From a virus: a DNA stretch of 56,613 nt. The position numbers and the translations under genes were made by a program. The first letter of the stretch is position 1. Each line of letters begins with the position of its first letter. The DNA lies in the IMG/VR virus record IMGVR_UViG_3300023106_000013, positions 1 through 56,613 of that record; one strand, given 5' to 3'. Shown here one piece after another: positions 1 to 56,613 of this stretch. The notes under the pieces are model-generated. The model was not told the origin of the DNA and ran no database searches. It worked only from the letters and a program-made list of their open reading frames with translations.

Positions 1-1233
1 GAATGCGGCCTGAGCAGTGTATGGCAGTCCGTTATCCGTTCCGCCAACCTCTGCCAGCCTTACCGTTCCATCATTGCACCCGAAATACATTTGGCGATTA
101 TGGACGCCAAAGCACCGATTATCCCAGCCGGTATAGGTGGAGATAGCGCCGGTCTTGAGATTTCCTACAATGGTTAGAGTGGGCTGATTTCCAGTCGCAG
201 GGGTATTGACGTAAAAGGCGTCCTTGCTATCGACCTTGGCGATTTCCCACGGAAGCGAGGCACGAGAGATTGCAGCCTCATTCCACGTGGGTTCGATCTT
301 GACCGAAATAGCATCCATGCCCAGAGCGCCGGGGTCTTTGTAACGGGCTGCGGAAACAGGAACCATGCCCATTTCCGTGGCAATGATGATATCACCGCCC
401 GCCCTAAACCAACCGTTCTTACCCATGGGCTTTGAAATGTCATAGACGTTGACCAGTGACCAGTCAGAACCGCCGGGGAACGATCCAGTAAACACAGCAG
501 CCTCTCCCTCAGTGGACATGACCACAAGATAGGACTGCATTGAAGCCGCGCCGCTTTCGCTGGACCATGTGGCTGTGAAGAGGATCGATCCGCCCTTATT
601 GAATATCCCCGACAGGCTCAAAACAGCAGCCGCGCCGCCAATGCTATCAACCGGCAGATACCAGACATTGAGGCTATTCCCCTCAACCAGATAGATGCGG
701 TTTCGATACGCATTGATATGCGTCAACCCATCCGTCGCCACACCCGTAATCGCTGGCGTCGAACTGGCATTGATGGCCGTCCACGACGCCCCATCATAAA
801 GCTGCAAATCATCCGTGCCGTTCACAACCGGCATGAAATACCCGCCTGTCGTGGCGAAATTGATAAAGGCGTAATAATCTGAGGTCTGGCCTGTGACAGC
901 CGGGGCGGGTGGAATGTTAGGATCAGCAGGCGAGGTCACATCGTAGATACCGCCGCCCGACGCCGCAAAGATTGCCCGCGTATTCCCCACATAGGTCATG
1001 AGGCTCTCGACAGGTTCGGCACCAAGCGTGGCGTGTTTGATATTGCCACCCCGCACAGAAATCCCCGTACGCGTCGGACGCCAGTTGCACATCACGATAG
1101 CCGTCCCCGGCTCCATCGCACCAATGTTCTGGGACGTAACAAGACCCCCAATGGGGGCCGGGAGGGGTTTGGGCTGTGCTTGGGGCCGGGGTTGCCTGCT
1201 ACTCATGCTTGCGAGGCGATTTACAAGGCTCAT
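1..1233 (-). CDS. P22 gp10-like tail/DNA-stabilisation protein, copy A, 3' end cut by window
   Basis: The gene starts at 1233 and runs off the left edge after 411 codons; the other copy (42644-44245) is complete at 533 residues. The product resembles the family of P22 gp10-type packaged-DNA stabilisation proteins, which form the tube below the portal ring and close the filled head. The ATG overlaps the stop of the adaptor gene as ATGA, indicating translational coupling. It differs from copy B by scattered, mostly silent substitutions, for example near 85 and 1110-1130. The family call rests on length, context and the repeated aromatic beta-type pattern; there is no catalytic motif to test. 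Confidence 0.75.
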   Translation of the reverse strand, partial: MSLVNRLASMSSRQPRPQAQPKPLPAPIGGLVTSQNIGAMEPGTAIVMCNWRPTRTGISVRGGNIKHATLGAEPVESLMTYVGNTRAIFAASGGGIYDVTSPADPNIPPAPAVTGQTSDYYAFINFATTGGYFMPVVNGTDDLQLYDGASWTAINASSTPAITGVATDGLTHINAYRNRIYLVEGNSLNVWYLPVDSIGGAAAVLSLSGIFNKGGSILFTATWSSESGAASMQSYLVVMSTEGEAAVFTGSFPGGSDWSLVNVYDISKPMGKNGWFRAGGDIIIATEMGMVPVSAARYKDPGALGMDAISVKIEPTWNEAAISRASLPWEIAKVDSKDAFYVNTPATGNQPTLTIVGNLKTGAISTYTGWDNRCFGVHNRQMYFGCNDGTVRLAEVGGTDNGLPYTAQAAF

Positions 1234-1907
1234 CCGAACGCTCCGGGCATGGTGTATCGGCCTCTAATTCCGCCGCCGATAATTGTCTGTCGAGAGCCAA
1301 CATCGCGGAAGCGCTGCTTTTCTAGGCGCTCCTGGTACTTGGCTAGATCAGCCGAGAAGTCGAAGCCCTTGGCCTCTTTCCAATTCCAGATAAACGAAAG
1401 GCGCAACAGTTCATCATCGAGAACGAACGTGTCAGTGTCAGCCGTGAACGTTGATGGATCGGACCCGACCACGATACTGGTTGAGATATAGCCATAGGAC
1501 AGCGGCATATTATCAGGCAGGATCGGCATGACATTGAGATTGCCGCCGAACACCATCCAGCGCTGCTGCCATGTCGCTACGGGGTAATCGATCAGTTCAA
1601 GCCAATGATTGAAGTCCTGCATTTGCTGAGCAGGGTAGAAACGCCAATTCGGCCCGATAAGGGACGCATCCTTGACCATGCGGCTATAGTCGCTGGGGAG
1701 GGGGAAGGATGTCGCAATCCCGTCACCAGCAATTGTTGCAGTACGGATAAGGCGCTGCCAATCATAGTCATCAAGGATTTGCAGCGCCGCCGTGTTGACG
1801 GTGTTCGTTAGCTCCAAAGCCGTGCGATCAGTGCTGGCAAAGAGCGCTTGCGGGCGCTCAACGTCGATAACAAGACTAGCTGACTGCACGATCTGGAGGA
1901 TGTTCAT
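1230..1907 (-). CDS. Head-tail adaptor protein, P22 gp4-like, copy A
   Basis: This 225-residue protein has an N-terminal helical part (about 1-60, containing NTVNTAALQILDDYDWQ) and a C-terminal part with LLRLSFIWNWKEAKG near 165-180. The layout is typical of the gp4-like adaptors that dock under the portal and start the tail of short-tailed phages. It lies between the capsid-side genes and the gp10-like gene, as expected. Start and stop overlap the neighbours by TAATG and ATGA. Copy B differs at one residue near the C-terminus (Ile versus Ser in the GGG-RG segment). Homology is inferred from pattern and position. Confidence 0.7.
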   Translation of the reverse strand: MNILQIVQSASLVIDVERPQALFASTDRTALELTNTVNTAALQILDDYDWQRLIRTATIAGDGIATSFPLPSDYSRMVKDASLIGPNWRFYPAQQMQDFNHWLELIDYPVATWQQRWMVFGGNLNVMPILPDNMPLSYGYISTSIVVGSDPSTFTADTDTFVLDDELLRLSFIWNWKEAKGFDFSADLAKYQERLEKQRFRDVGSRQTIIGGGIRGRYTMPGAFG

Positions 1908-2608
1908 TATGCCTCACTAGGCGGCGTTTCGCTCAGGATGTTCAGAAGAGTAGCGCGGTTGGGGTTCCCCTTTGGGCGCGCCCCGTAGGCATCGAAAATC
2001 GCCTGCTTTAGCTCTTCATCGGTGCGCGGGTCATCAGTGCTGTCAGGCTCAATCGTTTCGGAGCCAATGGGCGCTGGACGGTTTTCCTGCACCATACGAA
2101 CAAGCTCATCATTGCGAGCTTGCAGGGCTGCGATCTGAGCGAGTACATCCTTCATATCCACACGGCCACCGGCAGCGGCAAGATACTTCTGCGCAGCCTG
2201 TTTGAGCGAATGACCCTGCGGACCAAGGTTCTTGATGTTCTGCCCTTCAAGGCTTGCGAGGTTTTCAATACTGAAGATGGACAGCGCCTTGAGCGTCGAA
2301 AGCTGCACAGCCGTCAGGCCGGGGAGGTTCTGGAGTGGGGTGCCCGTAGCCTCATTGCCACCAGTTTCCTTAAACTTCCGATAATGGTCGGGGAAGCGCA
2401 TGGCGTGGGTGATGACTTCGCCGTTCCGCTCCTCGTGGAAGCCATGGGCAAGATCGTGAAAGTTGAAATTGCGGTTGCCTGCGAAGCGGTATTCAATGCG
2501 CTCCTCATCAACGAAGATAGGACGGCCAGCCTCACGGGAGGCCAGAACGTCCTCAACCTGAGAGGTGTAGAAAATAGGCGTCATGCCTGCCTGTTCAGCG
2601 GTCTGCAT
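1907..2608 (-). CDS. Uncharacterised structural-region protein with helix-hairpin-helix-like segment, copy A
   Basis: The 233-residue product is charged and soluble. Residues 1-90 form an aromatic mixed region, residues about 93-145 (starting NLPGLTAVQLSTLKAL) resemble tandem helix-hairpin-helix units, residues 150-170 look helical and the C-terminus is acidic and disordered-looking. It sits between the capsid/decoration genes and the adaptor, with its own spacer and an upstream terminator-like hairpin. A head-completion or DNA-contacting role is a guess from place and the helix-hairpin-helix likeness. Confidence 0.7.
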   Translation of the reverse strand: MQTAEQAGMTPIFYTSQVEDVLASREAGRPIFVDEERIEYRFAGNRNFNFHDLAHGFHEERNGEVITHAMRFPDHYRKFKETGGNEATGTPLQNLPGLTAVQLSTLKALSIFSIENLASLEGQNIKNLGPQGHSLKQAAQKYLAAAGGRVDMKDVLAQIAALQARNDELVRMVQENRPAPIGSETIEPDSTDDPRTDEELKQAIFDAYGARPKGNPNRATLLNILSETPPSEA

Positions 2609-2640
2609 TCAAGTTGTCCTTATGTCTGAGATAAGAGAAA

Positions 2641-2660
2641 GGCCGGAGCGAACCCCGGCC
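2641..2660 (-). terminator. Intrinsic terminator-like hairpin after the capsid/decoration genes, copy A
   Basis: On the minus strand a GC-only 6-bp stem (2655-2660 with 2641-2646) encloses an 8-nt loop and is followed by TTTCTCTT. It lies 8 nt past the stop of the 111-residue decoration candidate, so it could separate abundant capsid transcripts from the adaptor genes. Confidence 0.6.
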
Positions 2661-2668
2661 CCTTTGTC

Positions 2669-3004
2669 TTAGGTTGGGTTGGCGTTAAACGCCCCACGCC
2701 GAACGTGGACAGCCTCACCAGTCAGGATCGCAAGGCCGGGAGGGGTATAGAAACCGCCCGCGCCGGTTGCGATGGACTTGGTCGCGGGCGTCATCGTAAC
2801 CTGAGTGCCGGTAGTAGCCGTGGCTGCAATGTCAGCAGTCGCCACGACCCAGAAGTATTCACCCCCATCAACGCCGCGAACGACGCTGCCAAGCTGGTAG
2901 GAGGGTGCGCCGATGCTGTTAGCGCCATCATAGAACGCGACAGGCGCGAACTTCTGAGTAACGTCAGGACCAAGCGAGGGAGTAATGCGGAAGGGGTAAG
3001 CCAT
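2669..3004 (-). CDS. Putative head decoration/stabilisation protein, copy A
   Basis: A 111-residue, Gly/Ala/Thr-rich protein with predicted beta character (YFWVVATADIAATATTG near 50-66) and no catalytic motif. It lies 15 nt downstream of the major capsid gene, the usual place for a small head decoration protein. The start has AGGAG upstream. No family is recognised by sequence, so the role rests on position and composition. A terminator-like hairpin follows. Confidence 0.6.
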   Translation of the reverse strand: MAYPFRITPSLGPDVTQKFAPVAFYDGANSIGAPSYQLGSVVRGVDGGEYFWVVATADIAATATTGTQVTMTPATKSIATGAGGFYTPPGLAILTGEAVHVRRGAFNANPT

Positions 3005-3019
3005 TTGTGTTTTCTCCTA

Positions 3020-4033
3020 TCACGCGGCTGGATTCGAGTCATAGAAGCGCCAGCTGTACTGAGGATTGCCCAGAACGAACTGACCTTCCCAGCCGATGAA
3101 CTGTGCGAGCGCATCTTGATTGAGCGGCATCTGACCATCACCTTCAAAGAGACGATCAAAGGCGAACTCATCGCGGTAGTACACATACAGCGAACGGCTT
3201 TCGAGGCCATAGGTTGTATTGGCTGGCATGGAAGCACGAATGCCCGAAGCCAGAACAGCATCAGCGCGACGGCCCGAACCGATGAACTCCAGAGCAGAGA
3301 ACCCGATAGCGCCAAGGCGCGTCTGGTTGACAATGCGCTGATGCGCGACCATCGAGCTTTCAAGGGCGCTGAAGTGCTCCTGCGACATGACCAGCAGGTC
3401 AGCCGAACGGTTGCCCTTCATGCGACGGCCCATGATTTCTCGAAGCATCGGCTGGATCGTGGTCGAAGTAACCTGAGTGCCAATGGTCGGGAAGGCAGAG
3501 TTTGCGTCCCAAGTGGTCGTCTGCCATTCTGGAATGGTGCGGGAGATACCGCCATACACGCCAGTATTGGTGACGATGGGAAGCGCAGCACCAAGGCCAA
3601 CCATGTCACGACCATTAAAGGACGTGCCATTGCCGTTGATGGCGATTTCCAGACCGTCATTCAGGCTTTCAGTCGCAGCCTGAACATAGGACCGAATAAG
3701 CGGAATCATCCGGTCGCCAGTGTTAGCGCGGATTTCAGTGCCGGTGAAGCTGATCGGGGCGTAGATGGCGCTGGGCTGGAACACAGCGTCGTTGAACAGT
3801 TCGATGGGCGGGTTTTCGAGGAAATCGTAGCCCGTCGCCCACTGTGTGCCCTGCTTGGCAAACTGGAGGTGATGGCGGATTTCAGGGCCGTCAAAAGAGC
3901 GGTAGTTACCCTTTTCCTTGACGGTATTGAAAACCACGTTGGAGTTGTAGACCAGTTCCTCAATGCCCGGCTTGTAATAGGCCAGAGTGGCGCTGAGGGT
4001 CTGCTGATAAGCACGCACCGGATTAATGGGCAT
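3020..4033 (-). CDS. Major capsid protein, copy A
   Basis: The 337-residue product has the size and composition of a tailed-phage major capsid protein: an early segment with FNTVKEKGNY, a central glycine-rich NGNGTSFNG element, and a C-terminal part ending in SWRFYDSNPAA. It follows directly after the scaffold-type gene (25 nt gap) and precedes a small decoration candidate, which is the standard order. An HK97-type fold is expected for this class but cannot be shown from sequence alone. The amino-acid sequence is identical in copy B. The long open frame on the opposite strand here is a shadow. Confidence 0.8.
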   Translation of the reverse strand: MPINPVRAYQQTLSATLAYYKPGIEELVYNSNVVFNTVKEKGNYRSFDGPEIRHHLQFAKQGTQWATGYDFLENPPIELFNDAVFQPSAIYAPISFTGTEIRANTGDRMIPLIRSYVQAATESLNDGLEIAINGNGTSFNGRDMVGLGAALPIVTNTGVYGGISRTIPEWQTTTWDANSAFPTIGTQVTSTTIQPMLREIMGRRMKGNRSADLLVMSQEHFSALESSMVAHQRIVNQTRLGAIGFSALEFIGSGRRADAVLASGIRASMPANTTYGLESRSLYVYYRDEFAFDRLFEGDGQMPLNQDALAQFIGWEGQFVLGNPQYSWRFYDSNPAA

Positions 4034-4058
4034 GTAACATTCCCTTAGGGTTTAGAGA

Positions 4059-5249
4059 TCAACCATTGACGGATCGCGCCGCCATTTTGATTGCCTCATC
4101 GAGTGACAGTTTGGCGGACTTGCGCGGGACTTCTGCCCCGTAGGAAAGTGCGCCTTTGACGGATCTACTGCCAGCCGGGTTTAGCGGCCTCTGGGCATTC
4201 GGTGCCGGGGCTACCGGCTCTTGCTGGGTATAGGAACCAACGGGGTTTATCCGTTCGGCCATGTCGTATGCTGCTTCCAAACGCTGTCGTTCAGGAAGTG
4301 TGAACGGCACTTTACCACTGTTCAGGAAAAACGCAATATCGGGCTCTAGCTCCTGATACCGTGGATGCTCTGCTTTGAACGGCGCGATGATGGAACGTTC
4401 AATCTCTGCATTACGCGCCTGCTCTCGGTCCTGCTGGGTTCCAGCAGTGAGTTGCTGAATCTGCTGCGTCAGGGTTTGGACTTGCTGCTGAAGCGCCTGA
4501 GTTTGCCGGTCTGCCTGCGTCGGAGCGGGTTGATTAGCCTGCCCCATGACATGCTGGGCATACTGCTGGGGAGTGACGCCGATGGACTGCAAAATGCGCT
4601 CGACACCAGCAGCGGGGTTTTCGCGAAGGAGCTTGTCAATGTTGGTGTAGTTTGCAAGCGCTTCCTTTACGGTTGTGCCCGCGCCCTTCGCCATCTCATC
4701 GAACTCGCGAAGCTCCTTGCGGTACTCCACGGCTTCGCGGCCCTCATCAAGGCCTTTCTCGTAGTTCTCCATCATGCGGTGCACTTCGCCGCGAACATCC
4801 GGGTTTACCCCAGCCCATGCCTCTTTGGCGCGTGGCAAGAAGTGAGCAGGAGCGCGATTGATATCCCGGCCCTCAGACGGACGAGGTTCGCCGCGTTCCT
4901 GCTCTACTTCCGCACCTTCCGCTGGGTCGCCAGCTTCGGGGTCTAGTTCTGCCTTGGGTTTGGCAGTGAATTTTCCATTATCGCCACGTTCAGGTGCTAC
5001 CTTCTCAGGCTTAGGCTCAACCTTGGCTTCTGGCTTTGCCTCTTTGGGCTCAACCTTTGGCTTGGGTTCCTTATCGGCGCTTTCCTTCGTCTCGGCTGCG
5101 GCCTGCTTTACAGCATCCTCAAGAGACATGGGCTTTTCAGGCTCAACGGGCTCTGGGGCTGGAGCATCAGGGCGAAACTCTGCGCTCCCCGGAGCAGGCG
5201 CATCATTGTCGATAACCGTGGAGAGAGGTTCGGTATTCAATTCGGTCAT
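4059..5249 (-). CDS. Scaffolding-type protein, copy A
   Basis: The 396-residue protein has an extended, charged, Pro/Glu/Lys/Ala-rich N-terminal half (about 1-150), a helical middle (160-235) and a Gln-rich coiled-coil stretch (about 240-275, QTQALQQQVQTLTQQIQQL). This composition, the length and the place just before the capsid gene fit an internal scaffold that guides procapsid assembly and then leaves the head. No protease domain is seen in it or beside it, so removal is probably by exit rather than by cleavage. Confidence 0.75.
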   Translation of the reverse strand: MTELNTEPLSTVIDNDAPAPGSAEFRPDAPAPEPVEPEKPMSLEDAVKQAAAETKESADKEPKPKVEPKEAKPEAKVEPKPEKVAPERGDNGKFTAKPKAELDPEAGDPAEGAEVEQERGEPRPSEGRDINRAPAHFLPRAKEAWAGVNPDVRGEVHRMMENYEKGLDEGREAVEYRKELREFDEMAKGAGTTVKEALANYTNIDKLLRENPAAGVERILQSIGVTPQQYAQHVMGQANQPAPTQADRQTQALQQQVQTLTQQIQQLTAGTQQDREQARNAEIERSIIAPFKAEHPRYQELEPDIAFFLNSGKVPFTLPERQRLEAAYDMAERINPVGSYTQQEPVAPAPNAQRPLNPAGSRSVKGALSYGAEVPRKSAKLSLDEAIKMAARSVNG

Positions 5250-5281
5250 TTTGTTTCCCTTGTCTGAGTTGGGAGGTTTAG

Positions 5282-5641
5282 TTATTCGCCAAGGCGACCG
5301 GCGTTAAGATCGGCAAAGGCCCGTTCTGTCGCCTCACGTATCAGGTTCTCATCTGGCTTGCGGTTCGCCTGCGCTTGCTGCTTGTAGGACTGGTCATCGC
5401 CTATCTCCACAAAAGTAGCCCCCTGAGGGTTTCCACCGGGCTTGTAGCTCTCACGCATAGCGGCTTTGGATGTGTACATTTGACCGTCAGCCATGCTCAT
5501 GAGCGCGGGTTGCTCATCGCTAGTGTTGATGCGCGGGAGCGGGGGCGGGTTGCGATCATCGTATGTGCGATAAACGATTGGCTCAACCTCGCCAGTATCG
5601 AGATTCAAGAAACCGCCCGGAACTGATTTATACCGGGTCAT
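5282..5641 (-). CDS. Small conserved head-region protein, copy A
   Basis: A 119-residue protein whose middle carries MADGQMYTSKAAMRES followed by a Gly/Pro-rich link and FVEIGDD. Short proteins with a D/G-Q-x-YTSK-like motif are common upstream of scaffold and capsid genes in phages of Proteobacteria, with no defined activity. The ATG overlaps the stop of the preceding 43-residue membrane gene as ATGA. Confidence 0.65.
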   Translation of the reverse strand: MTRYKSVPGGFLNLDTGEVEPIVYRTYDDRNPPPLPRINTSDEQPALMSMADGQMYTSKAAMRESYKPGGNPQGATFVEIGDDQSYKQQAQANRKPDENLIREATERAFADLNAGRLGE

Positions 5642-5769
5642 ACGAACCTCACTGCATATTGCCCGAACTTGATAAGCCCGTAGGCCGCTGCGATCACGAG
5701 ACTACGCATAAAAACCCACATACCTATTGCGCGGAGCTTTTCGCCGTCTGAGAGCGAATGTTTGTCCAT
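5638..5769 (-). CDS. Small single-pass membrane protein, copy A
   Basis: The 43-residue product has a polar N-terminus and one hydrophobic segment (about 17-38, MWVFMRSLVIAAAYGLI). The start at 5769 is chosen over the longer upstream frame because it forms a TAATG overlap with the collagen-like gene, and the stop overlaps the next start as ATGA. Function unknown. Confidence 0.6.
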   Translation of the reverse strand: MDKHSLSDGEKLRAIGMWVFMRSLVIAAAYGLIKFGQYAVRFV

Positions 5770-6461
5770 TATCCTAGTGCCTGATCCGTTGCTGATGTAA
5801 TTGTTGCTGTCGTTCCTGAGACGCGGCGAAGGGCCCAGAACCAGCCTGTAGGAACCCATGCTGACAACTGATTGCGCTGCCCGATGCCTAAGCCGATAAC
5901 CAATGCAATGCCTGTCACGGAAGCGCGGAATGTAGCTACCGCCGTTCCGCCCGTTCCTGCTGCTACCTGAGCCTGAACGGGGCCAATGCGAAGCTCTACG
6001 GTATCGGCCTGCGTACCAATCACTGTCACTGTATACGCAGTGTCGATCATGGCGCTGATAAAGCTAGGTTTCGTCGGTACAGATGCCGCGTAAGCCGTGC
6101 CAAAGGCGGGCGTTACCACAGTCGGAGCGGAGACGATGGCGGGGCCAGCGGGGCCGGTTGCGCCATTAGTCCCATTCGTGCCGTTTGTTCCTGCGGTGCC
6201 TGTGGCTCCGGTGAGCCCTATCGGGCCTTGTGAACCAGTATCCCCTTTAGCGCCAGTTGCTCCCGTGCTTCCTGTCGCGCCAACGGGTCCGGCTGGGCCG
6301 ATGGGTCCGATTGAACCAGTAGGTCCAGATGGTCCAGTGTTCCCCGTAGCCCCAACCGCACCCGTTGCTCCGGTATCGCCCTTATCACCTTTGACTCCCT
6401 GCGGGCCTTGGGCTCCATTCCTTCCGACAATCGGGTTCTGTACGCTCCAGTGGTTTATCAC
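5769..6461 (-). CDS. Collagen-like repeat protein, probable head fibre/decoration, copy A
   Basis: The 230-residue product has a short N-terminal anchor (1-15), a Gly-X-Y collagen-like run from about 16 to 107 (units such as [16 protein letters not shown]), and a C-terminal beta-rich head (about 110-230). Gly-X-Y segments in phages form trimeric stalks in fibres. It lies with two other short beta-rich genes between portal and scaffold, so it is more likely a head-surface fibre than a tail fibre. Start overlaps the next product frame as ATGA/TAATG links on both sides. Confidence 0.75.
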
Positions 6462-6775
6462 AGCGCACCAATCTCATAATCGACAGTGCCAGCAGCCGAC
6501 ATACCTGGGTCCATCGTAATTTCGAAAGCTTCACCCGGGCCATTCTTGTAGGTGTTCTGGCTGTCTGAGCTTTTGTATCGAATCTGCCCGCCATCAGTCA
6601 CGTAGTATGGACCAGCTACTAGATTGCTTGCCGACCAAAACCACACCCTAAGGCTAGTTGGAGCGGAATGAGCGAACGTCAGGAATAGCTCACGCGCTAG
6701 GAAATACTCGCTTGTTCCCGGCGTGAAGATAACGTGAGGACCGGGGCCGGTAATGTCTATGCTTTGACGTGACAA
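6458..6775 (-). CDS. Small beta-rich virion protein, copy A
   Basis: A 105-residue protein with alternating hydrophobic residues and aromatic strands ([20 protein letters not shown] near 40-60) and no cysteines. It is coupled to the collagen-like gene by ATGA, so it may cap or anchor the fibre. No family recognised. Confidence 0.6.
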
Positions 6776-6784
6776 TGCACTCTC

Positions 6785-7309
6785 CTAAAAGCCAAAGAGC
6801 AATTCATAGACTGCGGCAGGGGTGAGATTGCCAACGCCAGCCGCAAACCGTACCCACGTATTGCCGCCGATCAATTCAGTCTCATATGAGGTAATTGGGA
6901 ATCCGCCGATGGAAACCTTTAGGCCCTGAAGTGCTAGGAGGTAGTTGCTTTGGAACACCGCCAGATAGCGTCCGCTTGCAGTGTCATTGTAGAATGACAG
7001 GAGCGTGGTTGAGGCTGTAGGTTGCGCACTTATAGAGCCGAAAGCGGGCTGTGGAAGGGTTGCGGCACCCGTTGAGTACCCAACATGCTGCCCGTTCGTT
7101 CCCGCTGTCATGTTGATTGTCTGGAAATTCCAGTTAACCGGCGTGAAGCCTTGAACGATGAATGGCGTTCCCTTGTTATCCAGCACGATAGGGAGCCCAA
7201 AGCCATTATCTGCAATCGACATTACCGGCGCGTTGACGGCTGTTGGCCTGACTGGAACACCGATGCCATTTGTTGCGATCACTACAGGGAAACCAGCCAT
7301 TAGCTCCAA
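6785..7309 (-). CDS. Beta-rich virion surface protein candidate, copy A
   Basis: The 174-residue product starts with a repetitive VVIATNGIGVPVRPT segment, followed by a Ser/Thr/Gly-rich domain (about 55-174) with aromatic strand pairs. Such N-termini (GxGxPVR-type) are frequent on phage head or tail surface proteins. Its start overlaps the stop of the next upstream gene by 10 nt. Confidence 0.6.
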   Translation of the reverse strand: MELMAGFPVVIATNGIGVPVRPTAVNAPVMSIADNGFGLPIVLDNKGTPFIVQGFTPVNWNFQTINMTAGTNGQHVGYSTGAATLPQPAFGSISAQPTASTTLLSFYNDTASGRYLAVFQSNYLLALQGLKVSIGGFPITSYETELIGGNTWVRFAAGVGNLTPAAVYELLFGF

Positions 7310-8013
7310 ATCCCGTATGATGCATTGCTATGGATAAGCTGCCATTGCGTTTCAGCGAGACTGTAAATGAACTGGAACAACAGCGTCTTGCCCGTAACCG
7401 TCGAGGTTCGCAGATCAATCGAGGTAAAGGCGTTATATGCTACATTCCATGTGATTGCGCGGTTTGTGCCGTTGTCTCGAATACGAATGATGAGCGATTG
7501 ACCATCAACCGGGATGCCAGTTGGGGCTGCAATCGTCAACGCCCCCGACTGTGCAGAGATGGCTGCAATGTCAGTATTGTTGGCGTTGGGGGTTAGAGTT
7601 GCAGTTGTGGCGACCGTAACAAGGCGGGGCGCTAGATAGGTCGGGATTGCAGGCACCCCACTCAGATCAGCATAAGCGCCGCTAGTGGCAACCGCTGCTA
7701 GCCCGGTGATGGTGCTAGCGGATTGCGTCCCCGTCTGGTTAGCGCGGGCAAAGGCATCCGAGTTCTTATTCTGCGGATCGTACACACTCTTGAGCATGTC
7801 CCCAGCGCCAGCATTTACCCAAGTAAAATCGAGGTTGGCGTTACTGAGCTTGCCGAGAACCTGCCCTGTTAGGCCACCAGCAGGGACAGCCTGCAACATC
7901 GATGCAAGATCGGTACGAATGACTAGGTTTCGATCCACCACGCCAGCGCCGGGGCCTATGGGCAATGTGGACAGATAGTCTCTGAGAGTGCGGCTAGGCA
8001 GTGGCGCGGCCAT
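7300..8013 (-). CDS. Fibre-like virion protein, copy A
   Basis: The 237-residue product has an N-terminal segment with LTGQVLGKLSNANLDFTWVN, a middle with STITGLAAVATSGAYADLSG (both typical connector motifs of phage fibre proteins) and a beta-rich C-terminal domain (about 130-237). It heads the group of surface genes between portal and scaffold. Receptor binding or capsid decoration are both possible. Confidence 0.65.
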   Translation of the reverse strand: MAAPLPSRTLRDYLSTLPIGPGAGVVDRNLVIRTDLASMLQAVPAGGLTGQVLGKLSNANLDFTWVNAGAGDMLKSVYDPQNKNSDAFARANQTGTQSASTITGLAAVATSGAYADLSGVPAIPTYLAPRLVTVATTATLTPNANNTDIAAISAQSGALTIAAPTGIPVDGQSLIIRIRDNGTNRAITWNVAYNAFTSIDLRTSTVTGKTLLFQFIYSLAETQWQLIHSNASYGIWS

Positions 8014-8189
8014 TAGGTAGCCTCCCCCATGAGATAGTTGCCGTTATCGTCGGTGAGGTAAACGCCGTTATCGTCCGTGAGAAGAGCCATGCCGGGAGGA
8101 ATGGACGGAACAGCGCCGCCTAAAATGCCAGGATAAGCCAGCCTCACATTAAGCATAAGCCCGCGACGGCCTTTGGTCTTAACGCTCAT
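8013..8189 (-). CDS. 58-residue protein with duplicated TDDNG motif, copy A
   Basis: This short gene fills the gap between portal and fibre-like gene. It starts at 8189, overlapping the portal 3' end by 11 nt, and its TAA overlaps the next ATG as TAATG. The product has a basic N-terminus, a Gly/Pro-rich middle and a tandem element LLTDDNGVYLTDDNGNYLM. Identical in copy B. It may be an anchor peptide for the fibre group. Confidence 0.6.
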   Translation of the reverse strand: MSVKTKGRRGLMLNVRLAYPGILGGAVPSIPPGMALLTDDNGVYLTDDNGNYLMGEAT

Positions 8190-10515
8190 TTGTCGGACCC
8201 TTTGGCTTCATGGCTGCAACCATAGCTGTCTGTCGCGCCTGTTCGGCCTGCTGATCTAGCTTGTCGTACTCAAGCTGCGTATCAATCGCCAACTCCTCGC
8301 GCTTGAACTGCTGTTCGGCTGCAAACCGCGCATCCTCAGAGATTTGACGCTGTGCCTCTAGGGCCGCTTCTGCATCGAGAGAAAGCTGCGTTGTTTGGAT
8401 ATCCGCGCCAAGCTGGGCCTCTTCACGCGCCACCGCAACCTGAGCATCCAACTGCTTGGCCTGCGCATTGCCCTCAGCCTTGATCTGTTCCTTCATGGCC
8501 TCAGTCTGGGGCTTAGAGGCAATCTCTTGCTCCTTGAGGCCAATCTCACGTTCGCGCAAGGCCATCTCGGCGGTCTTATACATGCCGTCCTGTTCGACCT
8601 TCTTAGTCTCAATCCCGACCATGGCCTTCTTGTACTCAGCCTCAGCGGCGTTCTTTTCCGCATCAGGGTTGGGCTGAGGAGGCGTGTTGCTCATCGTATC
8701 AATCCATTCATCAATAGACGACATGAGCGCACGGGGCGGGCGGTAAACGTCGAGATTCCACTTGAGGATTTCACCAGCAGCAGCCGAACCCCCACTCTGG
8801 ATCATCGGCATAAGCGCCTGCATGCCTGTAGCCAGAGCGGCAAGGAACTCATTGCGCATCTGCTTCTCGGCCATCTCATCGGGGTAGATCGTGGAATCTG
8901 TCTCGATATCGAAAATGAACGGGTCGGTCTTGGTATCGTTCAGAAGCTCTTTGACCATTTCAACGGTAACAGCAGCAGCGGATTTCTTCACCGCCTCAGT
9001 TGCCTCGGAAATGATCTGCTGTGTCTGCTGCTGGGCTTGCTGAGCGGCCTCTTGGGCCTTCTGAGGGTCTTGAGCGGCTAACTGCTCAATCTGCCCTTCA
9101 ATCTCATCGATCTGCTCTTTGGCCTTGGTTTCAATCTCTTTGATTTCGCGCTTCACTTCCGCATTGGTAGGAAGCTGCATTTGCGCCATCTTGAGAAGCG
9201 TATCGATATTGAACTCTTCAGCGAATATCTCAACCATGATGCGGCCTGCATCACGGGCAATGCGCTCTAGGCCCTTCACTCGGTCCCGGCTGCGGGCTGA
9301 TGTGTGCTGTACCTTGATCTGCTGAGCACCAAGCGTTTCGTTCGGGTCACTATCCCCGCGCTGAATATCAGCTACGCCAAGAAGCTCTTGAACGTTACCA
9401 ATAAGCTCACGGCGCTCCTCAACAGCAGCTAGGATGGTCTGTGCTACTTGGTCAATCGGGAGCCATTCAACCAGCGGGCCAGAGCCGGTGTTCATTGAAG
9501 CGATAGGCACGATGATAAAGCTGTCGCCCGAATGCTTTCGATAAGCAGCTTGAACGGCCTCGCCTAGATCGGAACCCGCAGCGGGAACAATACCCGCCAC
9601 AATTAGCTGTTCCGCAAGGTCATGGATTTTCTGGGTGAGGAGGTTGATCGTCTCAAGCTGGCCCTGGATATAAACCATGTCAGGCACAGGGACGAGGCTA
9701 CGGCGCTGGCGTGTGCCATAGGCAGGCTCAGGACATGGGAAGAATCCCTTGAGCTTCAGATGTGGCTCTTCACGTTCCAGAATGTCGGGAAGGCCATCGC
9801 AAATCCAGATGACCTTCTTTTCGTTGCGGTCCCAGATTTCCCATACAGCAGCTTTATTGACGGTATCTTTGACGCCGTTAGTGCTGGAATCTCTCGCCTG
9901 CTCAGTGCGCTTCTCAGTGTAGGTCGCATCATCTGCAACGCCTTCACCGAACCGATCACGCATTTCCTTCTTGGTCATCCAAGCGCGACGGGCAACCCAG
10001 CTAACCTCAGTCCACTTACGAACTGGATCATGCGCGAAATCATCGCGATCCAAGTCCTCAATGCAGACCTTTTCCTCTCCATCATCCTCGTAGCTTACCC
10101 AAAGCTGCCCACGCGAGTTGATCGCTAGATCATCACGGACGCCAAGCATGGAAGAATTGATGTTGGTTAGGTCGAACCCTGCAATTGCAGAACGCTCAAG
10201 CAATTCAGCCGTTACGCGCTTGACCGGCTTACGGTCCTGAAACTTTGTCGTTACAACCGGAATGGGCGGGCGGGAATAGATAGACGGCTTGATAACCTCC
10301 ATCGAAGCCCAGAACAGATCATACTCACGGTCTACAATCGCCATCTCTGTAAGCGTAATGCCAGATAGGCTTTGGAGGCCGGAGTAAACACGGTCGATCT
10401 GGTCGCACCGATGAAACCAGCGGTCAAATTCCTTGCGATAGCACTCAATGGCCTCCAGATAGGGAGCCGCTGATTTCGGATCGACGCTGTGAGGCTCGCT
10501 ATCGCCAAATGCCAT
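8179..10515 (-). CDS. Portal protein, P22-like, copy A
   Basis: The 778-residue protein has the length and layout of P22-type portals: an N-terminal wing with helices and CYRKEFDRWFHRCDQIDRVY near 25-45, a core with DNA-facing helices, and a very long C-terminal Gln/Glu/Ala coiled-coil region (about 460-530 and 650-778) like a barrel. It forms the 12-fold ring through which the terminase packs DNA. It follows the Ig-like gene and the terminase. Residues about 296-348 (9472-9630) are replaced relative to copy B, whereas the last ~450 residues are identical. Confidence 0.85.
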   Translation of the reverse strand: MAFGDSEPHSVDPKSAAPYLEAIECYRKEFDRWFHRCDQIDRVYSGLQSLSGITLTEMAIVDREYDLFWASMEVIKPSIYSRPPIPVVTTKFQDRKPVKRVTAELLERSAIAGFDLTNINSSMLGVRDDLAINSRGQLWVSYEDDGEEKVCIEDLDRDDFAHDPVRKWTEVSWVARRAWMTKKEMRDRFGEGVADDATYTEKRTEQARDSSTNGVKDTVNKAAVWEIWDRNEKKVIWICDGLPDILEREEPHLKLKGFFPCPEPAYGTRQRRSLVPVPDMVYIQGQLETINLLTQKIHDLAEQLIVAGIVPAAGSDLGEAVQAAYRKHSGDSFIIVPIASMNTGSGPLVEWLPIDQVAQTILAAVEERRELIGNVQELLGVADIQRGDSDPNETLGAQQIKVQHTSARSRDRVKGLERIARDAGRIMVEIFAEEFNIDTLLKMAQMQLPTNAEVKREIKEIETKAKEQIDEIEGQIEQLAAQDPQKAQEAAQQAQQQTQQIISEATEAVKKSAAAVTVEMVKELLNDTKTDPFIFDIETDSTIYPDEMAEKQMRNEFLAALATGMQALMPMIQSGGSAAAGEILKWNLDVYRPPRALMSSIDEWIDTMSNTPPQPNPDAEKNAAEAEYKKAMVGIETKKVEQDGMYKTAEMALREREIGLKEQEIASKPQTEAMKEQIKAEGNAQAKQLDAQVAVAREEAQLGADIQTTQLSLDAEAALEAQRQISEDARFAAEQQFKREELAIDTQLEYDKLDQQAEQARQTAMVAAMKPKGPTNER

Positions 10516-11034
10516 TTACGCTGCAATCACGGCTGCGGTTGGAAGGCTGGTAGCAGATAAGCTGCCATTGGAGTTTGTCGCAGTGACGCGCACCCGAATG
10601 ACCTGACCAATCTGCCCAACAATGGGAGTATAGGTGTTAGCCGTTGCCCCGACGATATCAACGTTGTTCGCTGTCCACTGTCGAGCGTATGTGTTACCCG
10701 TTCCAGTGAACGTGCCCTGCGTACTCGTGAGAACCTGCCCAACCTGCGCCGTGCCCATGATCGTCGGGAGAACCGTATTGCGAGGAGTACTCACCGCCTT
10801 GGCAATTACGACTGCAACACCCGGAACAATCGACCCCTCAGCTAGCAGATCAGCCGATACGGTCCCCGCTGTAATGCCAGAGGCAAGGTTCAGCGCATCG
10901 AGAGGGACTAGGCCGCTTTCGAGCAGTCTGTTGATGTTCCCCGTACCGGCTGCGATCTGTCGTTGAATCTCTAGCCCTAGCTCAGCAGACACGCCAAGGG
11001 ATTGGAGGCTTTGGGCAAGGTCAAATACCGGCAT
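10516..11034 (-). CDS. Virion protein with Ig-like C-terminal domain, copy A
   Basis: The 172-residue product has a helical N-terminus (about 1-75) and a C-terminal Ig-like fold (about 85-172) with the usual GTAQVGQVL, YARQW and RVRVTATNSNG signatures. Such domains decorate phage heads and weakly bind cell surfaces. The start at 11034 is chosen because AGGTGG precedes it and copy B starts at the matching site; the longer frame in copy A is not shared. The stop abuts the portal start. Confidence 0.7.
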   Translation of the reverse strand: MPVFDLAQSLQSLGVSAELGLEIQRQIAAGTGNINRLLESGLVPLDALNLASGITAGTVSADLLAEGSIVPGVAVVIAKAVSTPRNTVLPTIMGTAQVGQVLTSTQGTFTGTGNTYARQWTANNVDIVGATANTYTPIVGQIGQVIRVRVTATNSNGSLSATSLPTAAVIAA

Positions 11035-11101
11035 TGGTCCACCTATGTCGAACGATTGAATCCTTTTACCACGCGTTTGACGAACGAACAAGGCAAACAA
11101 A

Positions 11102-11132
11102 AGCCCCGTCACCGGGGGATGGCAACGGGGCT
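11102..11132 (-). terminator. Intrinsic terminator between the acidic protein gene and the Ig-like gene, copy A
   Basis: An 8-bp perfect stem (AGCCCCGT pairing with ACGGGGCT) is followed on the minus strand by CTTTTGTTTG. It lies in the 126-nt gap between 11161 and 11034, so it can attenuate or end transcription between the packaging and portal genes. The same hairpin occurs at 54113-54143. Confidence 0.7.
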
Positions 11133-11160
11133 CTAGGAGGTCAAGAAGCAGAGGAGACGA

Positions 11161-11442
11161 TTACTTATCGTTCTTCTTCTCGTCCTTGTCAACGGGTTCA
11201 TCGGCGCTATCATCACCATGCGCGGCCTGTTCTGCAAAGCCGTACTGGTTTGGATTAAGCTCAACGTGGAACTTGCCCAGATTTGGCTTCTGTCCCTGTT
11301 GGTTCTTCATCCGCTTGTTGGCCTCGTCAGCTTCGTACTGCTCGACCTTGCGGCGGTCTGCGTCGGAAATGTCTGAGGGCAGTGTGGAAAGATCGCCGGG
11401 GATGTAGCCACCAGCTTTGAGGTCTTCGATGAACTTGGTCAT
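11161..11442 (-). CDS. Small acidic protein, copy A
   Basis: A 93-residue, highly charged protein with a helical basic-acidic middle (DADRRKVEQYEADEANKRM) and an Asp/Glu/Lys-rich tail. No family is recognised. It is conserved at the same place in copy B and followed by a terminator. Confidence 0.6.
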   Translation of the reverse strand: MTKFIEDLKAGGYIPGDLSTLPSDISDADRRKVEQYEADEANKRMKNQQGQKPNLGKFHVELNPNQYGFAEQAAHGDDSADEPVDKDEKKNDK

Positions 11443-11473
11443 GACACAGTTCTCCTTGGGTTTGGGTAACGTC

Positions 11474-11713
11474 CTAGAAAGGAGTTAGTTCGATCACATC
11501 ATCAAACTCTGTCCATTGGTCGTAATGAGCTGGCAACAGAATACCGCCATCCCGCGAATAGAACCCTCCCTGCGATGTGATAGGCTTTCCCCCTATGTTC
11601 ATTTCATAGGGGTCTTTCCAGCTTACCCTATTAACCCTGAATGGGGACGAATTCTCACGCGCAATAATCATTCTGTCCTTTGGTGCAGACGACATTGACT
11701 TCCATTCGTTCAT
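11474..11713 (-). CDS. DUF551-like 'APKD' protein, copy A only
   Basis: The 79-residue product begins with W-x-SMSSAPKD and has a late YDQWTEF motif. This resembles a family of small phage/prophage proteins with W...APKD at the start; the gene at 22603-22875 is a second member. Its ATG overlaps the terminase stop as ATGA. At the same position copy B has an unrelated gene (54463-54675), so this is an exchangeable slot. Confidence 0.6.
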   Translation of the reverse strand: MNEWKSMSSAPKDRMIIARENSSPFRVNRVSWKDPYEMNIGGKPITSQGGFYSRDGGILLPAHYDQWTEFDDVIELTPF

Positions 11714-13290
11714 ATCCGTCTCCCGCCCTTCTTCGTTCTCTTGCGCTCTTCGTATGTTGGAACCCTGGATTTACCGTAGTTCTCAGGGGCTATGACTTCC
11801 GCTGGCGCTGGCAATGGCTTACCGGCCAGCATCCGGTCAATCAACTGACCAACCAACCCCAAGGCGTCAACCTGATCGTCATGGACGCCAACGGGGAAAC
11901 TCATCATCTCACTAATCAGGTCTGAGATAAAGGGCGCATCCTTGTGAATGTAGAGGCCACGCGTTGCAATCAACCCACGGAATGACTGCGCACGAATGGC
12001 CTTGTCGCCTCTGGTGGGGAACTGCTCTCTTGCCACGTAAGCCCCACGGCTAAGCTGCGCTCTGGTTAGGAATGGGCCAACGCCGGATTTGATCTGCCCT
12101 GTTTCCTCAGCCCAGCCTATCGGAGCCCATTTCAACACTAGATCACAGAACGCCTCAACCCATACATCAGAGCTTGCCTGCGCCCGCCATAGATCGAGGA
12201 GCCAAGGCTTCCCCTCTGGATCAAGGCCAACAGCCGCGTGGACCGTATAATCACCACCGTCGCTTGTCACAGCATAGTCAGAGCCGCCATAGACGCGCAT
12301 AGACGCTCTATCGGGCAGGCTGTCGGCTAGGTGTATCCATTCGCGTTTGAAATAGTCGCCGGTGTCGGGGGATGGACGCTGTTGAAACAAGGCCGACCAT
12401 GTGCGCGGCAATCTCTCAAACTTAGCCCAATGGCTTGCGGGAAACCACTCAGGCCAGATGTAATCGCCAATCTCACGGCCTAGAGGATCATCGGACCGCT
12501 CACACTTAGCCGCAAGGCAAATGACTTCCCAATCTTCACCATCACGGCCCCGGATAATGCCGCTCTCACCTGCATAGTTCTCCGGCAGGATTGAGCCGCT
12601 GAGGTCGCCATTGTGCCAGCGGGTGTTGATGATGATAAGCGATCCTCCAGGCTTGAGTCGCGTTAGAACGCTTTCCTCATACTCGGCAATGGTCCGCTCT
12701 CGAATAACCTCACTGTCCGCATCTTGACGGCCCTTGAACGGATCATCCACCACAACGCAGTCAGCTCGGTTGCCGGTAATGCCAGACAGAATACCGCCTG
12801 ACATATACTCAGAGCCATTGCCCAATGCCCACTCGTCAGCAGCAGAGCTTTCAGCGGACAAGCCAGTGCCGAACAGCGTGGTATATTTGGGCTGCTTGAT
12901 GATCGAGCGAGTTCGCCGCCCAAACTTGCGGGCCATGTCCGAACCGTAGGACACGCCAATCATGCGGTAGTTTGGTATCTTGCCCATGATCCATGAGGGA
13001 GCAACGACAGAGCCGTATGTGGACTTTGCACTACCGGGCGGCATGAGCAGCATGAGCCTGCCGTTGGGCTTCTCAATGCACCGCTGAATAGCGTCTAGGG
13101 CTAGGATGTGATGTTCAGCTAGTTCCGTCTCAACATGGGCGTTAGCCGTGTCGGAGTTTTCGTCTTGCTCGACTAGAGGCGCACCTGGAACATCAATGTA
13201 CCGTGCATACTCAGTTAAGCTGCGACGGGCTCGGCGGCGTCTCAGTAGCTCCTGCGCTGCTTCCTGCTGCGATGGCTTCAAGTTCATCAT
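11710..13290 (-). CDS. terL: Terminase large subunit, copy A
   Basis: The 526-residue motor packs DNA into the head and cuts it. Walker A is seen at about 82-91 (LMPPGSAKST), Walker B at about 178-184 (VVVDDP), a coupling SLIIINTRWH segment near 220, and a C-terminal RNase H-type nuclease with acidic residues in GGSDYAVTSDGGDY (about 340) and HDDQVDALG (about 485). The two ATGs at 13290 and 13287 are both possible. The 5' end overlaps the small terminase candidate by 80 nt, unlike copy B, which has another gene there. Downstream ATGA coupling to the APKD gene. Confidence 0.92.
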   Translation of the reverse strand: MMNLKPSQQEAAQELLRRRRARRSLTEYARYIDVPGAPLVEQDENSDTANAHVETELAEHHILALDAIQRCIEKPNGRLMLLMPPGSAKSTYGSVVAPSWIMGKIPNYRMIGVSYGSDMARKFGRRTRSIIKQPKYTTLFGTGLSAESSAADEWALGNGSEYMSGGILSGITGNRADCVVVDDPFKGRQDADSEVIRERTIAEYEESVLTRLKPGGSLIIINTRWHNGDLSGSILPENYAGESGIIRGRDGEDWEVICLAAKCERSDDPLGREIGDYIWPEWFPASHWAKFERLPRTWSALFQQRPSPDTGDYFKREWIHLADSLPDRASMRVYGGSDYAVTSDGGDYTVHAAVGLDPEGKPWLLDLWRAQASSDVWVEAFCDLVLKWAPIGWAEETGQIKSGVGPFLTRAQLSRGAYVAREQFPTRGDKAIRAQSFRGLIATRGLYIHKDAPFISDLISEMMSFPVGVHDDQVDALGLVGQLIDRMLAGKPLPAPAEVIAPENYGKSRVPTYEERKRTKKGGRRI

Positions 13291-13528
13291 CCGTTAGCGC
13301 ATTGAGCCGGGACTGAATAACGCCGCTCAACTCTACCTGCTGCATGGGCTTGCCGTCTACACGATCAGCCACTTCCTTGATGGCCCAGCTTTCACCCTCT
13401 AGTGCTTTGGATACAAGGACTTCTGCCACTTCACGCAGTTTAGTCTCACCCGTTGCGCCTTTGGCAGTGAGGGCGATGTTGAGCATGTTGGAGAAGCTGC
13501 GTTCTTTTGGAGGGCGACCACCAGCCAT
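13211..13528 (-). CDS. DUF5681-like protein, terminase small subunit candidate, copy A
   Basis: The 105-residue protein starts MAGGRPPKERSFSNML and has a helical middle with WAIKEVADRVDGKP, a pattern of DUF5681 proteins found before phage large terminases. A small terminase that recognises the packaging site is the likely role. It overlaps the large subunit start by about 80 nt. The C-terminal DDELEAIA element is also seen in the partial gene at the right edge of the window (56552-56613), its copy B counterpart. Confidence 0.65.
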   Translation of the reverse strand: MAGGRPPKERSFSNMLNIALTAKGATGETKLREVAEVLVSKALEGESWAIKEVADRVDGKPMQQVELSGVIQSRLNALTDDELEAIAAGSSAGATETPPSPSQLN

Positions 13529-13537
13529 TATTTAAAC

Positions 13538-13681
13538 TCACTTAACCTTTTGATCCATAAGTTGCGGCTTATGTAATTCGATGGCTTTCTTTACGATCAA
13601 TCTAGGCTCTCTGCCCTCTACGTGCAACATGGCTTCTTTGTCGATATCGCGGTCGGCTAGGTGCCATTCATCCGTGGTCAT
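13538..13681 (-). CDS. 47-residue hypothetical protein
   Basis: A short gene too small for routine calling. It starts at 13681 as an ATGA overlap with the gene upstream and ends 9 nt before the small terminase candidate start. The product is soluble and charged (starting MTTDEWHLADRD). GAAGAA precedes the ATG. No family recognised. Confidence 0.5.
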   Translation of the reverse strand: MTTDEWHLADRDIDKEAMLHVEGREPRLIVKKAIELHKPQLMDQKVK

Positions 13682-13875
13682 TTCTTCACCTGAGCAAGCG
13701 CCGCAAGAGCCATGGCCTTGGTTTCCTTATCTCCATCAAACGTCATACGACAGCTTGGGTGCCACAAATCGTCAATGTAAGACCCGAACACGATAGCATC
13801 TTCCTCAATGCGCTGTTCGTGCCTGATCACTGTTGCGCCACTCATCCATACGATAAATTTTTCATCAGCCATCAT
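13678..13875 (-). CDS. 65-residue hypothetical protein
   Basis: The start at 13875 is chosen because AAGGAGG lies 6 nt upstream; a longer frame to 13923 lacks this. The product has alternating charged and hydrophobic residues and a single Cys. Linked by ATGA to the 47-residue gene downstream. Confidence 0.5.
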   Translation of the reverse strand: MMADEKFIVWMSGATVIRHEQRIEEDAIVFGSYIDDLWHPSCRMTFDGDKETKAMALAALAQVKK

Positions 13876-13876
13876 C

Positions 13877-14104
13877 TCATCCCTCCTTTGTCTGATTGAT
13901 CTTGGGGTTGGAGGCTCCAGCAAGGAATGGTCCAGAATAATATCGGGCTACAGCGCCTGATGGGTATTGCCAATTATCCCCAGAGCCGCCGCAGTCCTTG
14001 CATTCTTCAGGCTTCTTTACTCCGTAGCTCCAACACGGCACCTGTCCATGGCCATCGCACGTTTGGCATTTAATGGCCTTCCCGGTTATATCGCTCATGC
14101 TCAT
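13877..14104 (-). CDS. Small zinc-ribbon protein, DnaJ-like CxxCxG repeats
   Basis: The 75-residue product carries CQTCDGHGQVPC and CKDCGGSG, two half-sites like the DnaJ cysteine-rich domain, at about 14-25 and 36-43. Four or five cysteines could bind one zinc. Such tiny phage proteins probably contact protein or nucleic acid; no specific role is visible. Starts at 14104 or 14098 are equally possible. Confidence 0.6.
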   Translation of the reverse strand: MSMSDITGKAIKCQTCDGHGQVPCWSYGVKKPEECKDCGGSGDNWQYPSGAVARYYSGPFLAGASNPKINQTKEG

Positions 14105-14131
14105 TCTCTCTCTATTTGGGTAGTGATGGGG

Positions 14132-14293
14132 TTAGGTGCCTATCTTCTCGACTTGATATCCCAGTCCCTCTAAGCGCGGGATAAGGTCATTCTGATATTT
14201 GTCTCTGTCCAGTTTATTCCCAGACTCATCACGAGCAATCCAATAATATGGCGCTGCGTCCTCTCGCTTGATGGTGGCCTTCTTATCGCTCAT
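14132..14293 (-). CDS. 53-residue hypothetical protein
   Basis: A short gene with AGGAG 7 nt before the ATG. The product (PYYWIARDESGNKLDRDKY in the middle) is basic and soluble. It sits in a run of small early genes. No family recognised. Confidence 0.55.
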   Translation of the reverse strand: MSDKKATIKREDAAPYYWIARDESGNKLDRDKYQNDLIPRLEGLGYQVEKIGT

Positions 14294-14305
14294 CTCTGCT
14301 CTCCT

Positions 14306-14578
14306 CTATTGGTTGGCTTTGGAACGGATGGCGTCCGCTGCGGCGCAAGTTCCTGCTAACCAATGGGGCGTTTCGTGGTCATGCCGAACTGTCTCAGCTA
14401 TCTTAGCGCATTCCTCGTAAGCTTGGGAGCGGGCTTGGAGGATGGCATAGGAAATGTATTCATCAATCTCCCTCTCTATTTGAGAGGCATATGGCTCGCC
14501 TATTTTTGGGTCAAATATTGAAACCCTTGCTCCTAGCCACAACCGATCCACTTTCACACCATATGGCTTATTTTTCAT
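14306..14578 (-). CDS. 90-residue hypothetical protein
   Basis: The product has a helical C-terminal half with YEECAKIAETV and AAADAIRSKA, a motif often found in phage proteins attached to Lar-like or similar short zinc domains. The start overlaps the stop of the Lar-like gene by 11 nt. Confidence 0.55.
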   Translation of the reverse strand: MKNKPYGVKVDRLWLGARVSIFDPKIGEPYASQIEREIDEYISYAILQARSQAYEECAKIAETVRHDHETPHWLAGTCAAADAIRSKANQ

Positions 14579-15101
14579 TCTTGTTTTCCCCTAGAGTGGC
14601 GATAAAGGCTTTGGCGGCATGCCATTCTGCTCGGCCTGCGTCTTCAGAGCAAACCCCTTCCAGCACCTTCACTGCTTCGGATAGACGGGCTTGGGATGCG
14701 TTAGCGCGGGTAACAGCGTGTTTCACGGCGAGCGGTAAGCCCTCAATCATTCCCGAGCTATCAGGTCCAAGATGGGCTGAACACTGGTGAATGCATCCAG
14801 CTTGTCGGTAGTTGGATTCTATTGCAAGATCACGCTCCTTCTCAAGGGTAGCGATACGTGCGGCTTGCTCCTCTATGAGGGTGTTGGAGGCGTCGTCTTG
14901 CTTCCGATCATTCCACGCCTGAGACGCAGCCAACTTCGATTCGCACCATCCTATTGGATAATTGTTTCTGCCATGACAGTGGCAATCAAGACAGAACACA
15001 TGCCATGCATAGAGCATGACGGGCTTATCTTCTGATTCGTCCTGCCTGAATACAAGGTCAGCCCCTCCGCAAAACGGGCACGGCTTTAGTTCCTCACTCA
15101 T
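14568..15101 (-). CDS. Lar-like zinc protein with C-terminal helical domain
   Basis: The 177-residue product opens with LKPCPFCGG (Cys 8 and 11), a second CLDCHCHG pair and an AWNDR motif near 63; this is the Lar (restriction alleviation) fold. Residues 70-110 are coiled-coil-like and residues about 140-177 contain LSEAVKVLEG and AAKAFIATL. Known Lar proteins reduce host type I restriction; this member may or may not do so. The start at 15101 is chosen over 15194 because of GAGGA and an ATGA overlap with the gene upstream. Confidence 0.65.
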   Translation of the reverse strand: MSEELKPCPFCGGADLVFRQDESEDKPVMLYAWHVFCLDCHCHGRNNYPIGWCESKLAASQAWNDRKQDDASNTLIEEQAARIATLEKERDLAIESNYRQAGCIHQCSAHLGPDSSGMIEGLPLAVKHAVTRANASQARLSEAVKVLEGVCSEDAGRAEWHAAKAFIATLGENKNEK

Positions 15102-15547
15102 TCCTCGTTCCTCTCTTCTGTGGTGGTTTGGATAGAGGGCTTGGGACGACGAAGGATACCCCTGCGGTGTTCGCGCATATACTCGCGCATCCAAGCCTTC
15201 TTATCGAATTTGGGTGCCGGAGCTGGGGTCGAACCAGCGTTGATGGCGTCAAAGGCCACTGTCCTGCCATTAGACGATCCGGCATTAGTATCGACGGCCT
15301 CTATGCTTCCCACCGGTTTGACCCCTTTCGGGTCGGCCTGTTTCCCCGTCAACAGCGCCGTCGATTGTGTATGGACCTCTTTTCGAGGCGGCAATGCTGA
15401 CACATCACTCTTTGGCGTAACCGGCCTGTCAGGGCTTGGAGTGCCTATCCTAACTTTGGTGAGACGATCAGGCCTCCACCCGACTGGCTTCTTAGGGCAG
15501 TCGAGCCAATTATGGGCGGGGCTTTTGCAGTACTCACAATTCTTCAT
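15098..15547 (-). CDS. Cys-rich basic protein whose frame contains a tRNA gene
   Basis: The 149-residue frame begins with C-x-x-C...C (MKNCEYCKSPAHNWLDC) and ends with a basic WMREYMREHRR helix. It resembles the 91-residue gene at 56240-56515, which has the same N-terminal cysteines and YQREYMRKRR. Codons about 88-112 are the tRNA-Gln sequence, read in frame and in sense. The stop overlaps the Lar-like start as ATGA. A weak promoter-like pair (TTGTCT and TACTCT, 17 bp apart) lies directly before the ATG. Whether a full protein is made is open. Confidence 0.5.
   Translation of the reverse strand: MKNCEYCKSPAHNWLDCPKKPVGWRPDRLTKVRIGTPSPDRPVTPKSDVSALPPRKEVHTQSTALLTGKQADPKGVKPVGSIEAVDTNAGSSNGRTVAFDAINAGSTPAPAPKFDKKAWMREYMREHRRGILRRPKPSIQTTTEERNEE
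15211..15284 (-). tRNA. tRNA-Gln (anticodon UUG) with encoded CCA
   Basis: All arms pair on the minus strand: 7-bp acceptor (TGCCGGA with TCCGGCA), 4-bp D arm (GTCT with GGAC), 5-bp anticodon arm (GTGGC with GCCAT) around CTTTGAC, 5-bp T arm (GCTGG with CCAGC) around TTCGACC, and a genomic CCA end. The loop gives anticodon TTG, reading CAA. The U1-A72 end fits glutamine tRNA; the discriminator base C is unusual. It is the only tRNA found and lies inside the 15098-15547 frame. Confidence 0.85.
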
Positions 15548-15597
15548 GTCCGTAAGAGTACACGAATCTTATGCGTAAGACAAGAACTATAAACAGA

Positions 15598-15627
15598 AAC
15601 CCCCGACATGATCAGTGCCGAGGGTTT
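15598..15627 (-). terminator. Intrinsic terminator-like hairpin
   Basis: On the minus strand an 11-bp stem with one bulged U and a 7-nt loop is followed by a T-rich stretch (TTTCTGTTTA). It lies in the 152-nt gap after the gene ending at 15700 and before the gene starting at 15547, so it separates two early operons. Confidence 0.5.
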
Positions 15628-15699
15628 CCGGGGGAGGAGATGAGCAGAACGCAAGAGGAGGGGCTTGCATCATCTTTATGCGTGGTTTGTTGGGTTAGG

Positions 15700-15903
15700 T
15701 CAAGTGGGCTTTGGAGGCAATGGAGGGCCGGAATATGGCAAAGGGCAGCTTTTCCCCACATCAGCAGCCTTTTCATCGGAGGTGAAGCTTTCTCGGGTTA
15801 TCCCGCATTCGTGCATTCCACCAGAATAGTAATGACAATGAGGGCAATCAGCGCACCTGTGGATGAAAGTCTGGATTACGCGGGCCGGGCTATATGCGCT
15901 CAT
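15700..15903 (-). CDS. 67-residue Cys/His-rich protein
   Basis: The product contains HRCADCPHCHYYSGGMHECG, a compact cluster of four cysteines and several histidines that could bind zinc, and a late Cys. The start at 15903 forms ATGA with the stop of the gene upstream, and is preferred to the longer frame. Function unknown. Confidence 0.55.
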   Translation of the reverse strand: MSAYSPARVIQTFIHRCADCPHCHYYSGGMHECGITRESFTSDEKAADVGKSCPLPYSGPPLPPKPT

Positions 15904-16055
15904 TCTGTCTCGCCTTCTTGTTGGGATTTGGCTTTGGAGAGGGATTGGAGGCCTAGCCGAGCCCAATAAGCCTCACGCGCAATGCGCACCCACGGGGCAT
16001 AGTACCAGCCAAATATTCGCGCCCGGTCCTCGTCCGTCAGCTTCACCCCGCTCAC
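15900..16055 (-). CDS. 51-residue hypothetical protein with GTG start
   Basis: The start is a GTG at 16055 overlapping the upstream stop (GTGA) with GGAGA ahead; the longer frame to 16124 would run far into the neighbour. The product has an aromatic helix (IFGWYYAPWVRIAREAYWARLG). Such DRARIFGWYY-type small proteins recur in alphaproteobacterial phages; function unknown. Confidence 0.5.
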   Translation of the reverse strand: MSGVKLTDEDRARIFGWYYAPWVRIAREAYWARLGLQSLSKAKSQQEGETE

Positions 16056-16597
16056 TTCGTCTCTCCTTGAAGGGCGGCGGTTAGGACGGATCGAGCAAGC
16101 AGAGACGGAGGCCCAGCTACCCATGGCTCTGTTCGAAAAGACTGTTCAATGGTTGCATGAGCCGCATCCACCATCGCATCCGTTATCTCAATGGGGGCGG
16201 GGCGGGCGAATATAGATGTTGCGACCTTTCCGCAGTCGGCACCGCTCGCGTGGCAACGAGGGCAATATACGTCGCTGTCGTCACCGCCGCTGTCGGTCCC
16301 GCATGCCTCGGAAGAGCCCACCCACCCACATGTGTCGCATGAGGCCAAATAGTAGGGCTCGCGGACTTCAAACGACACGATTGGGCCGCTGTATTTTGCC
16401 ATCTGTTTGAGGTCTTCCAAGCGGTGTTCCTCAGGCGTCATCGCAGCCACTGCCTCACTCACCCCCGCTTGGCTGCGAAGGGATTGGAGTTCACGAAGGG
16501 CAATCAAAATGTCTGGTACATGCCCAGAATACGTTTCGCCCCATTCATCGATTTGACTTGCCACCCTCTCTAGCTGTTCGTTGCTAATGGTAGCCAT
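16052..16597 (-). CDS. Zinc-ribbon protein with helical N-terminus
   Basis: The 181-residue product has an N-terminal helical part (1-60, ELQSLRSQAG), a zinc-ribbon-like region near 85-130 with CDTCGW and YCPRCHASGADCG, and a C-terminal helical segment with ITDAMVDAAHATIEQSF. It shares N-terminal pattern with the gene upstream, suggesting duplication. The ATG at 16597 (TGATG overlap) is preferred over a GTG one codon earlier. Confidence 0.6.
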   Translation of the reverse strand: MATISNEQLERVASQIDEWGETYSGHVPDILIALRELQSLRSQAGVSEAVAAMTPEEHRLEDLKQMAKYSGPIVSFEVREPYYLASCDTCGWVGSSEACGTDSGGDDSDVYCPRCHASGADCGKVATSIFARPAPIEITDAMVDAAHATIEQSFRTEPWVAGPPSLLARSVLTAALQGETK

Positions 16598-17019
16598 CAC
16601 TCTGCCCCTTTAAGATTTGCGAGGAAGGAACGCGCAGCGCGCAAATCACCGATATGAAACGGGCTGTTCCACGCCACATTGCCGCTGTCGTTATCTGGAG
16701 GGTCATATCTGGCAGCCTGCTCGGCAAACGGCGCCAGCACCTTCGCCGCCTCGTCCAGCTTTGCCTCTGCTGTGGTGGCACGATCCCGGAATTGACGACA
16801 TGCTTCGACCTTTGCGGCATAAGCCGGTGCTGCCACCCAATCATTGTCCAGAGCAGCATCCCGCTCTTTCCTCAGCCTTTCGTTCTCGGCGCGGAGAGAT
16901 TGTAATTCCAGCACAATTGCATGAATATCAACGGTAGGTAGTCCAGCCTGCCAACCAATGTCTGGCGGGCTAACACGATTTAGAATTTCAACCAACCGCT
17001 GATCACTGACATTGCTCAT
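16597..17019 (-). CDS. Coiled-coil protein of the early minus-strand cluster
   Basis: The 140-residue product has a coiled-coil core (LQSLRAENERLRKERDAA near 37-55), a second helix (AKVEACRQFRDRATTAEAKLDEAAKVLAPFAEQ) and a C-terminal LRAARSFLANL element matching the end of the Lar-like protein. The start at 17019 gives ATGA overlap. It appears to be part of a shuffled family with 14568-15101 and 16052-16597. Confidence 0.6.
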   Translation of the reverse strand: MSNVSDQRLVEILNRVSPPDIGWQAGLPTVDIHAIVLELQSLRAENERLRKERDAALDNDWVAAPAYAAKVEACRQFRDRATTAEAKLDEAAKVLAPFAEQAARYDPPDNDSGNVAWNSPFHIGDLRAARSFLANLKGAE

Positions 17020-17264
17020 AGCCAAATCTCCTCACCTGTCTCAGAACATGCTCTGACACGGAATATTGCATAGCATGCAGGCTTTGTGGGCTCGACATGA
17101 ACCGGCACTACAATAGGCTTGGGTGTTGGTGTGTCAGGCTGGATTAGAAGGCTCTGACGATGTTCGTAGGCTTCTCGTGATGCCGCGCCGGGGTTGATCA
17201 GGTCTTGGATGTTGCTGGCCGCTAGGAATGGGGAGAGGCTTAGAATGAGGATTGTACGGATCAT
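17016..17264 (-). CDS. Small secreted or envelope protein
   Basis: The 82-residue product starts MIRTILILSLSPFLAAS, a plausible signal peptide (basic, hydrophobic, small residues at a cleavage site near 16-17), followed by a Pro-rich middle and two cysteines (CYAIFRVRAC) that may form a disulfide outside the cytoplasm. Coupled by ATGA on both ends. Function unknown. Confidence 0.55.
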   Translation of the reverse strand: MIRTILILSLSPFLAASNIQDLINPGAASREAYEHRQSLLIQPDTPTPKPIVVPVHVEPTKPACYAIFRVRACSETGEEIWL

Positions 17265-17494
17265 TTGGACCGCGCCTCTAGCATAGCATCGGCCAATTTG
17301 TATGCGTCCTGCGCCATGCTCTCATGCGTAGCTACCTCTGGCGCGAGCCGAACAAATACCTCAATCACTGCGCCTATGGCTTGCCCTGCGAACCAATCCC
17401 TCAACGTCATTCCTTGGTTGGCATGCAGACCGCTATCCGATCCACCCTCAGCTGGAAATGCTGGTCCGCCGTCATTCTTCGTTTCGTCTGTCAT
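17261..17494 (-). CDS. Conserved phage protein with GMTLRDWFAGQA motif
   Basis: The 77-residue product has the pattern NDGGPAFP...GMTLRDWFAGQA...DAYKLADAML that is common in small proteins of phages and prophages of many Proteobacteria, with no known role. GGAGG lies 6 nt before the ATG at 17494, which decides the start. Coupled by ATGA to the secreted protein gene downstream. Confidence 0.7.
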   Translation of the reverse strand: MTDETKNDGGPAFPAEGGSDSGLHANQGMTLRDWFAGQAIGAVIEVFVRLAPEVATHESMAQDAYKLADAMLEARSK

Positions 17495-17523
17495 CTGATC
17501 CTCCAAGATCGTTTTGTTTTAGG

Positions 17524-17757
17524 TTAGGTGGTTGGCTGGGGAGGTTGAAGGTAAACCTTGCGCAGTGCGTAGGCATGCACTTCGGGCCAATTCACCTTTT
17601 GCGGGTGCTCCAAAGCCTCTTTCTCGGTGCGGAAGGCAAAGGTGTGCGCATCAGGCCAAATCGATAAAACTGGAACATCAGCCCGATTCCCACGTTCCTC
17701 CGTTGTCAGATAGCACCATACCCAAATCGGCTCATTCATCGTTAAGCCCTCGGTCAT
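17524..17757 (-). CDS. 77-residue hypothetical protein
   Basis: A soluble, Trp/Pro-containing product (MNEPIWVWCYLTTEERG near the start). Two starts are possible: 17757 and an internal ATG at 17739 with GAGGG upstream. No family recognised. Confidence 0.5.
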   Translation of the reverse strand: MTEGLTMNEPIWVWCYLTTEERGNRADVPVLSIWPDAHTFAFRTEKEALEHPQKVNWPEVHAYALRKVYLQPPQPTT

Positions 17758-17778
17758 CTCTCTACTCTCTCGTTGTGT

Positions 17779-17988
17779 TTAGTTGGGCTTGGGAATGGGT
17801 GTGAAAACCGTCTCGCGGTTAAACCCCATAGTCATCGCCATAGAGCGACTTACTGACCTGCGACCGTTCAGAACATCGCTTACGAATGACTCGTTGATCT
17901 TGTTCTTCTTAGCCCAAGCTTTCTGACCGCCTGCCTCCTCGCATTCATACTTCAGACGATGGATGATTTCTTTTTCTGTAATTGCCAT
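17779..17988 (-). CDS. Small helix-turn-helix regulator
   Basis: The 69-residue product has a Cro/CI-like helix-turn-helix (about 15-50: GGQKAWAKKNKINESFVSDVLNGRR), preceded by a helix. AGGGGA lies 8 nt before the ATG at 17988; a TTG two codons earlier is less likely. As the only such gene near the right part of the early minus-strand block it could repress early transcription, but no operator was identified. Confidence 0.6.
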   Translation of the reverse strand: MAITEKEIIHRLKYECEEAGGQKAWAKKNKINESFVSDVLNGRRSVSRSMAMTMGFNRETVFTPIPKPN

Positions 17989-18037
17989 ATACAATTCCCC
18001 TTGTTCACAAATATACTAACCGCACCATCCTTATCCG

Positions 18038-18571
18038 TCAACACCCTTCTTGCTCTGTCGGCAACTTCTCCCAAACACCCATAGCTCTACACGTAGCCCG
18101 AACCTTGGGAATTGTCGCGCCGGTCACAAGGCTGATATTCAATGCGCTATTCCCCGCCATGGCTAGCTGGAATATCCACCTGTTACGCTTGCTTGCGCGA
18201 ACCCCTGAGGGTCTTTCCGTTGTTTTTGAGAGTGAGGCGCACGGACTTGTTTCCCTGGTACTTGCCATAGCCCTCCCTGCCGTCTGTGAGGCTGACGCGG
18301 ATTGGCATTGTGGTGGCGAGTTCTCTGCCCTTGCCTCCACCCCATTTGTATGGCCTGCCGAAATCAACGCGCCCGGTTTCTCCTCCATCCCCAGCGAAGG
18401 TTCTTCGGGTTTCATTGATGGTTCCGTTGATTTCAACCATTGCATGTGTCTCGTTCTGTTGAGATGATTTGTGTTATCCGTTGTGCCAATGCCGTGGGTT
18501 TGGACTGCGGTAGCGCGATCATCGGGGTTAAGTCTTAGTTCCTCACGGCGCTCTAGGATGAAGGAAATCAT
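18038..18571 (-). CDS. Uncertain open frame overlapping the 85-residue gene; ends look coding
   Basis: This frame starts as ATGA at the methyltransferase stop and runs 177 codons. Its first ~40 residues (MISFILERREELRLNPDDRA) and last ~45 (with LNISLVTGATIPKVRATCRAMG, helix-turn-helix-like) look coding, but its middle is Ser/Thr/Pro-rich and overlaps 18183-18440 in another frame that has more G/C at third positions. It may really be two small genes (N-terminal peptide, and 18038-18160) around the middle gene. Confidence 0.4.
   Translation of the reverse strand: MISFILERREELRLNPDDRATAVQTHGIGTTDNTNHLNRTRHMQWLKSTEPSMKPEEPSLGMEEKPGALISAGHTNGVEARAENSPPQCQSASASQTAGRAMASTRETSPCASLSKTTERPSGVRASKRNRWIFQLAMAGNSALNISLVTGATIPKVRATCRAMGVWEKLPTEQEGC
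18183..18440 (-). CDS. 85-residue Gly/basic-rich hypothetical protein
   Basis: The product is basic and glycine-rich with aromatic residues (FGRPYKWGGGKGRE, YGKYQGNKSVRLTLKNNG) and looks beta-rich. Its codons are richer in G/C at the third position than those of the frame overlapping it. No strong ribosome site is seen. Possible small DNA- or RNA-binding protein, by charge only. Confidence 0.5.
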   Translation of the reverse strand: MVEINGTINETRRTFAGDGGETGRVDFGRPYKWGGGKGRELATTMPIRVSLTDGREGYGKYQGNKSVRLTLKNNGKTLRGSRKQA

Positions 18572-19350
18572 ATTGGCCTGCTCATTTCTCCGGCTATCCG
18601 GGCGACCTGCGGATGAATGCAGTTTCCTAGCGCTTCTATTCGGTCCATCCAATTGGCAGGCCAGCCATCCACTCCCCGAAGCAGGGGTTCAGGCCAACTA
18701 TGTCCTCGCTCGAATGGATGGTCGCAGAGGTGCTGCAAATCCTCCTGGCGACCCGACCACCTTTGTCCAGTTTCGCCAATACCGAAGCCTTGGATCGATC
18801 CCTGAACTCGCTGGCCGGTAGGGTAGGCAACAATGACAACCCTTTCGCGGCGCTGGATGGAACCAACGGCGTACGCTGGTATGACTTCCCAGATTGCATC
18901 AAACCCGATCGCGGCCAACTCTGAGAGAACGACACCGAACCATTCGCCTGTGGGCTGTCCGTCAACATAAGGTCCATCAAGGAGGTCTGTGACATTTTCC
19001 AGAATGATCCTCTGGAGTCCGTCTCCAGCAAGGCCAGCAATTCGAATGATCTCAAAGAAAAGGCTGCTTCGCTCGCCTTCGAACCCGACTTGGACGCCAT
19101 GCGCTCTACCTGCCTTGCTTAGTTCCGTGCATGGGAAGCCGCCGCATATGGCTTCCGGGCGGATATACTCCACCATATCACGATCAATGTCTTTTACGTC
19201 TTTCAGGATCGGCACATTATGCCAATGCCGGTGCAGGATTCGCCAGCGGTCTTCGTTGAACTCACAGAACGCCACAGTCTCGTATAGCCCCGTAGCTTCC
19301 AAGCCCTTGCTGAATCCACCCAACCCACTGAATAGGTCTAGTAGCCTCAT
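18568..19350 (-). CDS. C5-cytosine DNA methyltransferase
   Basis: The 260-residue enzyme has motif I (LLDLFSGLGGFSKGLE, 3-18), motif IV with catalytic Cys 74 (GGFPCTELSKAG), motif VI (ENV, 118-120), motif VIII (QRRERV, 166-171) and motif X-like ALGNCIHPQVARIAG near the end. It transfers methyl from AdoMet to cytosine C5. The segment between motifs VIII and IX/X, which reads the target, is only about 70 residues. No restriction gene is beside it, so self-protection against host restriction is the likely use. Confidence 0.88.
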   Translation of the reverse strand: MRLLDLFSGLGGFSKGLEATGLYETVAFCEFNEDRWRILHRHWHNVPILKDVKDIDRDMVEYIRPEAICGGFPCTELSKAGRAHGVQVGFEGERSSLFFEIIRIAGLAGDGLQRIILENVTDLLDGPYVDGQPTGEWFGVVLSELAAIGFDAIWEVIPAYAVGSIQRRERVVIVAYPTGQRVQGSIQGFGIGETGQRWSGRQEDLQHLCDHPFERGHSWPEPLLRGVDGWPANWMDRIEALGNCIHPQVARIAGEMSRPI

Positions 19351-19397
19351 TTACATCTTCTCTTGTTTGGATGGAGTGGGTTGGGCTTGGGAGAGGT

Positions 19398-19670
19398 TCA
19401 TTCCAGAGGCCTCACTGTCACATTCCAGCCGGAATTTTCGATGGCCTGCATTAGTGCGTTATTTCTTCGCCTGTCATCGGGCTCATCGGGAAATTGCTCC
19501 TTGAGCTTCGAATAGATAGCCCGGAATGATTTATAGATGGCTTTGGCTTCTGGGGTATCGACGGTTTGCATGATCCGAATAATCCCGTCGCCGTTAATCA
19601 TCTCCTCGTCAACTTCCTTGAAGAACCTCTTCTCAGGCTTCAGGTTTCTAGGCGGGCTAATATCTCTCAT
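19398..19670 (-). CDS. 90-residue hypothetical protein, replication-region
   Basis: A charged helical product with AIYKSFRAIYSKLKEQFPDEPDDRRRNNALMQA in the middle. It is linked by ATGA to the helicase-loader-like gene upstream, so it may act in the same step. No family recognised. Confidence 0.55.
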   Translation of the reverse strand: MRDISPPRNLKPEKRFFKEVDEEMINGDGIIRIMQTVDTPEAKAIYKSFRAIYSKLKEQFPDEPDDRRRNNALMQAIENSGWNVTVRPLE

Positions 19671-20248
19671 CTATCCTCTCCTGCATCCATGCCGTCAGTA
19701 TCGGCGCTGTTAAACGTCTCGTATCGTAGCTTATCGATCAGGTATGAACTTACCTTTATGCCGGGAATACGTTCCTCAAACTCATGGGCATAGAAGGCGT
19801 CGTGGCGCTTGGCGTCCTCTTTGGCCCTAGCGATTTCTGCTGGCGTTTTCTGCTTTGGATCGACGGATTCAACAAACCCCTCCATCATGCTCCTTACCCT
19901 CGCCATTGCCTCTGGAGTGCGGGATTGCTCTACCTCTGCATCCTTGTCCTGAGCGATGAATTGCTGCCGCCCTGCCTCTAGAAGCCGCTGCACCTTGCCG
20001 TCATTCGCCTGCACAACTCGAATATGGGTTGATAGCTCATCGCAGCTTGGGACGAATGCACGGTTCTTTGCGTCTCGTGGAACCTGTCCGGTAATGAACT
20101 GCTCAATGCCCATGCGGACGAAATTGAAGGGGTAATAGTCCACGGCCTCTAGGTACGTATCGACCGTTGCGCGGCTTACCTTGCTCTCAGCGCCCGGATA
20201 GGCGCGGAACAGACGCAAGATCAAGGCTTCCTTGGCTTCGCGTTCCAT
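19667..20248 (-). CDS. Putative replicative helicase loader-like protein
   Basis: The 193-residue product shows a pattern of small phage helicase loaders/inhibitors: an N-terminal YPGAESKVSRATVDTYLEAVDYYP stretch, then a segment ending FVPSCDELSTHIR near 65-78, and a helical C-terminal half. No ATPase motif is present, as in the small G39P-type loaders. This is the best replication candidate in the window, which has no recognisable helicase or polymerase. The call is by pattern, not by strong homology. Confidence 0.4.
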   Translation of the reverse strand: MEREAKEALILRLFRAYPGAESKVSRATVDTYLEAVDYYPFNFVRMGIEQFITGQVPRDAKNRAFVPSCDELSTHIRVVQANDGKVQRLLEAGRQQFIAQDKDAEVEQSRTPEAMARVRSMMEGFVESVDPKQKTPAEIARAKEDAKRHDAFYAHEFEERIPGIKVSSYLIDKLRYETFNSADTDGMDAGEDR

Positions 20249-20528
20249 TTCTAATCCTCTCTGCTAGGTCCTGCTCTAGGCGGTCTAGGTTGGTCATTCC
20301 CATGCTGCGCTGCTGTGTGTTCTGTACCCAGCTTGGCTCTATGGATTGCCATCCCTTTTCTATCATCATCTCAGCGGCGGCGTTGGGGTCTGGACACGCT
20401 GCCAGCTTCTTAGCCAAGAGCTTTGCTGCGAAGTCTGTCATGGGCTTTCGAAGGCGTTGGCGGTGTTTGATTAGCTCCTCCGCATGTTCCTCGTCCACGG
20501 TGGTTTCAAGCCACTGCCTTGGCGTCAT
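20187..20528 (-). CDS. Conserved alphaproteobacterial phage protein
   Basis: The 113-residue product carries WLETTVDEEHAEELIKHRQ, KPMTDFAAKLLAKKLA and EKGWQSIEPSWVQN, a pattern seen in replication-side genes of phages of alphaproteobacteria. It overlaps the loader-like gene by 62 nt. Possibly a partner in replication initiation; no defined activity. Confidence 0.55.
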   Translation of the reverse strand: MTPRQWLETTVDEEHAEELIKHRQRLRKPMTDFAAKLLAKKLAACPDPNAAAEMMIEKGWQSIEPSWVQNTQQRSMGMTNLDRLEQDLAERIRNGTRSQGSLDLASVPRLSGR

Positions 20529-20674
20529 TCTGTTCTACCCCTTTTGGCTTTCGAGGCCGTGTCATTGCGCTTCGCTTCCGCCCTCAAGCGCTTCATGCGG
20601 TCTCGGTCATATTGCTTCTTATCAAACCCGTTAGGCGGCCTGCCCCGCCCTCGCTTTACGCTTTCTTCGCGCAT
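20525..20674 (-). CDS. 49-residue basic protein with AT-hook-like GRGRPP
   Basis: A very basic product (GRGRPPNGFDKKQYDRDRMK) ending in a Lys/Arg helix. The GRGRPP core resembles an AT-hook. It is coupled by ATGA downstream and overlaps the next upstream gene by 19 nt. Likely nucleic-acid binding. Confidence 0.5.
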   Translation of the reverse strand: MREESVKRGRGRPPNGFDKKQYDRDRMKRLRAEAKRNDTASKAKRGRTE

Positions 20675-20868
20675 TGCTCTCTCATCCTCAATCGTTCCTC
20701 TAAAAAATCTTCTTGTGCGGGGGTAAGTACGTCTCCGTTGAGCCGGTCTACGGCCAACATCACAGTGGATGCGTCAACATGCCATCCTTCGGATTTTAGC
20801 TTGGCATAAAGACTTAACAGCCTTTCTATCAAATACTGCTCGATAGGAGGCGGATATAGGGGGCTCAC
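20656..20868 (-). CDS. 70-residue helical hypothetical protein
   Basis: The product (YLIERLLSLYAKLKSEGW, EDFLEERLRMREQC) is all-helical in appearance. Start at 20868 forms ATGA with the stop of the first gene of this operon. No family recognised. Confidence 0.5.
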   Translation of the reverse strand: MSPLYPPPIEQYLIERLLSLYAKLKSEGWHVDASTVMLAVDRLNGDVLTPAQEDFLEERLRMREQCAKKA

Positions 20869-21116
20869 GCCCCCGCCTCCATTACGATTGAAACAATCTC
20901 GTTTGCCTGCATACCAGAAACCGCTGCGGTGAAAGCGTCACGAGCAGCCTTAGCTGCAACTTCCATTGCTTCAAGCTGGTGGCCATACGTTTCGAAGGCA
21001 TACACACCGGCTTTGGTGTAGCTCATAAACTTGAGCTTGTTTGCGTTGAAGTGGAAACGATCCCAGGCCTTTTTGTTGGCGGCTGCAAGTGCGACGATCT
21101 CGGTGCGGTTGGTCAT
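20865..21116 (-). CDS. 83-residue helical protein, first gene of the early minus-strand operon
   Basis: An Ala-rich helical product (EAMEVAAKAARDAFTAAVSG) with GGAGAGAAG before the ATG. It follows a promoter-like pair (21141-21168) and a terminator (21216-21248), so it begins the transcription unit running to 15.7 kb or further. No family recognised. Confidence 0.55.
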   Translation of the reverse strand: MTNRTEIVALAAANKKAWDRFHFNANKLKFMSYTKAGVYAFETYGHQLEAMEVAAKAARDAFTAAVSGMQANEIVSIVMEAGA

Positions 21117-21140
21117 TTCTTCTCTCCGTTTGTGATTATT

Positions 21141-21168
21141 AATTTACACGACTTCTCACATAACGCAA
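21141..21168 (-). promoter_or_regulatory. Promoter-like pair before the 20865-21116 gene
   Basis: On the minus strand TTGCGT (21163-21168) and TAAATT (21141-21146) are 16 bp apart, 25-30 nt before the ATG and just after a terminator. A housekeeping sigma factor type site is plausible. Confidence 0.4.
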
Positions 21169-21215
21169 GCATTAAAATCGACCGTCGCTCAAATAATGTT
21201 CGGATAGCTTAGGAT

Positions 21216-21248
21216 AAGAAAAACCCGCCGAGCGGGGGAGCTGGCGGG
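21216..21248 (-). terminator. Intrinsic terminator ending minus-strand transcription from above 22.1 kb
   Basis: A 6-bp GC stem (CCCGCC with GGCGGG) with a 13-nt loop is followed on the minus strand by TTTTTCTT. Any minus-strand transcript entering from 22131 would run antisense through the RNA region and end here. Confidence 0.6.
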
Positions 21249-21249
21249 C

Positions 21250-21278
21250 TTGACTTGTGGGCTTTAGGGGCCGATTAT
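21250..21278 (+). promoter_or_regulatory. Promoter for the plus-strand structured RNA
   Basis: TTGACT (21250-21255) and GATTAT (21273-21278) are separated by exactly 17 bp on the plus strand. Five of six and four of six consensus bases match. It points into a ~0.84 kb stretch without genes that is rich in hairpins. Confidence 0.5.
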
Positions 21279-21284
21279 GCAGAG

Positions 21285-22120
21285 GTCCTGAGCAAGTAAC
21301 CAGCTTCTCAGGGTGTCGGCTGGGTTTTTACCTTGGAAAGTTTCCCCTGCCGCTGAGACATAAACTAGCCGTATCTGCATTCGGTTTCAAGTCTCAATCT
21401 AAAACCTCCTGACGAGTTTTGCGGCACTCTCTCAAAGGTGTCGAAACAAAAAGTGATGGTCGGCGTGACCCATAGCCTCCATCCCCTGCACGTATCCCGG
21501 CAAAACCGGGGCTGGTCCGAACTGATAAGCCTCCTCTGGGCGTGACTTCCCAGGTAAAGCTTTGAAGGTGGTCTGCCAGATGAAAAGACCACAAGGCGGC
21601 GATACGGAATGATCGCAAGGTGCTTGCACCGAAAAGGAACTGAGTATGCGGCCTTCGGGCTTGGGCTAGTCACCCACTGCACATAAGGTTGGGCCATCCC
21701 TATACCGTGCAGGCAGAAAAGGGTTGAGCTATGTCTAAATAGTCAAGAGGCCCGCTCCGTTCATTCGTGGCGGGCCTCATTGCTTCAGAGGCGTTATTGA
21801 TGTACAATGTTTGTAAGGATGGATCGTCCGTAAAGGCAAGTTTAGCGGCGGGATATAGGCGAACTTGCAAAGCCAAGCCCGATGCGTGAATCCTTAGGGT
21901 CATCAGGACTACAGCGAGCATTGTAGTTTAAAACAGGTACGCACCCCGACCTGATAACCCCATCCAAAGCCATTGCACTAATACAGCAGTAGAGCTATTG
22001 TCGTGGCGTTAAGGGTGAAATTAGGTAGCGATGGGCGCACAAGCGTAGCAACGGTCTCCTAGTTCCCCTTAACCCCCACCCAACGGCCCGGATAGCTTAT
22101 AACAGCCTCCGGGCCTATTT
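21285..22120 (+). ncRNA. Candidate large structured noncoding RNA, ~0.84 kb
   Basis: No open frame of convincing quality exists here on either strand. The plus strand carries perfect helices in series: 21536-21553 (5 bp), 21568-21592 (7 bp), 21619-21630 (GGTG-CTTG-CACC), 21651-21660 (GCC-TTCG-GGC), 21677-21712 (6 bp), 21747-21778 (9 bp), 21836-21868 (7 bp), 21908-21927 (6 bp) and a 7-bp long-range pair 22009-22015 with 22066-22072. UUCG and CUUG loops with the right closing pairs mark the plus strand as the RNA. A promoter precedes and a terminator follows. It resembles in size and hairpin density the large phage RNAs such as GOLLD or ROOL; membership is untested. Confidence 0.6.
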
Positions 22121-22125
22121 GTTGG
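22085..22125 (+). terminator. Intrinsic terminator at the end of the structured RNA
   Basis: A 7-bp GC stem (GGCCCGG, 22085-22091, with CCGGGCC, 22109-22115) is followed by TATTTGTT on the plus strand. There is no T run in the other direction, which supports plus-strand transcription of the region. Confidence 0.55.
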
Positions 22126-22130
22126 TTAGG

Positions 22131-22601
22131 CTACATCAACACAATGACAGGTTTGCCGCCAAGCTTCTCGATAGCGGCGTTGAGGTGTCCTAGATGAAGC
22201 CCTGCATCAGGATCAATCCAGATCAAGCGCTCATCATCGGTGAATTTCACATCATCGAACGCAACCCAATCTGTGACTTCGGGATGGCGATGGAGCCAAT
22301 CCTTAACCGCAAGATCGCGTGGCATGTCAGGGTATTTAGTCGCTAGGTCCGTTTCATGAATATGGTCACGATCAAGGCCTTGTTTCTCTAGCGCAACGTC
22401 GATATCGTCAGTATCAATAAACGGGCGGTTATGCGTGGTATTGAATACAACCTTCGCGCCAGTCCGCTTGCAAAGCTCCTGAATGACGGCAACAGTTGTC
22501 TGCGGGAACCGCCGCTTCCAAGACGCCATGCTGTCCACGAGGAAGAAGCTCGCGGGGATCATTGGACCATCGATATCCAAGAAGATCACCTTCTCAGCCA
22601 T
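22131..22601 (-). CDS. HAD-like phosphatase/kinase-associated protein
   Basis: The 156-residue product starts KVIFLDIDGP (HAD motif I, Asp 9 and 11) and has THNRP near 56 and VAFDDVKF near 112-120, matching HAD-type folds used by small phage proteins, including the HAD domains linked to RNA-repair enzymes. It probably removes or moves phosphate from nucleotides or RNA ends. AGGA lies before the ATG at 22601, chosen over a much longer frame. Confidence 0.6.
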   Translation of the reverse strand: MAEKVIFLDIDGPMIPASFFLVDSMASWKRRFPQTTVAVIQELCKRTGAKVVFNTTHNRPFIDTDDIDVALEKQGLDRDHIHETDLATKYPDMPRDLAVKDWLHRHPEVTDWVAFDDVKFTDDERLIWIDPDAGLHLGHLNAAIEKLGGKPVIVLM

Positions 22602-22602
22602 T

Positions 22603-22875
22603 CTATTCTTCCTTCTCTGGATTGTGTGTAACCGTAGGCATGGGTTGCCAATGGGTCGGCTGGATATCTGGTTCTTTGTAGTCAGTGCCTGAATAGTCCT
22701 CCCGCTCAATAACCCGCTCACCATCCCAACTAGAACACCACTTCTTTCCGTACCATGCGATTGTCCATGGGCCATAGACGGTTGGCTTTTCCCGAAACCC
22801 GTAGTCCTTAACGAACACACCGATGATCTCCGTCCCGTCTTTCGGTGCCGTCTCAATATCCTGCCATTCGCTCAT
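22603..22875 (-). CDS. DUF551-like 'APKD' protein
   Basis: The 90-residue product starts MSEWQDIETAPKDGTEIIG and has WKSSWDG-like and THWQPMP elements, the pattern of small W...APKDG proteins widespread in phages of alphaproteobacteria. It ends 1 nt before the HAD-like gene start. A second member is at 11474-11713. No biochemical function known. Confidence 0.65.
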   Translation of the reverse strand: MSEWQDIETAPKDGTEIIGVFVKDYGFREKPTVYGPWTIAWYGKKWCSSWDGERVIEREDYSGTDYKEPDIQPTHWQPMPTVTHNPEKEE

Positions 22876-22898
22876 TCTCGTCTCCTTTCAGCGGCTTG

Positions 22899-23468
22899 TC
22901 ATAGAGGTAGGTCTTTGACATGTTTCCAAATCTTCCCGGCCCGCACGAGCCGAATTAGGGAGCTATGGACACCGTATCGATCTGCTATCAAAATTGATGA
23001 TCCGGCTGATTTACGAATCTCCCTAACATCGTCCTCCGTAAGCTTCGAATTTTCTCGGTCCTCTCCACGCTGTTGAGTTGAATTATCCCTGAATGAGTGT
23101 TTTGGAGCATCCAGAGCTATCCCCTTCCTCAGCCTGTTCCTGATAGAGTTAGGGTGAAGTCCGTAAACCTCCGAGGCCTGCACCAGAGAAGTTCCGGGTA
23201 TGGTGTTGTTCCTCTTATTCCGGTTCTGTTCGGTTACGGTTGCCCATCGGCAGTTCTCCGGGAAGTACCCCTTTTCGTTATCGATACGGTCAATGGTGTG
23301 CTTTGGGGTGGGCTTCATTCCCATATCGCGGATGAAGTTGAGATAACTAACCCGCCATTCATCGCACACAGTGAGCCGCGCATAGTCGGCATGTTTTGGA
23401 TCATTCCCGTAAACACGATCCATCATCGAACGCCAGCTTCTGTATTCGCTAGACTGCCAAAGTTTCAT
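22899..23468 (-). CDS. HNH endonuclease with C-terminal helix-turn-helix
   Basis: The 189-residue product has an N-terminal WRSMMDRVYGNDP and VCDEWRVSYLNFIRDMG, the DRIDNEKGYFPENCRW HNH-type core near 70-90, an intermediate DNA-binding repeat and a C-terminal LTEDDVREIR...WKHVKDL element. This is the architecture of free-standing phage HNH homing-type nucleases. It overlaps the resolvase gene by 20 nt, typical for an inserted gene. A broken relative is at 31268-31851. Confidence 0.75.
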   Translation of the reverse strand: MKLWQSSEYRSWRSMMDRVYGNDPKHADYARLTVCDEWRVSYLNFIRDMGMKPTPKHTIDRIDNEKGYFPENCRWATVTEQNRNKRNNTIPGTSLVQASEVYGLHPNSIRNRLRKGIALDAPKHSFRDNSTQQRGEDRENSKLTEDDVREIRKSAGSSILIADRYGVHSSLIRLVRAGKIWKHVKDLPL

Positions 23469-23847
23469 CGCCCTCGCTCCATGACTTAATGATGATTTGA
23501 ATGCCGCTGAATCCAAGGTTAGCCCACCTTACCGTTCCGCATTCGCATAGGTTGTCGTTTTCGATGACGCCGTGTTCCTGTAGAATGTCGGAAACAACCT
23601 TCTCTCGGTTCATGATATCGGACAGTTTATGACGCCGGGACCGATCGATGGTTATCTCGATGCTATAAGGCCCCGTAATCGGCTTCTGAGAGCGCATGGC
23701 GGCGTTTAGATCGTAACCGAATGCCAAGGCCCATGTTCGGTATTCAGTCGTTCTGTAACGCCCCCTGCCGCTTCCAGACTTATTGTTCGCGTAGCTCTTG
23801 TTTTGCGTAGGAGGTACGTGGGGGCTGGCGATGCGAACGACCGTCAT
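23449..23847 (-). CDS. rusA: RusA-like Holliday junction resolvase
   Basis: The 132-residue product has the RusA pattern: a strand region ending YSIEITIDRSRRHK and then LSDIMNREKVVSDILQEHGVIENDN (Asp 77, Asp 87, Asp 98), the acidic site that binds metal and cuts four-way junctions. It would resolve recombination or replication intermediates before packaging. The ATG at 23847 overlaps the stop of the small membrane protein gene as ATGA. Confidence 0.75.
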   Translation of the reverse strand: MTVVRIASPHVPPTQNKSYANNKSGSGRGRYRTTEYRTWALAFGYDLNAAMRSQKPITGPYSIEITIDRSRRHKLSDIMNREKVVSDILQEHGVIENDNLCECGTVRWANLGFSGIQIIIKSWSEGDETLAV

Positions 23848-23957
23848 GACAGATACCCGAACCAGTAGAGCAGTCCGATGGTTGGGAAGATCGTTACCCA
23901 TGCGATGCAGAAGAGCACGAATAGGAGCGAGGCTAGAACAATGAGGCCGTCTACCAT
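23844..23957 (-). CDS. 37-residue membrane protein
   Basis: The product is almost wholly hydrophobic (LIVLASLLFVLFCIAWVTIF) with one or two membrane segments. It is tied to both neighbours by ATGA and TGATG, which supports it in spite of its size. Function unknown. Confidence 0.6.
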   Translation of the reverse strand: MVDGLIVLASLLFVLFCIAWVTIFPTIGLLYWFGYLS

Positions 23958-24214
23958 CACTCAACCCCATCCACGATGATCTCACAGTAGAGATCGATTT
24001 CCATCTGTAGGTTATCGGCCTGCTCTCGCTTATCGGCTGGCATGCGGGCTCGCTTCACAGCAGCATTGAAAGCTCGCGGGGAATATCCGGCGTTCTTGGC
24101 CTCTTGGTTGATCTCCCCGATATCCTCGCCTAGCGCGTCCCTTTCATCCTCCAAACGAATACGCCGGGCGGCTAGTTCGCGTAGTTCTTCGCGTGCGATG
24201 TTTGGCTTGGTCAT
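23957..24214 (-). CDS. GapR-like (DUF2312) nucleoid protein
   Basis: The 85-residue product resembles the GapR/DUF2312 pattern: NIAREELRELAARRIRLEDER, then an EDIGEINQEAKNAGY core and a basic AFNAAVKRARM segment, ending in a helix. GapR is an alphaproteobacterial chromosome-structuring protein that holds overtwisted DNA. A phage-encoded form might compete with the host protein or aid phage replication. It supports an alphaproteobacterial host. Confidence 0.7.
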   Translation of the reverse strand: MTKPNIAREELRELAARRIRLEDERDALGEDIGEINQEAKNAGYSPRAFNAAVKRARMPADKREQADNLQMEIDLYCEIIVDGVE

Positions 24215-24435
24215 TCGTCTAGCTCCAGTCCAATAGCTTTTGCGTCGGCACGAATTGACTCCTCATAGATGGAAAGAAGGTGGTCAACGTCCTCAGAATT
24301 TAGTAGAATGTCGTCATTGTTAAGCTTCAGGTAGCCGTTTAAGCGTGGCACTTTCTCTGTATTCGACCGCATCCGCTTAAAGCGTTCATATCGGGCATTT
24401 ATCATCAGAGCGCCGTCTAAGTCCTTGATATTCAT
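24211..24435 (-). CDS. 74-residue hypothetical protein
   Basis: Start at 24435 (AAGGGG 7 nt ahead) forms ATGA with the small membrane gene; a longer frame to 24558 lacks support. The product is helical and acidic at the end (LLSIYEESIRADAKAIGLE). No family recognised. Confidence 0.55.
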   Translation of the reverse strand: MNIKDLDGALMINARYERFKRMRSNTEKVPRLNGYLKLNNDDILLNSEDVDHLLSIYEESIRADAKAIGLELDE

Positions 24436-24527
24436 TCCCAAGCCCCTTCCTTCATATTCCAAATAAACGGTATAAGTACCAACACTAGGATAAAACACAG
24501 ACAGAGGCCGAATGTGGGGAGGGTCAT
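24432..24527 (-). CDS. 31-residue membrane peptide
   Basis: A single hydrophobic segment (FGLCLCFILVLVLIPFIW) with short polar ends. Both ends are ATGA overlaps with neighbouring genes, which supports translation. Likely an inner-membrane micropeptide of the early region. Confidence 0.55.
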   Translation of the reverse strand: MTLPTFGLCLCFILVLVLIPFIWNMKEGAWE

Positions 24528-24829
24528 TCTGCGTCCTCTGTGCCCACATCAGCGACAAGTTCTACCTCGTCTGGCGTCGTCCAGAACTTGTGCTCTCCCG
24601 GTCGGGTAGATGTCCAGAACACCTGATAGTCTTTGGCGGGAACCGACCGGTCTCGGACTTCGACAACGGTAGCGACGGTTCCAGCATTCCATGCCCATTC
24701 CTTCGCATCCAAGAAGCGGACCTTCTGACCAACACGCCAGAAGTCAGGCAAAGGCCTTTCATCGAAAGCCTCCTTTCTAAGCCTAGCGGCCTTTGCCTCA
24801 AGCTCCATAGCTTCAGCCAACTTGCTCAT
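24524..24829 (-). CDS. 101-residue hypothetical protein with SH3-like half
   Basis: The product has an N-terminal helix (LAEAMELEAKAARLRKEAF) and a C-terminal beta part (VGQKVRFLDAKEWAWNAGTV). The WRVGQKVRFLDAK...GTV pattern resembles small SH3-like barrels. GGAGA before ATG at 24829 decides the start. No family recognised. Confidence 0.5.
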   Translation of the reverse strand: MSKLAEAMELEAKAARLRKEAFDERPLPDFWRVGQKVRFLDAKEWAWNAGTVATVVEVRDRSVPAKDYQVFWTSTRPGEHKFWTTPDEVELVADVGTEDAE

Positions 24830-25133
24830 TCGTATTCTCCTCCATGTTCGGAACCTGATCGGCAATGCGCTTGAACATTGCTACGTCCTCGGATTGTGTC
24901 TTGGTAACGAGGGGACGGAAGCGAGACAGTGAATACCCTCTTTCATGAGGCCGATCCGCCAAACCAACCAATCTCACTGTTGTGAGGCCCAAAGTCTCGC
25001 CAACCCATCGAATGGTATAAATCGCCTTATCTTCAAGGGCGAAATCACCCACTACGATTCCTGGCAAATGATTAAAGGTTCTGGGGTCAGCATCAACGCA
25101 AACTACCTTCATCCCAACCTTAGCCCATGTCAT
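24813..25133 (-). CDS. Conserved small phage protein with beta barrel-like pattern
   Basis: The 106-residue product starts MTWAKVGMKVVCVDADP and has YTIRWVGE, LVGL and RFRPL elements; short proteins of this sort (GMKVVCV-D...YTIR) recur in phages of alphaproteobacteria. The ATG at 25133 overlaps the ribbon-helix-helix stop as ATGA. Confidence 0.6.
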   Translation of the reverse strand: MTWAKVGMKVVCVDADPRTFNHLPGIVVGDFALEDKAIYTIRWVGETLGLTTVRLVGLADRPHERGYSLSRFRPLVTKTQSEDVAMFKRIADQVPNMEENTNEQVG

Positions 25134-25291
25134 TTTGAGGCCTCCCGACGTTTCCATGCTTTCCACCCTACCACCTCATTATTGGTTCGGATGAGATGTT
25201 GCAACAGGTTCGTAGTGGTGCGCCCTTGGGCCGTTGCCATCTCTTTCACCAAGTCGTATGTTTCTTGATCAATCGTAAGCGAAGTGCGCAT
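25130..25291 (-). CDS. Ribbon-helix-helix (CopG/Arc-type) regulator
   Basis: The 53-residue product has the ribbon-helix-helix pattern: a strand with MRTSLTIDQET, helix A (YDLVKEMATAQGRT) and helix B (TNLLQHLIRTN). The start at 25291 has AGGCAGGA ahead and is preferred over the longer frame. It is the first gene of the leftward early operon, divergent from the plus-strand cluster, and its upstream DNA holds phased repeats, so it probably binds there. Confidence 0.65.
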   Translation of the reverse strand: MRTSLTIDQETYDLVKEMATAQGRTTTNLLQHLIRTNNEVVGWKAWKRREASK

Positions 25292-25322
25292 ATTCCTGCC
25301 TTCTCGCGTTTCTGATAGACCA

Positions 25323-25381
25323 AAACTACATCGGATAAAAACATCGGTCAAGGTGCATATTGGTGCTTGACGGTGTATATT
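25323..25381. promoter_or_regulatory. Divergent control region with phased repeats
   Basis: On the minus strand TTGACC (25346-25351) and TAGTTT (25323-25328) are 17 bp apart, a promoter for the leftward operon. ACATCGG occurs at 25328-25334 and 25341-25347, overlapping both elements. Next to it, three 10-bp units (GGTGCATATT, GGTGCTTGAC, GGTGTATATT) are arranged head to tail at 25352-25381. One unit per DNA turn is typical of ribbon-helix-helix operators. Confidence 0.55.
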
Positions 25382-25445
25382 CATTCTGTCACTCTTAACC
25401 TACGAACAGAGCAGCGGCTCTTGGTGGAGAGTTAAGGAGATAGAG

Positions 25446-25589
25446 ATGATCGAGTTTTCAGTTTTCGTTGGAGAGAAGAAGATGGCAACGATATTCGCGT
25501 CTGGCACTCTTGAGGCTATCGACGCTTACCGTTTGCAGTCTGGGTGCGCAAAGCGAGACGTGTGGGCTATGCAATCTAAGGTGCTGTGA
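25446..25589 (+). CDS. 47-residue protein, first gene of the plus-strand cluster
   Basis: AAGGAG lies 6 nt before the ATG. The product starts with a beta segment (MIEFSVFVGEKKMATIFASG) and a basic helix. It ends 1 nt before the next ATG. No family recognised. Confidence 0.55.
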   Translation: MIEFSVFVGEKKMATIFASGTLEAIDAYRLQSGCAKRDVWAMQSKVL

Positions 25590-25590
25590 A

Positions 25591-25833
25591 ATGAACGTCC
25601 GTATCAGTTCCATCGTCGGCAGCGGAGACTTCGAGCCGCGCCTGATTATCGATATCCCAGAGGTTCGATTGGTTCATGACCTAACCCTCGAAAGCGTAAG
25701 AGATGCCGCATTCATCCTCAATGAGGAGTATTGGTACCCCTACATGATTGCATGCGACGCCATTAAGACAGCTATCCGAGACAGTAAGTACACTGTCCCT
25801 GCTGACACTCTAGAATGGGCGAATGAGGTTTAA
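25591..25833 (+). CDS. 80-residue hypothetical protein
   Basis: The product has beta-rich N-terminus (NVRISSIVGSGDFEPRLIIDIP) and helical C-terminus. The start is set by spacing to the preceding stop; a longer frame beginning further upstream overlaps the first gene. No family recognised. Confidence 0.55.
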   Translation: MNVRISSIVGSGDFEPRLIIDIPEVRLVHDLTLESVRDAAFILNEEYWYPYMIACDAIKTAIRDSKYTVPADTLEWANEV

Positions 25834-25834
25834 G

Positions 25835-26065
25835 ATGGAATACATGGAGGCGAAGATGCAGGATCAGTACGAGGGCGCTGAAATCGAAAGGCAGTCGATC
25901 TGGGATGCGGCAAGGGCGGTCGCTAAGGATCAGATCGGTGAATCTGCCATGTCGGGGATGCCGAAGGACTTTCCTAGCATGAACCCACACGTGAGTGGAA
26001 CTTGGATGCACGAAGAATGGGAATCGGCTCATGAGCATTACATCATGACCGGGCTTGGGTATTGA
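25835..26065 (+). CDS. 76-residue hypothetical protein
   Basis: An acidic product (QDQYEGAEIERQSIWDAA) with a late Trp/His-rich stretch. The start at 25835 is favoured by GAGG upstream; 25823 would overlap the preceding gene. No family recognised. Confidence 0.5.
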   Translation: MEYMEAKMQDQYEGAEIERQSIWDAARAVAKDQIGESAMSGMPKDFPSMNPHVSGTWMHEEWESAHEHYIMTGLGY

Positions 26066-26075
26066 GGAATAAGAA

Positions 26076-26252
26076 ATGACCTTCCCACCCCGTCCATACC
26101 GATCAGATCGTGCCGCCCGCATCTCGTATGCACTCCATCACCGTACACTAGAGATAGCCATAGGAGTGTTGGTGTTGACTGCGGCTCTAGGGCTGTGGTT
26201 GGGAGGGGATTACTCACCGATTGAAATGTTGAAGGCAAAGGGAGGATTGTGA
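26076..26252 (+). CDS. 58-residue single-pass membrane protein
   Basis: GAGGAATAAGAA precedes the ATG. The product has a basic N-terminus and one membrane segment (LEIAIGVLVLTAALGLWLG) with short polar tail. Its TGA overlaps the next ATG as TGATG. Confidence 0.55.
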   Translation: MTFPPRPYRSDRAARISYALHHRTLEIAIGVLVLTAALGLWLGGDYSPIEMLKAKGGL

Positions 26253-26641
26253 TGGACGACGCAAAGAAGGCGCTTGAGGCTGAGTTTCAGTTGCTCAATG
26301 ACGAGGTTGAAGCGGCGATTAAGAAGCGCAAGGAGTGGATTGCCGCGCACCTAGAGGATTTCTCCAAGTTCAAACCGGGTGACGAAATCTGGGACGGTCG
26401 CTCTGGCCGGAAACTAGGTGTATGTGAAAGCCTTTATCATGCCACATGGGGTCGATCTGGAGAAGTCGCACGTGAAAGCATGGGTGTCTATGCGCAATAT
26501 CGCAGCCAGAACGGCTTCATGGATAATACGTCTCGGCAGATGGATATCTGGCCGTGCACCAAAGCGGAGGCCGAAAGCTACGCTGAAAGCCGACTTCGCA
26601 GCATCAAAGCCGGATATGGCTATGGGCTTTTGGGCTCATAA
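26252..26641 (+). CDS. 129-residue hypothetical protein
   Basis: A charged helical N-terminus (EAAIKKRKEWIAAHLEDFSKF) is followed by a compact mixed domain with CESLYHATWG. The ATG at 26252 is preferred over a GTG one codon earlier. No family recognised. Confidence 0.5.
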   Translation: MDDAKKALEAEFQLLNDEVEAAIKKRKEWIAAHLEDFSKFKPGDEIWDGRSGRKLGVCESLYHATWGRSGEVARESMGVYAQYRSQNGFMDNTSRQMDIWPCTKAEAESYAESRLRSIKAGYGYGLLGS

Positions 26642-26682
26642 TCAGCTTGCGAAACACCTAGCTTCGTGAGCAAATAATAGCA

Positions 26683-26713
26683 GGCCCCAAGCGCTCTTCA
26701 CACGCTCAGGGCC
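26683..26713 (+). other. Hairpin with symmetric internal loop in a 159-nt gap
   Basis: GGCCC (26683-26687) pairs with GGGCC (26709-26713) and AGCG with CGCT inside, separated by a symmetric CA/CA internal loop and a 9-nt loop. No T run follows. The gap 26642-26800 otherwise shows only a short GACGGG-type repeat. Could be an RNA element in the early transcript. Confidence 0.3.
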
Positions 26714-26800
26714 AATACCAGCGGGCTTTGACGGGCGCTGACGGGACAGAACCTAATTCATCCCCAGCAATCCTTCAAGCCCTCCAGAGAGGACTGAGGA

Positions 26801-26998
26801 ATGACACCCATCGATACAAACAGACTACGTGATATGGCGCTGCGTCAGAAGCTGGAGGGGATTGCCTGGGGCATTCAGCTTTACAACACGCAATACCAAG
26901 CCATCCCAAGCTATCCCAACTGCGAGGAACAGAAAGAAATGTACCTCCGGTTTTTGGCTGACGAATGCAAGAAGATGCAGGATTTGCTAAATGCATGA
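26801..26998 (+). CDS. 65-residue hypothetical protein
   Basis: GAGGACTGAGGA precedes the ATG. The product is helical and charged (RLRDMALRQKLEGIAWG, CKKMQDLLNA). Overlaps the exonuclease gene by 8 nt. Confidence 0.5.
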   Translation: MTPIDTNRLRDMALRQKLEGIAWGIQLYNTQYQAIPSYPNCEEQKEMYLRFLADECKKMQDLLNA

Positions 26999-27677
26999 GC
27001 TATTTTTGGACGTTGAGAGCCTTCCCGCCAATGACCCCGCCCTGATAGCCGAAATCTCGAAAGACATTAAGCCTCCGGGTAATATCTCCAAGCAGGAAAC
27101 ATTGGACGCTTGGGATAAGGATAAGCGCCCCGCATTGGTTGAGGAGGCCGTAGCGAAGACCTCCTTCGACGGCGCTAAGGGGCGTCTGTGCTGCGTAGGA
27201 TGGGCTTGGGGCGACGGCCCCACTAACTCAATTCTTCTGAGCGATAGCCGAGACGAAAAGACATTCCTTGCCGCCGCTCTAGAGCAGATCACTATGTCTA
27301 AGCCGAAGGTAGACGCATATTACCAAACTCGGATTATCGGCCACTATGTTGCGGAATTTGACATTCGCTTCATCTGGCAACGGGCATTCGTTCTTGGCGT
27401 AAAGGTTCCGGTATGGATGCCGAGAGCGCCGCGCCCTTGGGATAAAGAGGTCTTTGACACGATGTCCCAATTCGCGGGCGCTAAGGGCTCTATTAGCCTC
27501 GACAACCTATGCAAGGCGCTTGGCGTTGAGGGCAAGACCGGCATCGACGGTTCGATGGTATCTGGCATGTGGGAGCGGGGCGAATACGAGGCTGTAGGCT
27601 CTTATTGTGAGGACGATATTAAACGCGTTCGGAATGTCTATCGTAAAATGCAGATCGCGTATGGAGAGCGGGAATGA
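26991..27677 (+). CDS. DnaQ-like 3'-5' exonuclease
   Basis: The 228-residue product has Exo I (LFLDVESL, Asp 7, Glu 9), Exo II (GHYVAEFDIRFIW, with His 118 and Asp 124) and Exo III (YCEDDIKRV, Tyr 205 and Asp 209), the acidic quartet of DEDDy exonucleases related to the exonuclease part of family B polymerases. It digests single-stranded DNA ends 3' to 5'; with the annealing-type gene next door it could serve recombination. ATGA to the next gene. Confidence 0.8.
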   Translation: MHELFLDVESLPANDPALIAEISKDIKPPGNISKQETLDAWDKDKRPALVEEAVAKTSFDGAKGRLCCVGWAWGDGPTNSILLSDSRDEKTFLAAALEQITMSKPKVDAYYQTRIIGHYVAEFDIRFIWQRAFVLGVKVPVWMPRAPRPWDKEVFDTMSQFAGAKGSISLDNLCKALGVEGKTGIDGSMVSGMWERGEYEAVGSYCEDDIKRVRNVYRKMQIAYGERE

Positions 27678-28312
27678 GTAAGCTAGACCCACGCATCGAA
27701 GCCATTCGCGTCAAGTATGGCCTTGAGGCTTCCGACTTCTGGGAACTTCCTCAAAAGAAGGGGACATGGATTGCCAAGCACTCGGCTTTGGAGATCGTGG
27801 CTACCAAGGCCAATATCGTCTGGACCAAGCTGGAGATCATCGAAGCAGACACTACCAACGGCATTGCTGTGATGGCCGTTGGCGGTAAGCTTAGCGACCG
27901 TGAGGAATGGGCAACGGGCGAAGCGAGCCCGAAGAACAACAAGAATGCGTACCCTTGGGCTATGGCGGAGAAGCGGGCTAAGGACCGTGTGGTTTTGAAG
28001 CTCAGCGGAATTGCAGGGCTAGTCTATTCCGAGGACGAGGCAGACGACTTCAAACAGTCCGAGCCTACCCCCTCCAAAGCCCCTACAAGACCCGTAGAGA
28101 GCCCCAAGACCTTCAATGCGTATCTCACCAGCATTTCATCGGCAAAGACGCAGGATGACCTCAAGAATGCATGGAACGCCATCAATGCGGATCGGCAGAA
28201 AATCTCAGTTGGCGATATGGGAAATCTGGAGTTGGCGAAGAACGCGAAGAAGGCAGAATTGATTGCGCCGGGGAATAACTTTGACGCGATACAAAGCGGA
28301 TCAGTGAAATGA
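27674..28312 (+). CDS. Putative single-strand annealing-type recombination protein
   Basis: The 212-residue product has the motif EASPKNNKNAYPWAMAEKRAKDRVVLKLSG near 86-115 and an acidic tail after a Pro-rich linker (130-145). Similar proteins with AMAEKRxxDRVVLKL occur beside exonuclease genes in phages and show analogy to Rad52/Sak-type annealing proteins (Ala/Arg-rich helix). Homology to those is not proven. It overlaps the exonuclease by ATGA. Confidence 0.45.
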   Translation: MSKLDPRIEAIRVKYGLEASDFWELPQKKGTWIAKHSALEIVATKANIVWTKLEIIEADTTNGIAVMAVGGKLSDREEWATGEASPKNNKNAYPWAMAEKRAKDRVVLKLSGIAGLVYSEDEADDFKQSEPTPSKAPTRPVESPKTFNAYLTSISSAKTQDDLKNAWNAINADRQKISVGDMGNLELAKNAKKAELIAPGNNFDAIQSGSVK

Positions 28313-28509
28313 ACACCCTTGCAGACCGTGTTTATTTCGAAGACGCAATTGAGGCTCTAGAGCAGTGCGTGACAGACATTGAACTAGGTGAATGGTCCGA
28401 TATCTGGACCTCGACGGAGGCGTATATGCATCTTCCCGATGATCTATCGAAACGTCTGGAGGCCGCTTATAGCAAGCGGGTGGCTCATGTTTTGGGAGGA
28501 TTGGCGTGA
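28309..28509 (+). CDS. 66-residue acidic helical protein
   Basis: A soluble helical product (ALEQCVTDIELGEWSDIW). ATGA and TGATG overlaps on both sides. No family recognised. Confidence 0.5.
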   Translation: MNTLADRVYFEDAIEALEQCVTDIELGEWSDIWTSTEAYMHLPDDLSKRLEAAYSKRVAHVLGGLA

Positions 28510-28661
28510 TGGCGTATCTCGCAAGTTTGTGCTGGCTCGCTCTAAGCGTCATGGCGGCGCTTCAAAACAAGGATGAGCTATCGAACTTCTCTATCGCAAC
28601 GAGCATGTTCTTCCTCGGTGTCGCAATGATCATTAGCGCCATCAATAGGCGGAAGACATGA
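28509..28661 (+). CDS. 50-residue two-span membrane protein
   Basis: Two hydrophobic segments (ASLCWLALSVMAAL; MFFLGVAMIISAI) are separated by a short polar loop. Coupled by TGATG upstream and ATGA downstream. Function unknown. Confidence 0.55.
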   Translation: MAYLASLCWLALSVMAALQNKDELSNFSIATSMFFLGVAMIISAINRRKT

Positions 28662-29095
28662 CAGACCGCGTTGTCGAGACAGAACAAGACCGGGCGATGC
28701 TGGTCAAGTTCATTGGAATGCAGGCGCTCCCGTTCACCGCGTCCATCACCAAGGGCAAGCACCGGACCGACAAACAAAATCGGCTCCAGCGCACTTGGAT
28801 CAATGAGCTTGCAGCCCAGCTAACGGATAACCCTGCCGAGTACTGGCGCGGGTATTGTAAGCTTCATTTCGGTGTGCCGATCCTACGCAATGAGAATGAG
28901 CATTTCTGCGCGGTTTATGACCGGCTCATTCGCCCGTTGGATTACGAGGCCAAGATTGAAATGATGATGGTGCCGATTGATGTGGCAGTTACCAGGATCA
29001 TGACCACAAAGCAAAAGACCGCGTATCTTGATGCGATCTACAAGCAGTTTACGGGGCTAGGGATTGTCCTGACAGACCCGAACGGATGGAATTGA
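28658..29095 (+). CDS. NinB/YbcN-like recombination protein
   Basis: The 145-residue product resembles the NinB/YbcN pattern: KHRTDKQNRLQRTWINELA near 33-52 and a C-terminal MTTKQKTAYLDAIYKQFTGLGIVLTDP. In lambda this group assists recombination by binding single-stranded DNA with annealing proteins. It lies among recombination genes, which fits. Not proven. Confidence 0.6.
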   Translation: MTDRVVETEQDRAMLVKFIGMQALPFTASITKGKHRTDKQNRLQRTWINELAAQLTDNPAEYWRGYCKLHFGVPILRNENEHFCAVYDRLIRPLDYEAKIEMMMVPIDVAVTRIMTTKQKTAYLDAIYKQFTGLGIVLTDPNGWN

Positions 29096-29511
29096 TGATC
29101 CGCTCCAAGAAAATCCTTCGCCATGCTCGTGGTCAACCTTGCCTCTTGGCCTTACCAGGATGCACATGCGACCCCGAAACCACAGTGTTCGCTCATCTAA
29201 ACGGCGGGGCTTTCGGAAAGGGCATGGGGCAGAAGGCTTCGGACATAGCAGGAATGTTCGCCGGATTTCAGTGCCATTCGCGTTATGACCTCTGCCAGAC
29301 CGGGCTACCCGAGGCAGAGCTAAATGCCGCACTCCTCAAAGCCGTCATAGACACATGGGAAATCCTCATTCGCGATGGCATTATCATAGTCCCAGTGGAT
29401 GCCGAAACGCCGCCATTGGACCGCCCTATAAAGCCGCGCAAGGCCAAGGCGGATAGGTCAAAGATTGCGGGTAGAGGGTTTCCGAAGGTATCGCGTAAAT
29501 TTGGAAGTTGA
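29095..29511 (+). CDS. DUF1364-like HNH-type nuclease
   Basis: The 138-residue product has the DUF1364 pattern: ILRHARGQPCLLALPGC (first cysteines), TTVFAHLNGG, MGQKASDIAGMFAGFQCHSRYDL. Related to Ref-type HNH nucleases found beside NinB-like genes in phages. The C-terminal tail is basic. TGATG links it to the NinB-like gene. Confidence 0.65.
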   Translation: MIRSKKILRHARGQPCLLALPGCTCDPETTVFAHLNGGAFGKGMGQKASDIAGMFAGFQCHSRYDLCQTGLPEAELNAALLKAVIDTWEILIRDGIIIVPVDAETPPLDRPIKPRKAKADRSKIAGRGFPKVSRKFGS

Positions 29512-29563
29512 CTAGCCCGGCAATGTCTGGCACTAATTAGCCACCAACCGGAGGGACTAACCA

Positions 29564-29719
29564 ATGATTTCGAAGAGTGACGCTAGGTTGGATATTCGCC
29601 TCCCCAGCGAGCTACGGCGTGATCTAGAGCTTGAGGCCGAGAGAGTTAGCAGAACTAAGGCTAATATCGTCATAATCGCCCTCAGAGCATACTTTAATAA
29701 GAAGGAGCAGGCAGAATGA
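29564..29719 (+). CDS. Ribbon-helix-helix (Arc-type) protein
   Basis: GGAGG precedes the ATG. The 51-residue product shows ribbon-helix-helix features: strand ARLDIRLP, helix SELRRDLELEAERV and helix TKANIVIIALRAYF. Likely a second small regulator. Coupled by ATGA to the next gene. Confidence 0.6.
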   Translation: MISKSDARLDIRLPSELRRDLELEAERVSRTKANIVIIALRAYFNKKEQAE

Positions 29720-30090
29720 CCGCACGTAAGCCGAATCTCAAACTGATCAACGAAGCCATGTCCACAAGCGAGCTTCCCGCAACGCGCCCTCTGTATCAGG
29801 AGAGCAATCTTCAGCGCGTAACGTGGTTGCGACAGATTCAGGACGCCAATGACGAGAAGGGGCTGATTGAGGAGCAGAAGGAATCTCTCCTTCGGAAATA
29901 TGATTTCATGCGGGACGAAGCGCAGCGCATTTATGACGCCCGCATTTCAATCGCACGGGAAGCTCAGGACCGCGAAGTTTCGGACGCCGACAAGATCATG
30001 AAGGCTGGCATTCAGGCCCTAGACCAGCGTCATGCTGATCTGAACAAGGTAGTTTCCGGGCTAACAGCGGCTGTAGGAGCGAGCGAATGA
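29716..30090 (+). CDS. 124-residue helical protein
   Basis: A charged, mostly coiled helical product (EEQKESLLRKYDFMRDEAQRIYDARI). No family recognised. ATGA to a tiny open frame. Confidence 0.5.
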   Translation: MTARKPNLKLINEAMSTSELPATRPLYQESNLQRVTWLRQIQDANDEKGLIEEQKESLLRKYDFMRDEAQRIYDARISIAREAQDREVSDADKIMKAGIQALDQRHADLNKVVSGLTAAVGASE

Positions 30091-30137
30091 CCAAGGATGA
30101 ACTGTCTGAGGGTATTAGATTGGTGGTGGGGAAATGA
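30087..30137 (+). CDS. Possible 16-residue microgene
   Basis: A 16-codon frame has ATGA overlaps with both neighbours, which keeps ribosomes moving from one gene to the next; the peptide itself may have no role. This is speculative. Confidence 0.25.
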   Translation: MTKDELSEGIRLVVGK

Positions 30138-30349
30138 CGCCAAAAGGATTAATGACCTTAGGTTCAGTGGTGTATATCTGCGCAGCGATAGGGGCGGCTT
30201 TGGGCGCTATGTATATAGTTCTCGGCCTTGTGCTATTTGGTGGTCTACTTTTTGGGAAAGGCTATGGGATTTGGGAGGAACGCTCTCGGAAGCCCAAGAC
30301 ACAGGGGCCGCCAGACGCATGGTTTTATTACAAGGAGGACGGCGAATGA
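30134..30349 (+). CDS. 71-residue membrane protein
   Basis: A strong hydrophobic region (LGSVVYICAAIGAALGAMYI and VLGLVLFGGLLFG) makes two membrane spans, followed by a charged tail. Coupled by ATGA at both ends. Function unknown. Confidence 0.6.
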   Translation: MTPKGLMTLGSVVYICAAIGAALGAMYIVLGLVLFGGLLFGKGYGIWEERSRKPKTQGPPDAWFYYKEDGE

Positions 30350-30459
30350 GCTTTAACTATTGGACATTCCGCAATACCACACCCTATCAGAACCCACGGC
30401 GCAGAATCGTGGATGTATCGCGTAGGAACTACGAGGCTCAGAGAAAGGCAGAGAAATGA
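30346..30459 (+). CDS. 37-residue basic peptide
   Basis: An Arg/Asn/Tyr-rich product (YQNPRRRIVDVSRRNYEAQR) without hydrophobic segments. ATGA overlaps on both sides. No family recognised. Confidence 0.45.
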   Translation: MSFNYWTFRNTTPYQNPRRRIVDVSRRNYEAQRKAEK

Positions 30460-30668
30460 GTGACATTCCTAATGAGGAAGAGACGACGAAAATTCATGTC
30501 GAGTTTCAAGTGGGCAATTATGATGTTGTTGAAGGGGTATCTAAACTTAACCCCATTCAGGTGGTTGATGGTGTGCTGCTCTTGACCAATCCTCGCGGCC
30601 TAACCATAGCAGCTTACGCACCTGGAGTATGGGCTTCGGCCTCACCATTTGAAGGGGAAAAGAAGTGA
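30456..30668 (+). CDS. 70-residue hypothetical protein
   Basis: A beta-rich acidic product (TTKIHVEFQVGNYDVVEGV). Coupled by ATGA and GTGA. No family recognised. Confidence 0.5.
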   Translation: MSDIPNEEETTKIHVEFQVGNYDVVEGVSKLNPIQVVDGVLLLTNPRGLTIAAYAPGVWASASPFEGEKK

Positions 30669-30943
30669 GCATTATCAGTGATGCTCTACGAACCGAAATC
30701 CTCTACCTCGACGGCAACCCTGATTACATCGTCCCTGCGAGCACATTTTTCTTTCTGAAGGAAGCGGCTGAGGAGATAGAGGCTCATGAGATTATGCGCA
30801 AACGCTTGGTCGATGTAGCGGAGAGCTATCGCATGCTAATCCTCAGCGACTACGAGGGCCGTAACGGCATCAACAGTTCGATGAAAGAAGAATACGATCT
30901 TGTCTTGAAGACAATCGCAGAAGCGACGGGGGTTCCATATTGA
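30665..30943 (+). CDS. 92-residue helical protein with GTG start
   Basis: The start is a GTG overlapping the previous stop (GTGA). The product is helical (FFLKEAAEEIEAHEIMRKRLVDVAE). No family recognised. Confidence 0.5.
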   Translation: MSIISDALRTEILYLDGNPDYIVPASTFFFLKEAAEEIEAHEIMRKRLVDVAESYRMLILSDYEGRNGINSSMKEEYDLVLKTIAEATGVPY

Positions 30944-31098
30944 TGACCCCATCCACCACCATCGCTCTCCTAGCCGCTTTATACCATTACAAGGATATCA
31001 ATGATGACGACGAAGTAAGTGAAGCTGAAGAAGCTATCGAGATGGAAAGCGAAGAAGCCATACAGCGACCGGCTGACGATAATGTACTGGCGCTATAG
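30943..31098 (+). CDS. 51-residue acidic protein
   Basis: A very acidic product (INDDDEVSEAEEAIEMES) with an N-terminal hydrophobic helix. TGATG overlap upstream. The last convincing gene of the plus-strand cluster. Confidence 0.5.
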   Translation: MTPSTTIALLAALYHYKDINDDDEVSEAEEAIEMESEEAIQRPADDNVLAL

Positions 31099-31143
31099 CC
31101 ATCAGGTTTACGGCAACGTCAATTCCATTGGGCAATGGTAGCC

Positions 31144-31224
31144 ATGAACCGGAACGATTGGGCGAAGATATGGGGAACGGCGATCATAATGGTAGTGGCG
31201 CTGGTGATGATTGCAGCGTTCTAG
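31144..31224 (+). CDS. Possible 26-residue membrane peptide
   Basis: A short frame with one hydrophobic segment (GTAIIMVVALVMIAAF). No clear ribosome site. May be a micropeptide at the end of the plus-strand cluster or chance. Confidence 0.3.
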   Translation: MNRNDWAKIWGTAIIMVVALVMIAAF

Positions 31225-31267
31225 AAAATGCGGCTGAAGAGCTTGCTGACGAACATCAGGATAGGCT

Positions 31268-31851
31268 CTAGAGGTCATCTTCTACGTGCTTCCACGATTT
31301 TCCTAATTTGATGAGGGAGATTGGGGTTAGCGTTACGTCATATATCGCTGCTATCTCCCTCAACTTCCAACCCTGTCGAAGCATAAACTTAATATGCCGC
31401 ACGTCCTCTTCAGTTAATTTGGAATACGGGTTCGTTGATCCTTTCAAGCTGCGCCCGTGAGCAATTTATCGCCTCCGTTCTCAAGTGGAGTGGCCCAATA
31501 TAAGTGCTTCCAATTGTAGCAAGAAGTGTGACCCATACCGCATGAATGCGCGGCCTGATGGGAAGGGGTGGGCGGAGGCCCGCGCTTTATTTCGCAGATT
31601 ATTCGTGGCAAGGACTGTGTCGATCCCTCGCTCAATTCATAAACGGCGTAGCCACCTCCGTTTTTTGCGTAAGGCCATAGAACGCACTCATCAGTGTATT
31701 CAAGCAAAGATAGCAAAACTTCTCTAGGCGCTTTGGTCTTGCCGTGACCTGTCTCCATATCTCGGCCATCTCTTGCCCGCATATAGTGCGACGGGCATAG
31801 TCCCTTTGCCCTAACTTTTCTGCCGCAATCCGGCACTGTGCAAATTGACAA
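31268..31851 (-). pseudogene. Frameshifted HNH endonuclease with C-terminal helix-turn-helix
   Basis: The N-terminal frame (31851 to 31444) has MSICTVPDCGRKVRAKGLCP and CGMGHTSCYNWKHLYWAT, the cysteine/HNH core. It then stops, while the neighbouring frame continues directly with HGRSLKGSTNPYSKLTEEDV and a helix-turn-helix ending GKSWKHVED at 31268, as intact relatives do. A single-base change near 31,450-31,460 therefore splits the gene. Natural decay or a sequencing error are both possible; no slippery site is seen. Confidence 0.75.
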
Positions 31852-31884
31852 TTTGTATCTCGCTTTTTATAGGCCTAATAGCCC

Positions 31885-32397
31885 TTAGAATATACGAGAA
31901 AACAACCTTCCGATAGCTATTAAAATGGGTTCGACCATTTTTGAACTCGCGATAAGAGCGCCGATGATGATACCCACAATCATCTGCCCCCAACGGCTTC
32001 TACGCCCCTCTACTGCGGGCGTAGTTGCTCCTCTGGAAAACAACCACAACCCAACGAACTGCAAAAACACCATCGCAGAGTAAACGTGCGTATCAGTCAG
32101 CCACTCTGCGGCGGTTACGTTCCTTGTCATTATCCCATATGTCCGCATGAGGATAACAGATAGGAATACGGCAAAGAGGCCCATGAGCCCCAAAGATGCG
32201 CGGTCACGCTGCCCAGACCAGAAGGCCCCCCAAGTCTCCCCAGCGATCATCCAGAATGCCGAGATGGCGAAGACGAGCATCAGGAGGCTTACGAGGTCTA
32301 GCATCCGGTCATGAGAGATGAATATAGCAGGGAAGATATAGGCAGCGCACAAGATCAAGAAGGCGGCGAGATTGCGGACTTTGGAGTTTTCAGTCAC
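31885..32397 (-). CDS. Multi-span membrane protein of the lysis region
   Basis: The ~170-residue product has four or more hydrophobic segments (FLILCAAYIFPAIFIS; LVSLLMLVFAISAFWMI; LGLMGLFAVFLSVILM; VFLQFVGLWLF; QMIVGIIIGALIASS). It starts with a GTG at 32397 overlapping the preceding stop, or an ATG at 32412. Position next to lysis genes suggests a membrane role, possibly exclusion or lysis control. Confidence 0.6.
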   Translation of the reverse strand: MTENSKVRNLAAFLILCAAYIFPAIFISHDRMLDLVSLLMLVFAISAFWMIAGETWGAFWSGQRDRASLGLMGLFAVFLSVILMRTYGIMTRNVTAAEWLTDTHVYSAMVFLQFVGLWLFSRGATTPAVEGRRSRWGQMIVGIIIGALIASSKMVEPILIAIGRLFSRIF

Positions 32398-32596
32398 GTC
32401 GCCTGCCCTCATCAATCTTCAAAAACATGTCGTTAAGCATGTCGCTGACTGGATGTTCCAAAGCGCGTTCTGATAGGCGCTCAGTAAGTCTAGTTCTCTT
32501 GCGGTCATTTTTTATCACAGCTTCAGCAAGTTCGCCACGGGCAAGACGCGCTTGCTCATCCAGCATCTTATCGCGCTGCCATGGAAATCGGATCAT
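32390..32596 (-). CDS. 68-residue charged helical protein
   Basis: A basic, helical product (WQRDKMLDEQARLARGELAE) with no membrane segment. Starts at 32596 as a TAATG overlap with the membrane-anchored gene upstream, which suggests a shared lysis or membrane role. No family recognised. Confidence 0.5.
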   Translation of the reverse strand: MIRFPWQRDKMLDEQARLARGELAEAVIKNDRKRTRLTERLSERALEHPVSDMLNDMFLKIDEGRRRD

Positions 32597-32877
32597 TATT
32601 GACCCCTGCTCTGCTGCGCTCGTGCTACGATGACCCATTCTTTAAGAAGTGCTGTTTGCTCCGACATACGCTGTTCTGTGTTCTCTAGTTTGTCCGTGGA
32701 CTTCGACACAGCTTCTAGCGCTATCTTGGTATCGTTGATCTGCTCTTTACGAATCACGTCTTTGTCCGCGTAGAGCTTTATGATGTGGCGGACGCAGAAC
32801 ATGAGAGCCAGCGTCAGAAGCGCCGCCACGCCCCACGGGCCAGCCTCATAAGCGGTTTGGATAGATACCGCGTCCAC
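32596..32877 (-). CDS. Membrane-anchored coiled-coil protein, spanin/accessory candidate
   Basis: The 93-residue product has one N-terminal membrane span (PWGVAALLTLALMFCVRHII) and a long coiled-coil (KIALEAVSKSTDKLENTEQ). This is an inner-membrane spanin or holin-accessory layout, placed just after the holin-like and lysozyme genes in reading order. No outer-membrane partner with a lipobox was found. Confidence 0.5.
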   Translation of the reverse strand: MDAVSIQTAYEAGPWGVAALLTLALMFCVRHIIKLYADKDVIRKEQINDTKIALEAVSKSTDKLENTEQRMSEQTALLKEWVIVARAQQSRGQ

Positions 32878-32880
32878 AGC

Positions 32881-33030
32881 CTATAGGTGTCCGGTCAAAA
32901 CCAAAATGAGCAAGATAAGAAGCAGTGCGCCGACAAGACCAGATGGCCCGTAGCCCCAAGACGCACCGTTGAACACGGAGAGGATAAGGCCAACGAGCAG
33001 GATGATGATTAGGATGGTTACGATGCTCAT
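32881..33030 (-). CDS. DUF3309-like small membrane protein
   Basis: The 49-residue product has two hydrophobic segments separated by GASWGYGPSGLVG, the WGYGPSG core of DUF3309 proteins that are widespread in Proteobacteria. Starts at 33030 with GGAAAA upstream. May assist lysis or simply be a host-derived addition. Confidence 0.6.
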   Translation of the reverse strand: MSIVTILIIILLVGLILSVFNGASWGYGPSGLVGALLLILLILVLTGHL

Positions 33031-33032
33031 GG

Positions 33033-33401
33033 CTATTTTCCTGTCAGGATTTCAATGAGGCTCTTGCGGCTGGAAACGTGCTGCACGGCTTCCTTAACCT
33101 CTTTCTCCTTCGCGGGGGCCAGCGTATTGGTTACGAGCTTGCCATTTTCCTCCACTACTGCCTGAGGCTTCACGGTGGCGCGGAACGAGATAATTTGCGA
33201 CCAGACAAGCACCAGGAACGGGATGAGCGAACCAAGCGTGATATCCTGCCAGTTCCCCTCTACAAGCCCGCCTATGAGGCTCTGTTGCGAGGGTGTAAGG
33301 TTGGTGTAGAACCATAGCAGCCCGCCCACAAACGTTCCAATCCAACCGCCGTAATCCAAGACGCGACGGATGGCCCACTGCACGGCGACATTGTTAAGCA
33401 T
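33033..33401 (-). CDS. Holin-like membrane protein
   Basis: The 122-residue product has an amphipathic N-terminus, two hydrophobic segments (WIGTFVGGLLWFYTNL; LGSLIPFLVLVWSQIISF) and a charged C-terminal tail, the layout of small holins. It is coupled to the lysozyme gene by TAATG. A holin would release the enzyme at lysis time, but the class cannot be decided from sequence. Confidence 0.5.
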   Translation of the reverse strand: MLNNVAVQWAIRRVLDYGGWIGTFVGGLLWFYTNLTPSQQSLIGGLVEGNWQDITLGSLIPFLVLVWSQIISFRATVKPQAVVEENGKLVTNTLAPAKEKEVKEAVQHVSSRKSLIEILTGK

Positions 33402-34132
33402 TAAAAAATCCTCGCGTTAATTAGGATAACAGCGCCGACCACTACGGCAGCAACGATGCCCAGAGCAATCCAGTTCACGCGCCCTTTATTTTGCTCAGGC
33501 AACGGCTCAACATGGATAGGCATATCAGGGGGTGTATAGGGCTTGGTTGGAGCGTCATGATCGTCTGGCAGATCAATCGGTATAGGCTTTGGAGCGGCTT
33601 TCTCCATATCCCGCAACCTCTTCAATATCGCAGCAGCCCCAAGCTGAGTGTCAACGTGCTCAGGATCATACTTGTGATCTGCGACGAACTTGCCTTTGAC
33701 ATATTGGTCGGTTCCGGCCCAGAGGTATGGAGATGGTAGGCCCTTATTCCGATAGCCCAACCCATTATAGCGCTCTAGAATGTCGAGAGTGCCGCCGATG
33801 GACCAATCCTTGTTCTTCGCAGCATAGGGCGGGCAAACGACCAGAGCATCAATAGCAGCCTCTTCCCATGTGGAGAATGGACCGCGACCTTTGGGCACTA
33901 GAGTTGTGAGCTTGCCTGTGCCGATGATTTTCTGGCCGTTGTGCAAAACACCTTTGAAGTCGCCAGATGATTCCCGGTAGTGGATAACGCCGATAACGTC
34001 CCACGGCACGCCTGTGGCCTTGGAAACGGCCTCGTAGCGCTCTCGATGGGCTTCGATCTTGGCGGCTTGCGCGTTAATCGCGGTACTGCGGGTGAAGCGG
34101 GCAACTGCCCAGCGTTCGGCGTTCGTGGTCAT
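33401..34132 (-). CDS. Endolysin (lysozyme-like) with C-terminal membrane segment
   Basis: The 243-residue product has an N-terminal enzyme domain (about 25-190) with HYRESSGDFKGVLHNGQ (Glu 54 as acid candidate), GPFSTWEEAAIDAL and LERYNGLGYR, a lysozyme/transglycosylase pattern of phages of Gram-negative bacteria. A Pro-rich linker (about 192-215) leads to a hydrophobic tail (IALGIVAAVVVGAVILI). The tail would tether the enzyme to the inner membrane. It is coupled to its neighbours by ATGA and TAATG. Confidence 0.7.
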   Translation of the reverse strand: MTTNAERWAVARFTRSTAINAQAAKIEAHRERYEAVSKATGVPWDVIGVIHYRESSGDFKGVLHNGQKIIGTGKLTTLVPKGRGPFSTWEEAAIDALVVCPPYAAKNKDWSIGGTLDILERYNGLGYRNKGLPSPYLWAGTDQYVKGKFVADHKYDPEHVDTQLGAAAILKRLRDMEKAAPKPIPIDLPDDHDAPTKPYTPPDMPIHVEPLPEQNKGRVNWIALGIVAAVVVGAVILINARIF

Positions 34133-34455
34133 GCTACCTTCCAGCAAACGTTTATGCCGTCATCCGTTGGCCCGGTAATGGGTGGATTGGCATACTGAGC
34201 GAGAACGTTAACGCGGTTCGTCTGGTAATCAGATGATGCGAGAGGAGCGGTGTTGAAGTTGGCCCCAATCTCGTCAGCCGTGAGAATATCGGCAGGTAAG
34301 GATTCGAATGCAAAGTAAGGATTACCCAACCCCACCAGCGTAAAGATATGAGGCCCCATATCCGCGCTATTGTGCACGGATGCGAGGCATGGAAGCTCAG
34401 GGTCGCCATCAAGTCCATAAACCACGTACTTCGACATTTCAGCCTCTTCGGTCAT
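34129..34455 (-). CDS. 108-residue hypothetical protein, tail-region
   Basis: A soluble product (SKYVVYGLDGDPELPCLASV) with a beta-rich body. Start at 34455 and stop overlap neighbours as ATGA. Part of the tail-fibre group by position. No family recognised. Confidence 0.5.
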   Translation of the reverse strand: MTEEAEMSKYVVYGLDGDPELPCLASVHNSADMGPHIFTLVGLGNPYFAFESLPADILTADEIGANFNTAPLASSDYQTNRVNVLAQYANPPITGPTDDGINVCWKVA

Positions 34456-34916
34456 GAGTATACCACGCGTTCAGTTTTGAGCATGATTTCGGCGGGGTCT
34501 TGCGCTGCACCCGCCAAGTCCGTAACCCGGATTTCAACGTATGTTTCAGTTCGCGCCGTGATCCGGGCAATCCGAGGGTTAGCATCGAAGATCGCTGGAG
34601 TTGCGCTGTACTGATCGGAGGGCATTGGATTTTCGTGAGCGGCCCTGTATCGTCCTTTGGCTACTCGCGTGACGCTTACCATTCGGATAGCCTCAAGAAC
34701 TGTCGATGGAGCTACACCCGTAAACCTCACTAGACCGCCATGATTTAGATGCGGCGGGGCCGCTACGAGATCGGGAATAAGGCGCGGGTCATCATCACCG
34801 ACAATTTCCCATTCCGCCCCATCAGGCACTTGCTCTTCCGCCAAATCCTCTAGATGAAACCCAATAGCTGCGCTTATCGAAACCCATTTGCCGTTTTGCT
34901 GATAGATGACTTTCAT
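34452..34916 (-). CDS. 154-residue hypothetical protein, tail-region
   Basis: An acidic N-terminus, then a beta-rich C-terminal half (TARTETYVEIRVTDLAGAAQ). It follows the tail-fibre gene by 6 nt and could be a fibre chaperone or adaptor. No family recognised. Confidence 0.5.
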   Translation of the reverse strand: MKVIYQQNGKWVSISAAIGFHLEDLAEEQVPDGAEWEIVGDDDPRLIPDLVAAPPHLNHGGLVRFTGVAPSTVLEAIRMVSVTRVAKGRYRAAHENPMPSDQYSATPAIFDANPRIARITARTETYVEIRVTDLAGAAQDPAEIMLKTERVVYS

Positions 34917-34922
34917 CTTGCA

Positions 34923-36104
34923 TCACCTGAATACGGTTACAGAGACATAGGGCATATCAATAGCAGAGTTACCGGCATCTCGAACGGCCATGCGCATTGC
35001 CGTTGTTGTTGGAGCGACTGACGCGGATTGACTAGAATTTATCGCAGGAGAGAAGGTCGCAAAAGCGGCGGGCAGATTAGCGGACACTGTCGCTGTCGTC
35101 GCATAGTTTACGTCTGGCATGGCCGTGGCGAAATTTACGGTATAGTCGCCAGTTGCGTTTCTTGTAACAGACGATACGTTTCCAGAGCCATAGATAGCCC
35201 CCGTTGTGCCGTTGAAGCTTACCCATGCTCGACACACGAAGGTTGGGAGGCTGGACGTTATCTTGGCTATTGCCGTTTGTGCATCCATGCCGACTTGAAC
35301 CAACGACGGGGCAGTTGCCCACGTTCCCGCCGTCGCTTCTGTGACAGTGATTACGCCAAGAACAGAATATGCCTTTGAGGTAGTCGCGGTGCCAGTATAG
35401 AATACGCCCTGGCTATCAGCAGCGCCCGCGCCGCCTTCTGCCGTCGAAGACGCAAGCCCATTGACGATCTGAATACCAGACGCAGGATTTATCACGCCAA
35501 GCCGGAACGTTCCAGCATCGTTAAAACCCACTACGACTAGGTTAGCCGCAATCGCACTAGTAGTGCCCAGAGTTGACCCAGACGACACAACCAGCGAGGT
35601 CGCTGCCGTAAGTGTCAGAACATCAACGTCACCACTATTTGCCGTAGCGCTTCGGAATGGTACGTAAACTGGATTGCTTGCTGATGGGTCATTTCCATCA
35701 AACCCCTTGATCGCAATCGTTAGAGCGTTAGCTGCAACGGTCGCTGCAATTGCAAGATTTACAGGATTTGGTGACTTATCAAATGCGATATCACTCGTAA
35801 GAGCGAGTGTTCCGCTTGTCGCGGGGAGGGTATAAGTTCGAGTTGTAGCCGTGGGGATGTTAGCAGCACTGAACACGCCAATCTTGGTTAGGTCTGTGCT
35901 ATTTTTGATGCCAAAACTGTTGTCTAGGGGCTTTCCGTCTCCTACTCCATTGCCGCCATAGGCGACGGGCTGGATGGTGTTGAAAGTCTGTTCAGCATCA
36001 GACCAGCCCTGATTATTCACAGCGCTTGGAATAGGCGTTCCGGCAACCTGCGTAGCCTGCGCACCGGGCAAGGTATATGTGCCATTGGGACCAGAGCGTG
36101 GCAT
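34923..36104 (-). CDS. Tail fibre protein
   Basis: The 393-residue product starts MPRSGPNGTYTLPGAQATQV, an N-terminus common in fibres of phages of alphaproteobacteria, followed by Gly/Asn/Ser/Thr/Ala-rich beta repeats and a C-terminal domain ending IDMPYVSVTVFR. AGGAG before the ATG decides the start. Probably binds the host receptor through its C-terminal part. No enzyme motif seen. Confidence 0.7.
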   Translation of the reverse strand: MPRSGPNGTYTLPGAQATQVAGTPIPSAVNNQGWSDAEQTFNTIQPVAYGGNGVGDGKPLDNSFGIKNSTDLTKIGVFSAANIPTATTRTYTLPATSGTLALTSDIAFDKSPNPVNLAIAATVAANALTIAIKGFDGNDPSASNPVYVPFRSATANSGDVDVLTLTAATSLVVSSGSTLGTTSAIAANLVVVGFNDAGTFRLGVINPASGIQIVNGLASSTAEGGAGAADSQGVFYTGTATTSKAYSVLGVITVTEATAGTWATAPSLVQVGMDAQTAIAKITSSLPTFVCRAWVSFNGTTGAIYGSGNVSSVTRNATGDYTVNFATAMPDVNYATTATVSANLPAAFATFSPAINSSQSASVAPTTTAMRMAVRDAGNSAIDMPYVSVTVFR

Positions 36105-36148
36105 TAGTTCACTCCTGAGATACAGTGTTTGATGATTGTTACCATAAT

Positions 36149-37702
36149 TTAGCCGCCTGTCACATCCCTGAACCAATCGGATCGCGTATCTGGGCCATTA
36201 ACTCGTTCATATGCGCGTTCTCTGGATTGCTGATTTGCGAGAGCATAAGCATCCGCAGCCGAAAGTCCCTGGCTTTGGAGCGATTGTACGGGGGTCGCGG
36301 CGGGCGAGGAGTACGAATTCGCTCCGCTTACTGTCACCCTCAATGGAGATTGAGAGACTGGCTGCGAGCGCATAAGCGGCAACCCGCCCCCCATTTGCTG
36401 CGAGCCCATGATGGGCATGCGCTGTGCCGCAAGACCTTGGCTCATGAGCGCAGGAACGGGAGCGCTTCGCATCTGCGGCGGGGGGGCCGGAACTACCTGA
36501 ATTGGCGGCTGATTTCGCGTCACGTTTGTTGGCTGCACAATTGGCTTCGGCACAAGCCTTGCTGGAACATTTTCGGGTGGATTGAACGCCTGTCCCATCT
36601 GGGTTGCCACGCGCTGCCCTAAAGCGGCATTGGCGACAGAATCGCGCGATAGCATGTTCTGAGCGGGAGCTACGGTTGACGGGCTTGCGGCTGGGGCGGC
36701 TGGCCTAACATTCGCAGCAGCACGTTCAATCTGTGACTGCCCCGGAATAGTTCGGGGGATATCGGGAAGCCGTTGCCTTGCTGGGCTTGGCGTGAGCGAG
36801 CCAATACCACCCACAATCGCTGTCGGTGTCATGTCCGGGATATGGTAGGAATAGATATCGTCGCCAGCAGCAGTTAAGCGAGGGGTGACAGGGTTCTGAG
36901 TTGCCGCAAGCATATCGACGCCACGCATTACATTCACGTTACCGCGCTGTGCGTTGACTGCGGCCATAGATGGCGTGACGATATCCGGTGCTGAAGGCCG
37001 GGAACGTGGCAACGGGACATTGCTCGATGGTGTGACCTGAGCATTACGAGCCGACGAACTCATGATGGGATTGCGCATCTGAGCAAGGTCAGGCGATTGA
37101 GTGGCAGGCGAGACATTCCGCACGGATTGACCGGCCAGACGCGCCATAGCCGACTTCAGCGCATCCGATCCGCTTGATGGGATAAGAGAGCGCTGCGACG
37201 ATAGGGCTTTGGATTGCGTAGCAGGGCTTGGAGTTGATGGACGAATTGTATCGGTCCAACTCGCAACCTGATTAGGGATTTCGCCGGGCGGGGTTGGGCG
37301 TCCATTGTAAAAGATATGGTTTCCAAGCTGCGTTGTGCCGTAGCGATTAACCGAGTTTGCCCAATTGGGGCTAACCTGGGGGGTATGATAGAAGAGCGCA
37401 CCATTGGTCCGGTCTGGAACCTGCCCGCTGAATACGGAATCCACAACCTGCGCGGCCTGCTGATACGCATTGGAATTGGGGCTGAACTGCTGTGGGTTGT
37501 TCCCGCCCTCGCCAGAATTCCAGGTTGAGAACTGATAGGGCTGCAATGCCACTTCGGACGGATCGCTGGGGTATCGACCAGAGTTAGCCCGGTTTTGAAT
37601 AACCTGCGCAACCGCTGCCATGCCGTCAAGGCCCTCGCCCCGCGCTTCTCCTAACACCGTCCTGATAAGCGTATCGCGTTGGGCGTCCGTTAGTTCAGCC
37701 AT
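36149..37702 (-). CDS. Virion-associated SleB-type cell wall hydrolase
   Basis: The 517-residue product has an N-terminal SleB (Hydrolase_2) domain (about 8-135) with TVLGEARGEGLDGMAAVAQV (Glu 19 candidate), NRANSGRYP and LFYHTPQ. The remaining ~380 residues are Pro/Gln/Ala/Ser-rich and probably disordered. It sits in the ejection-protein group, so it likely enters the periplasm with the phage and opens the wall for DNA entry. Separate from the endolysin. Confidence 0.8.
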   Translation of the reverse strand: MAELTDAQRDTLIRTVLGEARGEGLDGMAAVAQVIQNRANSGRYPSDPSEVALQPYQFSTWNSGEGGNNPQQFSPNSNAYQQAAQVVDSVFSGQVPDRTNGALFYHTPQVSPNWANSVNRYGTTQLGNHIFYNGRPTPPGEIPNQVASWTDTIRPSTPSPATQSKALSSQRSLIPSSGSDALKSAMARLAGQSVRNVSPATQSPDLAQMRNPIMSSSARNAQVTPSSNVPLPRSRPSAPDIVTPSMAAVNAQRGNVNVMRGVDMLAATQNPVTPRLTAAGDDIYSYHIPDMTPTAIVGGIGSLTPSPARQRLPDIPRTIPGQSQIERAAANVRPAAPAASPSTVAPAQNMLSRDSVANAALGQRVATQMGQAFNPPENVPARLVPKPIVQPTNVTRNQPPIQVVPAPPPQMRSAPVPALMSQGLAAQRMPIMGSQQMGGGLPLMRSQPVSQSPLRVTVSGANSYSSPAATPVQSLQSQGLSAADAYALANQQSRERAYERVNGPDTRSDWFRDVTGG

Positions 37703-37730
37703 TGACGTTTGCCCTTCTGGAGATGATATT
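37702..37730 (+). promoter_or_regulatory. Promoter before the plus-strand single gene
   Basis: TTGACG (37702-37707) and GATATT (37725-37730) are exactly 17 bp apart on the plus strand, 18 nt before the ATG. Five and four of six bases match consensus. The gene would be transcribed alone within a minus-strand block. Confidence 0.4.
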
Positions 37731-37748
37731 GCGGGAAAGGAGATTGAG

Positions 37749-37892
37749 ATGGACGAGTTTAAGCCTGACTTCTGGTACTATGCCACCACATGGGGGTTTC
37801 TTACCCTTTTGGCTGGTGCGCAAGGATGGCTCACAGGGGAATCCGTCATTCAGGTCTATGAATGGGTTCATTACCTGTCGAACTCCCCTTGA
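37749..37892 (+). CDS. 47-residue membrane protein on the opposite strand (moron candidate)
   Basis: AAAGGAG lies 6 nt before the ATG. The product has an aromatic N-terminus (FKPDFWYYATTW), a short hydrophobic segment (GFLTLLAGAQGWL) and a polar tail. It fills the 168-nt gap between two minus-strand genes and overlaps the end of the upstream one by 22 nt. A single, self-transcribed gene of this kind is typical of morons. Function unknown. Confidence 0.5.
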   Translation: MDEFKPDFWYYATTWGFLTLLAGAQGWLTGESVIQVYEWVHYLSNSP

Positions 37893-39592
37893 GCAACTAA
37901 GGCGCGGGCAATAAGGGCTGCTTGGTTCGCCCCGCCAACCGGATTTCCGGTATAGAGTTGGTTTGTGAGGTAGCCTCTCCCGACCGGGCTTAGAAGTGCT
38001 TTCCCGACTTGGCTTGGAATAGCTGCGCCCGCGAAGCCACCGGCCAAGCCCGCCATAAGATCGCCGCCACCGGCCTGTTGCCCCAAGAGAGCGCCCGCAA
38101 TAGTTGGCATACCTGTAAAGAAGGTTCTAGCGGCTGTGCGTTGTGCTGTGCCGGAATTTGGTAGCGGGCTCATTGCCGACACGCCGTTTCGGGCCAACTC
38201 TGAGAAATCACCACGTCCCAGCGCATAGGAGCGCCGCCCCTCAACCTGCTTAAGGGCTGACGTTAGCTGCGCGGGAGTAATGATGCCCTGCGCTGCCTTC
38301 TCGCCAGCACCGCTTGCGGCCCGCTCCAGCGTCAAGAAGTCTCGATACTTCGACCGAACATCTTGCCACAAGCCCACATCATCCGGCGAGGATGCTGCCA
38401 AGTGGCGCTCCACCGCATCGTCAAGCGCCCGCTGAATATCCTGCAATGCAAAGGAAAGCTCAGAGCTTGAACTGTTGCGGGCCTTATCCCCAATCATAGA
38501 CCGGATGGTCTTGTACTGCTCACCAGTTAGGGATGGCGGCACCCCAGCGGGTGTCGAGAGTGACTTGGTGATAATGTCATCGATAGCATTGCCGACAGCC
38601 GGAGCCTGACTGCTCGCCCCAACAAGATCGGAATAGTTATCAAGGGCCGACTGCAATTCGTTTTGTAGGACATTATCAACCGGGAATTGGCCCGTATAAA
38701 GCGCCAGACGGTCAAACTCGTTACCAATGTCCGCATATGCCTTGTTCAGGACATCAGGTGTAGCGCGTGGCGCATCTACACCAATGCGCTTAAGGGCGGC
38801 GTTCGTGAATTGCTGCCCTTGGTTGTCCATGAAGTTTTCAGCCGACAGCCCGCCAAGTTCAGACTCTCGGTACTGGAGGGCCTTATTGCCTGTCGCTTGC
38901 CCTGCGCTAAGGTCCACCCCTTCAGATTGAAGGTAGTCCCTTGTTGCAACCTGCTCTGGAGACATTGGGTTAGGCGTGACCGTACGGGCCAGCCCATTCG
39001 CTACAAGACTGCCAGCGCCATAGCCAGCAATTTGACCAGCCAAGTCAGCAATAGGATTGCCAGGGAAAAGCTCGTTAGCAACAGCAGCGCCACCGCCACT
39101 AGAGAGTGAAAGTCCAAGTTCCGTTGCTCCCCTTGCAAGCGCATTTGCAATTGTCGGCGCGGCACTCATAATGCCCGCCATCGGAACAGCATTAGCGCCG
39201 ATTTCCTGCCCCACACGTCGCGCCCCGCTCTCCCATCCATTATCACTTGGAGGGGTCATCGCGCCGCTCTGTTCGGCTAGGGACAACATCCTGTCCCCGG
39301 GTCGGGGAAGCCAGCTATCCTGTAGGGTTGGGTAAGCAAAATCGCCGCCCAGAGCGTTGCCAATAGCTGGCCCAATAGAACGAGCGCCAATCTCAAGAGG
39401 GGCTAGAATGCTTGCGGGCGCGTTCAGGAAACTAGCACCGCCTTCTGTCATGCCAGACGCGACTTGAGGAAAGGCACCTTCACGTGGGCCGGGCTGCGAT
39501 CCTTCCGCAATAGGGGCGCTATCCCACCAGTTTGCTGCGGGAGCCTGATTGCCTTGACCTACAACGGGAGCAGAATCCCACCAATTTGCCAT
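37871..39592 (-). CDS. Ejection/internal virion protein with duplicated NWWDSAP start
   Basis: The 573-residue product opens with two NWWDSAP units (about 3-9 and 21-27), then Gly/Ala-rich hydrophobic stretches (about 90-210), a helical central part and a Gly/Ala-rich C-terminus. Large proteins of this make-up in the ejection group of podoviruses are stored in the head and enter the cell with the DNA. It follows two other such genes. No enzyme motif found. Confidence 0.6.
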   Translation of the reverse strand: MANWWDSAPVVGQGNQAPAANWWDSAPIAEGSQPGPREGAFPQVASGMTEGGASFLNAPASILAPLEIGARSIGPAIGNALGGDFAYPTLQDSWLPRPGDRMLSLAEQSGAMTPPSDNGWESGARRVGQEIGANAVPMAGIMSAAPTIANALARGATELGLSLSSGGGAAVANELFPGNPIADLAGQIAGYGAGSLVANGLARTVTPNPMSPEQVATRDYLQSEGVDLSAGQATGNKALQYRESELGGLSAENFMDNQGQQFTNAALKRIGVDAPRATPDVLNKAYADIGNEFDRLALYTGQFPVDNVLQNELQSALDNYSDLVGASSQAPAVGNAIDDIITKSLSTPAGVPPSLTGEQYKTIRSMIGDKARNSSSSELSFALQDIQRALDDAVERHLAASSPDDVGLWQDVRSKYRDFLTLERAASGAGEKAAQGIITPAQLTSALKQVEGRRSYALGRGDFSELARNGVSAMSPLPNSGTAQRTAARTFFTGMPTIAGALLGQQAGGGDLMAGLAGGFAGAAIPSQVGKALLSPVGRGYLTNQLYTGNPVGGANQAALIARALVAQGEFDR

Positions 39593-40756
39593 TTATGGCT
39601 TCACCCTAGTTGTTCCATCTGGAGCGATGAATTGAGTGCCACTAGGAGCCGCATCATAGTCCGATTGGGTTCCGATCTTGACCGGGCCTTGGCGCGTCTC
39701 ATAGAAAATCTTGTCGCCCGCCTCATACCCGTGAACGATGCGCAAAAGCGTCCGCTCATAGTCATCAACTTGATCGCGGAAAGTGGGCGACTGCGGATTG
39801 AGAGCGCCCGCCTTGTCCTGCAAGAGCGCAAGATCTCTGTCCGAAGCCGCGCCTAGCGCTGCGCCCGTTGGACTTGCGTTGCGCATAGCAGTGACATTCT
39901 CGACGGCGGCAATGGCTTTGAGCGAGTTTACGGATTGATTAACCTGCCCTGCGGGAGTGAAGCCCATGCCGCCAGTCAGGGCATTACCCATTCCTGTTGC
40001 TGCAAAGCCTTCGGAAGCCTTGCGAACATTATTAGCCTCGTTAACGATTGTGTCTGTAACCGTGTCGCGCTGTGCTGTTTTTACCCCCGAAGCTTGAGAT
40101 GCCGCCAAAGCCTCTTGTTCGGCTGCGCTACCTGGGATGCGTTCGAAGCGATAACCAGCGGGACTTGTTGGGTCTTCGATGGCTGCGAAGCCGGGAGGGA
40201 TAGTTCCGATATTAGCGGCGTCACCGCCTACGTTAATAGTCTGACCACCGCCGTTCTCTGCCTGCCAAGCAGCGAACCCCGGATCATTCTGAGCATACAG
40301 ATACTCTTGCACCGAAGTTGGATAATCCGGCTGTTGCGGCTGTCCCATCATCGCAATCTCTTGCTCCAGCTTTTGACGCTGTAGCTGATACATCGGATCG
40401 GACCGTTCCAAACCGGAATTTAGAAGTGCGCTCGCAATAGAGGTCTGAGCATCCGAACCCCAAGCGGCATCCGGGCTTGTCAGTGCTGCAATGATTGAGT
40501 TCGGGTCTTGGTTGACGGCAAGGTCAGCGAACAAAGCGCCAGCTCGCTCACGGCCAGCGTTTTCAGCTTCATCCACCCTTCCGCCCAAGACCGTGCCGGA
40601 AAGCGCTGCGGCAATGTCCGCAAGGCCCTCCGACCAATTTTGACCCGGAGTGGCTGATTGAGCAATTAGAGCATCAGCGACGGCCCGTTTCCGCGCCGCC
40701 TGTTCAGGAGAGGTGATGGCTTGGTTGCCAACCCATTGAAAAGGGGTGTTAGCCAT
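39593..40756 (-). CDS. Ejection/DNA-transfer protein
   Basis: The 387-residue product is Ala/Gln/Asn-rich with a helical N-terminus (AARKRAVADALIAQSA) and central NVGGDAANIGTIPPGF. Part of the three-gene ejection group. Its stop directly abuts the next ATG. Role inferred from place and composition. Confidence 0.55.
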   Translation of the reverse strand: MANTPFQWVGNQAITSPEQAARKRAVADALIAQSATPGQNWSEGLADIAAALSGTVLGGRVDEAENAGRERAGALFADLAVNQDPNSIIAALTSPDAAWGSDAQTSIASALLNSGLERSDPMYQLQRQKLEQEIAMMGQPQQPDYPTSVQEYLYAQNDPGFAAWQAENGGGQTINVGGDAANIGTIPPGFAAIEDPTSPAGYRFERIPGSAAEQEALAASQASGVKTAQRDTVTDTIVNEANNVRKASEGFAATGMGNALTGGMGFTPAGQVNQSVNSLKAIAAVENVTAMRNASPTGAALGAASDRDLALLQDKAGALNPQSPTFRDQVDDYERTLLRIVHGYEAGDKIFYETRQGPVKIGTQSDYDAAPSGTQFIAPDGTTRVKP

Positions 40757-41262
40757 TACTCAAACCTCGCATATTCGCCTTGGTACAGTGCGGCTGCGGC
40801 ATCATAGGCGGATTTCGCCTGCTTTATAGTTTTGTGGTACCTCAGAGAAATTATCTTCCCATCAACCTGAATGGCAGCGCGCCACAAACCGCTTTGCTTA
40901 TGGAAATAAACGCCTTTAACGCCTGAAGTGCTATCTTTTCGGACTGTGCGGTTAAACTGATTTTGCTGGTCCGTGGCGCTACGCAGGTTACTCCACCGAT
41001 TATCGTCTCTCACGCCATTTATATGATCTACGGATTTCGATGGCCACTCTCCCGTCATCAGGAGCCACGCAAGCCTATGCAGATAATAGGCCTTCCCCTT
41101 AAGGGTCGTACTGATATAGCCGTTCAACATGCGCGCTCCAACCTGTTCGCCAGCCTTGAACTTGACGAATTTGTTTGGCCCGCAAAGAACATCCTTTTTA
41201 CGGTACATCAGGCCCGTCTCCGGGTCGTAGCGAAAGTTTTCCGATATTGTCGCGTAGTCCAT
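40756..41262 (-). CDS. HNH endonuclease with AP2-like domain
   Basis: The 168-residue product has an N-terminal part with YRKKDVLCG, the HNH core HRLAWLLMTGEWPSKSVDH then INGVRDDNRWSNLR (His 62, Asp 79/His 80, Asn 88), and a C-terminal AP2-like element (GVKGVYFHKQSGLWRAAIQV). Such genes are mobile and insert between phage genes. Its start lies inside the end of the tail gene 41198-42229. ATG at 41262 is preferred over a GTG at 41271. Confidence 0.8.
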   Translation of the reverse strand: MDYATISENFRYDPETGLMYRKKDVLCGPNKFVKFKAGEQVGARMLNGYISTTLKGKAYYLHRLAWLLMTGEWPSKSVDHINGVRDDNRWSNLRSATDQQNQFNRTVRKDSTSGVKGVYFHKQSGLWRAAIQVDGKIISLRYHKTIKQAKSAYDAAAALYQGEYARFE

Positions 41263-42229
41263 CGTTTTCACCCAATGCCATGTGGTAATCTACCATATCA
41301 TAGCCTGAGTTATAGTCATGGACAACAGCCGATGGGAAAGCTTTTTTAACCTCATCTGCCATGAGCCCTTCTCGGACAACATTTTTATCGTCCCATAGGT
41401 AACGAAACTCATACCACCCAAGCCCTGCGTCCGTCTGACCAATGCGCTCGATATCTGTTTTAGCCCTTCGGTCCGACAGGAGCGGGATAAGCGATGCTCC
41501 AGCCGAGAACAAGCCGCCGAGTTGCTGCTGGCCTGAATTGTACTGCTGCATCTGCTGCTGATAGCCCGCATTGGTAATGCCTGCCACATCAGTACCGGCC
41601 ATTTGCGCGCTAGGTGTAGCGCCAAACTGAGGAGTCTGGACTTGGCTTCCACCAGCCAAGGCGCTGATTTCATTTATACCTTGATTTCGAACGCCAAGTT
41701 GACTCTGGAGGGCGCTATTAAAATTGGACAAATTAGCATTGTTGAACGCACTAGAGCGGGACTGCCTGAACTCATCAGCTGCGTTGTTATACGCCGTCGA
41801 GCCGGGACGGAGGCCGCGATTAACCAATGATTGTTCGTTCTGCTCAGCCATCCGATCCCATTGCGGGTTTAGGTTTTGAGCAGTCAGATCATTCAAATAT
41901 CCCTGTTGCGCAGACCAGTCGAGCGGCTTGTTGAGAAGCCCACTCAGTCGCCCGGATTGTTCCTGAGCGAGACTAGCGAGGTTCTGTTGTGTCTGCTGCC
42001 CGGTATTGAGAAGCTGCTGGCTAGGACCGGAAAGGGTCTGTGTGGACGAGAACTTTGGCGTTCCGTCAGCCCACGTTCCTTCCTGCGCATATGTGAGCTT
42101 GTTACCCAGAGCATCGGTCTGGTTGACCATACCAAGTCCAGCGTTCGTAATCGCCGTCTCTCGGTTGGAGCTAGTCTGTTGCTGGATTGTGTTGACCGGA
42201 TTGGGTGCTTGGGGTGCGCCTTTGCCCAT
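41198..42229 (-). CDS. Ejection/tail protein with C-terminal S74-type self-cleaving chaperone
   Basis: The 343-residue product is Gln/Asn/Ser/Gly-rich for the first ~240 residues and ends with LSDRRAKTDIERIG, a conserved start of intramolecular chaperones (peptidase S74, Ser 252), followed by WYEFRYLWDD and DYNSGYDMVDYHMA. The chaperone helps trimerise and cuts itself off. The final ~25 residues lie over the inserted HNH gene and do not look like family ends, so the true end may have been altered. Confidence 0.65.
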   Translation of the reverse strand: MGKGAPQAPNPVNTIQQQTSSNRETAITNAGLGMVNQTDALGNKLTYAQEGTWADGTPKFSSTQTLSGPSQQLLNTGQQTQQNLASLAQEQSGRLSGLLNKPLDWSAQQGYLNDLTAQNLNPQWDRMAEQNEQSLVNRGLRPGSTAYNNAADEFRQSRSSAFNNANLSNFNSALQSQLGVRNQGINEISALAGGSQVQTPQFGATPSAQMAGTDVAGITNAGYQQQMQQYNSGQQQLGGLFSAGASLIPLLSDRRAKTDIERIGQTDAGLGWYEFRYLWDDKNVVREGLMADEVKKAFPSAVVHDYNSGYDMVDYHMALGENDGLRDNIGKLSLRPGDGPDVP

Positions 42230-42654
42230 CAGTGGCTCCTATACCGGCTATTAAGCCAATCATCGTCAGTAAGGCAGAAAATCCATTCTGCTTCCGTTTT
42301 ACCACGCAACCGTGGAATTAGATAGCCTGAGAACCCTAGTCGCTCAGCAATGTTCACCATACCAGTGTTAATCTCAGAGACGCGCAAGACAACCATCTGG
42401 CATCCCAAGATATCGAAGGCATAGGAAAACACCGCATTTATCATCTTCCGGCTCATCCACTTCGGAGAGTCAGACACAGAGGTAAGCTCTACAATCCCGG
42501 TTTCTGGATACCAGTTATGAAAGACGGTAGCGCCAAGGATAAACCGATTACGTACATTCGCTATCGAGTAGGATTCAGGCCATTGGCGAAGGCCTAGCTT
42601 TCCAGCTACCCAGCTATCTATCCGAGGATCGCCATGCACAATGTCAGACTGCAT
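42229..42654 (-). CDS. GNAT-like acetyltransferase
   Basis: The 141-residue product shows a GNAT-like pattern: IVELTSVSDSPKW (strand 4), MSRKMINAVFSYAFDILGCQ (acetyl-CoA region) and MVNIAERLGFSGYLI (C-terminal helix and strand). It could acetylate a virion or host component. Phages often carry such genes next to gp10-like or tail genes. TGATG and 11-nt overlaps link it to neighbours. Confidence 0.6.
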   Translation of the reverse strand: MQSDIVHGDPRIDSWVAGKLGLRQWPESYSIANVRNRFILGATVFHNWYPETGIVELTSVSDSPKWMSRKMINAVFSYAFDILGCQMVVLRVSEINTGMVNIAERLGFSGYLIPRLRGKTEAEWIFCLTDDDWLNSRYRSH

Positions 42655-44245
42655 AGCCAGCCTGCACAGTGGTATGATAGACCGAGACTAGCTCAATGTT
42701 GGGAGTGTTCACGCCGTTAACCGGAACCTGAACCTCCATCGAGAATACAAGTCCGGTGCGGCTAATCGAAAGTTGGCGCGAGCGGACATTGTAGCGCACA
42801 TCCCCAGAATCCCAAAGTGCGCTGTCCCAGAGCCCTACGTCCCACAACGATGTTGGGTCTGTATCTGGGATGGCATTGGGCGAGATGGGGAATTGCTGAT
42901 TGTAATCCACCGATGCGCTGAGGCGAAAGGCAAACGGGCGCGACGTATTCCAGATGGCTTGCGCCTGTTTAATGGATTTGGTCCATCCCGGCGTTCCTAA
43001 ATGATCCCAAGCGAATGCGGCCTGAGCAGTGTATGGCAGTCCGTTATCCGTTCCGCCAACCTCTGCCAGCCTTACCGTTCCATCATTGCACCCGAAATAC
43101 ATTTGACGGTTATGGACGCCAAAGCACCGATTATCCCAGCCTGTATAGGTGGAGATAGCGCCAGTCTTTAGATTGCCAACGATGGTTAAAGTGGGCTGAT
43201 TACCCGTAGCAGGGGTATTGACGTAGAAGGCATCCTTGCTATCGACCTTGGCGATTTCCCACGGAAGCGAAGCACGAGAGATTGCAGCCTCATTCCACGT
43301 GGGTTCGATCTTAACCGATATCGCATCCATGCCCAGAGCGCCGGGGTCTTTGTAGCGTGCTGCGGAAACAGGAACCATGCCCATTTCCGTCGCAATGATG
43401 ATATCACCACCGGCCCGGAACCAGCCGTTTTTTCCCATGGGCTTTGAAATGTCATACACGTTGACCAATGACCAGTCAGAGCCACCGGGGAACGATCCGG
43501 TAAACACAGCAGCCTCTCCCTCAGTAGACATAACCACGAGGTAGGATTGCATCGAAGCCGCGCCGCTTTCGCTTGACCATGTGGCTGTGAAGAGGATTGA
43601 CCCACCCTTATTGAATATCCCCGATAGGCTCAGCACAGCAGCCGCGCCGCCGATGCTATCAACCGGCAGATACCAAACATTGAGGCTATTCCCCTCAACC
43701 AAATAGATGCGGTTTCGATACGCATTGATATGCGTCAACCCATCGGTAGCAACACCCGTAATGGCTGGCGTCGAACTCGCATTGATAGCCATCCACGACG
43801 CCCCGTCATAAAGCTGCAAATCATCCGTGCCGTTCACAACCGGCATGAAATACCCGCCTGTCGTGGCAAAGTTGATAAAGGCGTAATAGTCTGAGGTCTG
43901 GCCTGTTACAGCCGGGGCCGGTGGGACGTTAGGATCAGCAGGCGAAGTCACATCATAGATACCGCCGCCTGACGCCGCAAAGATTGCCCGCGTATTCCCC
44001 ACGTAGGTCATGAGGCTTTCGACAGGTTCGGCACCAAGCGTGGCGTGTTTGATATTGCCACCCCGCACAGAAATCCCCGTACGCGTCGGACGCCAGTTGC
44101 ACATCACGATAGCCGTACCTGGTTCCATCGATCCAATGTTCTGGGACGTAACAAGACCCCCAATGGGGGCCGGGAGGGGTTTGGGCTGTGCTTGGGGCCG
44201 GGGTTGCCTGCTGCTCATGCTTGCGAGGCGATTGACAAGGCTCAT
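42644..44245 (-). CDS. P22 gp10-like tail/DNA-stabilisation protein, complete copy
   Basis: Complete form, 533 residues, of the gene that is cut at the left window edge. The N-terminus is Pro/Gln/Arg-rich (APIGGLVTSQNIGSM follows), then repeated beta-type segments with aromatic residues. In P22-like phages this protein joins gp4 and closes the head after packaging. Joined to the adaptor by ATGA. Scattered substitutions against copy A up to about 44,321, after which the two copies become identical. Confidence 0.75.
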   Translation of the reverse strand: MSLVNRLASMSSRQPRPQAQPKPLPAPIGGLVTSQNIGSMEPGTAIVMCNWRPTRTGISVRGGNIKHATLGAEPVESLMTYVGNTRAIFAASGGGIYDVTSPADPNVPPAPAVTGQTSDYYAFINFATTGGYFMPVVNGTDDLQLYDGASWMAINASSTPAITGVATDGLTHINAYRNRIYLVEGNSLNVWYLPVDSIGGAAAVLSLSGIFNKGGSILFTATWSSESGAASMQSYLVVMSTEGEAAVFTGSFPGGSDWSLVNVYDISKPMGKNGWFRAGGDIIIATEMGMVPVSAARYKDPGALGMDAISVKIEPTWNEAAISRASLPWEIAKVDSKDAFYVNTPATGNQPTLTIVGNLKTGAISTYTGWDNRCFGVHNRQMYFGCNDGTVRLAEVGGTDNGLPYTAQAAFAWDHLGTPGWTKSIKQAQAIWNTSRPFAFRLSASVDYNQQFPISPNAIPDTDPTSLWDVGLWDSALWDSGDVRYNVRSRQLSISRTGLVFSMEVQVPVNGVNTPNIELVSVYHTTVQAGYAV

Positions 44246-44919
44246 CCGAACGCTCCGGGCATGGTGTATCGGCCTCTACTTCCGCCGCCGATAATGGTCT
44301 GTCGAGAGCCAACATCACGGAAGCGCTGCTTTTCTAGGCGCTCCTGGTACTTGGCTAGATCAGCCGAGAAGTCGAAGCCCTTGGCCTCTTTCCAATTCCA
44401 GATAAACGAAAGGCGCAACAGTTCATCATCGAGAACGAACGTGTCAGTGTCAGCCGTGAACGTTGATGGATCGGACCCGACCACGATACTGGTTGAGATA
44501 TAGCCATAGGACAGCGGCATATTATCAGGCAGGATCGGCATGACATTGAGATTGCCGCCGAACACCATCCAGCGCTGCTGCCATGTCGCTACGGGGTAAT
44601 CGATCAGTTCAAGCCAATGATTGAAGTCCTGCATTTGCTGAGCAGGGTAGAAACGCCAATTCGGCCCGATAAGGGACGCATCCTTGACCATGCGGCTATA
44701 GTCGCTGGGGAGGGGGAAGGATGTCGCAATCCCGTCACCAGCAATTGTTGCAGTACGGATAAGGCGCTGCCAATCATAGTCATCAAGGATTTGCAGCGCC
44801 GCCGTGTTGACGGTGTTCGTTAGCTCCAAAGCCGTGCGATCAGTGCTGGCAAAGAGCGCTTGCGGGCGCTCAACGTCGATAACAAGACTAGCTGACTGCA
44901 CGATCTGGAGGATGTTCAT
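44242..44919 (-). CDS. Head-tail adaptor protein, P22 gp4-like, copy B
   Basis: 225 residues, differing from copy A only near the C-terminus (Ser for Ile in the GGG-RG segment). Same overlaps with neighbours. This gene holds the left limit of the identical stretch, near 44,322. Confidence 0.7.
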   Translation of the reverse strand: MNILQIVQSASLVIDVERPQALFASTDRTALELTNTVNTAALQILDDYDWQRLIRTATIAGDGIATSFPLPSDYSRMVKDASLIGPNWRFYPAQQMQDFNHWLELIDYPVATWQQRWMVFGGNLNVMPILPDNMPLSYGYISTSIVVGSDPSTFTADTDTFVLDDELLRLSFIWNWKEAKGFDFSADLAKYQERLEKQRFRDVGSRQTIIGGGSRGRYTMPGAFG

Positions 44920-45620
44920 TATGCCTCACTAGGCGGCGTTTCGCTCAGGATGTTCAGAAGAGTAGCGCGGTTGGGGTTCCCCTTTGGGCGCGCCCCGTAG
45001 GCATCGAAAATCGCCTGCTTTAGCTCTTCATCGGTGCGCGGGTCATCAGTGCTGTCAGGCTCAATCGTTTCGGAGCCAATGGGCGCTGGACGGTTTTCCT
45101 GCACCATACGAACAAGCTCATCATTGCGAGCTTGCAGGGCTGCGATCTGAGCGAGTACATCCTTCATATCCACACGGCCACCGGCAGCGGCAAGATACTT
45201 CTGCGCAGCCTGTTTGAGCGAATGACCCTGCGGACCAAGGTTCTTGATGTTCTGCCCTTCAAGGCTTGCGAGGTTTTCAATACTGAAGATGGACAGCGCC
45301 TTGAGCGTCGAAAGCTGCACAGCCGTCAGGCCGGGGAGGTTCTGGAGTGGGGTGCCCGTAGCCTCATTGCCACCAGTTTCCTTAAACTTCCGATAATGGT
45401 CGGGGAAGCGCATGGCGTGGGTGATGACTTCGCCGTTCCGCTCCTCGTGGAAGCCATGGGCAAGATCGTGAAAGTTGAAATTGCGGTTGCCTGCGAAGCG
45501 GTATTCAATGCGCTCCTCATCAACGAAGATAGGACGGCCAGCCTCACGGGAGGCCAGAACGTCCTCAACCTGAGAGGTGTAGAAAATAGGCGTCATGCCT
45601 GCCTGTTCAGCGGTCTGCAT
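44919..45620 (-). CDS. Structural-region protein with helix-hairpin-helix-like segment, copy B
   Basis: 233 residues, identical to copy A, with helix-hairpin-helix-like units at about 93-145 and an acidic C-terminus. Confidence 0.7.
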   Translation of the reverse strand: MQTAEQAGMTPIFYTSQVEDVLASREAGRPIFVDEERIEYRFAGNRNFNFHDLAHGFHEERNGEVITHAMRFPDHYRKFKETGGNEATGTPLQNLPGLTAVQLSTLKALSIFSIENLASLEGQNIKNLGPQGHSLKQAAQKYLAAAGGRVDMKDVLAQIAALQARNDELVRMVQENRPAPIGSETIEPDSTDDPRTDEELKQAIFDAYGARPKGNPNRATLLNILSETPPSEA

Positions 45621-45652
45621 TCAAGTTGTCCTTATGTCTGAGATAAGAGAAA

Positions 45653-45672
45653 GGCCGGAGCGAACCCCGGCC
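45653..45672 (-). terminator. Intrinsic terminator-like hairpin after the capsid/decoration genes, copy B
   Basis: The same 6-bp GC stem with 8-nt loop and TTTCTCTT as in copy A. Confidence 0.6.
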
Positions 45673-45680
45673 CCTTTGTC

Positions 45681-46016
45681 TTAGGTTGGGTTGGCGTTAA
45701 ACGCCCCACGCCGAACGTGGACAGCCTCACCAGTCAGGATCGCAAGGCCGGGAGGGGTATAGAAACCGCCCGCGCCGGTTGCGATGGACTTGGTCGCGGG
45801 CGTCATCGTAACCTGAGTGCCGGTAGTAGCCGTGGCTGCAATGTCAGCAGTCGCCACGACCCAGAAGTATTCACCCCCATCAACGCCGCGAACGACGCTG
45901 CCAAGCTGGTAGGAGGGTGCGCCGATGCTGTTAGCGCCATCATAGAACGCGACAGGCGCGAACTTCTGAGTAACGTCAGGACCAAGCGAGGGAGTAATGC
46001 GGAAGGGGTAAGCCAT
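45681..46016 (-). CDS. Putative head decoration protein, copy B
   Basis: 111 residues, identical to copy A; follows the capsid gene by 15 nt. Confidence 0.6.
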   Translation of the reverse strand: MAYPFRITPSLGPDVTQKFAPVAFYDGANSIGAPSYQLGSVVRGVDGGEYFWVVATADIAATATTGTQVTMTPATKSIATGAGGFYTPPGLAILTGEAVHVRRGAFNANPT

Positions 46017-46031
46017 TTGTGTTTTCTCCTA

Positions 46032-47045
46032 TCACGCGGCTGGATTCGAGTCATAGAAGCGCCAGCTGTACTGAGGATTGCCCAGAACGAACTGACCTTC
46101 CCAGCCGATGAACTGTGCGAGCGCATCTTGATTGAGCGGCATCTGACCATCACCTTCAAAGAGACGATCAAAGGCGAACTCATCGCGGTAGTACACATAC
46201 AGCGAACGGCTTTCGAGGCCATAGGTTGTATTGGCTGGCATGGAAGCACGAATGCCCGAAGCCAGAACAGCATCAGCGCGACGGCCCGAACCGATGAACT
46301 CCAGAGCAGAGAACCCGATAGCGCCAAGGCGCGTCTGGTTGACAATGCGCTGATGCGCGACCATCGAGCTTTCAAGGGCGCTGAAGTGCTCCTGCGACAT
46401 GACCAGCAGGTCAGCCGAACGGTTGCCCTTCATGCGACGGCCCATGATTTCTCGAAGCATCGGCTGGATCGTGGTCGAAGTAACCTGAGTGCCAATGGTC
46501 GGGAAGGCAGAGTTTGCGTCCCAAGTGGTCGTCTGCCATTCTGGAATGGTGCGGGAGATACCGCCATACACGCCAGTATTGGTGACGATGGGAAGCGCAG
46601 CACCAAGGCCAACCATGTCACGACCATTAAAGGACGTGCCATTGCCGTTGATGGCGATTTCCAGACCGTCATTCAGGCTTTCAGTCGCAGCCTGAACATA
46701 GGACCGAATAAGCGGAATCATCCGGTCGCCAGTGTTAGCGCGGATTTCAGTGCCGGTGAAGCTGATCGGGGCGTAGATGGCGCTGGGCTGGAACACAGCG
46801 TCGTTGAACAGTTCGATGGGCGGGTTTTCGAGGAAATCGTAGCCCGTCGCCCACTGTGTGCCCTGCTTGGCAAACTGGAGGTGATGGCGGATTTCAGGGC
46901 CGTCAAAAGAGCGGTAGTTACCCTTTTCCTTGACGGTATTGAAAACCACGTTGGAGTTGTAGACCAGTTCCTCAATGCCCGGCTTGTAATAGGCCAGAGT
47001 GGCGCTGAGGGTCTGCTGATAAGCACGCACCGGATTAATGGGCAT
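46032..47045 (-). CDS. Major capsid protein, copy B
   Basis: 337 residues, identical to copy A. Lies after the scaffold-type gene and before the decoration candidate. The opposite-strand open frame across this region is a shadow. Confidence 0.8.
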   Translation of the reverse strand: MPINPVRAYQQTLSATLAYYKPGIEELVYNSNVVFNTVKEKGNYRSFDGPEIRHHLQFAKQGTQWATGYDFLENPPIELFNDAVFQPSAIYAPISFTGTEIRANTGDRMIPLIRSYVQAATESLNDGLEIAINGNGTSFNGRDMVGLGAALPIVTNTGVYGGISRTIPEWQTTTWDANSAFPTIGTQVTSTTIQPMLREIMGRRMKGNRSADLLVMSQEHFSALESSMVAHQRIVNQTRLGAIGFSALEFIGSGRRADAVLASGIRASMPANTTYGLESRSLYVYYRDEFAFDRLFEGDGQMPLNQDALAQFIGWEGQFVLGNPQYSWRFYDSNPAA

Positions 47046-47070
47046 GTAACATTCCCTTAGGGTTTAGAGA

Positions 47071-48261
47071 TCAACCATTGACGGATCGCGCCGCCATTTT
47101 GATTGCCTCATCGAGTGACAGTTTGGCGGACTTGCGCGGGACTTCTGCCCCGTAGGAAAGTGCGCCTTTGACGGATCTACTGCCAGCCGGGTTTAGCGGC
47201 CTCTGGGCATTCGGTGCCGGGGCTACCGGCTCTTGCTGGGTATAGGAACCAACGGGGTTTATCCGTTCGGCCATGTCGTATGCTGCTTCCAAACGCTGTC
47301 GTTCAGGAAGTGTGAACGGCACTTTACCACTGTTCAGGAAAAACGCAATATCGGGCTCTAGCTCCTGATACCGTGGATGCTCTGCTTTGAACGGCGCGAT
47401 GATGGAACGTTCAATCTCTGCATTACGCGCCTGCTCTCGGTCCTGCTGGGTTCCAGCAGTGAGTTGCTGAATCTGCTGCGTCAGGGTTTGGACTTGCTGC
47501 TGAAGCGCCTGAGTTTGCCGGTCTGCCTGCGTCGGAGCGGGTTGATTAGCCTGCCCCATGACATGCTGGGCATACTGCTGGGGAGTGACGCCGATGGACT
47601 GCAAAATGCGCTCGACACCAGCAGCGGGGTTTTCGCGAAGGAGCTTGTCAATGTTGGTGTAGTTTGCAAGCGCTTCCTTTACGGTTGTGCCCGCGCCCTT
47701 CGCCATCTCATCGAACTCGCGAAGCTCCTTGCGGTACTCCACGGCTTCGCGGCCCTCATCAAGGCCTTTCTCGTAGTTCTCCATCATGCGGTGCACTTCG
47801 CCGCGAACATCCGGGTTTACCCCAGCCCATGCCTCTTTGGCGCGTGGCAAGAAGTGAGCAGGAGCGCGATTGATATCCCGGCCCTCAGACGGACGAGGTT
47901 CGCCGCGTTCCTGCTCTACTTCCGCACCTTCCGCTGGGTCGCCAGCTTCGGGGTCTAGTTCTGCCTTGGGTTTGGCAGTGAATTTTCCATTATCGCCACG
48001 TTCAGGTGCTACCTTCTCAGGCTTAGGCTCAACCTTGGCTTCTGGCTTTGCCTCTTTGGGCTCAACCTTTGGCTTGGGTTCCTTATCGGCGCTTTCCTTC
48101 GTCTCGGCTGCGGCCTGCTTTACAGCATCCTCAAGAGACATGGGCTTTTCAGGCTCAACGGGCTCTGGGGCTGGAGCATCAGGGCGAAACTCTGCGCTCC
48201 CCGGAGCAGGCGCATCATTGTCGATAACCGTGGAGAGAGGTTCGGTATTCAATTCGGTCAT
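47071..48261 (-). CDS. Scaffolding-type protein, copy B
   Basis: 396 residues, identical to copy A: Pro/Glu/Lys-rich N-terminal half, Gln-rich coiled coil in the middle. Confidence 0.75.
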   Translation of the reverse strand: MTELNTEPLSTVIDNDAPAPGSAEFRPDAPAPEPVEPEKPMSLEDAVKQAAAETKESADKEPKPKVEPKEAKPEAKVEPKPEKVAPERGDNGKFTAKPKAELDPEAGDPAEGAEVEQERGEPRPSEGRDINRAPAHFLPRAKEAWAGVNPDVRGEVHRMMENYEKGLDEGREAVEYRKELREFDEMAKGAGTTVKEALANYTNIDKLLRENPAAGVERILQSIGVTPQQYAQHVMGQANQPAPTQADRQTQALQQQVQTLTQQIQQLTAGTQQDREQARNAEIERSIIAPFKAEHPRYQELEPDIAFFLNSGKVPFTLPERQRLEAAYDMAERINPVGSYTQQEPVAPAPNAQRPLNPAGSRSVKGALSYGAEVPRKSAKLSLDEAIKMAARSVNG

Positions 48262-48293
48262 TTTGTTTCCCTTGTCTGAGTTGGGAGGTTTAG

Positions 48294-48653
48294 TTATTCG
48301 CCAAGGCGACCGGCGTTAAGATCGGCAAAGGCCCGTTCTGTCGCCTCACGTATCAGGTTCTCATCTGGCTTGCGGTTCGCCTGCGCTTGCTGCTTGTAGG
48401 ACTGGTCATCGCCTATCTCCACAAAAGTAGCCCCCTGAGGGTTTCCACCGGGCTTGTAGCTCTCACGCATAGCGGCTTTGGATGTGTACATTTGACCGTC
48501 AGCCATGCTCATGAGCGCGGGTTGCTCATCGCTAGTGTTGATGCGCGGGAGCGGGGGCGGGTTGCGATCATCGTATGTGCGATAAACGATTGGCTCAACC
48601 TCGCCAGTATCGAGATTCAAGAAACCGCCCGGAACTGATTTATACCGGGTCAT
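48294..48653 (-). CDS. Small conserved head-region protein, copy B
   Basis: 119 residues, identical to copy A, with the GQMYTSKAAMRES element. ATGA overlap with the small membrane gene. Confidence 0.65.
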   Translation of the reverse strand: MTRYKSVPGGFLNLDTGEVEPIVYRTYDDRNPPPLPRINTSDEQPALMSMADGQMYTSKAAMRESYKPGGNPQGATFVEIGDDQSYKQQAQANRKPDENLIREATERAFADLNAGRLGE

Positions 48654-48781
48654 ACGAACCTCACTGCATATTGCCCGAACTTGATAAGCCCGTAGGCCGC
48701 TGCGATCACGAGACTACGCATAAAAACCCACATACCTATTGCGCGGAGCTTTTCGCCGTCTGAGAGCGAATGTTTGTCCAT
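48650..48781 (-). CDS. Small single-pass membrane protein, copy B
   Basis: 43 residues, identical to copy A; TAATG and ATGA overlaps support the internal start at 48781. Confidence 0.6.
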   Translation of the reverse strand: MDKHSLSDGEKLRAIGMWVFMRSLVIAAAYGLIKFGQYAVRFV

Positions 48782-49473
48782 TATCCTAGTGCCTGATCCG
48801 TTGCTGATGTAATTGTTGCTGTCGTTCCTGAGACGCGGCGAAGGGCCCAGAACCAGCCTGTAGGAACCCATGCTGACAACTGATTGCGCTGCCCGATGCC
48901 TAAGCCGATAACCAATGCAATGCCTGTCACGGAAGCGCGGAATGTAGCTACCGCCGTTCCGCCCGTTCCTGCTGCTACCTGAGCCTGAACGGGGCCAATG
49001 CGAAGCTCTACGGTATCGGCCTGCGTACCAATCACTGTCACTGTATACGCAGTGTCGATCATGGCGCTGATAAAGCTAGGTTTCGTCGGTACAGATGCCG
49101 CGTAAGCCGTGCCAAAGGCGGGCGTTACCACAGTCGGAGCGGAGACGATGGCGGGGCCAGCGGGGCCGGTTGCGCCATTAGTCCCATTCGTGCCGTTTGT
49201 TCCTGCGGTGCCTGTGGCTCCGGTGAGCCCTATCGGGCCTTGTGAACCAGTATCCCCTTTAGCGCCAGTTGCTCCCGTGCTTCCTGTCGCGCCAACGGGT
49301 CCGGCTGGGCCGATGGGTCCGATTGAACCAGTAGGTCCAGATGGTCCAGTGTTCCCCGTAGCCCCAACCGCACCCGTTGCTCCGGTATCGCCCTTATCAC
49401 CTTTGACTCCCTGCGGGCCTTGGGCTCCATTCCTTCCGACAATCGGGTTCTGTACGCTCCAGTGGTTTATCAC
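48781..49473 (-). CDS. Collagen-like repeat protein, copy B
   Basis: 230 residues, identical to copy A, with the Gly-X-Y run at about 16-107. That a repetitive gene is identical in both copies fits a very recent shared origin or a shared assembly segment. Confidence 0.75.
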
Positions 49474-49787
49474 AGCGCACCAATCTCATAATCGACAGTG
49501 CCAGCAGCCGACATACCTGGGTCCATCGTAATTTCGAAAGCTTCACCCGGGCCATTCTTGTAGGTGTTCTGGCTGTCTGAGCTTTTGTATCGAATCTGCC
49601 CGCCATCAGTCACGTAGTATGGACCAGCTACTAGATTGCTTGCCGACCAAAACCACACCCTAAGGCTAGTTGGAGCGGAATGAGCGAACGTCAGGAATAG
49701 CTCACGCGCTAGGAAATACTCGCTTGTTCCCGGCGTGAAGATAACGTGAGGACCGGGGCCGGTAATGTCTATGCTTTGACGTGACAA
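49470..49787 (-). CDS. Small beta-rich virion protein, copy B
   Basis: 105 residues, identical to copy A. Confidence 0.6.
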
Positions 49788-49796
49788 TGCACTCTC

Positions 49797-50321
49797 CTAA
49801 AAGCCAAAGAGCAATTCATAGACTGCGGCAGGGGTGAGATTGCCAACGCCAGCCGCAAACCGTACCCACGTATTGCCGCCGATCAATTCAGTCTCATATG
49901 AGGTAATTGGGAATCCGCCGATGGAAACCTTTAGGCCCTGAAGTGCTAGGAGGTAGTTGCTTTGGAACACCGCCAGATAGCGTCCGCTTGCAGTGTCATT
50001 GTAGAATGACAGGAGCGTGGTTGAGGCTGTAGGTTGCGCACTTATAGAGCCGAAAGCGGGCTGTGGAAGGGTTGCGGCACCCGTTGAGTACCCAACATGC
50101 TGCCCGTTCGTTCCCGCTGTCATGTTGATTGTCTGGAAATTCCAGTTAACCGGCGTGAAGCCTTGAACGATGAATGGCGTTCCCTTGTTATCCAGCACGA
50201 TAGGGAGCCCAAAGCCATTATCTGCAATCGACATTACCGGCGCGTTGACGGCTGTTGGCCTGACTGGAACACCGATGCCATTTGTTGCGATCACTACAGG
50301 GAAACCAGCCATTAGCTCCAA
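49797..50321 (-). CDS. Beta-rich virion surface protein candidate, copy B
   Basis: 174 residues, identical to copy A. Confidence 0.6.
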   Translation of the reverse strand: MELMAGFPVVIATNGIGVPVRPTAVNAPVMSIADNGFGLPIVLDNKGTPFIVQGFTPVNWNFQTINMTAGTNGQHVGYSTGAATLPQPAFGSISAQPTASTTLLSFYNDTASGRYLAVFQSNYLLALQGLKVSIGGFPITSYETELIGGNTWVRFAAGVGNLTPAAVYELLFGF

Positions 50322-51025
50322 ATCCCGTATGATGCATTGCTATGGATAAGCTGCCATTGCGTTTCAGCGAGACTGTAAATGAACTGGAACAACAGCGTCT
50401 TGCCCGTAACCGTCGAGGTTCGCAGATCAATCGAGGTAAAGGCGTTATATGCTACATTCCATGTGATTGCGCGGTTTGTGCCGTTGTCTCGAATACGAAT
50501 GATGAGCGATTGACCATCAACCGGGATGCCAGTTGGGGCTGCAATCGTCAACGCCCCCGACTGTGCAGAGATGGCTGCAATGTCAGTATTGTTGGCGTTG
50601 GGGGTTAGAGTTGCAGTTGTGGCGACCGTAACAAGGCGGGGCGCTAGATAGGTCGGGATTGCAGGCACCCCACTCAGATCAGCATAAGCGCCGCTAGTGG
50701 CAACCGCTGCTAGCCCGGTGATGGTGCTAGCGGATTGCGTCCCCGTCTGGTTAGCGCGGGCAAAGGCATCCGAGTTCTTATTCTGCGGATCGTACACACT
50801 CTTGAGCATGTCCCCAGCGCCAGCATTTACCCAAGTAAAATCGAGGTTGGCGTTACTGAGCTTGCCGAGAACCTGCCCTGTTAGGCCACCAGCAGGGACA
50901 GCCTGCAACATCGATGCAAGATCGGTACGAATGACTAGGTTTCGATCCACCACGCCAGCGCCGGGGCCTATGGGCAATGTGGACAGATAGTCTCTGAGAG
51001 TGCGGCTAGGCAGTGGCGCGGCCAT
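50312..51025 (-). CDS. Fibre-like virion protein, copy B
   Basis: 237 residues, identical to copy A, with the GLAAVATSGAYADLSG connector. Confidence 0.65.
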   Translation of the reverse strand: MAAPLPSRTLRDYLSTLPIGPGAGVVDRNLVIRTDLASMLQAVPAGGLTGQVLGKLSNANLDFTWVNAGAGDMLKSVYDPQNKNSDAFARANQTGTQSASTITGLAAVATSGAYADLSGVPAIPTYLAPRLVTVATTATLTPNANNTDIAAISAQSGALTIAAPTGIPVDGQSLIIRIRDNGTNRAITWNVAYNAFTSIDLRTSTVTGKTLLFQFIYSLAETQWQLIHSNASYGIWS

Positions 51026-51201
51026 TAGGTAGCCTCCCCCATGAGATAGTTGCCGTTATCGTCGGTGAGGTAAACGCCGTTATCGTCCGTGAGAAGAGCC
51101 ATGCCGGGAGGAATGGACGGAACAGCGCCGCCTAAAATGCCAGGATAAGCCAGCCTCACATTAAGCATAAGCCCGCGACGGCCTTTGGTCTTAACGCTCA
51201 T
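51025..51201 (-). CDS. 58-residue protein with duplicated TDDNG motif, copy B
   Basis: Identical to copy A; TAATG downstream and 11-nt overlap with the portal gene. Confidence 0.6.
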   Translation of the reverse strand: MSVKTKGRRGLMLNVRLAYPGILGGAVPSIPPGMALLTDDNGVYLTDDNGNYLMGEAT

Positions 51202-53527
51202 TTGTCGGACCCTTTGGCTTCATGGCTGCAACCATAGCTGTCTGTCGCGCCTGTTCGGCCTGCTGATCTAGCTTGTCGTACTCAAGCTGCGTATCAATCG
51301 CCAACTCCTCGCGCTTGAACTGCTGTTCGGCTGCAAACCGCGCATCCTCAGAGATTTGACGCTGTGCCTCTAGGGCCGCTTCTGCATCGAGAGAAAGCTG
51401 CGTTGTTTGGATATCCGCGCCAAGCTGGGCCTCTTCACGCGCCACCGCAACCTGAGCATCCAACTGCTTGGCCTGCGCATTGCCCTCAGCCTTGATCTGT
51501 TCCTTCATGGCCTCAGTCTGGGGCTTAGAGGCAATCTCTTGCTCCTTGAGGCCAATCTCACGTTCGCGCAAGGCCATCTCGGCGGTCTTATACATGCCGT
51601 CCTGTTCGACCTTCTTAGTCTCAATCCCGACCATGGCCTTCTTGTACTCAGCCTCAGCGGCGTTCTTTTCCGCATCAGGGTTGGGCTGAGGAGGCGTGTT
51701 GCTCATCGTATCAATCCATTCATCAATAGACGACATGAGCGCACGGGGCGGGCGGTAAACGTCGAGATTCCACTTGAGGATTTCACCAGCAGCAGCCGAA
51801 CCCCCACTCTGGATCATCGGCATAAGCGCCTGCATGCCTGTAGCCAGAGCGGCAAGGAACTCATTGCGCATCTGCTTCTCGGCCATCTCATCGGGGTAGA
51901 TCGTGGAATCTGTCTCGATATCGAAAATGAACGGGTCGGTCTTGGTATCGTTCAGAAGCTCTTTGACCATTTCAACGGTAACAGCAGCAGCGGATTTCTT
52001 CACCGCCTCAGTTGCCTCGGAAATGATCTGCTGTGTCTGCTGCTGGGCTTGCTGAGCGGCCTCTTGGGCCTTCTGAGGGTCTTGAGCGGCTAACTGCTCA
52101 ATCTGCCCTTCAATCTCATCGATCTGCTCTTTGGCCTTGGTTTCAATCTCTTTGATTTCGCGCTTCACTTCCGCATTGGTCGGAAGCTGCATTTGCGCCA
52201 TCTTGAGAAGCGTATCGATGTTGAACTCTTCAGCGAATATCTCAACCATGATGCGGCCTGCATCACGGGCAATGCGCTCTAGACCCTTCACTCGGTCCCG
52301 GCTGCGGGCCGATGTATGCTGCACCTTGATCTGCTGAGCGCCAAGCGTTTCGTTCGGGTCACTGTCGCCACGCTGAATGTCAGCTACACCAAGAAGCTCT
52401 TGAACGTTGCCAATAAGCTCACGGCGCTCCTCAACAGCAGCTAGGATGGTCTGCGCTACCTGATCAATCGGGAGCCATTCAACCAGCTTGCTTGCGCCAG
52501 ACGATAGAGACATAGCAGGTACGGGAACGAAGATGCTGGAGGCATTCTCGCTCCGCATCGCCGTTTCAACCGCATCCCCGATATCCGTACCAGCCGGGAT
52601 AATGCCGATAACCCGCAAATGTTCTGCGAGGTCGTGGATGCGCTGGGTAAGGAGATTGATCGTCTCCAACTGCCCCTGAATATACACCATATCCGGCACA
52701 GGCACGAGGCTGCGGCGCTGGCGTGTACCATAGGCGGGCTCAGGGCATGGGAAGAATCCCTTGAGCTTCAGGTGTGGCTCTTCACGTTCCAGAATGTCGG
52801 GAAGGCCATCGCAAATCCAGATGACCTTCTTTTCGTTGCGGTCCCAGATTTCCCATACAGCGGCTTTATTGACGGTATCTTTGACGCCGTTAGTGCTGGA
52901 GTCTCTGGCCTGCTCAGTGCGCTTCTCAGTGTAGGTCGCATCATCTGCAACTCCTTCACCAAACCGATCACGCATTTCCTTCTTGGTCATCCAAGCGCGA
53001 CGGGCAACCCAGCTAACTTCAGTCCACTTGCGAACTGGATCATGCGCGAAGTCGTCGCGATCCAAATCCTCAATGCAGACCTTTTCTTCGCCATCATCCT
53101 CGTAACTTACCCAAAGTTGTCCGCGTGAGTTGATCGCTAGATCATCACGGACGCCAAGCATGGAAGAATTGATGTTGGTTAGGTCGAACCCTGCAATTGC
53201 CGAGCGCTCCAGCAACTCAGCCGTTACGCGCTTGACCGGCTTACGGTCCTGAAACTTTGTCGTGACAACTGGAATGGGCGGGCGGGAATAGATGGAAGGC
53301 TTGATAACCTCCATCGAAGCCCAGAACAGATCATACTCACGGTCTACAATCGCCATCTCTGTAAGCGTAATGCCAGAGAGGCTTTGGAGGCCGGAGTAAA
53401 CACGGTCGATCTGGTCGCACCGATGAAACCAGCGGTCAAACTCCTTGCGATAGCACTCAATGGCCTCCAGATAGGGAGCCGCTGATTTTGGATCGACGCT
53501 GTGAGGCTCGCTATCGCCAAATGCCAT
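51191..53527 (-). CDS. Portal protein, P22-like, copy B
   Basis: 778 residues. The last ~450 residues equal copy A, the first ~295 equal it in protein but not in DNA (silent changes), and residues about 296-348 (52484-52642) are replaced by a different sequence with RIHDLAEHLRVIGIIPAG and FVPVPAMSLSSGA. The segment is flanked by conserved MVYIQGQLETINLLTQ and LVEWLPIDQ. This gene contains the right limit of the identical stretch. Confidence 0.85.
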   Translation of the reverse strand: MAFGDSEPHSVDPKSAAPYLEAIECYRKEFDRWFHRCDQIDRVYSGLQSLSGITLTEMAIVDREYDLFWASMEVIKPSIYSRPPIPVVTTKFQDRKPVKRVTAELLERSAIAGFDLTNINSSMLGVRDDLAINSRGQLWVSYEDDGEEKVCIEDLDRDDFAHDPVRKWTEVSWVARRAWMTKKEMRDRFGEGVADDATYTEKRTEQARDSSTNGVKDTVNKAAVWEIWDRNEKKVIWICDGLPDILEREEPHLKLKGFFPCPEPAYGTRQRRSLVPVPDMVYIQGQLETINLLTQRIHDLAEHLRVIGIIPAGTDIGDAVETAMRSENASSIFVPVPAMSLSSGASKLVEWLPIDQVAQTILAAVEERRELIGNVQELLGVADIQRGDSDPNETLGAQQIKVQHTSARSRDRVKGLERIARDAGRIMVEIFAEEFNIDTLLKMAQMQLPTNAEVKREIKEIETKAKEQIDEIEGQIEQLAAQDPQKAQEAAQQAQQQTQQIISEATEAVKKSAAAVTVEMVKELLNDTKTDPFIFDIETDSTIYPDEMAEKQMRNEFLAALATGMQALMPMIQSGGSAAAGEILKWNLDVYRPPRALMSSIDEWIDTMSNTPPQPNPDAEKNAAEAEYKKAMVGIETKKVEQDGMYKTAEMALREREIGLKEQEIASKPQTEAMKEQIKAEGNAQAKQLDAQVAVAREEAQLGADIQTTQLSLDAEAALEAQRQISEDARFAAEQQFKREELAIDTQLEYDKLDQQAEQARQTAMVAAMKPKGPTNER

Positions 53528-54046
53528 TTACGCTGCAATCACGGCTGCGGTTGGAAGGCTGGTAGCAGATACGCTGCCATTGGCGTTCGTCGCTGTAACG
53601 CGCACCCGAACGACCTGACCAACCTGCCCAACAATGGGAGTATAGGTGTTCGCCGTTGCCCCGACGATATCAACGCCGTTAGCCGTCCACTGTCGAGCGT
53701 ATGTGTTGCCTGATCCGGTGAACGTGCCCTGCGTACTCGTGAGAACCTGCCCAACCTGCGCAGTGCCCGTGATCGTCGGCAAAACGGTATTGCGCGGTGT
53801 ACTCACTGCCTTGGCAATGACCACCGCAACACCCGGAACAATTGAACCCTCCGCTAACAGATCAGCCGATACCGTTCCCGTTGTAATACCAGAGGCGAGG
53901 TTCAGCGCATCCAGCGGAACTAGGCCGCTTTCGAGCAGCCTGTTGATATTGCCCGTACCGGCTGCGATCTGTCGTTGAATCTCTAGCCCTAGCTCAGCAG
54001 ACACGCCAAGGGACTGGAGGCTTTGGGCGAGGTCAAATACCGGCAT
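53528..54046 (-). CDS. Virion protein with Ig-like domain, copy B
   Basis: 172 residues, close to copy A with several substitutions (for example GTAQVG preceded by T rather than M, and NANGSVSA for NSNGSLSA). Same C-terminal Ig-like signature. Confidence 0.7.
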   Translation of the reverse strand: MPVFDLAQSLQSLGVSAELGLEIQRQIAAGTGNINRLLESGLVPLDALNLASGITTGTVSADLLAEGSIVPGVAVVIAKAVSTPRNTVLPTITGTAQVGQVLTSTQGTFTGSGNTYARQWTANGVDIVGATANTYTPIVGQVGQVVRVRVTATNANGSVSATSLPTAAVIAA

Positions 54047-54112
54047 TGGTCCACCTTTACGAACGATTGAATCCTTTTACCACGCGTTTGACGAACGAAC
54101 AAGGCAAACAAA

Positions 54113-54143
54113 AGCCCCGTCACCGGGGGATGGCAACGGGGCT
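54113..54143 (-). terminator. Intrinsic terminator between packaging and portal genes, copy B
   Basis: Same 8-bp stem and T-rich end as at 11102-11132. Confidence 0.7.
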
Positions 54144-54171
54144 CTAGGAGGTCAAGAAGCAGAGAAGACGA

Positions 54172-54453
54172 TTACTTATCGTTCTTCTTCTCGTCCTTGT
54201 CAACGGGTTCATCGGCGCTATCATCACCATGCGCGGCCTGCTCTGCAAAGCCGTACTGGTTTGGATTAAGCTCAACGTGGAACTTGCCCAGATTTGGCTT
54301 CTGTCCCTGCTGGTTCTTCATCCGCTTGTTGGCCTCGTCAGCTTCGTACTGTTCGACCTTGCGGCGGTCAGCGTCGGAAATGTCTGAGGGCAATGTGGAA
54401 AGATCGCCGGGGATATAACCACCGGCTTTGAGGTCTTCGATGAACTTGGTCAT
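54172..54453 (-). CDS. Small acidic protein, copy B
   Basis: 93 residues with the protein sequence of copy A but several silent base changes, so selection keeps the protein. The region after it differs completely from copy A. Confidence 0.6.
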   Translation of the reverse strand: MTKFIEDLKAGGYIPGDLSTLPSDISDADRRKVEQYEADEANKRMKNQQGQKPNLGKFHVELNPNQYGFAEQAAHGDDSADEPVDKDEKKNDK

Positions 54454-54462
54454 GATAAGCTC

Positions 54463-54675
54463 CTAGTGAGCGTCTGAGGGTGTATCATAAACGGCTTTTT
54501 CACCGATGCGTTCAATCACGTTTCGCTCTTGCCTTATTGCTGCGACCTGCATTTCCACCAGCTTTTCTAGGCTATGGGTTTTCTGCACCTCATCACGAAT
54601 GGCCAAAGCTCTCGCCATCAATCTGTCTGCTTCGTAGTCGCGCCATTCCTCTGCCGTTTGAGGCATTCCGCTCAT
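54463..54675 (-). CDS. 70-residue helical protein, copy B only
   Basis: A charged helical product (ADRLMARALAIRDEVQKTHS). It replaces the APKD gene of copy A in the same slot, again coupled to the terminase stop as ATGA. No family recognised. Confidence 0.55.
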   Translation of the reverse strand: MSGMPQTAEEWRDYEADRLMARALAIRDEVQKTHSLEKLVEMQVAAIRQERNVIERIGEKAVYDTPSDAH

Positions 54676-56243
54676 ATCCGTCTCCCGCCCTTCTTGGTTC
54701 TCTTGCGCTCTTCGTATGTTGGCACCCTGGATTTACCGTAGTTCTCAGGAGCAATGGCTTCCGCTGGCGATGGCAAAGGCTTGCCTGCAAGCATCCGATC
54801 AATCAACTGTCCAACCAAACCCAAGGCGTCAACCTGATCGTCATGGACGCCAACAGGGAAGCTCATCATCTCACTAATCAGGTCTGAGATAAAGGGCGCA
54901 TCCTTGTGAATGTAGAGACCGCGCGTTGCAATGAGACCACGGAATGACTGCGCACGGATGGCCTTGTCACCTCGGGTTGGGAACTGCTCTCTTGCAACAT
55001 AAGCCCCACGGCTAAGCTGAGCTCGTGTGAGGAATGGGCCAACGCCGGATTTGATCTGCCCTGTTTCCTCAGCCCAGCCTATCGGAGCCCATTTCAGCAC
55101 AAGGTCACAGAACGCCTCAACCCAAACATCAGAGCTCGCCTGTGCCCGCCATAGATCGAGCAGCCATGGCTTACCCTCTGGATCAAGGCCAACGGCGGCG
55201 TGGACCGTGTAATCGCCACCGTCGCTTGTCACTGCATAGTCAGAGCCACCATAGACGCGCATTGAGGCTCTATCAGGCAGGCTATCGGCTAGGTGTATCC
55301 ATTCGCGCTTGAAATAGTCGCCAGTGTCAGGCGAGGGCCGCTGTTGGAACAAAGCCGACCATGTGCGCGGCAATCTCTCAAACTTTGCCCAATGGCTTGC
55401 AGGAAACCACTCAGGCCAAATGTACTCGCCAATCTCACGTCCCAACGGATCATCAGAGCGCTCACACTTGGCGGCAAGACAGATAACCTCCCAGTCCTCA
55501 CCATCACGGCCCCGGATGATCCCGCTCTCGCCTGCATAGTTCTCTGGCAGGATTGACCCACTAAGATCGCCATTGTGCCAGCGGGTGTTGATGATGATCA
55601 GTGACCCTCCAGGCTTGAGGCGCGTTAGAACGCTTTCCTCATACTCGGCAATGGTCCGCTCTCGGATAACCTCGGAGTCCGCATCTTGACGGCCCTTGAA
55701 CGGATCATCCACCACAACGCAGTCAGCACGGTTGCCGGTGATGCCAGACAGGATGCCGCCCGACATATACTCGGAGCCGTTACCTAGCGCCCACTCGTCA
55801 GCAGCAGAGCTTTCAGCGGACAAGCCAGTACCGAACAGCGTGGTATATTTGGGCTGCTTGATGATCGAGCGAGTTCGCCGCCCAAACTTGCGGGCCATGT
55901 CCGAACCGTAGGACACGCCAATCATGCGGTAGTTTGGTATCTTGCCCATGATCCATGAGGGAGCGACAACGCTGCCGTATGTGGACTTTGCACTACCGGG
56001 CGGCATGAGCAGCATAAGCCTGCCGTTGGGCTTCTCTATGCATCGCTGGATAGCATCTAGGGCTAGGATATGATGCTCGGCCAGTTCCGTCTCGACGTGA
56101 GCGTTAGCCGTGTCTGAGTTTTCATCCTGCTCGACTAGCGGTGCACCAGGAACATCGATGTACCGTGCGTAGTCGGTTAGGTTCTTGCGAGCCTTCCGAC
56201 GACGCAGAAGTTCTTGAGCGGCTTGCTGGGGAGTTGGTGTCAC
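54672..56243 (-). CDS. terL: Terminase large subunit, copy B
   Basis: 523 residues, almost the same as copy A beyond the first ~30, with the same Walker A (MPPGSAKST), Walker B (VVVDDP) and nuclease acidic motifs. Differences cluster at the N-terminus (MTPTPQQAAQELLRRRKARKN) and at the end (PSPAEAIAPE). Starts as ATGA at the stop of a Cys-rich gene rather than overlapping the small terminase. Confidence 0.92.
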   Translation of the reverse strand: MTPTPQQAAQELLRRRKARKNLTDYARYIDVPGAPLVEQDENSDTANAHVETELAEHHILALDAIQRCIEKPNGRLMLLMPPGSAKSTYGSVVAPSWIMGKIPNYRMIGVSYGSDMARKFGRRTRSIIKQPKYTTLFGTGLSAESSAADEWALGNGSEYMSGGILSGITGNRADCVVVDDPFKGRQDADSEVIRERTIAEYEESVLTRLKPGGSLIIINTRWHNGDLSGSILPENYAGESGIIRGRDGEDWEVICLAAKCERSDDPLGREIGEYIWPEWFPASHWAKFERLPRTWSALFQQRPSPDTGDYFKREWIHLADSLPDRASMRVYGGSDYAVTSDGGDYTVHAAVGLDPEGKPWLLDLWRAQASSDVWVEAFCDLVLKWAPIGWAEETGQIKSGVGPFLTRAQLSRGAYVAREQFPTRGDKAIRAQSFRGLIATRGLYIHKDAPFISDLISEMMSFPVGVHDDQVDALGLVGQLIDRMLAGKPLPSPAEAIAPENYGKSRVPTYEERKRTKKGGRRI

Positions 56244-56515
56244 TTGGCAGCACGACGCTTGCGCATGTACTCACGCTGGTACGCTACCCGGTCAAACGTT
56301 CCGTTCTTTGCCTTATCTCGTCCGCCTGTCTCGGGAATTGGCGTGACACTTCTCGCCACGTCAGACCGTTCTTTACGGGGTATCGATGGCCTATCAGCTT
56401 TGGCTCTTGGTTGTGCCTGTGTGGGCTTGGCATCAGAACTTCCCACCTTCGCGGCAAATTCATTACAAAGGCCATAGTGGCGTTCCTTACAGATTTTGCA
56501 AAGGGGCTTTTCCAT
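56240..56515 (-). CDS. 91-residue Cys-rich basic protein
   Basis: The product begins CKICKERHYGLC, a zinc-knuckle-like start, and ends FDRVAYQREYMRKRR, both matching the larger gene 15098-15547 that carries a tRNA in its linker. It lies between small and large terminase genes in copy B but not in copy A. Could bind nucleic acid; function unknown. No Shine-Dalgarno sequence precedes the ATG; an inverted repeat does. Confidence 0.55.
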   Translation of the reverse strand: MEKPLCKICKERHYGLCNEFAAKVGSSDAKPTQAQPRAKADRPSIPRKERSDVARSVTPIPETGGRDKAKNGTFDRVAYQREYMRKRRAAK

Positions 56516-56518
56516 GGC

Positions 56519-56548
56519 GTTAGACTAACGGATTGTAGTTAGTCTAAC
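56519..56548. promoter_or_regulatory. Perfect 11-bp inverted repeat before the Cys-rich gene
   Basis: GTTAGACTAAC (56519-56529) and GTTAGTCTAAC (56538-56548) are reverse complements separated by 8 nt; each half is itself nearly palindromic. It ends 3 nt before the ATG. As RNA it forms an 11-bp hairpin over the ribosome site; as DNA it offers two similar sites 19 bp apart. Confidence 0.5.
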
Positions 56549-56551
56549 AAG

Positions 56552-56613
56552 TCAATTCATCTTGCTCATGTCCGGAAGAGAAGCCTTGGCCTGAGCAATC
56601 GCCTCAAGCTCAG
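56552..56613 (-). CDS. C-terminal end of the small terminase candidate, copy B (5' end outside the window)
   Basis: Nineteen codons and a stop are visible, beginning ELEAIAQAKASLPD. The ELEAIA element occurs near the end of the DUF5681-like gene at 13211-13528, so this is probably its copy B counterpart. Confidence 0.5.
   Translation of the reverse strand, partial: ELEAIAQAKASLPDMSKMN

Follow-up and report, generated by a model that had tools for sequence, protein, structure and literature searches.

It is rather probable that positions ~21287-21733 of the window (the whole 56,613-nt stretch of viral DNA analyzed here, record IMGVR_UViG_3300023106_000013) hold the plus-strand gene of a phage noncoding RNA of about 445 nt that belongs to a family outside Rfam, is bistable and probably acts in trans. 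It is rare for a new class of large structured RNA to be found, and the phage ones (GOLLD and ROOL) are still without a function; this RNA offers a well-supported secondary structure together with a testable hypothesis of two conserved, rival helices. The initial annotation had proposed a single structured RNA of about 0.84 kb. A structured plus-strand RNA was indeed recovered, but homology and covariation extend only over the ~445 nt given above.

Searches guided by the terminase supplied many related loci as a starting set, among which DNA matches and models detected the RNA only in L149. This locus aligns to window positions 21443-21733 with 62% identity (E 4e-13 in the search of all loci, 1e-15 pairwise), the indels in the alignment have lengths that are not multiples of three, and the RNA and the terminase share a strand in L149 but lie on opposite strands in the window. 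DNA patterns made from the conserved blocks of the window/L149 pair retrieved the family from viral contigs. Pattern and covariance model searches together gave 19 members (the window, L149, L203, L207, L208, L209, L212, L213, L215, L218, L221, L223, L226, L228, L229, L231/L247, L232, L243 and L244), which represent fewer than 19 independent lineages because some are closely related or come from one sample. The record of one partial match (L225) yielded a complete copy, and in record G046 the covariance model R1, built on the 3' domain, picked up a second copy that has diverged (E 3e-14). G046 is an 86.6 kb viral record whose two diverged copies lie on opposite strands, at 8686-8808 (minus) and 35784-35900 (plus). 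The pattern matches L204, L205, L210, L211, L214, L216, L217, L219, L220, L224, L227 and L230 were judged on inspection to be due to chance.

The members were found in environmental phages, several of them apparently phages of Alphaproteobacteria, with GcrA genes nearby. The record of L207 seems to derive from an isolate genome, and a CI-like repressor gene is close by. Blastn of the region, and likewise of members L218 and L208, against phage and plasmid records gave zero matches, and searches with the neighboring gene, the HAD gene and the antisense open reading frame led to no homologue of the RNA. The covariance model with strict filters found no match in 299 bacterial genomes of one order, and the exact pattern none in 385 genomes from a class or 398 from a phylum; these sets overlap (~1,080 genomes in all), and the absence is a statement about this sampling only.

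A protein product of the region was ruled out, as no frame is conserved and the indels are not multiples of three. This agrees with the initial annotation, which had seen no credible gene on either strand between 21117 and 22130: the open reading frames there are devoid of coding potential, and the one of 110 aa that runs antisense within the RNA interval (21365-21697, minus) has no Pfam match.

The folded shape of the RNA is demonstrated, at the level of comparative analysis, by matched base changes among its relatives. In an alignment of the 3' domain of 17 sequences that had not been fitted to a structure (A5), 22 pairs were 91.9% paired and showed 77 double-change cells, compared with 27.9 in shuffles. 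In an alignment of the whole core of 18 sequences (A6), the 40 proposed pairs were 91.5% paired, with 141 double-change cells versus 42.2 when shuffled (0/500). Pairs slid out of register were 35-51% paired in A5 and 27-51% paired in A6, although these controls lean toward the structure because it was derived from these very sequences; the numbers of double changes weigh more. Covariation extends to the 5' helices H2 and H3, and H2 in 10 other members was 98% paired, with 7 double changes versus 1.2 in shuffles. Folding energies of the single sequence gave z scores of -2.3 for the plus strand and -3.5 for the minus strand (20 shuffles each), a weak signal that is not strand-specific, and z scores for 160-nt windows over the core were near 0. 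Therefore, the case rests on the comparative evidence.

Helix H1 (CCTGAG/CTCAGG, 21287-21312) is matched in other members by hairpins that differ in sequence, and H2 (CGGC/GCCG, 21317-21352), supported by covariation, has a loop like that of L218. Since H1 and H2 of the window match the 5' helices of the members, the 5' end of the RNA likely lies near 21287, just past a promoter-like site. This site (TTGACT-17-GATTAT, 21250-21278), which had been singled out initially, is present and its position fits the start of H1, but by itself it is at chance level (1 found versus 1.5 expected). The core begins with hairpin P0 (CGGCAC/GTGTCG, 21422-21443), followed by a conserved A-rich linker, hairpin P1 with loop GTGACCCATA (21455-21483, covarying in A6), segment A1 (CCTGCAC, 21485-21491), hairpin P2 (CCCGG/CCGGG, 21496-21510, from A6) and hairpin P4 (21569-21591), with double changes in 6/6 pairs. 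Two tetraloop hairpins that were noticed from the sequence at the outset, P5 (GGTG-CTTG-CACC, 21619-21630) and GCC-TTCG-GGC (21651-21660), fall in helices that covary in both A5 and A6. The latter is the center of hairpin a (21650-21661), which is closed by an invariant G-U pair, and it is followed by hairpin b (TGGG/CCCA, loop CTAGTCA, 21662-21676; A5 and A6), segment A2 (CTGCAC, 21677-21682) and strand S (GTGCAGG, 21707-21713). At its 3' end the conserved RNA has invariant GGCAGAAAAGGG and conserved GAGCTATG (21712-21733).

Between P5 and hairpin a lies invariant CTGAGTATGCG (21640-21650), which may be one strand of a bulged-G (loop E-like) motif. The segments CUGAGUAUGCG and GGCAGAAAAGGG are unchanged in all A6 rows and slightly different in L243, and they would fit the two strands of such a motif (AGUA/GAA) beside a UGC/GCA helix. 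A pairing of loop CCCAUAGC with the 3' GCUAUG was dropped because divergent members retain the 3' end and not the loop, and a second pseudoknot between loop b and CUAU was weak when tested.

The most distinctive property of the RNA concerns strand S (GUGNAGG), which is complementary to two upstream segments, A1 and A2. The helices A1-S and A2-S share this strand and so exclude each other. Over the 19 members, each of them is 94.7% paired and shows 20 double-change cells, compared with shuffled means of 4.6 for A1-S and 4.2 for A2-S (0/5000 shuffles). The versions of A1/S include CCUUCAC/GUGAAGG, CCUGCAC/GUGCAGG, CCUCCAC/GUGGAGG, CCUACAC/GUGUAGG, CCGUCAC/GUGACGG and CCUACAAA/UUUGUGGG. RNAalifold picks A1-S unprompted, and this helix counted by itself on A6 gave 12 double-change cells versus 2.7; it is not formed in L229. 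In constrained folding, the A1-S and A2-S states of the window differed by 0.5 kcal/mol, and in 8/15 members the gap was within 2 kcal/mol. A pseudoknot, PK1, can form between the P1 loop (NCCC; ACCC at 21468-21471) and the 3' GGGN (GGGT at 21721-21724), and its variable pair is seen as A-U, C-G and G-C; PK1 is supported on less data than the secondary structure. The segments of A1, A2, S and PK1 were picked by eye and the members are related, so that the shuffle tests overstate significance. These covariation data suggest a bistable RNA, i.e., a built-in molecular switch, and that reading is well supported by them. The complementary copies A1 and A2 could instead reflect a dimer or a folding intermediate and not regulation.

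Several observations bear on the strand and the autonomy of the gene. One G-U pair is unchanged in 18/18 rows, and G-U cells outnumber A-C cells by 34 to 11 (16 to 11 once the invariant pair is removed); the invariant pair, together with the conserved loops, favors the plus strand. The RNA had been described as lying opposite to the surrounding genes with a minus-strand terminator directly before it, and this was borne out: the genes on both sides are on the minus strand, with the RNA antisense to them, and the terminator scan placed a minus-strand terminator at 21221-21251, within the feature interval 21217-21251. In L207 the RNA is also opposite in strand to its flanking genes. The genes next to the RNA differ from member to member, and the open reading frame that follows the 3' AUG is not conserved across members. 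No relative of the window's terminase was detectable in 9/15 RNA-bearing records, some of which may be fragments. From the differing neighbors, the unconserved reading frame, the records without a detectable terminase relative and the antisense flanks, we conclude on comparative grounds that this is an independent RNA gene. Its occurrence in phages with diverged or not detectably related terminases points to a role in infection on which selection can act.

The main rival to a trans-acting two-state RNA is a cis-acting, riboswitch-like leader, in which the A1/A2 exchange and PK1 would make an AAAAGGG-(N)-AUG start accessible or mask it and thus control the next frame or read-through. In 15/19 members an AUG lies 5-8 nt past the GGG, a two-state architecture is typical of riboswitches, and in most members a same-strand gene starts 30-120 nt downstream with no terminator between, an arrangement that would also fit a leader. 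In L203, a 155-aa HNH-endonuclease-like reading frame starts exactly at the RNA's terminal AUG, 7 nt past the GGCAGAAAAGG block. However, the AUG is missing in four members, the frames that begin there are unrelated and many are just 3-25 codons long, the GGG belongs to PK1, the downstream genes were different in every case examined, and the flanking genes are reversed in the window and in L207. The RNA thus resembles riboswitches in its general mechanism, two mutually exclusive helices using one strand, and differs from them in that the type of downstream gene is not conserved, the window RNA is antisense to its neighbors and no Rfam riboswitch matches it. We regard a leader function as possible but on the whole doubtful. 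A DNA element rich in hairpins, such as a replication origin or a packaging site, would suit the location in the early/replication region and the terminase genes found 1-4 kb downstream of the RNA in some members. It would not call for a G-U pair that is invariant in every row, an excess of G-U over A-C cells, conserved loops or a pseudoknot from loop to end, and the position relative to the terminase is not fixed (the window RNA is ~8 kb from the terminase), which leaves this explanation hardly credible.

Comparison with known RNA classes bears on the remaining alternatives. Rfam 15 gave only chance-level matches at E<=10 for the window and members L208, L218 and L232. The GOLLD and ROOL models had no match in the window (gathering threshold or E<=10), in 11 member loci (gathering threshold) or in L208, L218 and L232 (E<=10). 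Thus, the RNA is not GOLLD or ROOL, contrary to one of the two identities suggested initially; the other, a new class, is in line with homologues that carry compensatory changes, the lack of a conserved protein frame and the lack of an Rfam family match. Literature searches, which did not reach sequence-level comparison with lists of candidate structured RNAs (e.g., PMC8040213), turned up no account of the family. As far as these analyses reach, it is a new RNA family; the novelty is at the family level, and the broader kind, large phage RNAs of unknown function, has precedents. The nearest in kind are GOLLD and ROOL, which form cages (PMC12286853). GOLLD is likewise a large structured RNA of temperate-phage genomes with no known function, but it is often longer than 800 nt, has a different core and often occurs with tRNA genes, whereas the RNA described here is outside a tRNA island. 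ROOL shares a phage or prophage origin, large size, pseudoknots and the lack of a known protein partner, but has other helices and other conserved motifs. A similar RNA-only oligomer, a dimer or cage assembled by domain swapping between A1 and S of separate molecules, would draw on the elaborate, pseudoknotted structure of a large phage RNA and on A1-S and A2-S complementarity that could serve intermolecular pairing. The RNA is smaller than GOLLD and ROOL and has no sequence or model relation to them, and the only tRNA in the window is a tRNA-Gln at 15211-15284, ~6 kb away; an oligomer therefore seems improbable. A catalytic or guide RNA (an intron relic, a ribozyme or the guide of an RNA-guided nuclease) is less probable still. 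Ribozymes typically have long invariant stretches and pseudoknots, and HNH reading frames lie near two members, but models of group I and II introns, the HEARO/IscB guide RNA and other ribozymes found nothing even at E<=10, a nuclease gene was not consistently present among the neighbors scanned, and the RNA comes after unrelated genes and splits none. The phi29 packaging pRNA is also a phage-encoded structured RNA, and some members lie upstream of terminase genes; the present RNA is much larger, has no Rfam match and is on the opposite strand to the window's terminase.

For the favored bistable, trans-acting RNA, we propose the following mechanism. Pairing of S with A1 would give a long-range helix that closes the entire core, and pairing with A2 a local hairpin; A2-S would be the only state compatible with a UGC/GCA-closed junction beside the AGUA/GAA motif. 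During transcription A2-S would be expected to form first because it is local, and A1 would subsequently take the place of A2, except where binding of a partner keeps A2-S intact. The RNA may act in trans, with the ribosome or a protein of phage or host as its target, given that it has no conserved neighboring gene, occurs in diverse phages and, in the window, is antisense to both flanks. The more specific idea of a new class of stand-alone two-state switch RNA, with S exchanging between A1 and A2 and a pseudoknotted 3' end, acting in trans and moving between phage lineages as an independent gene, is advanced tentatively, as plausible rather than probable.

The ends of the window (1-13601 and 43013-56613) are mutual repeats whose identity falls from 99% to 91%. 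Therefore, the contig is an over-assembly of a genome of ~43 kb, probably from two strains. The phage that carries the RNA is temperate; its terminase and portal are akin to those of phages like Rhizobium phage RHph_I3_18, which has genes for an integrase and a repressor. The noncoding stretch that follows the RNA (21734-22130) contains a strong hairpin, GAGGCCCGC/GCGGGCCTC (21747-21778), directly after it, which is a possible terminator without a good U-tract. It also contains a terminator-like hairpin (22085-22115) with a U-rich tail that reaches 22125, as initially annotated and, according to the terminator scan, the sole one on the window's plus strand. Homologue searches detected none for 21734-22125, and the stretch could be either another RNA or the tail of this one. 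The gene adjoining the interval (22131-22601, minus) codes for a protein with HAD_SAK_2, the HAD domain of 'Swiss Army Knife' RNA repair proteins.

In L149, which has no tRNA genes, the 3' end of the RNA and the following AUG (5397-5450) resemble ~6680-6720, the start of the small terminase gene (MAERRQ/MAERGRQ), perhaps through duplication. The nearest relative of the window is G003 (L092; the record of L006), with a terminase 99% identical to the window's, and no family member was detected in it by DNA match or model, a further point in favor of the RNA's autonomy. A stretch at ~22724-22825 of G003 is tRNA-like: it contains two hairpins that resemble T-arms and carries a 3' CCACCA, and ARAGORN makes no call there. 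The slot that matches that of the RNA is occupied in G003 by an unrelated noncoding stretch (22160-22900) closing with a plus-strand terminator hairpin (22683-22720); this stretch may represent another RNA at that place.
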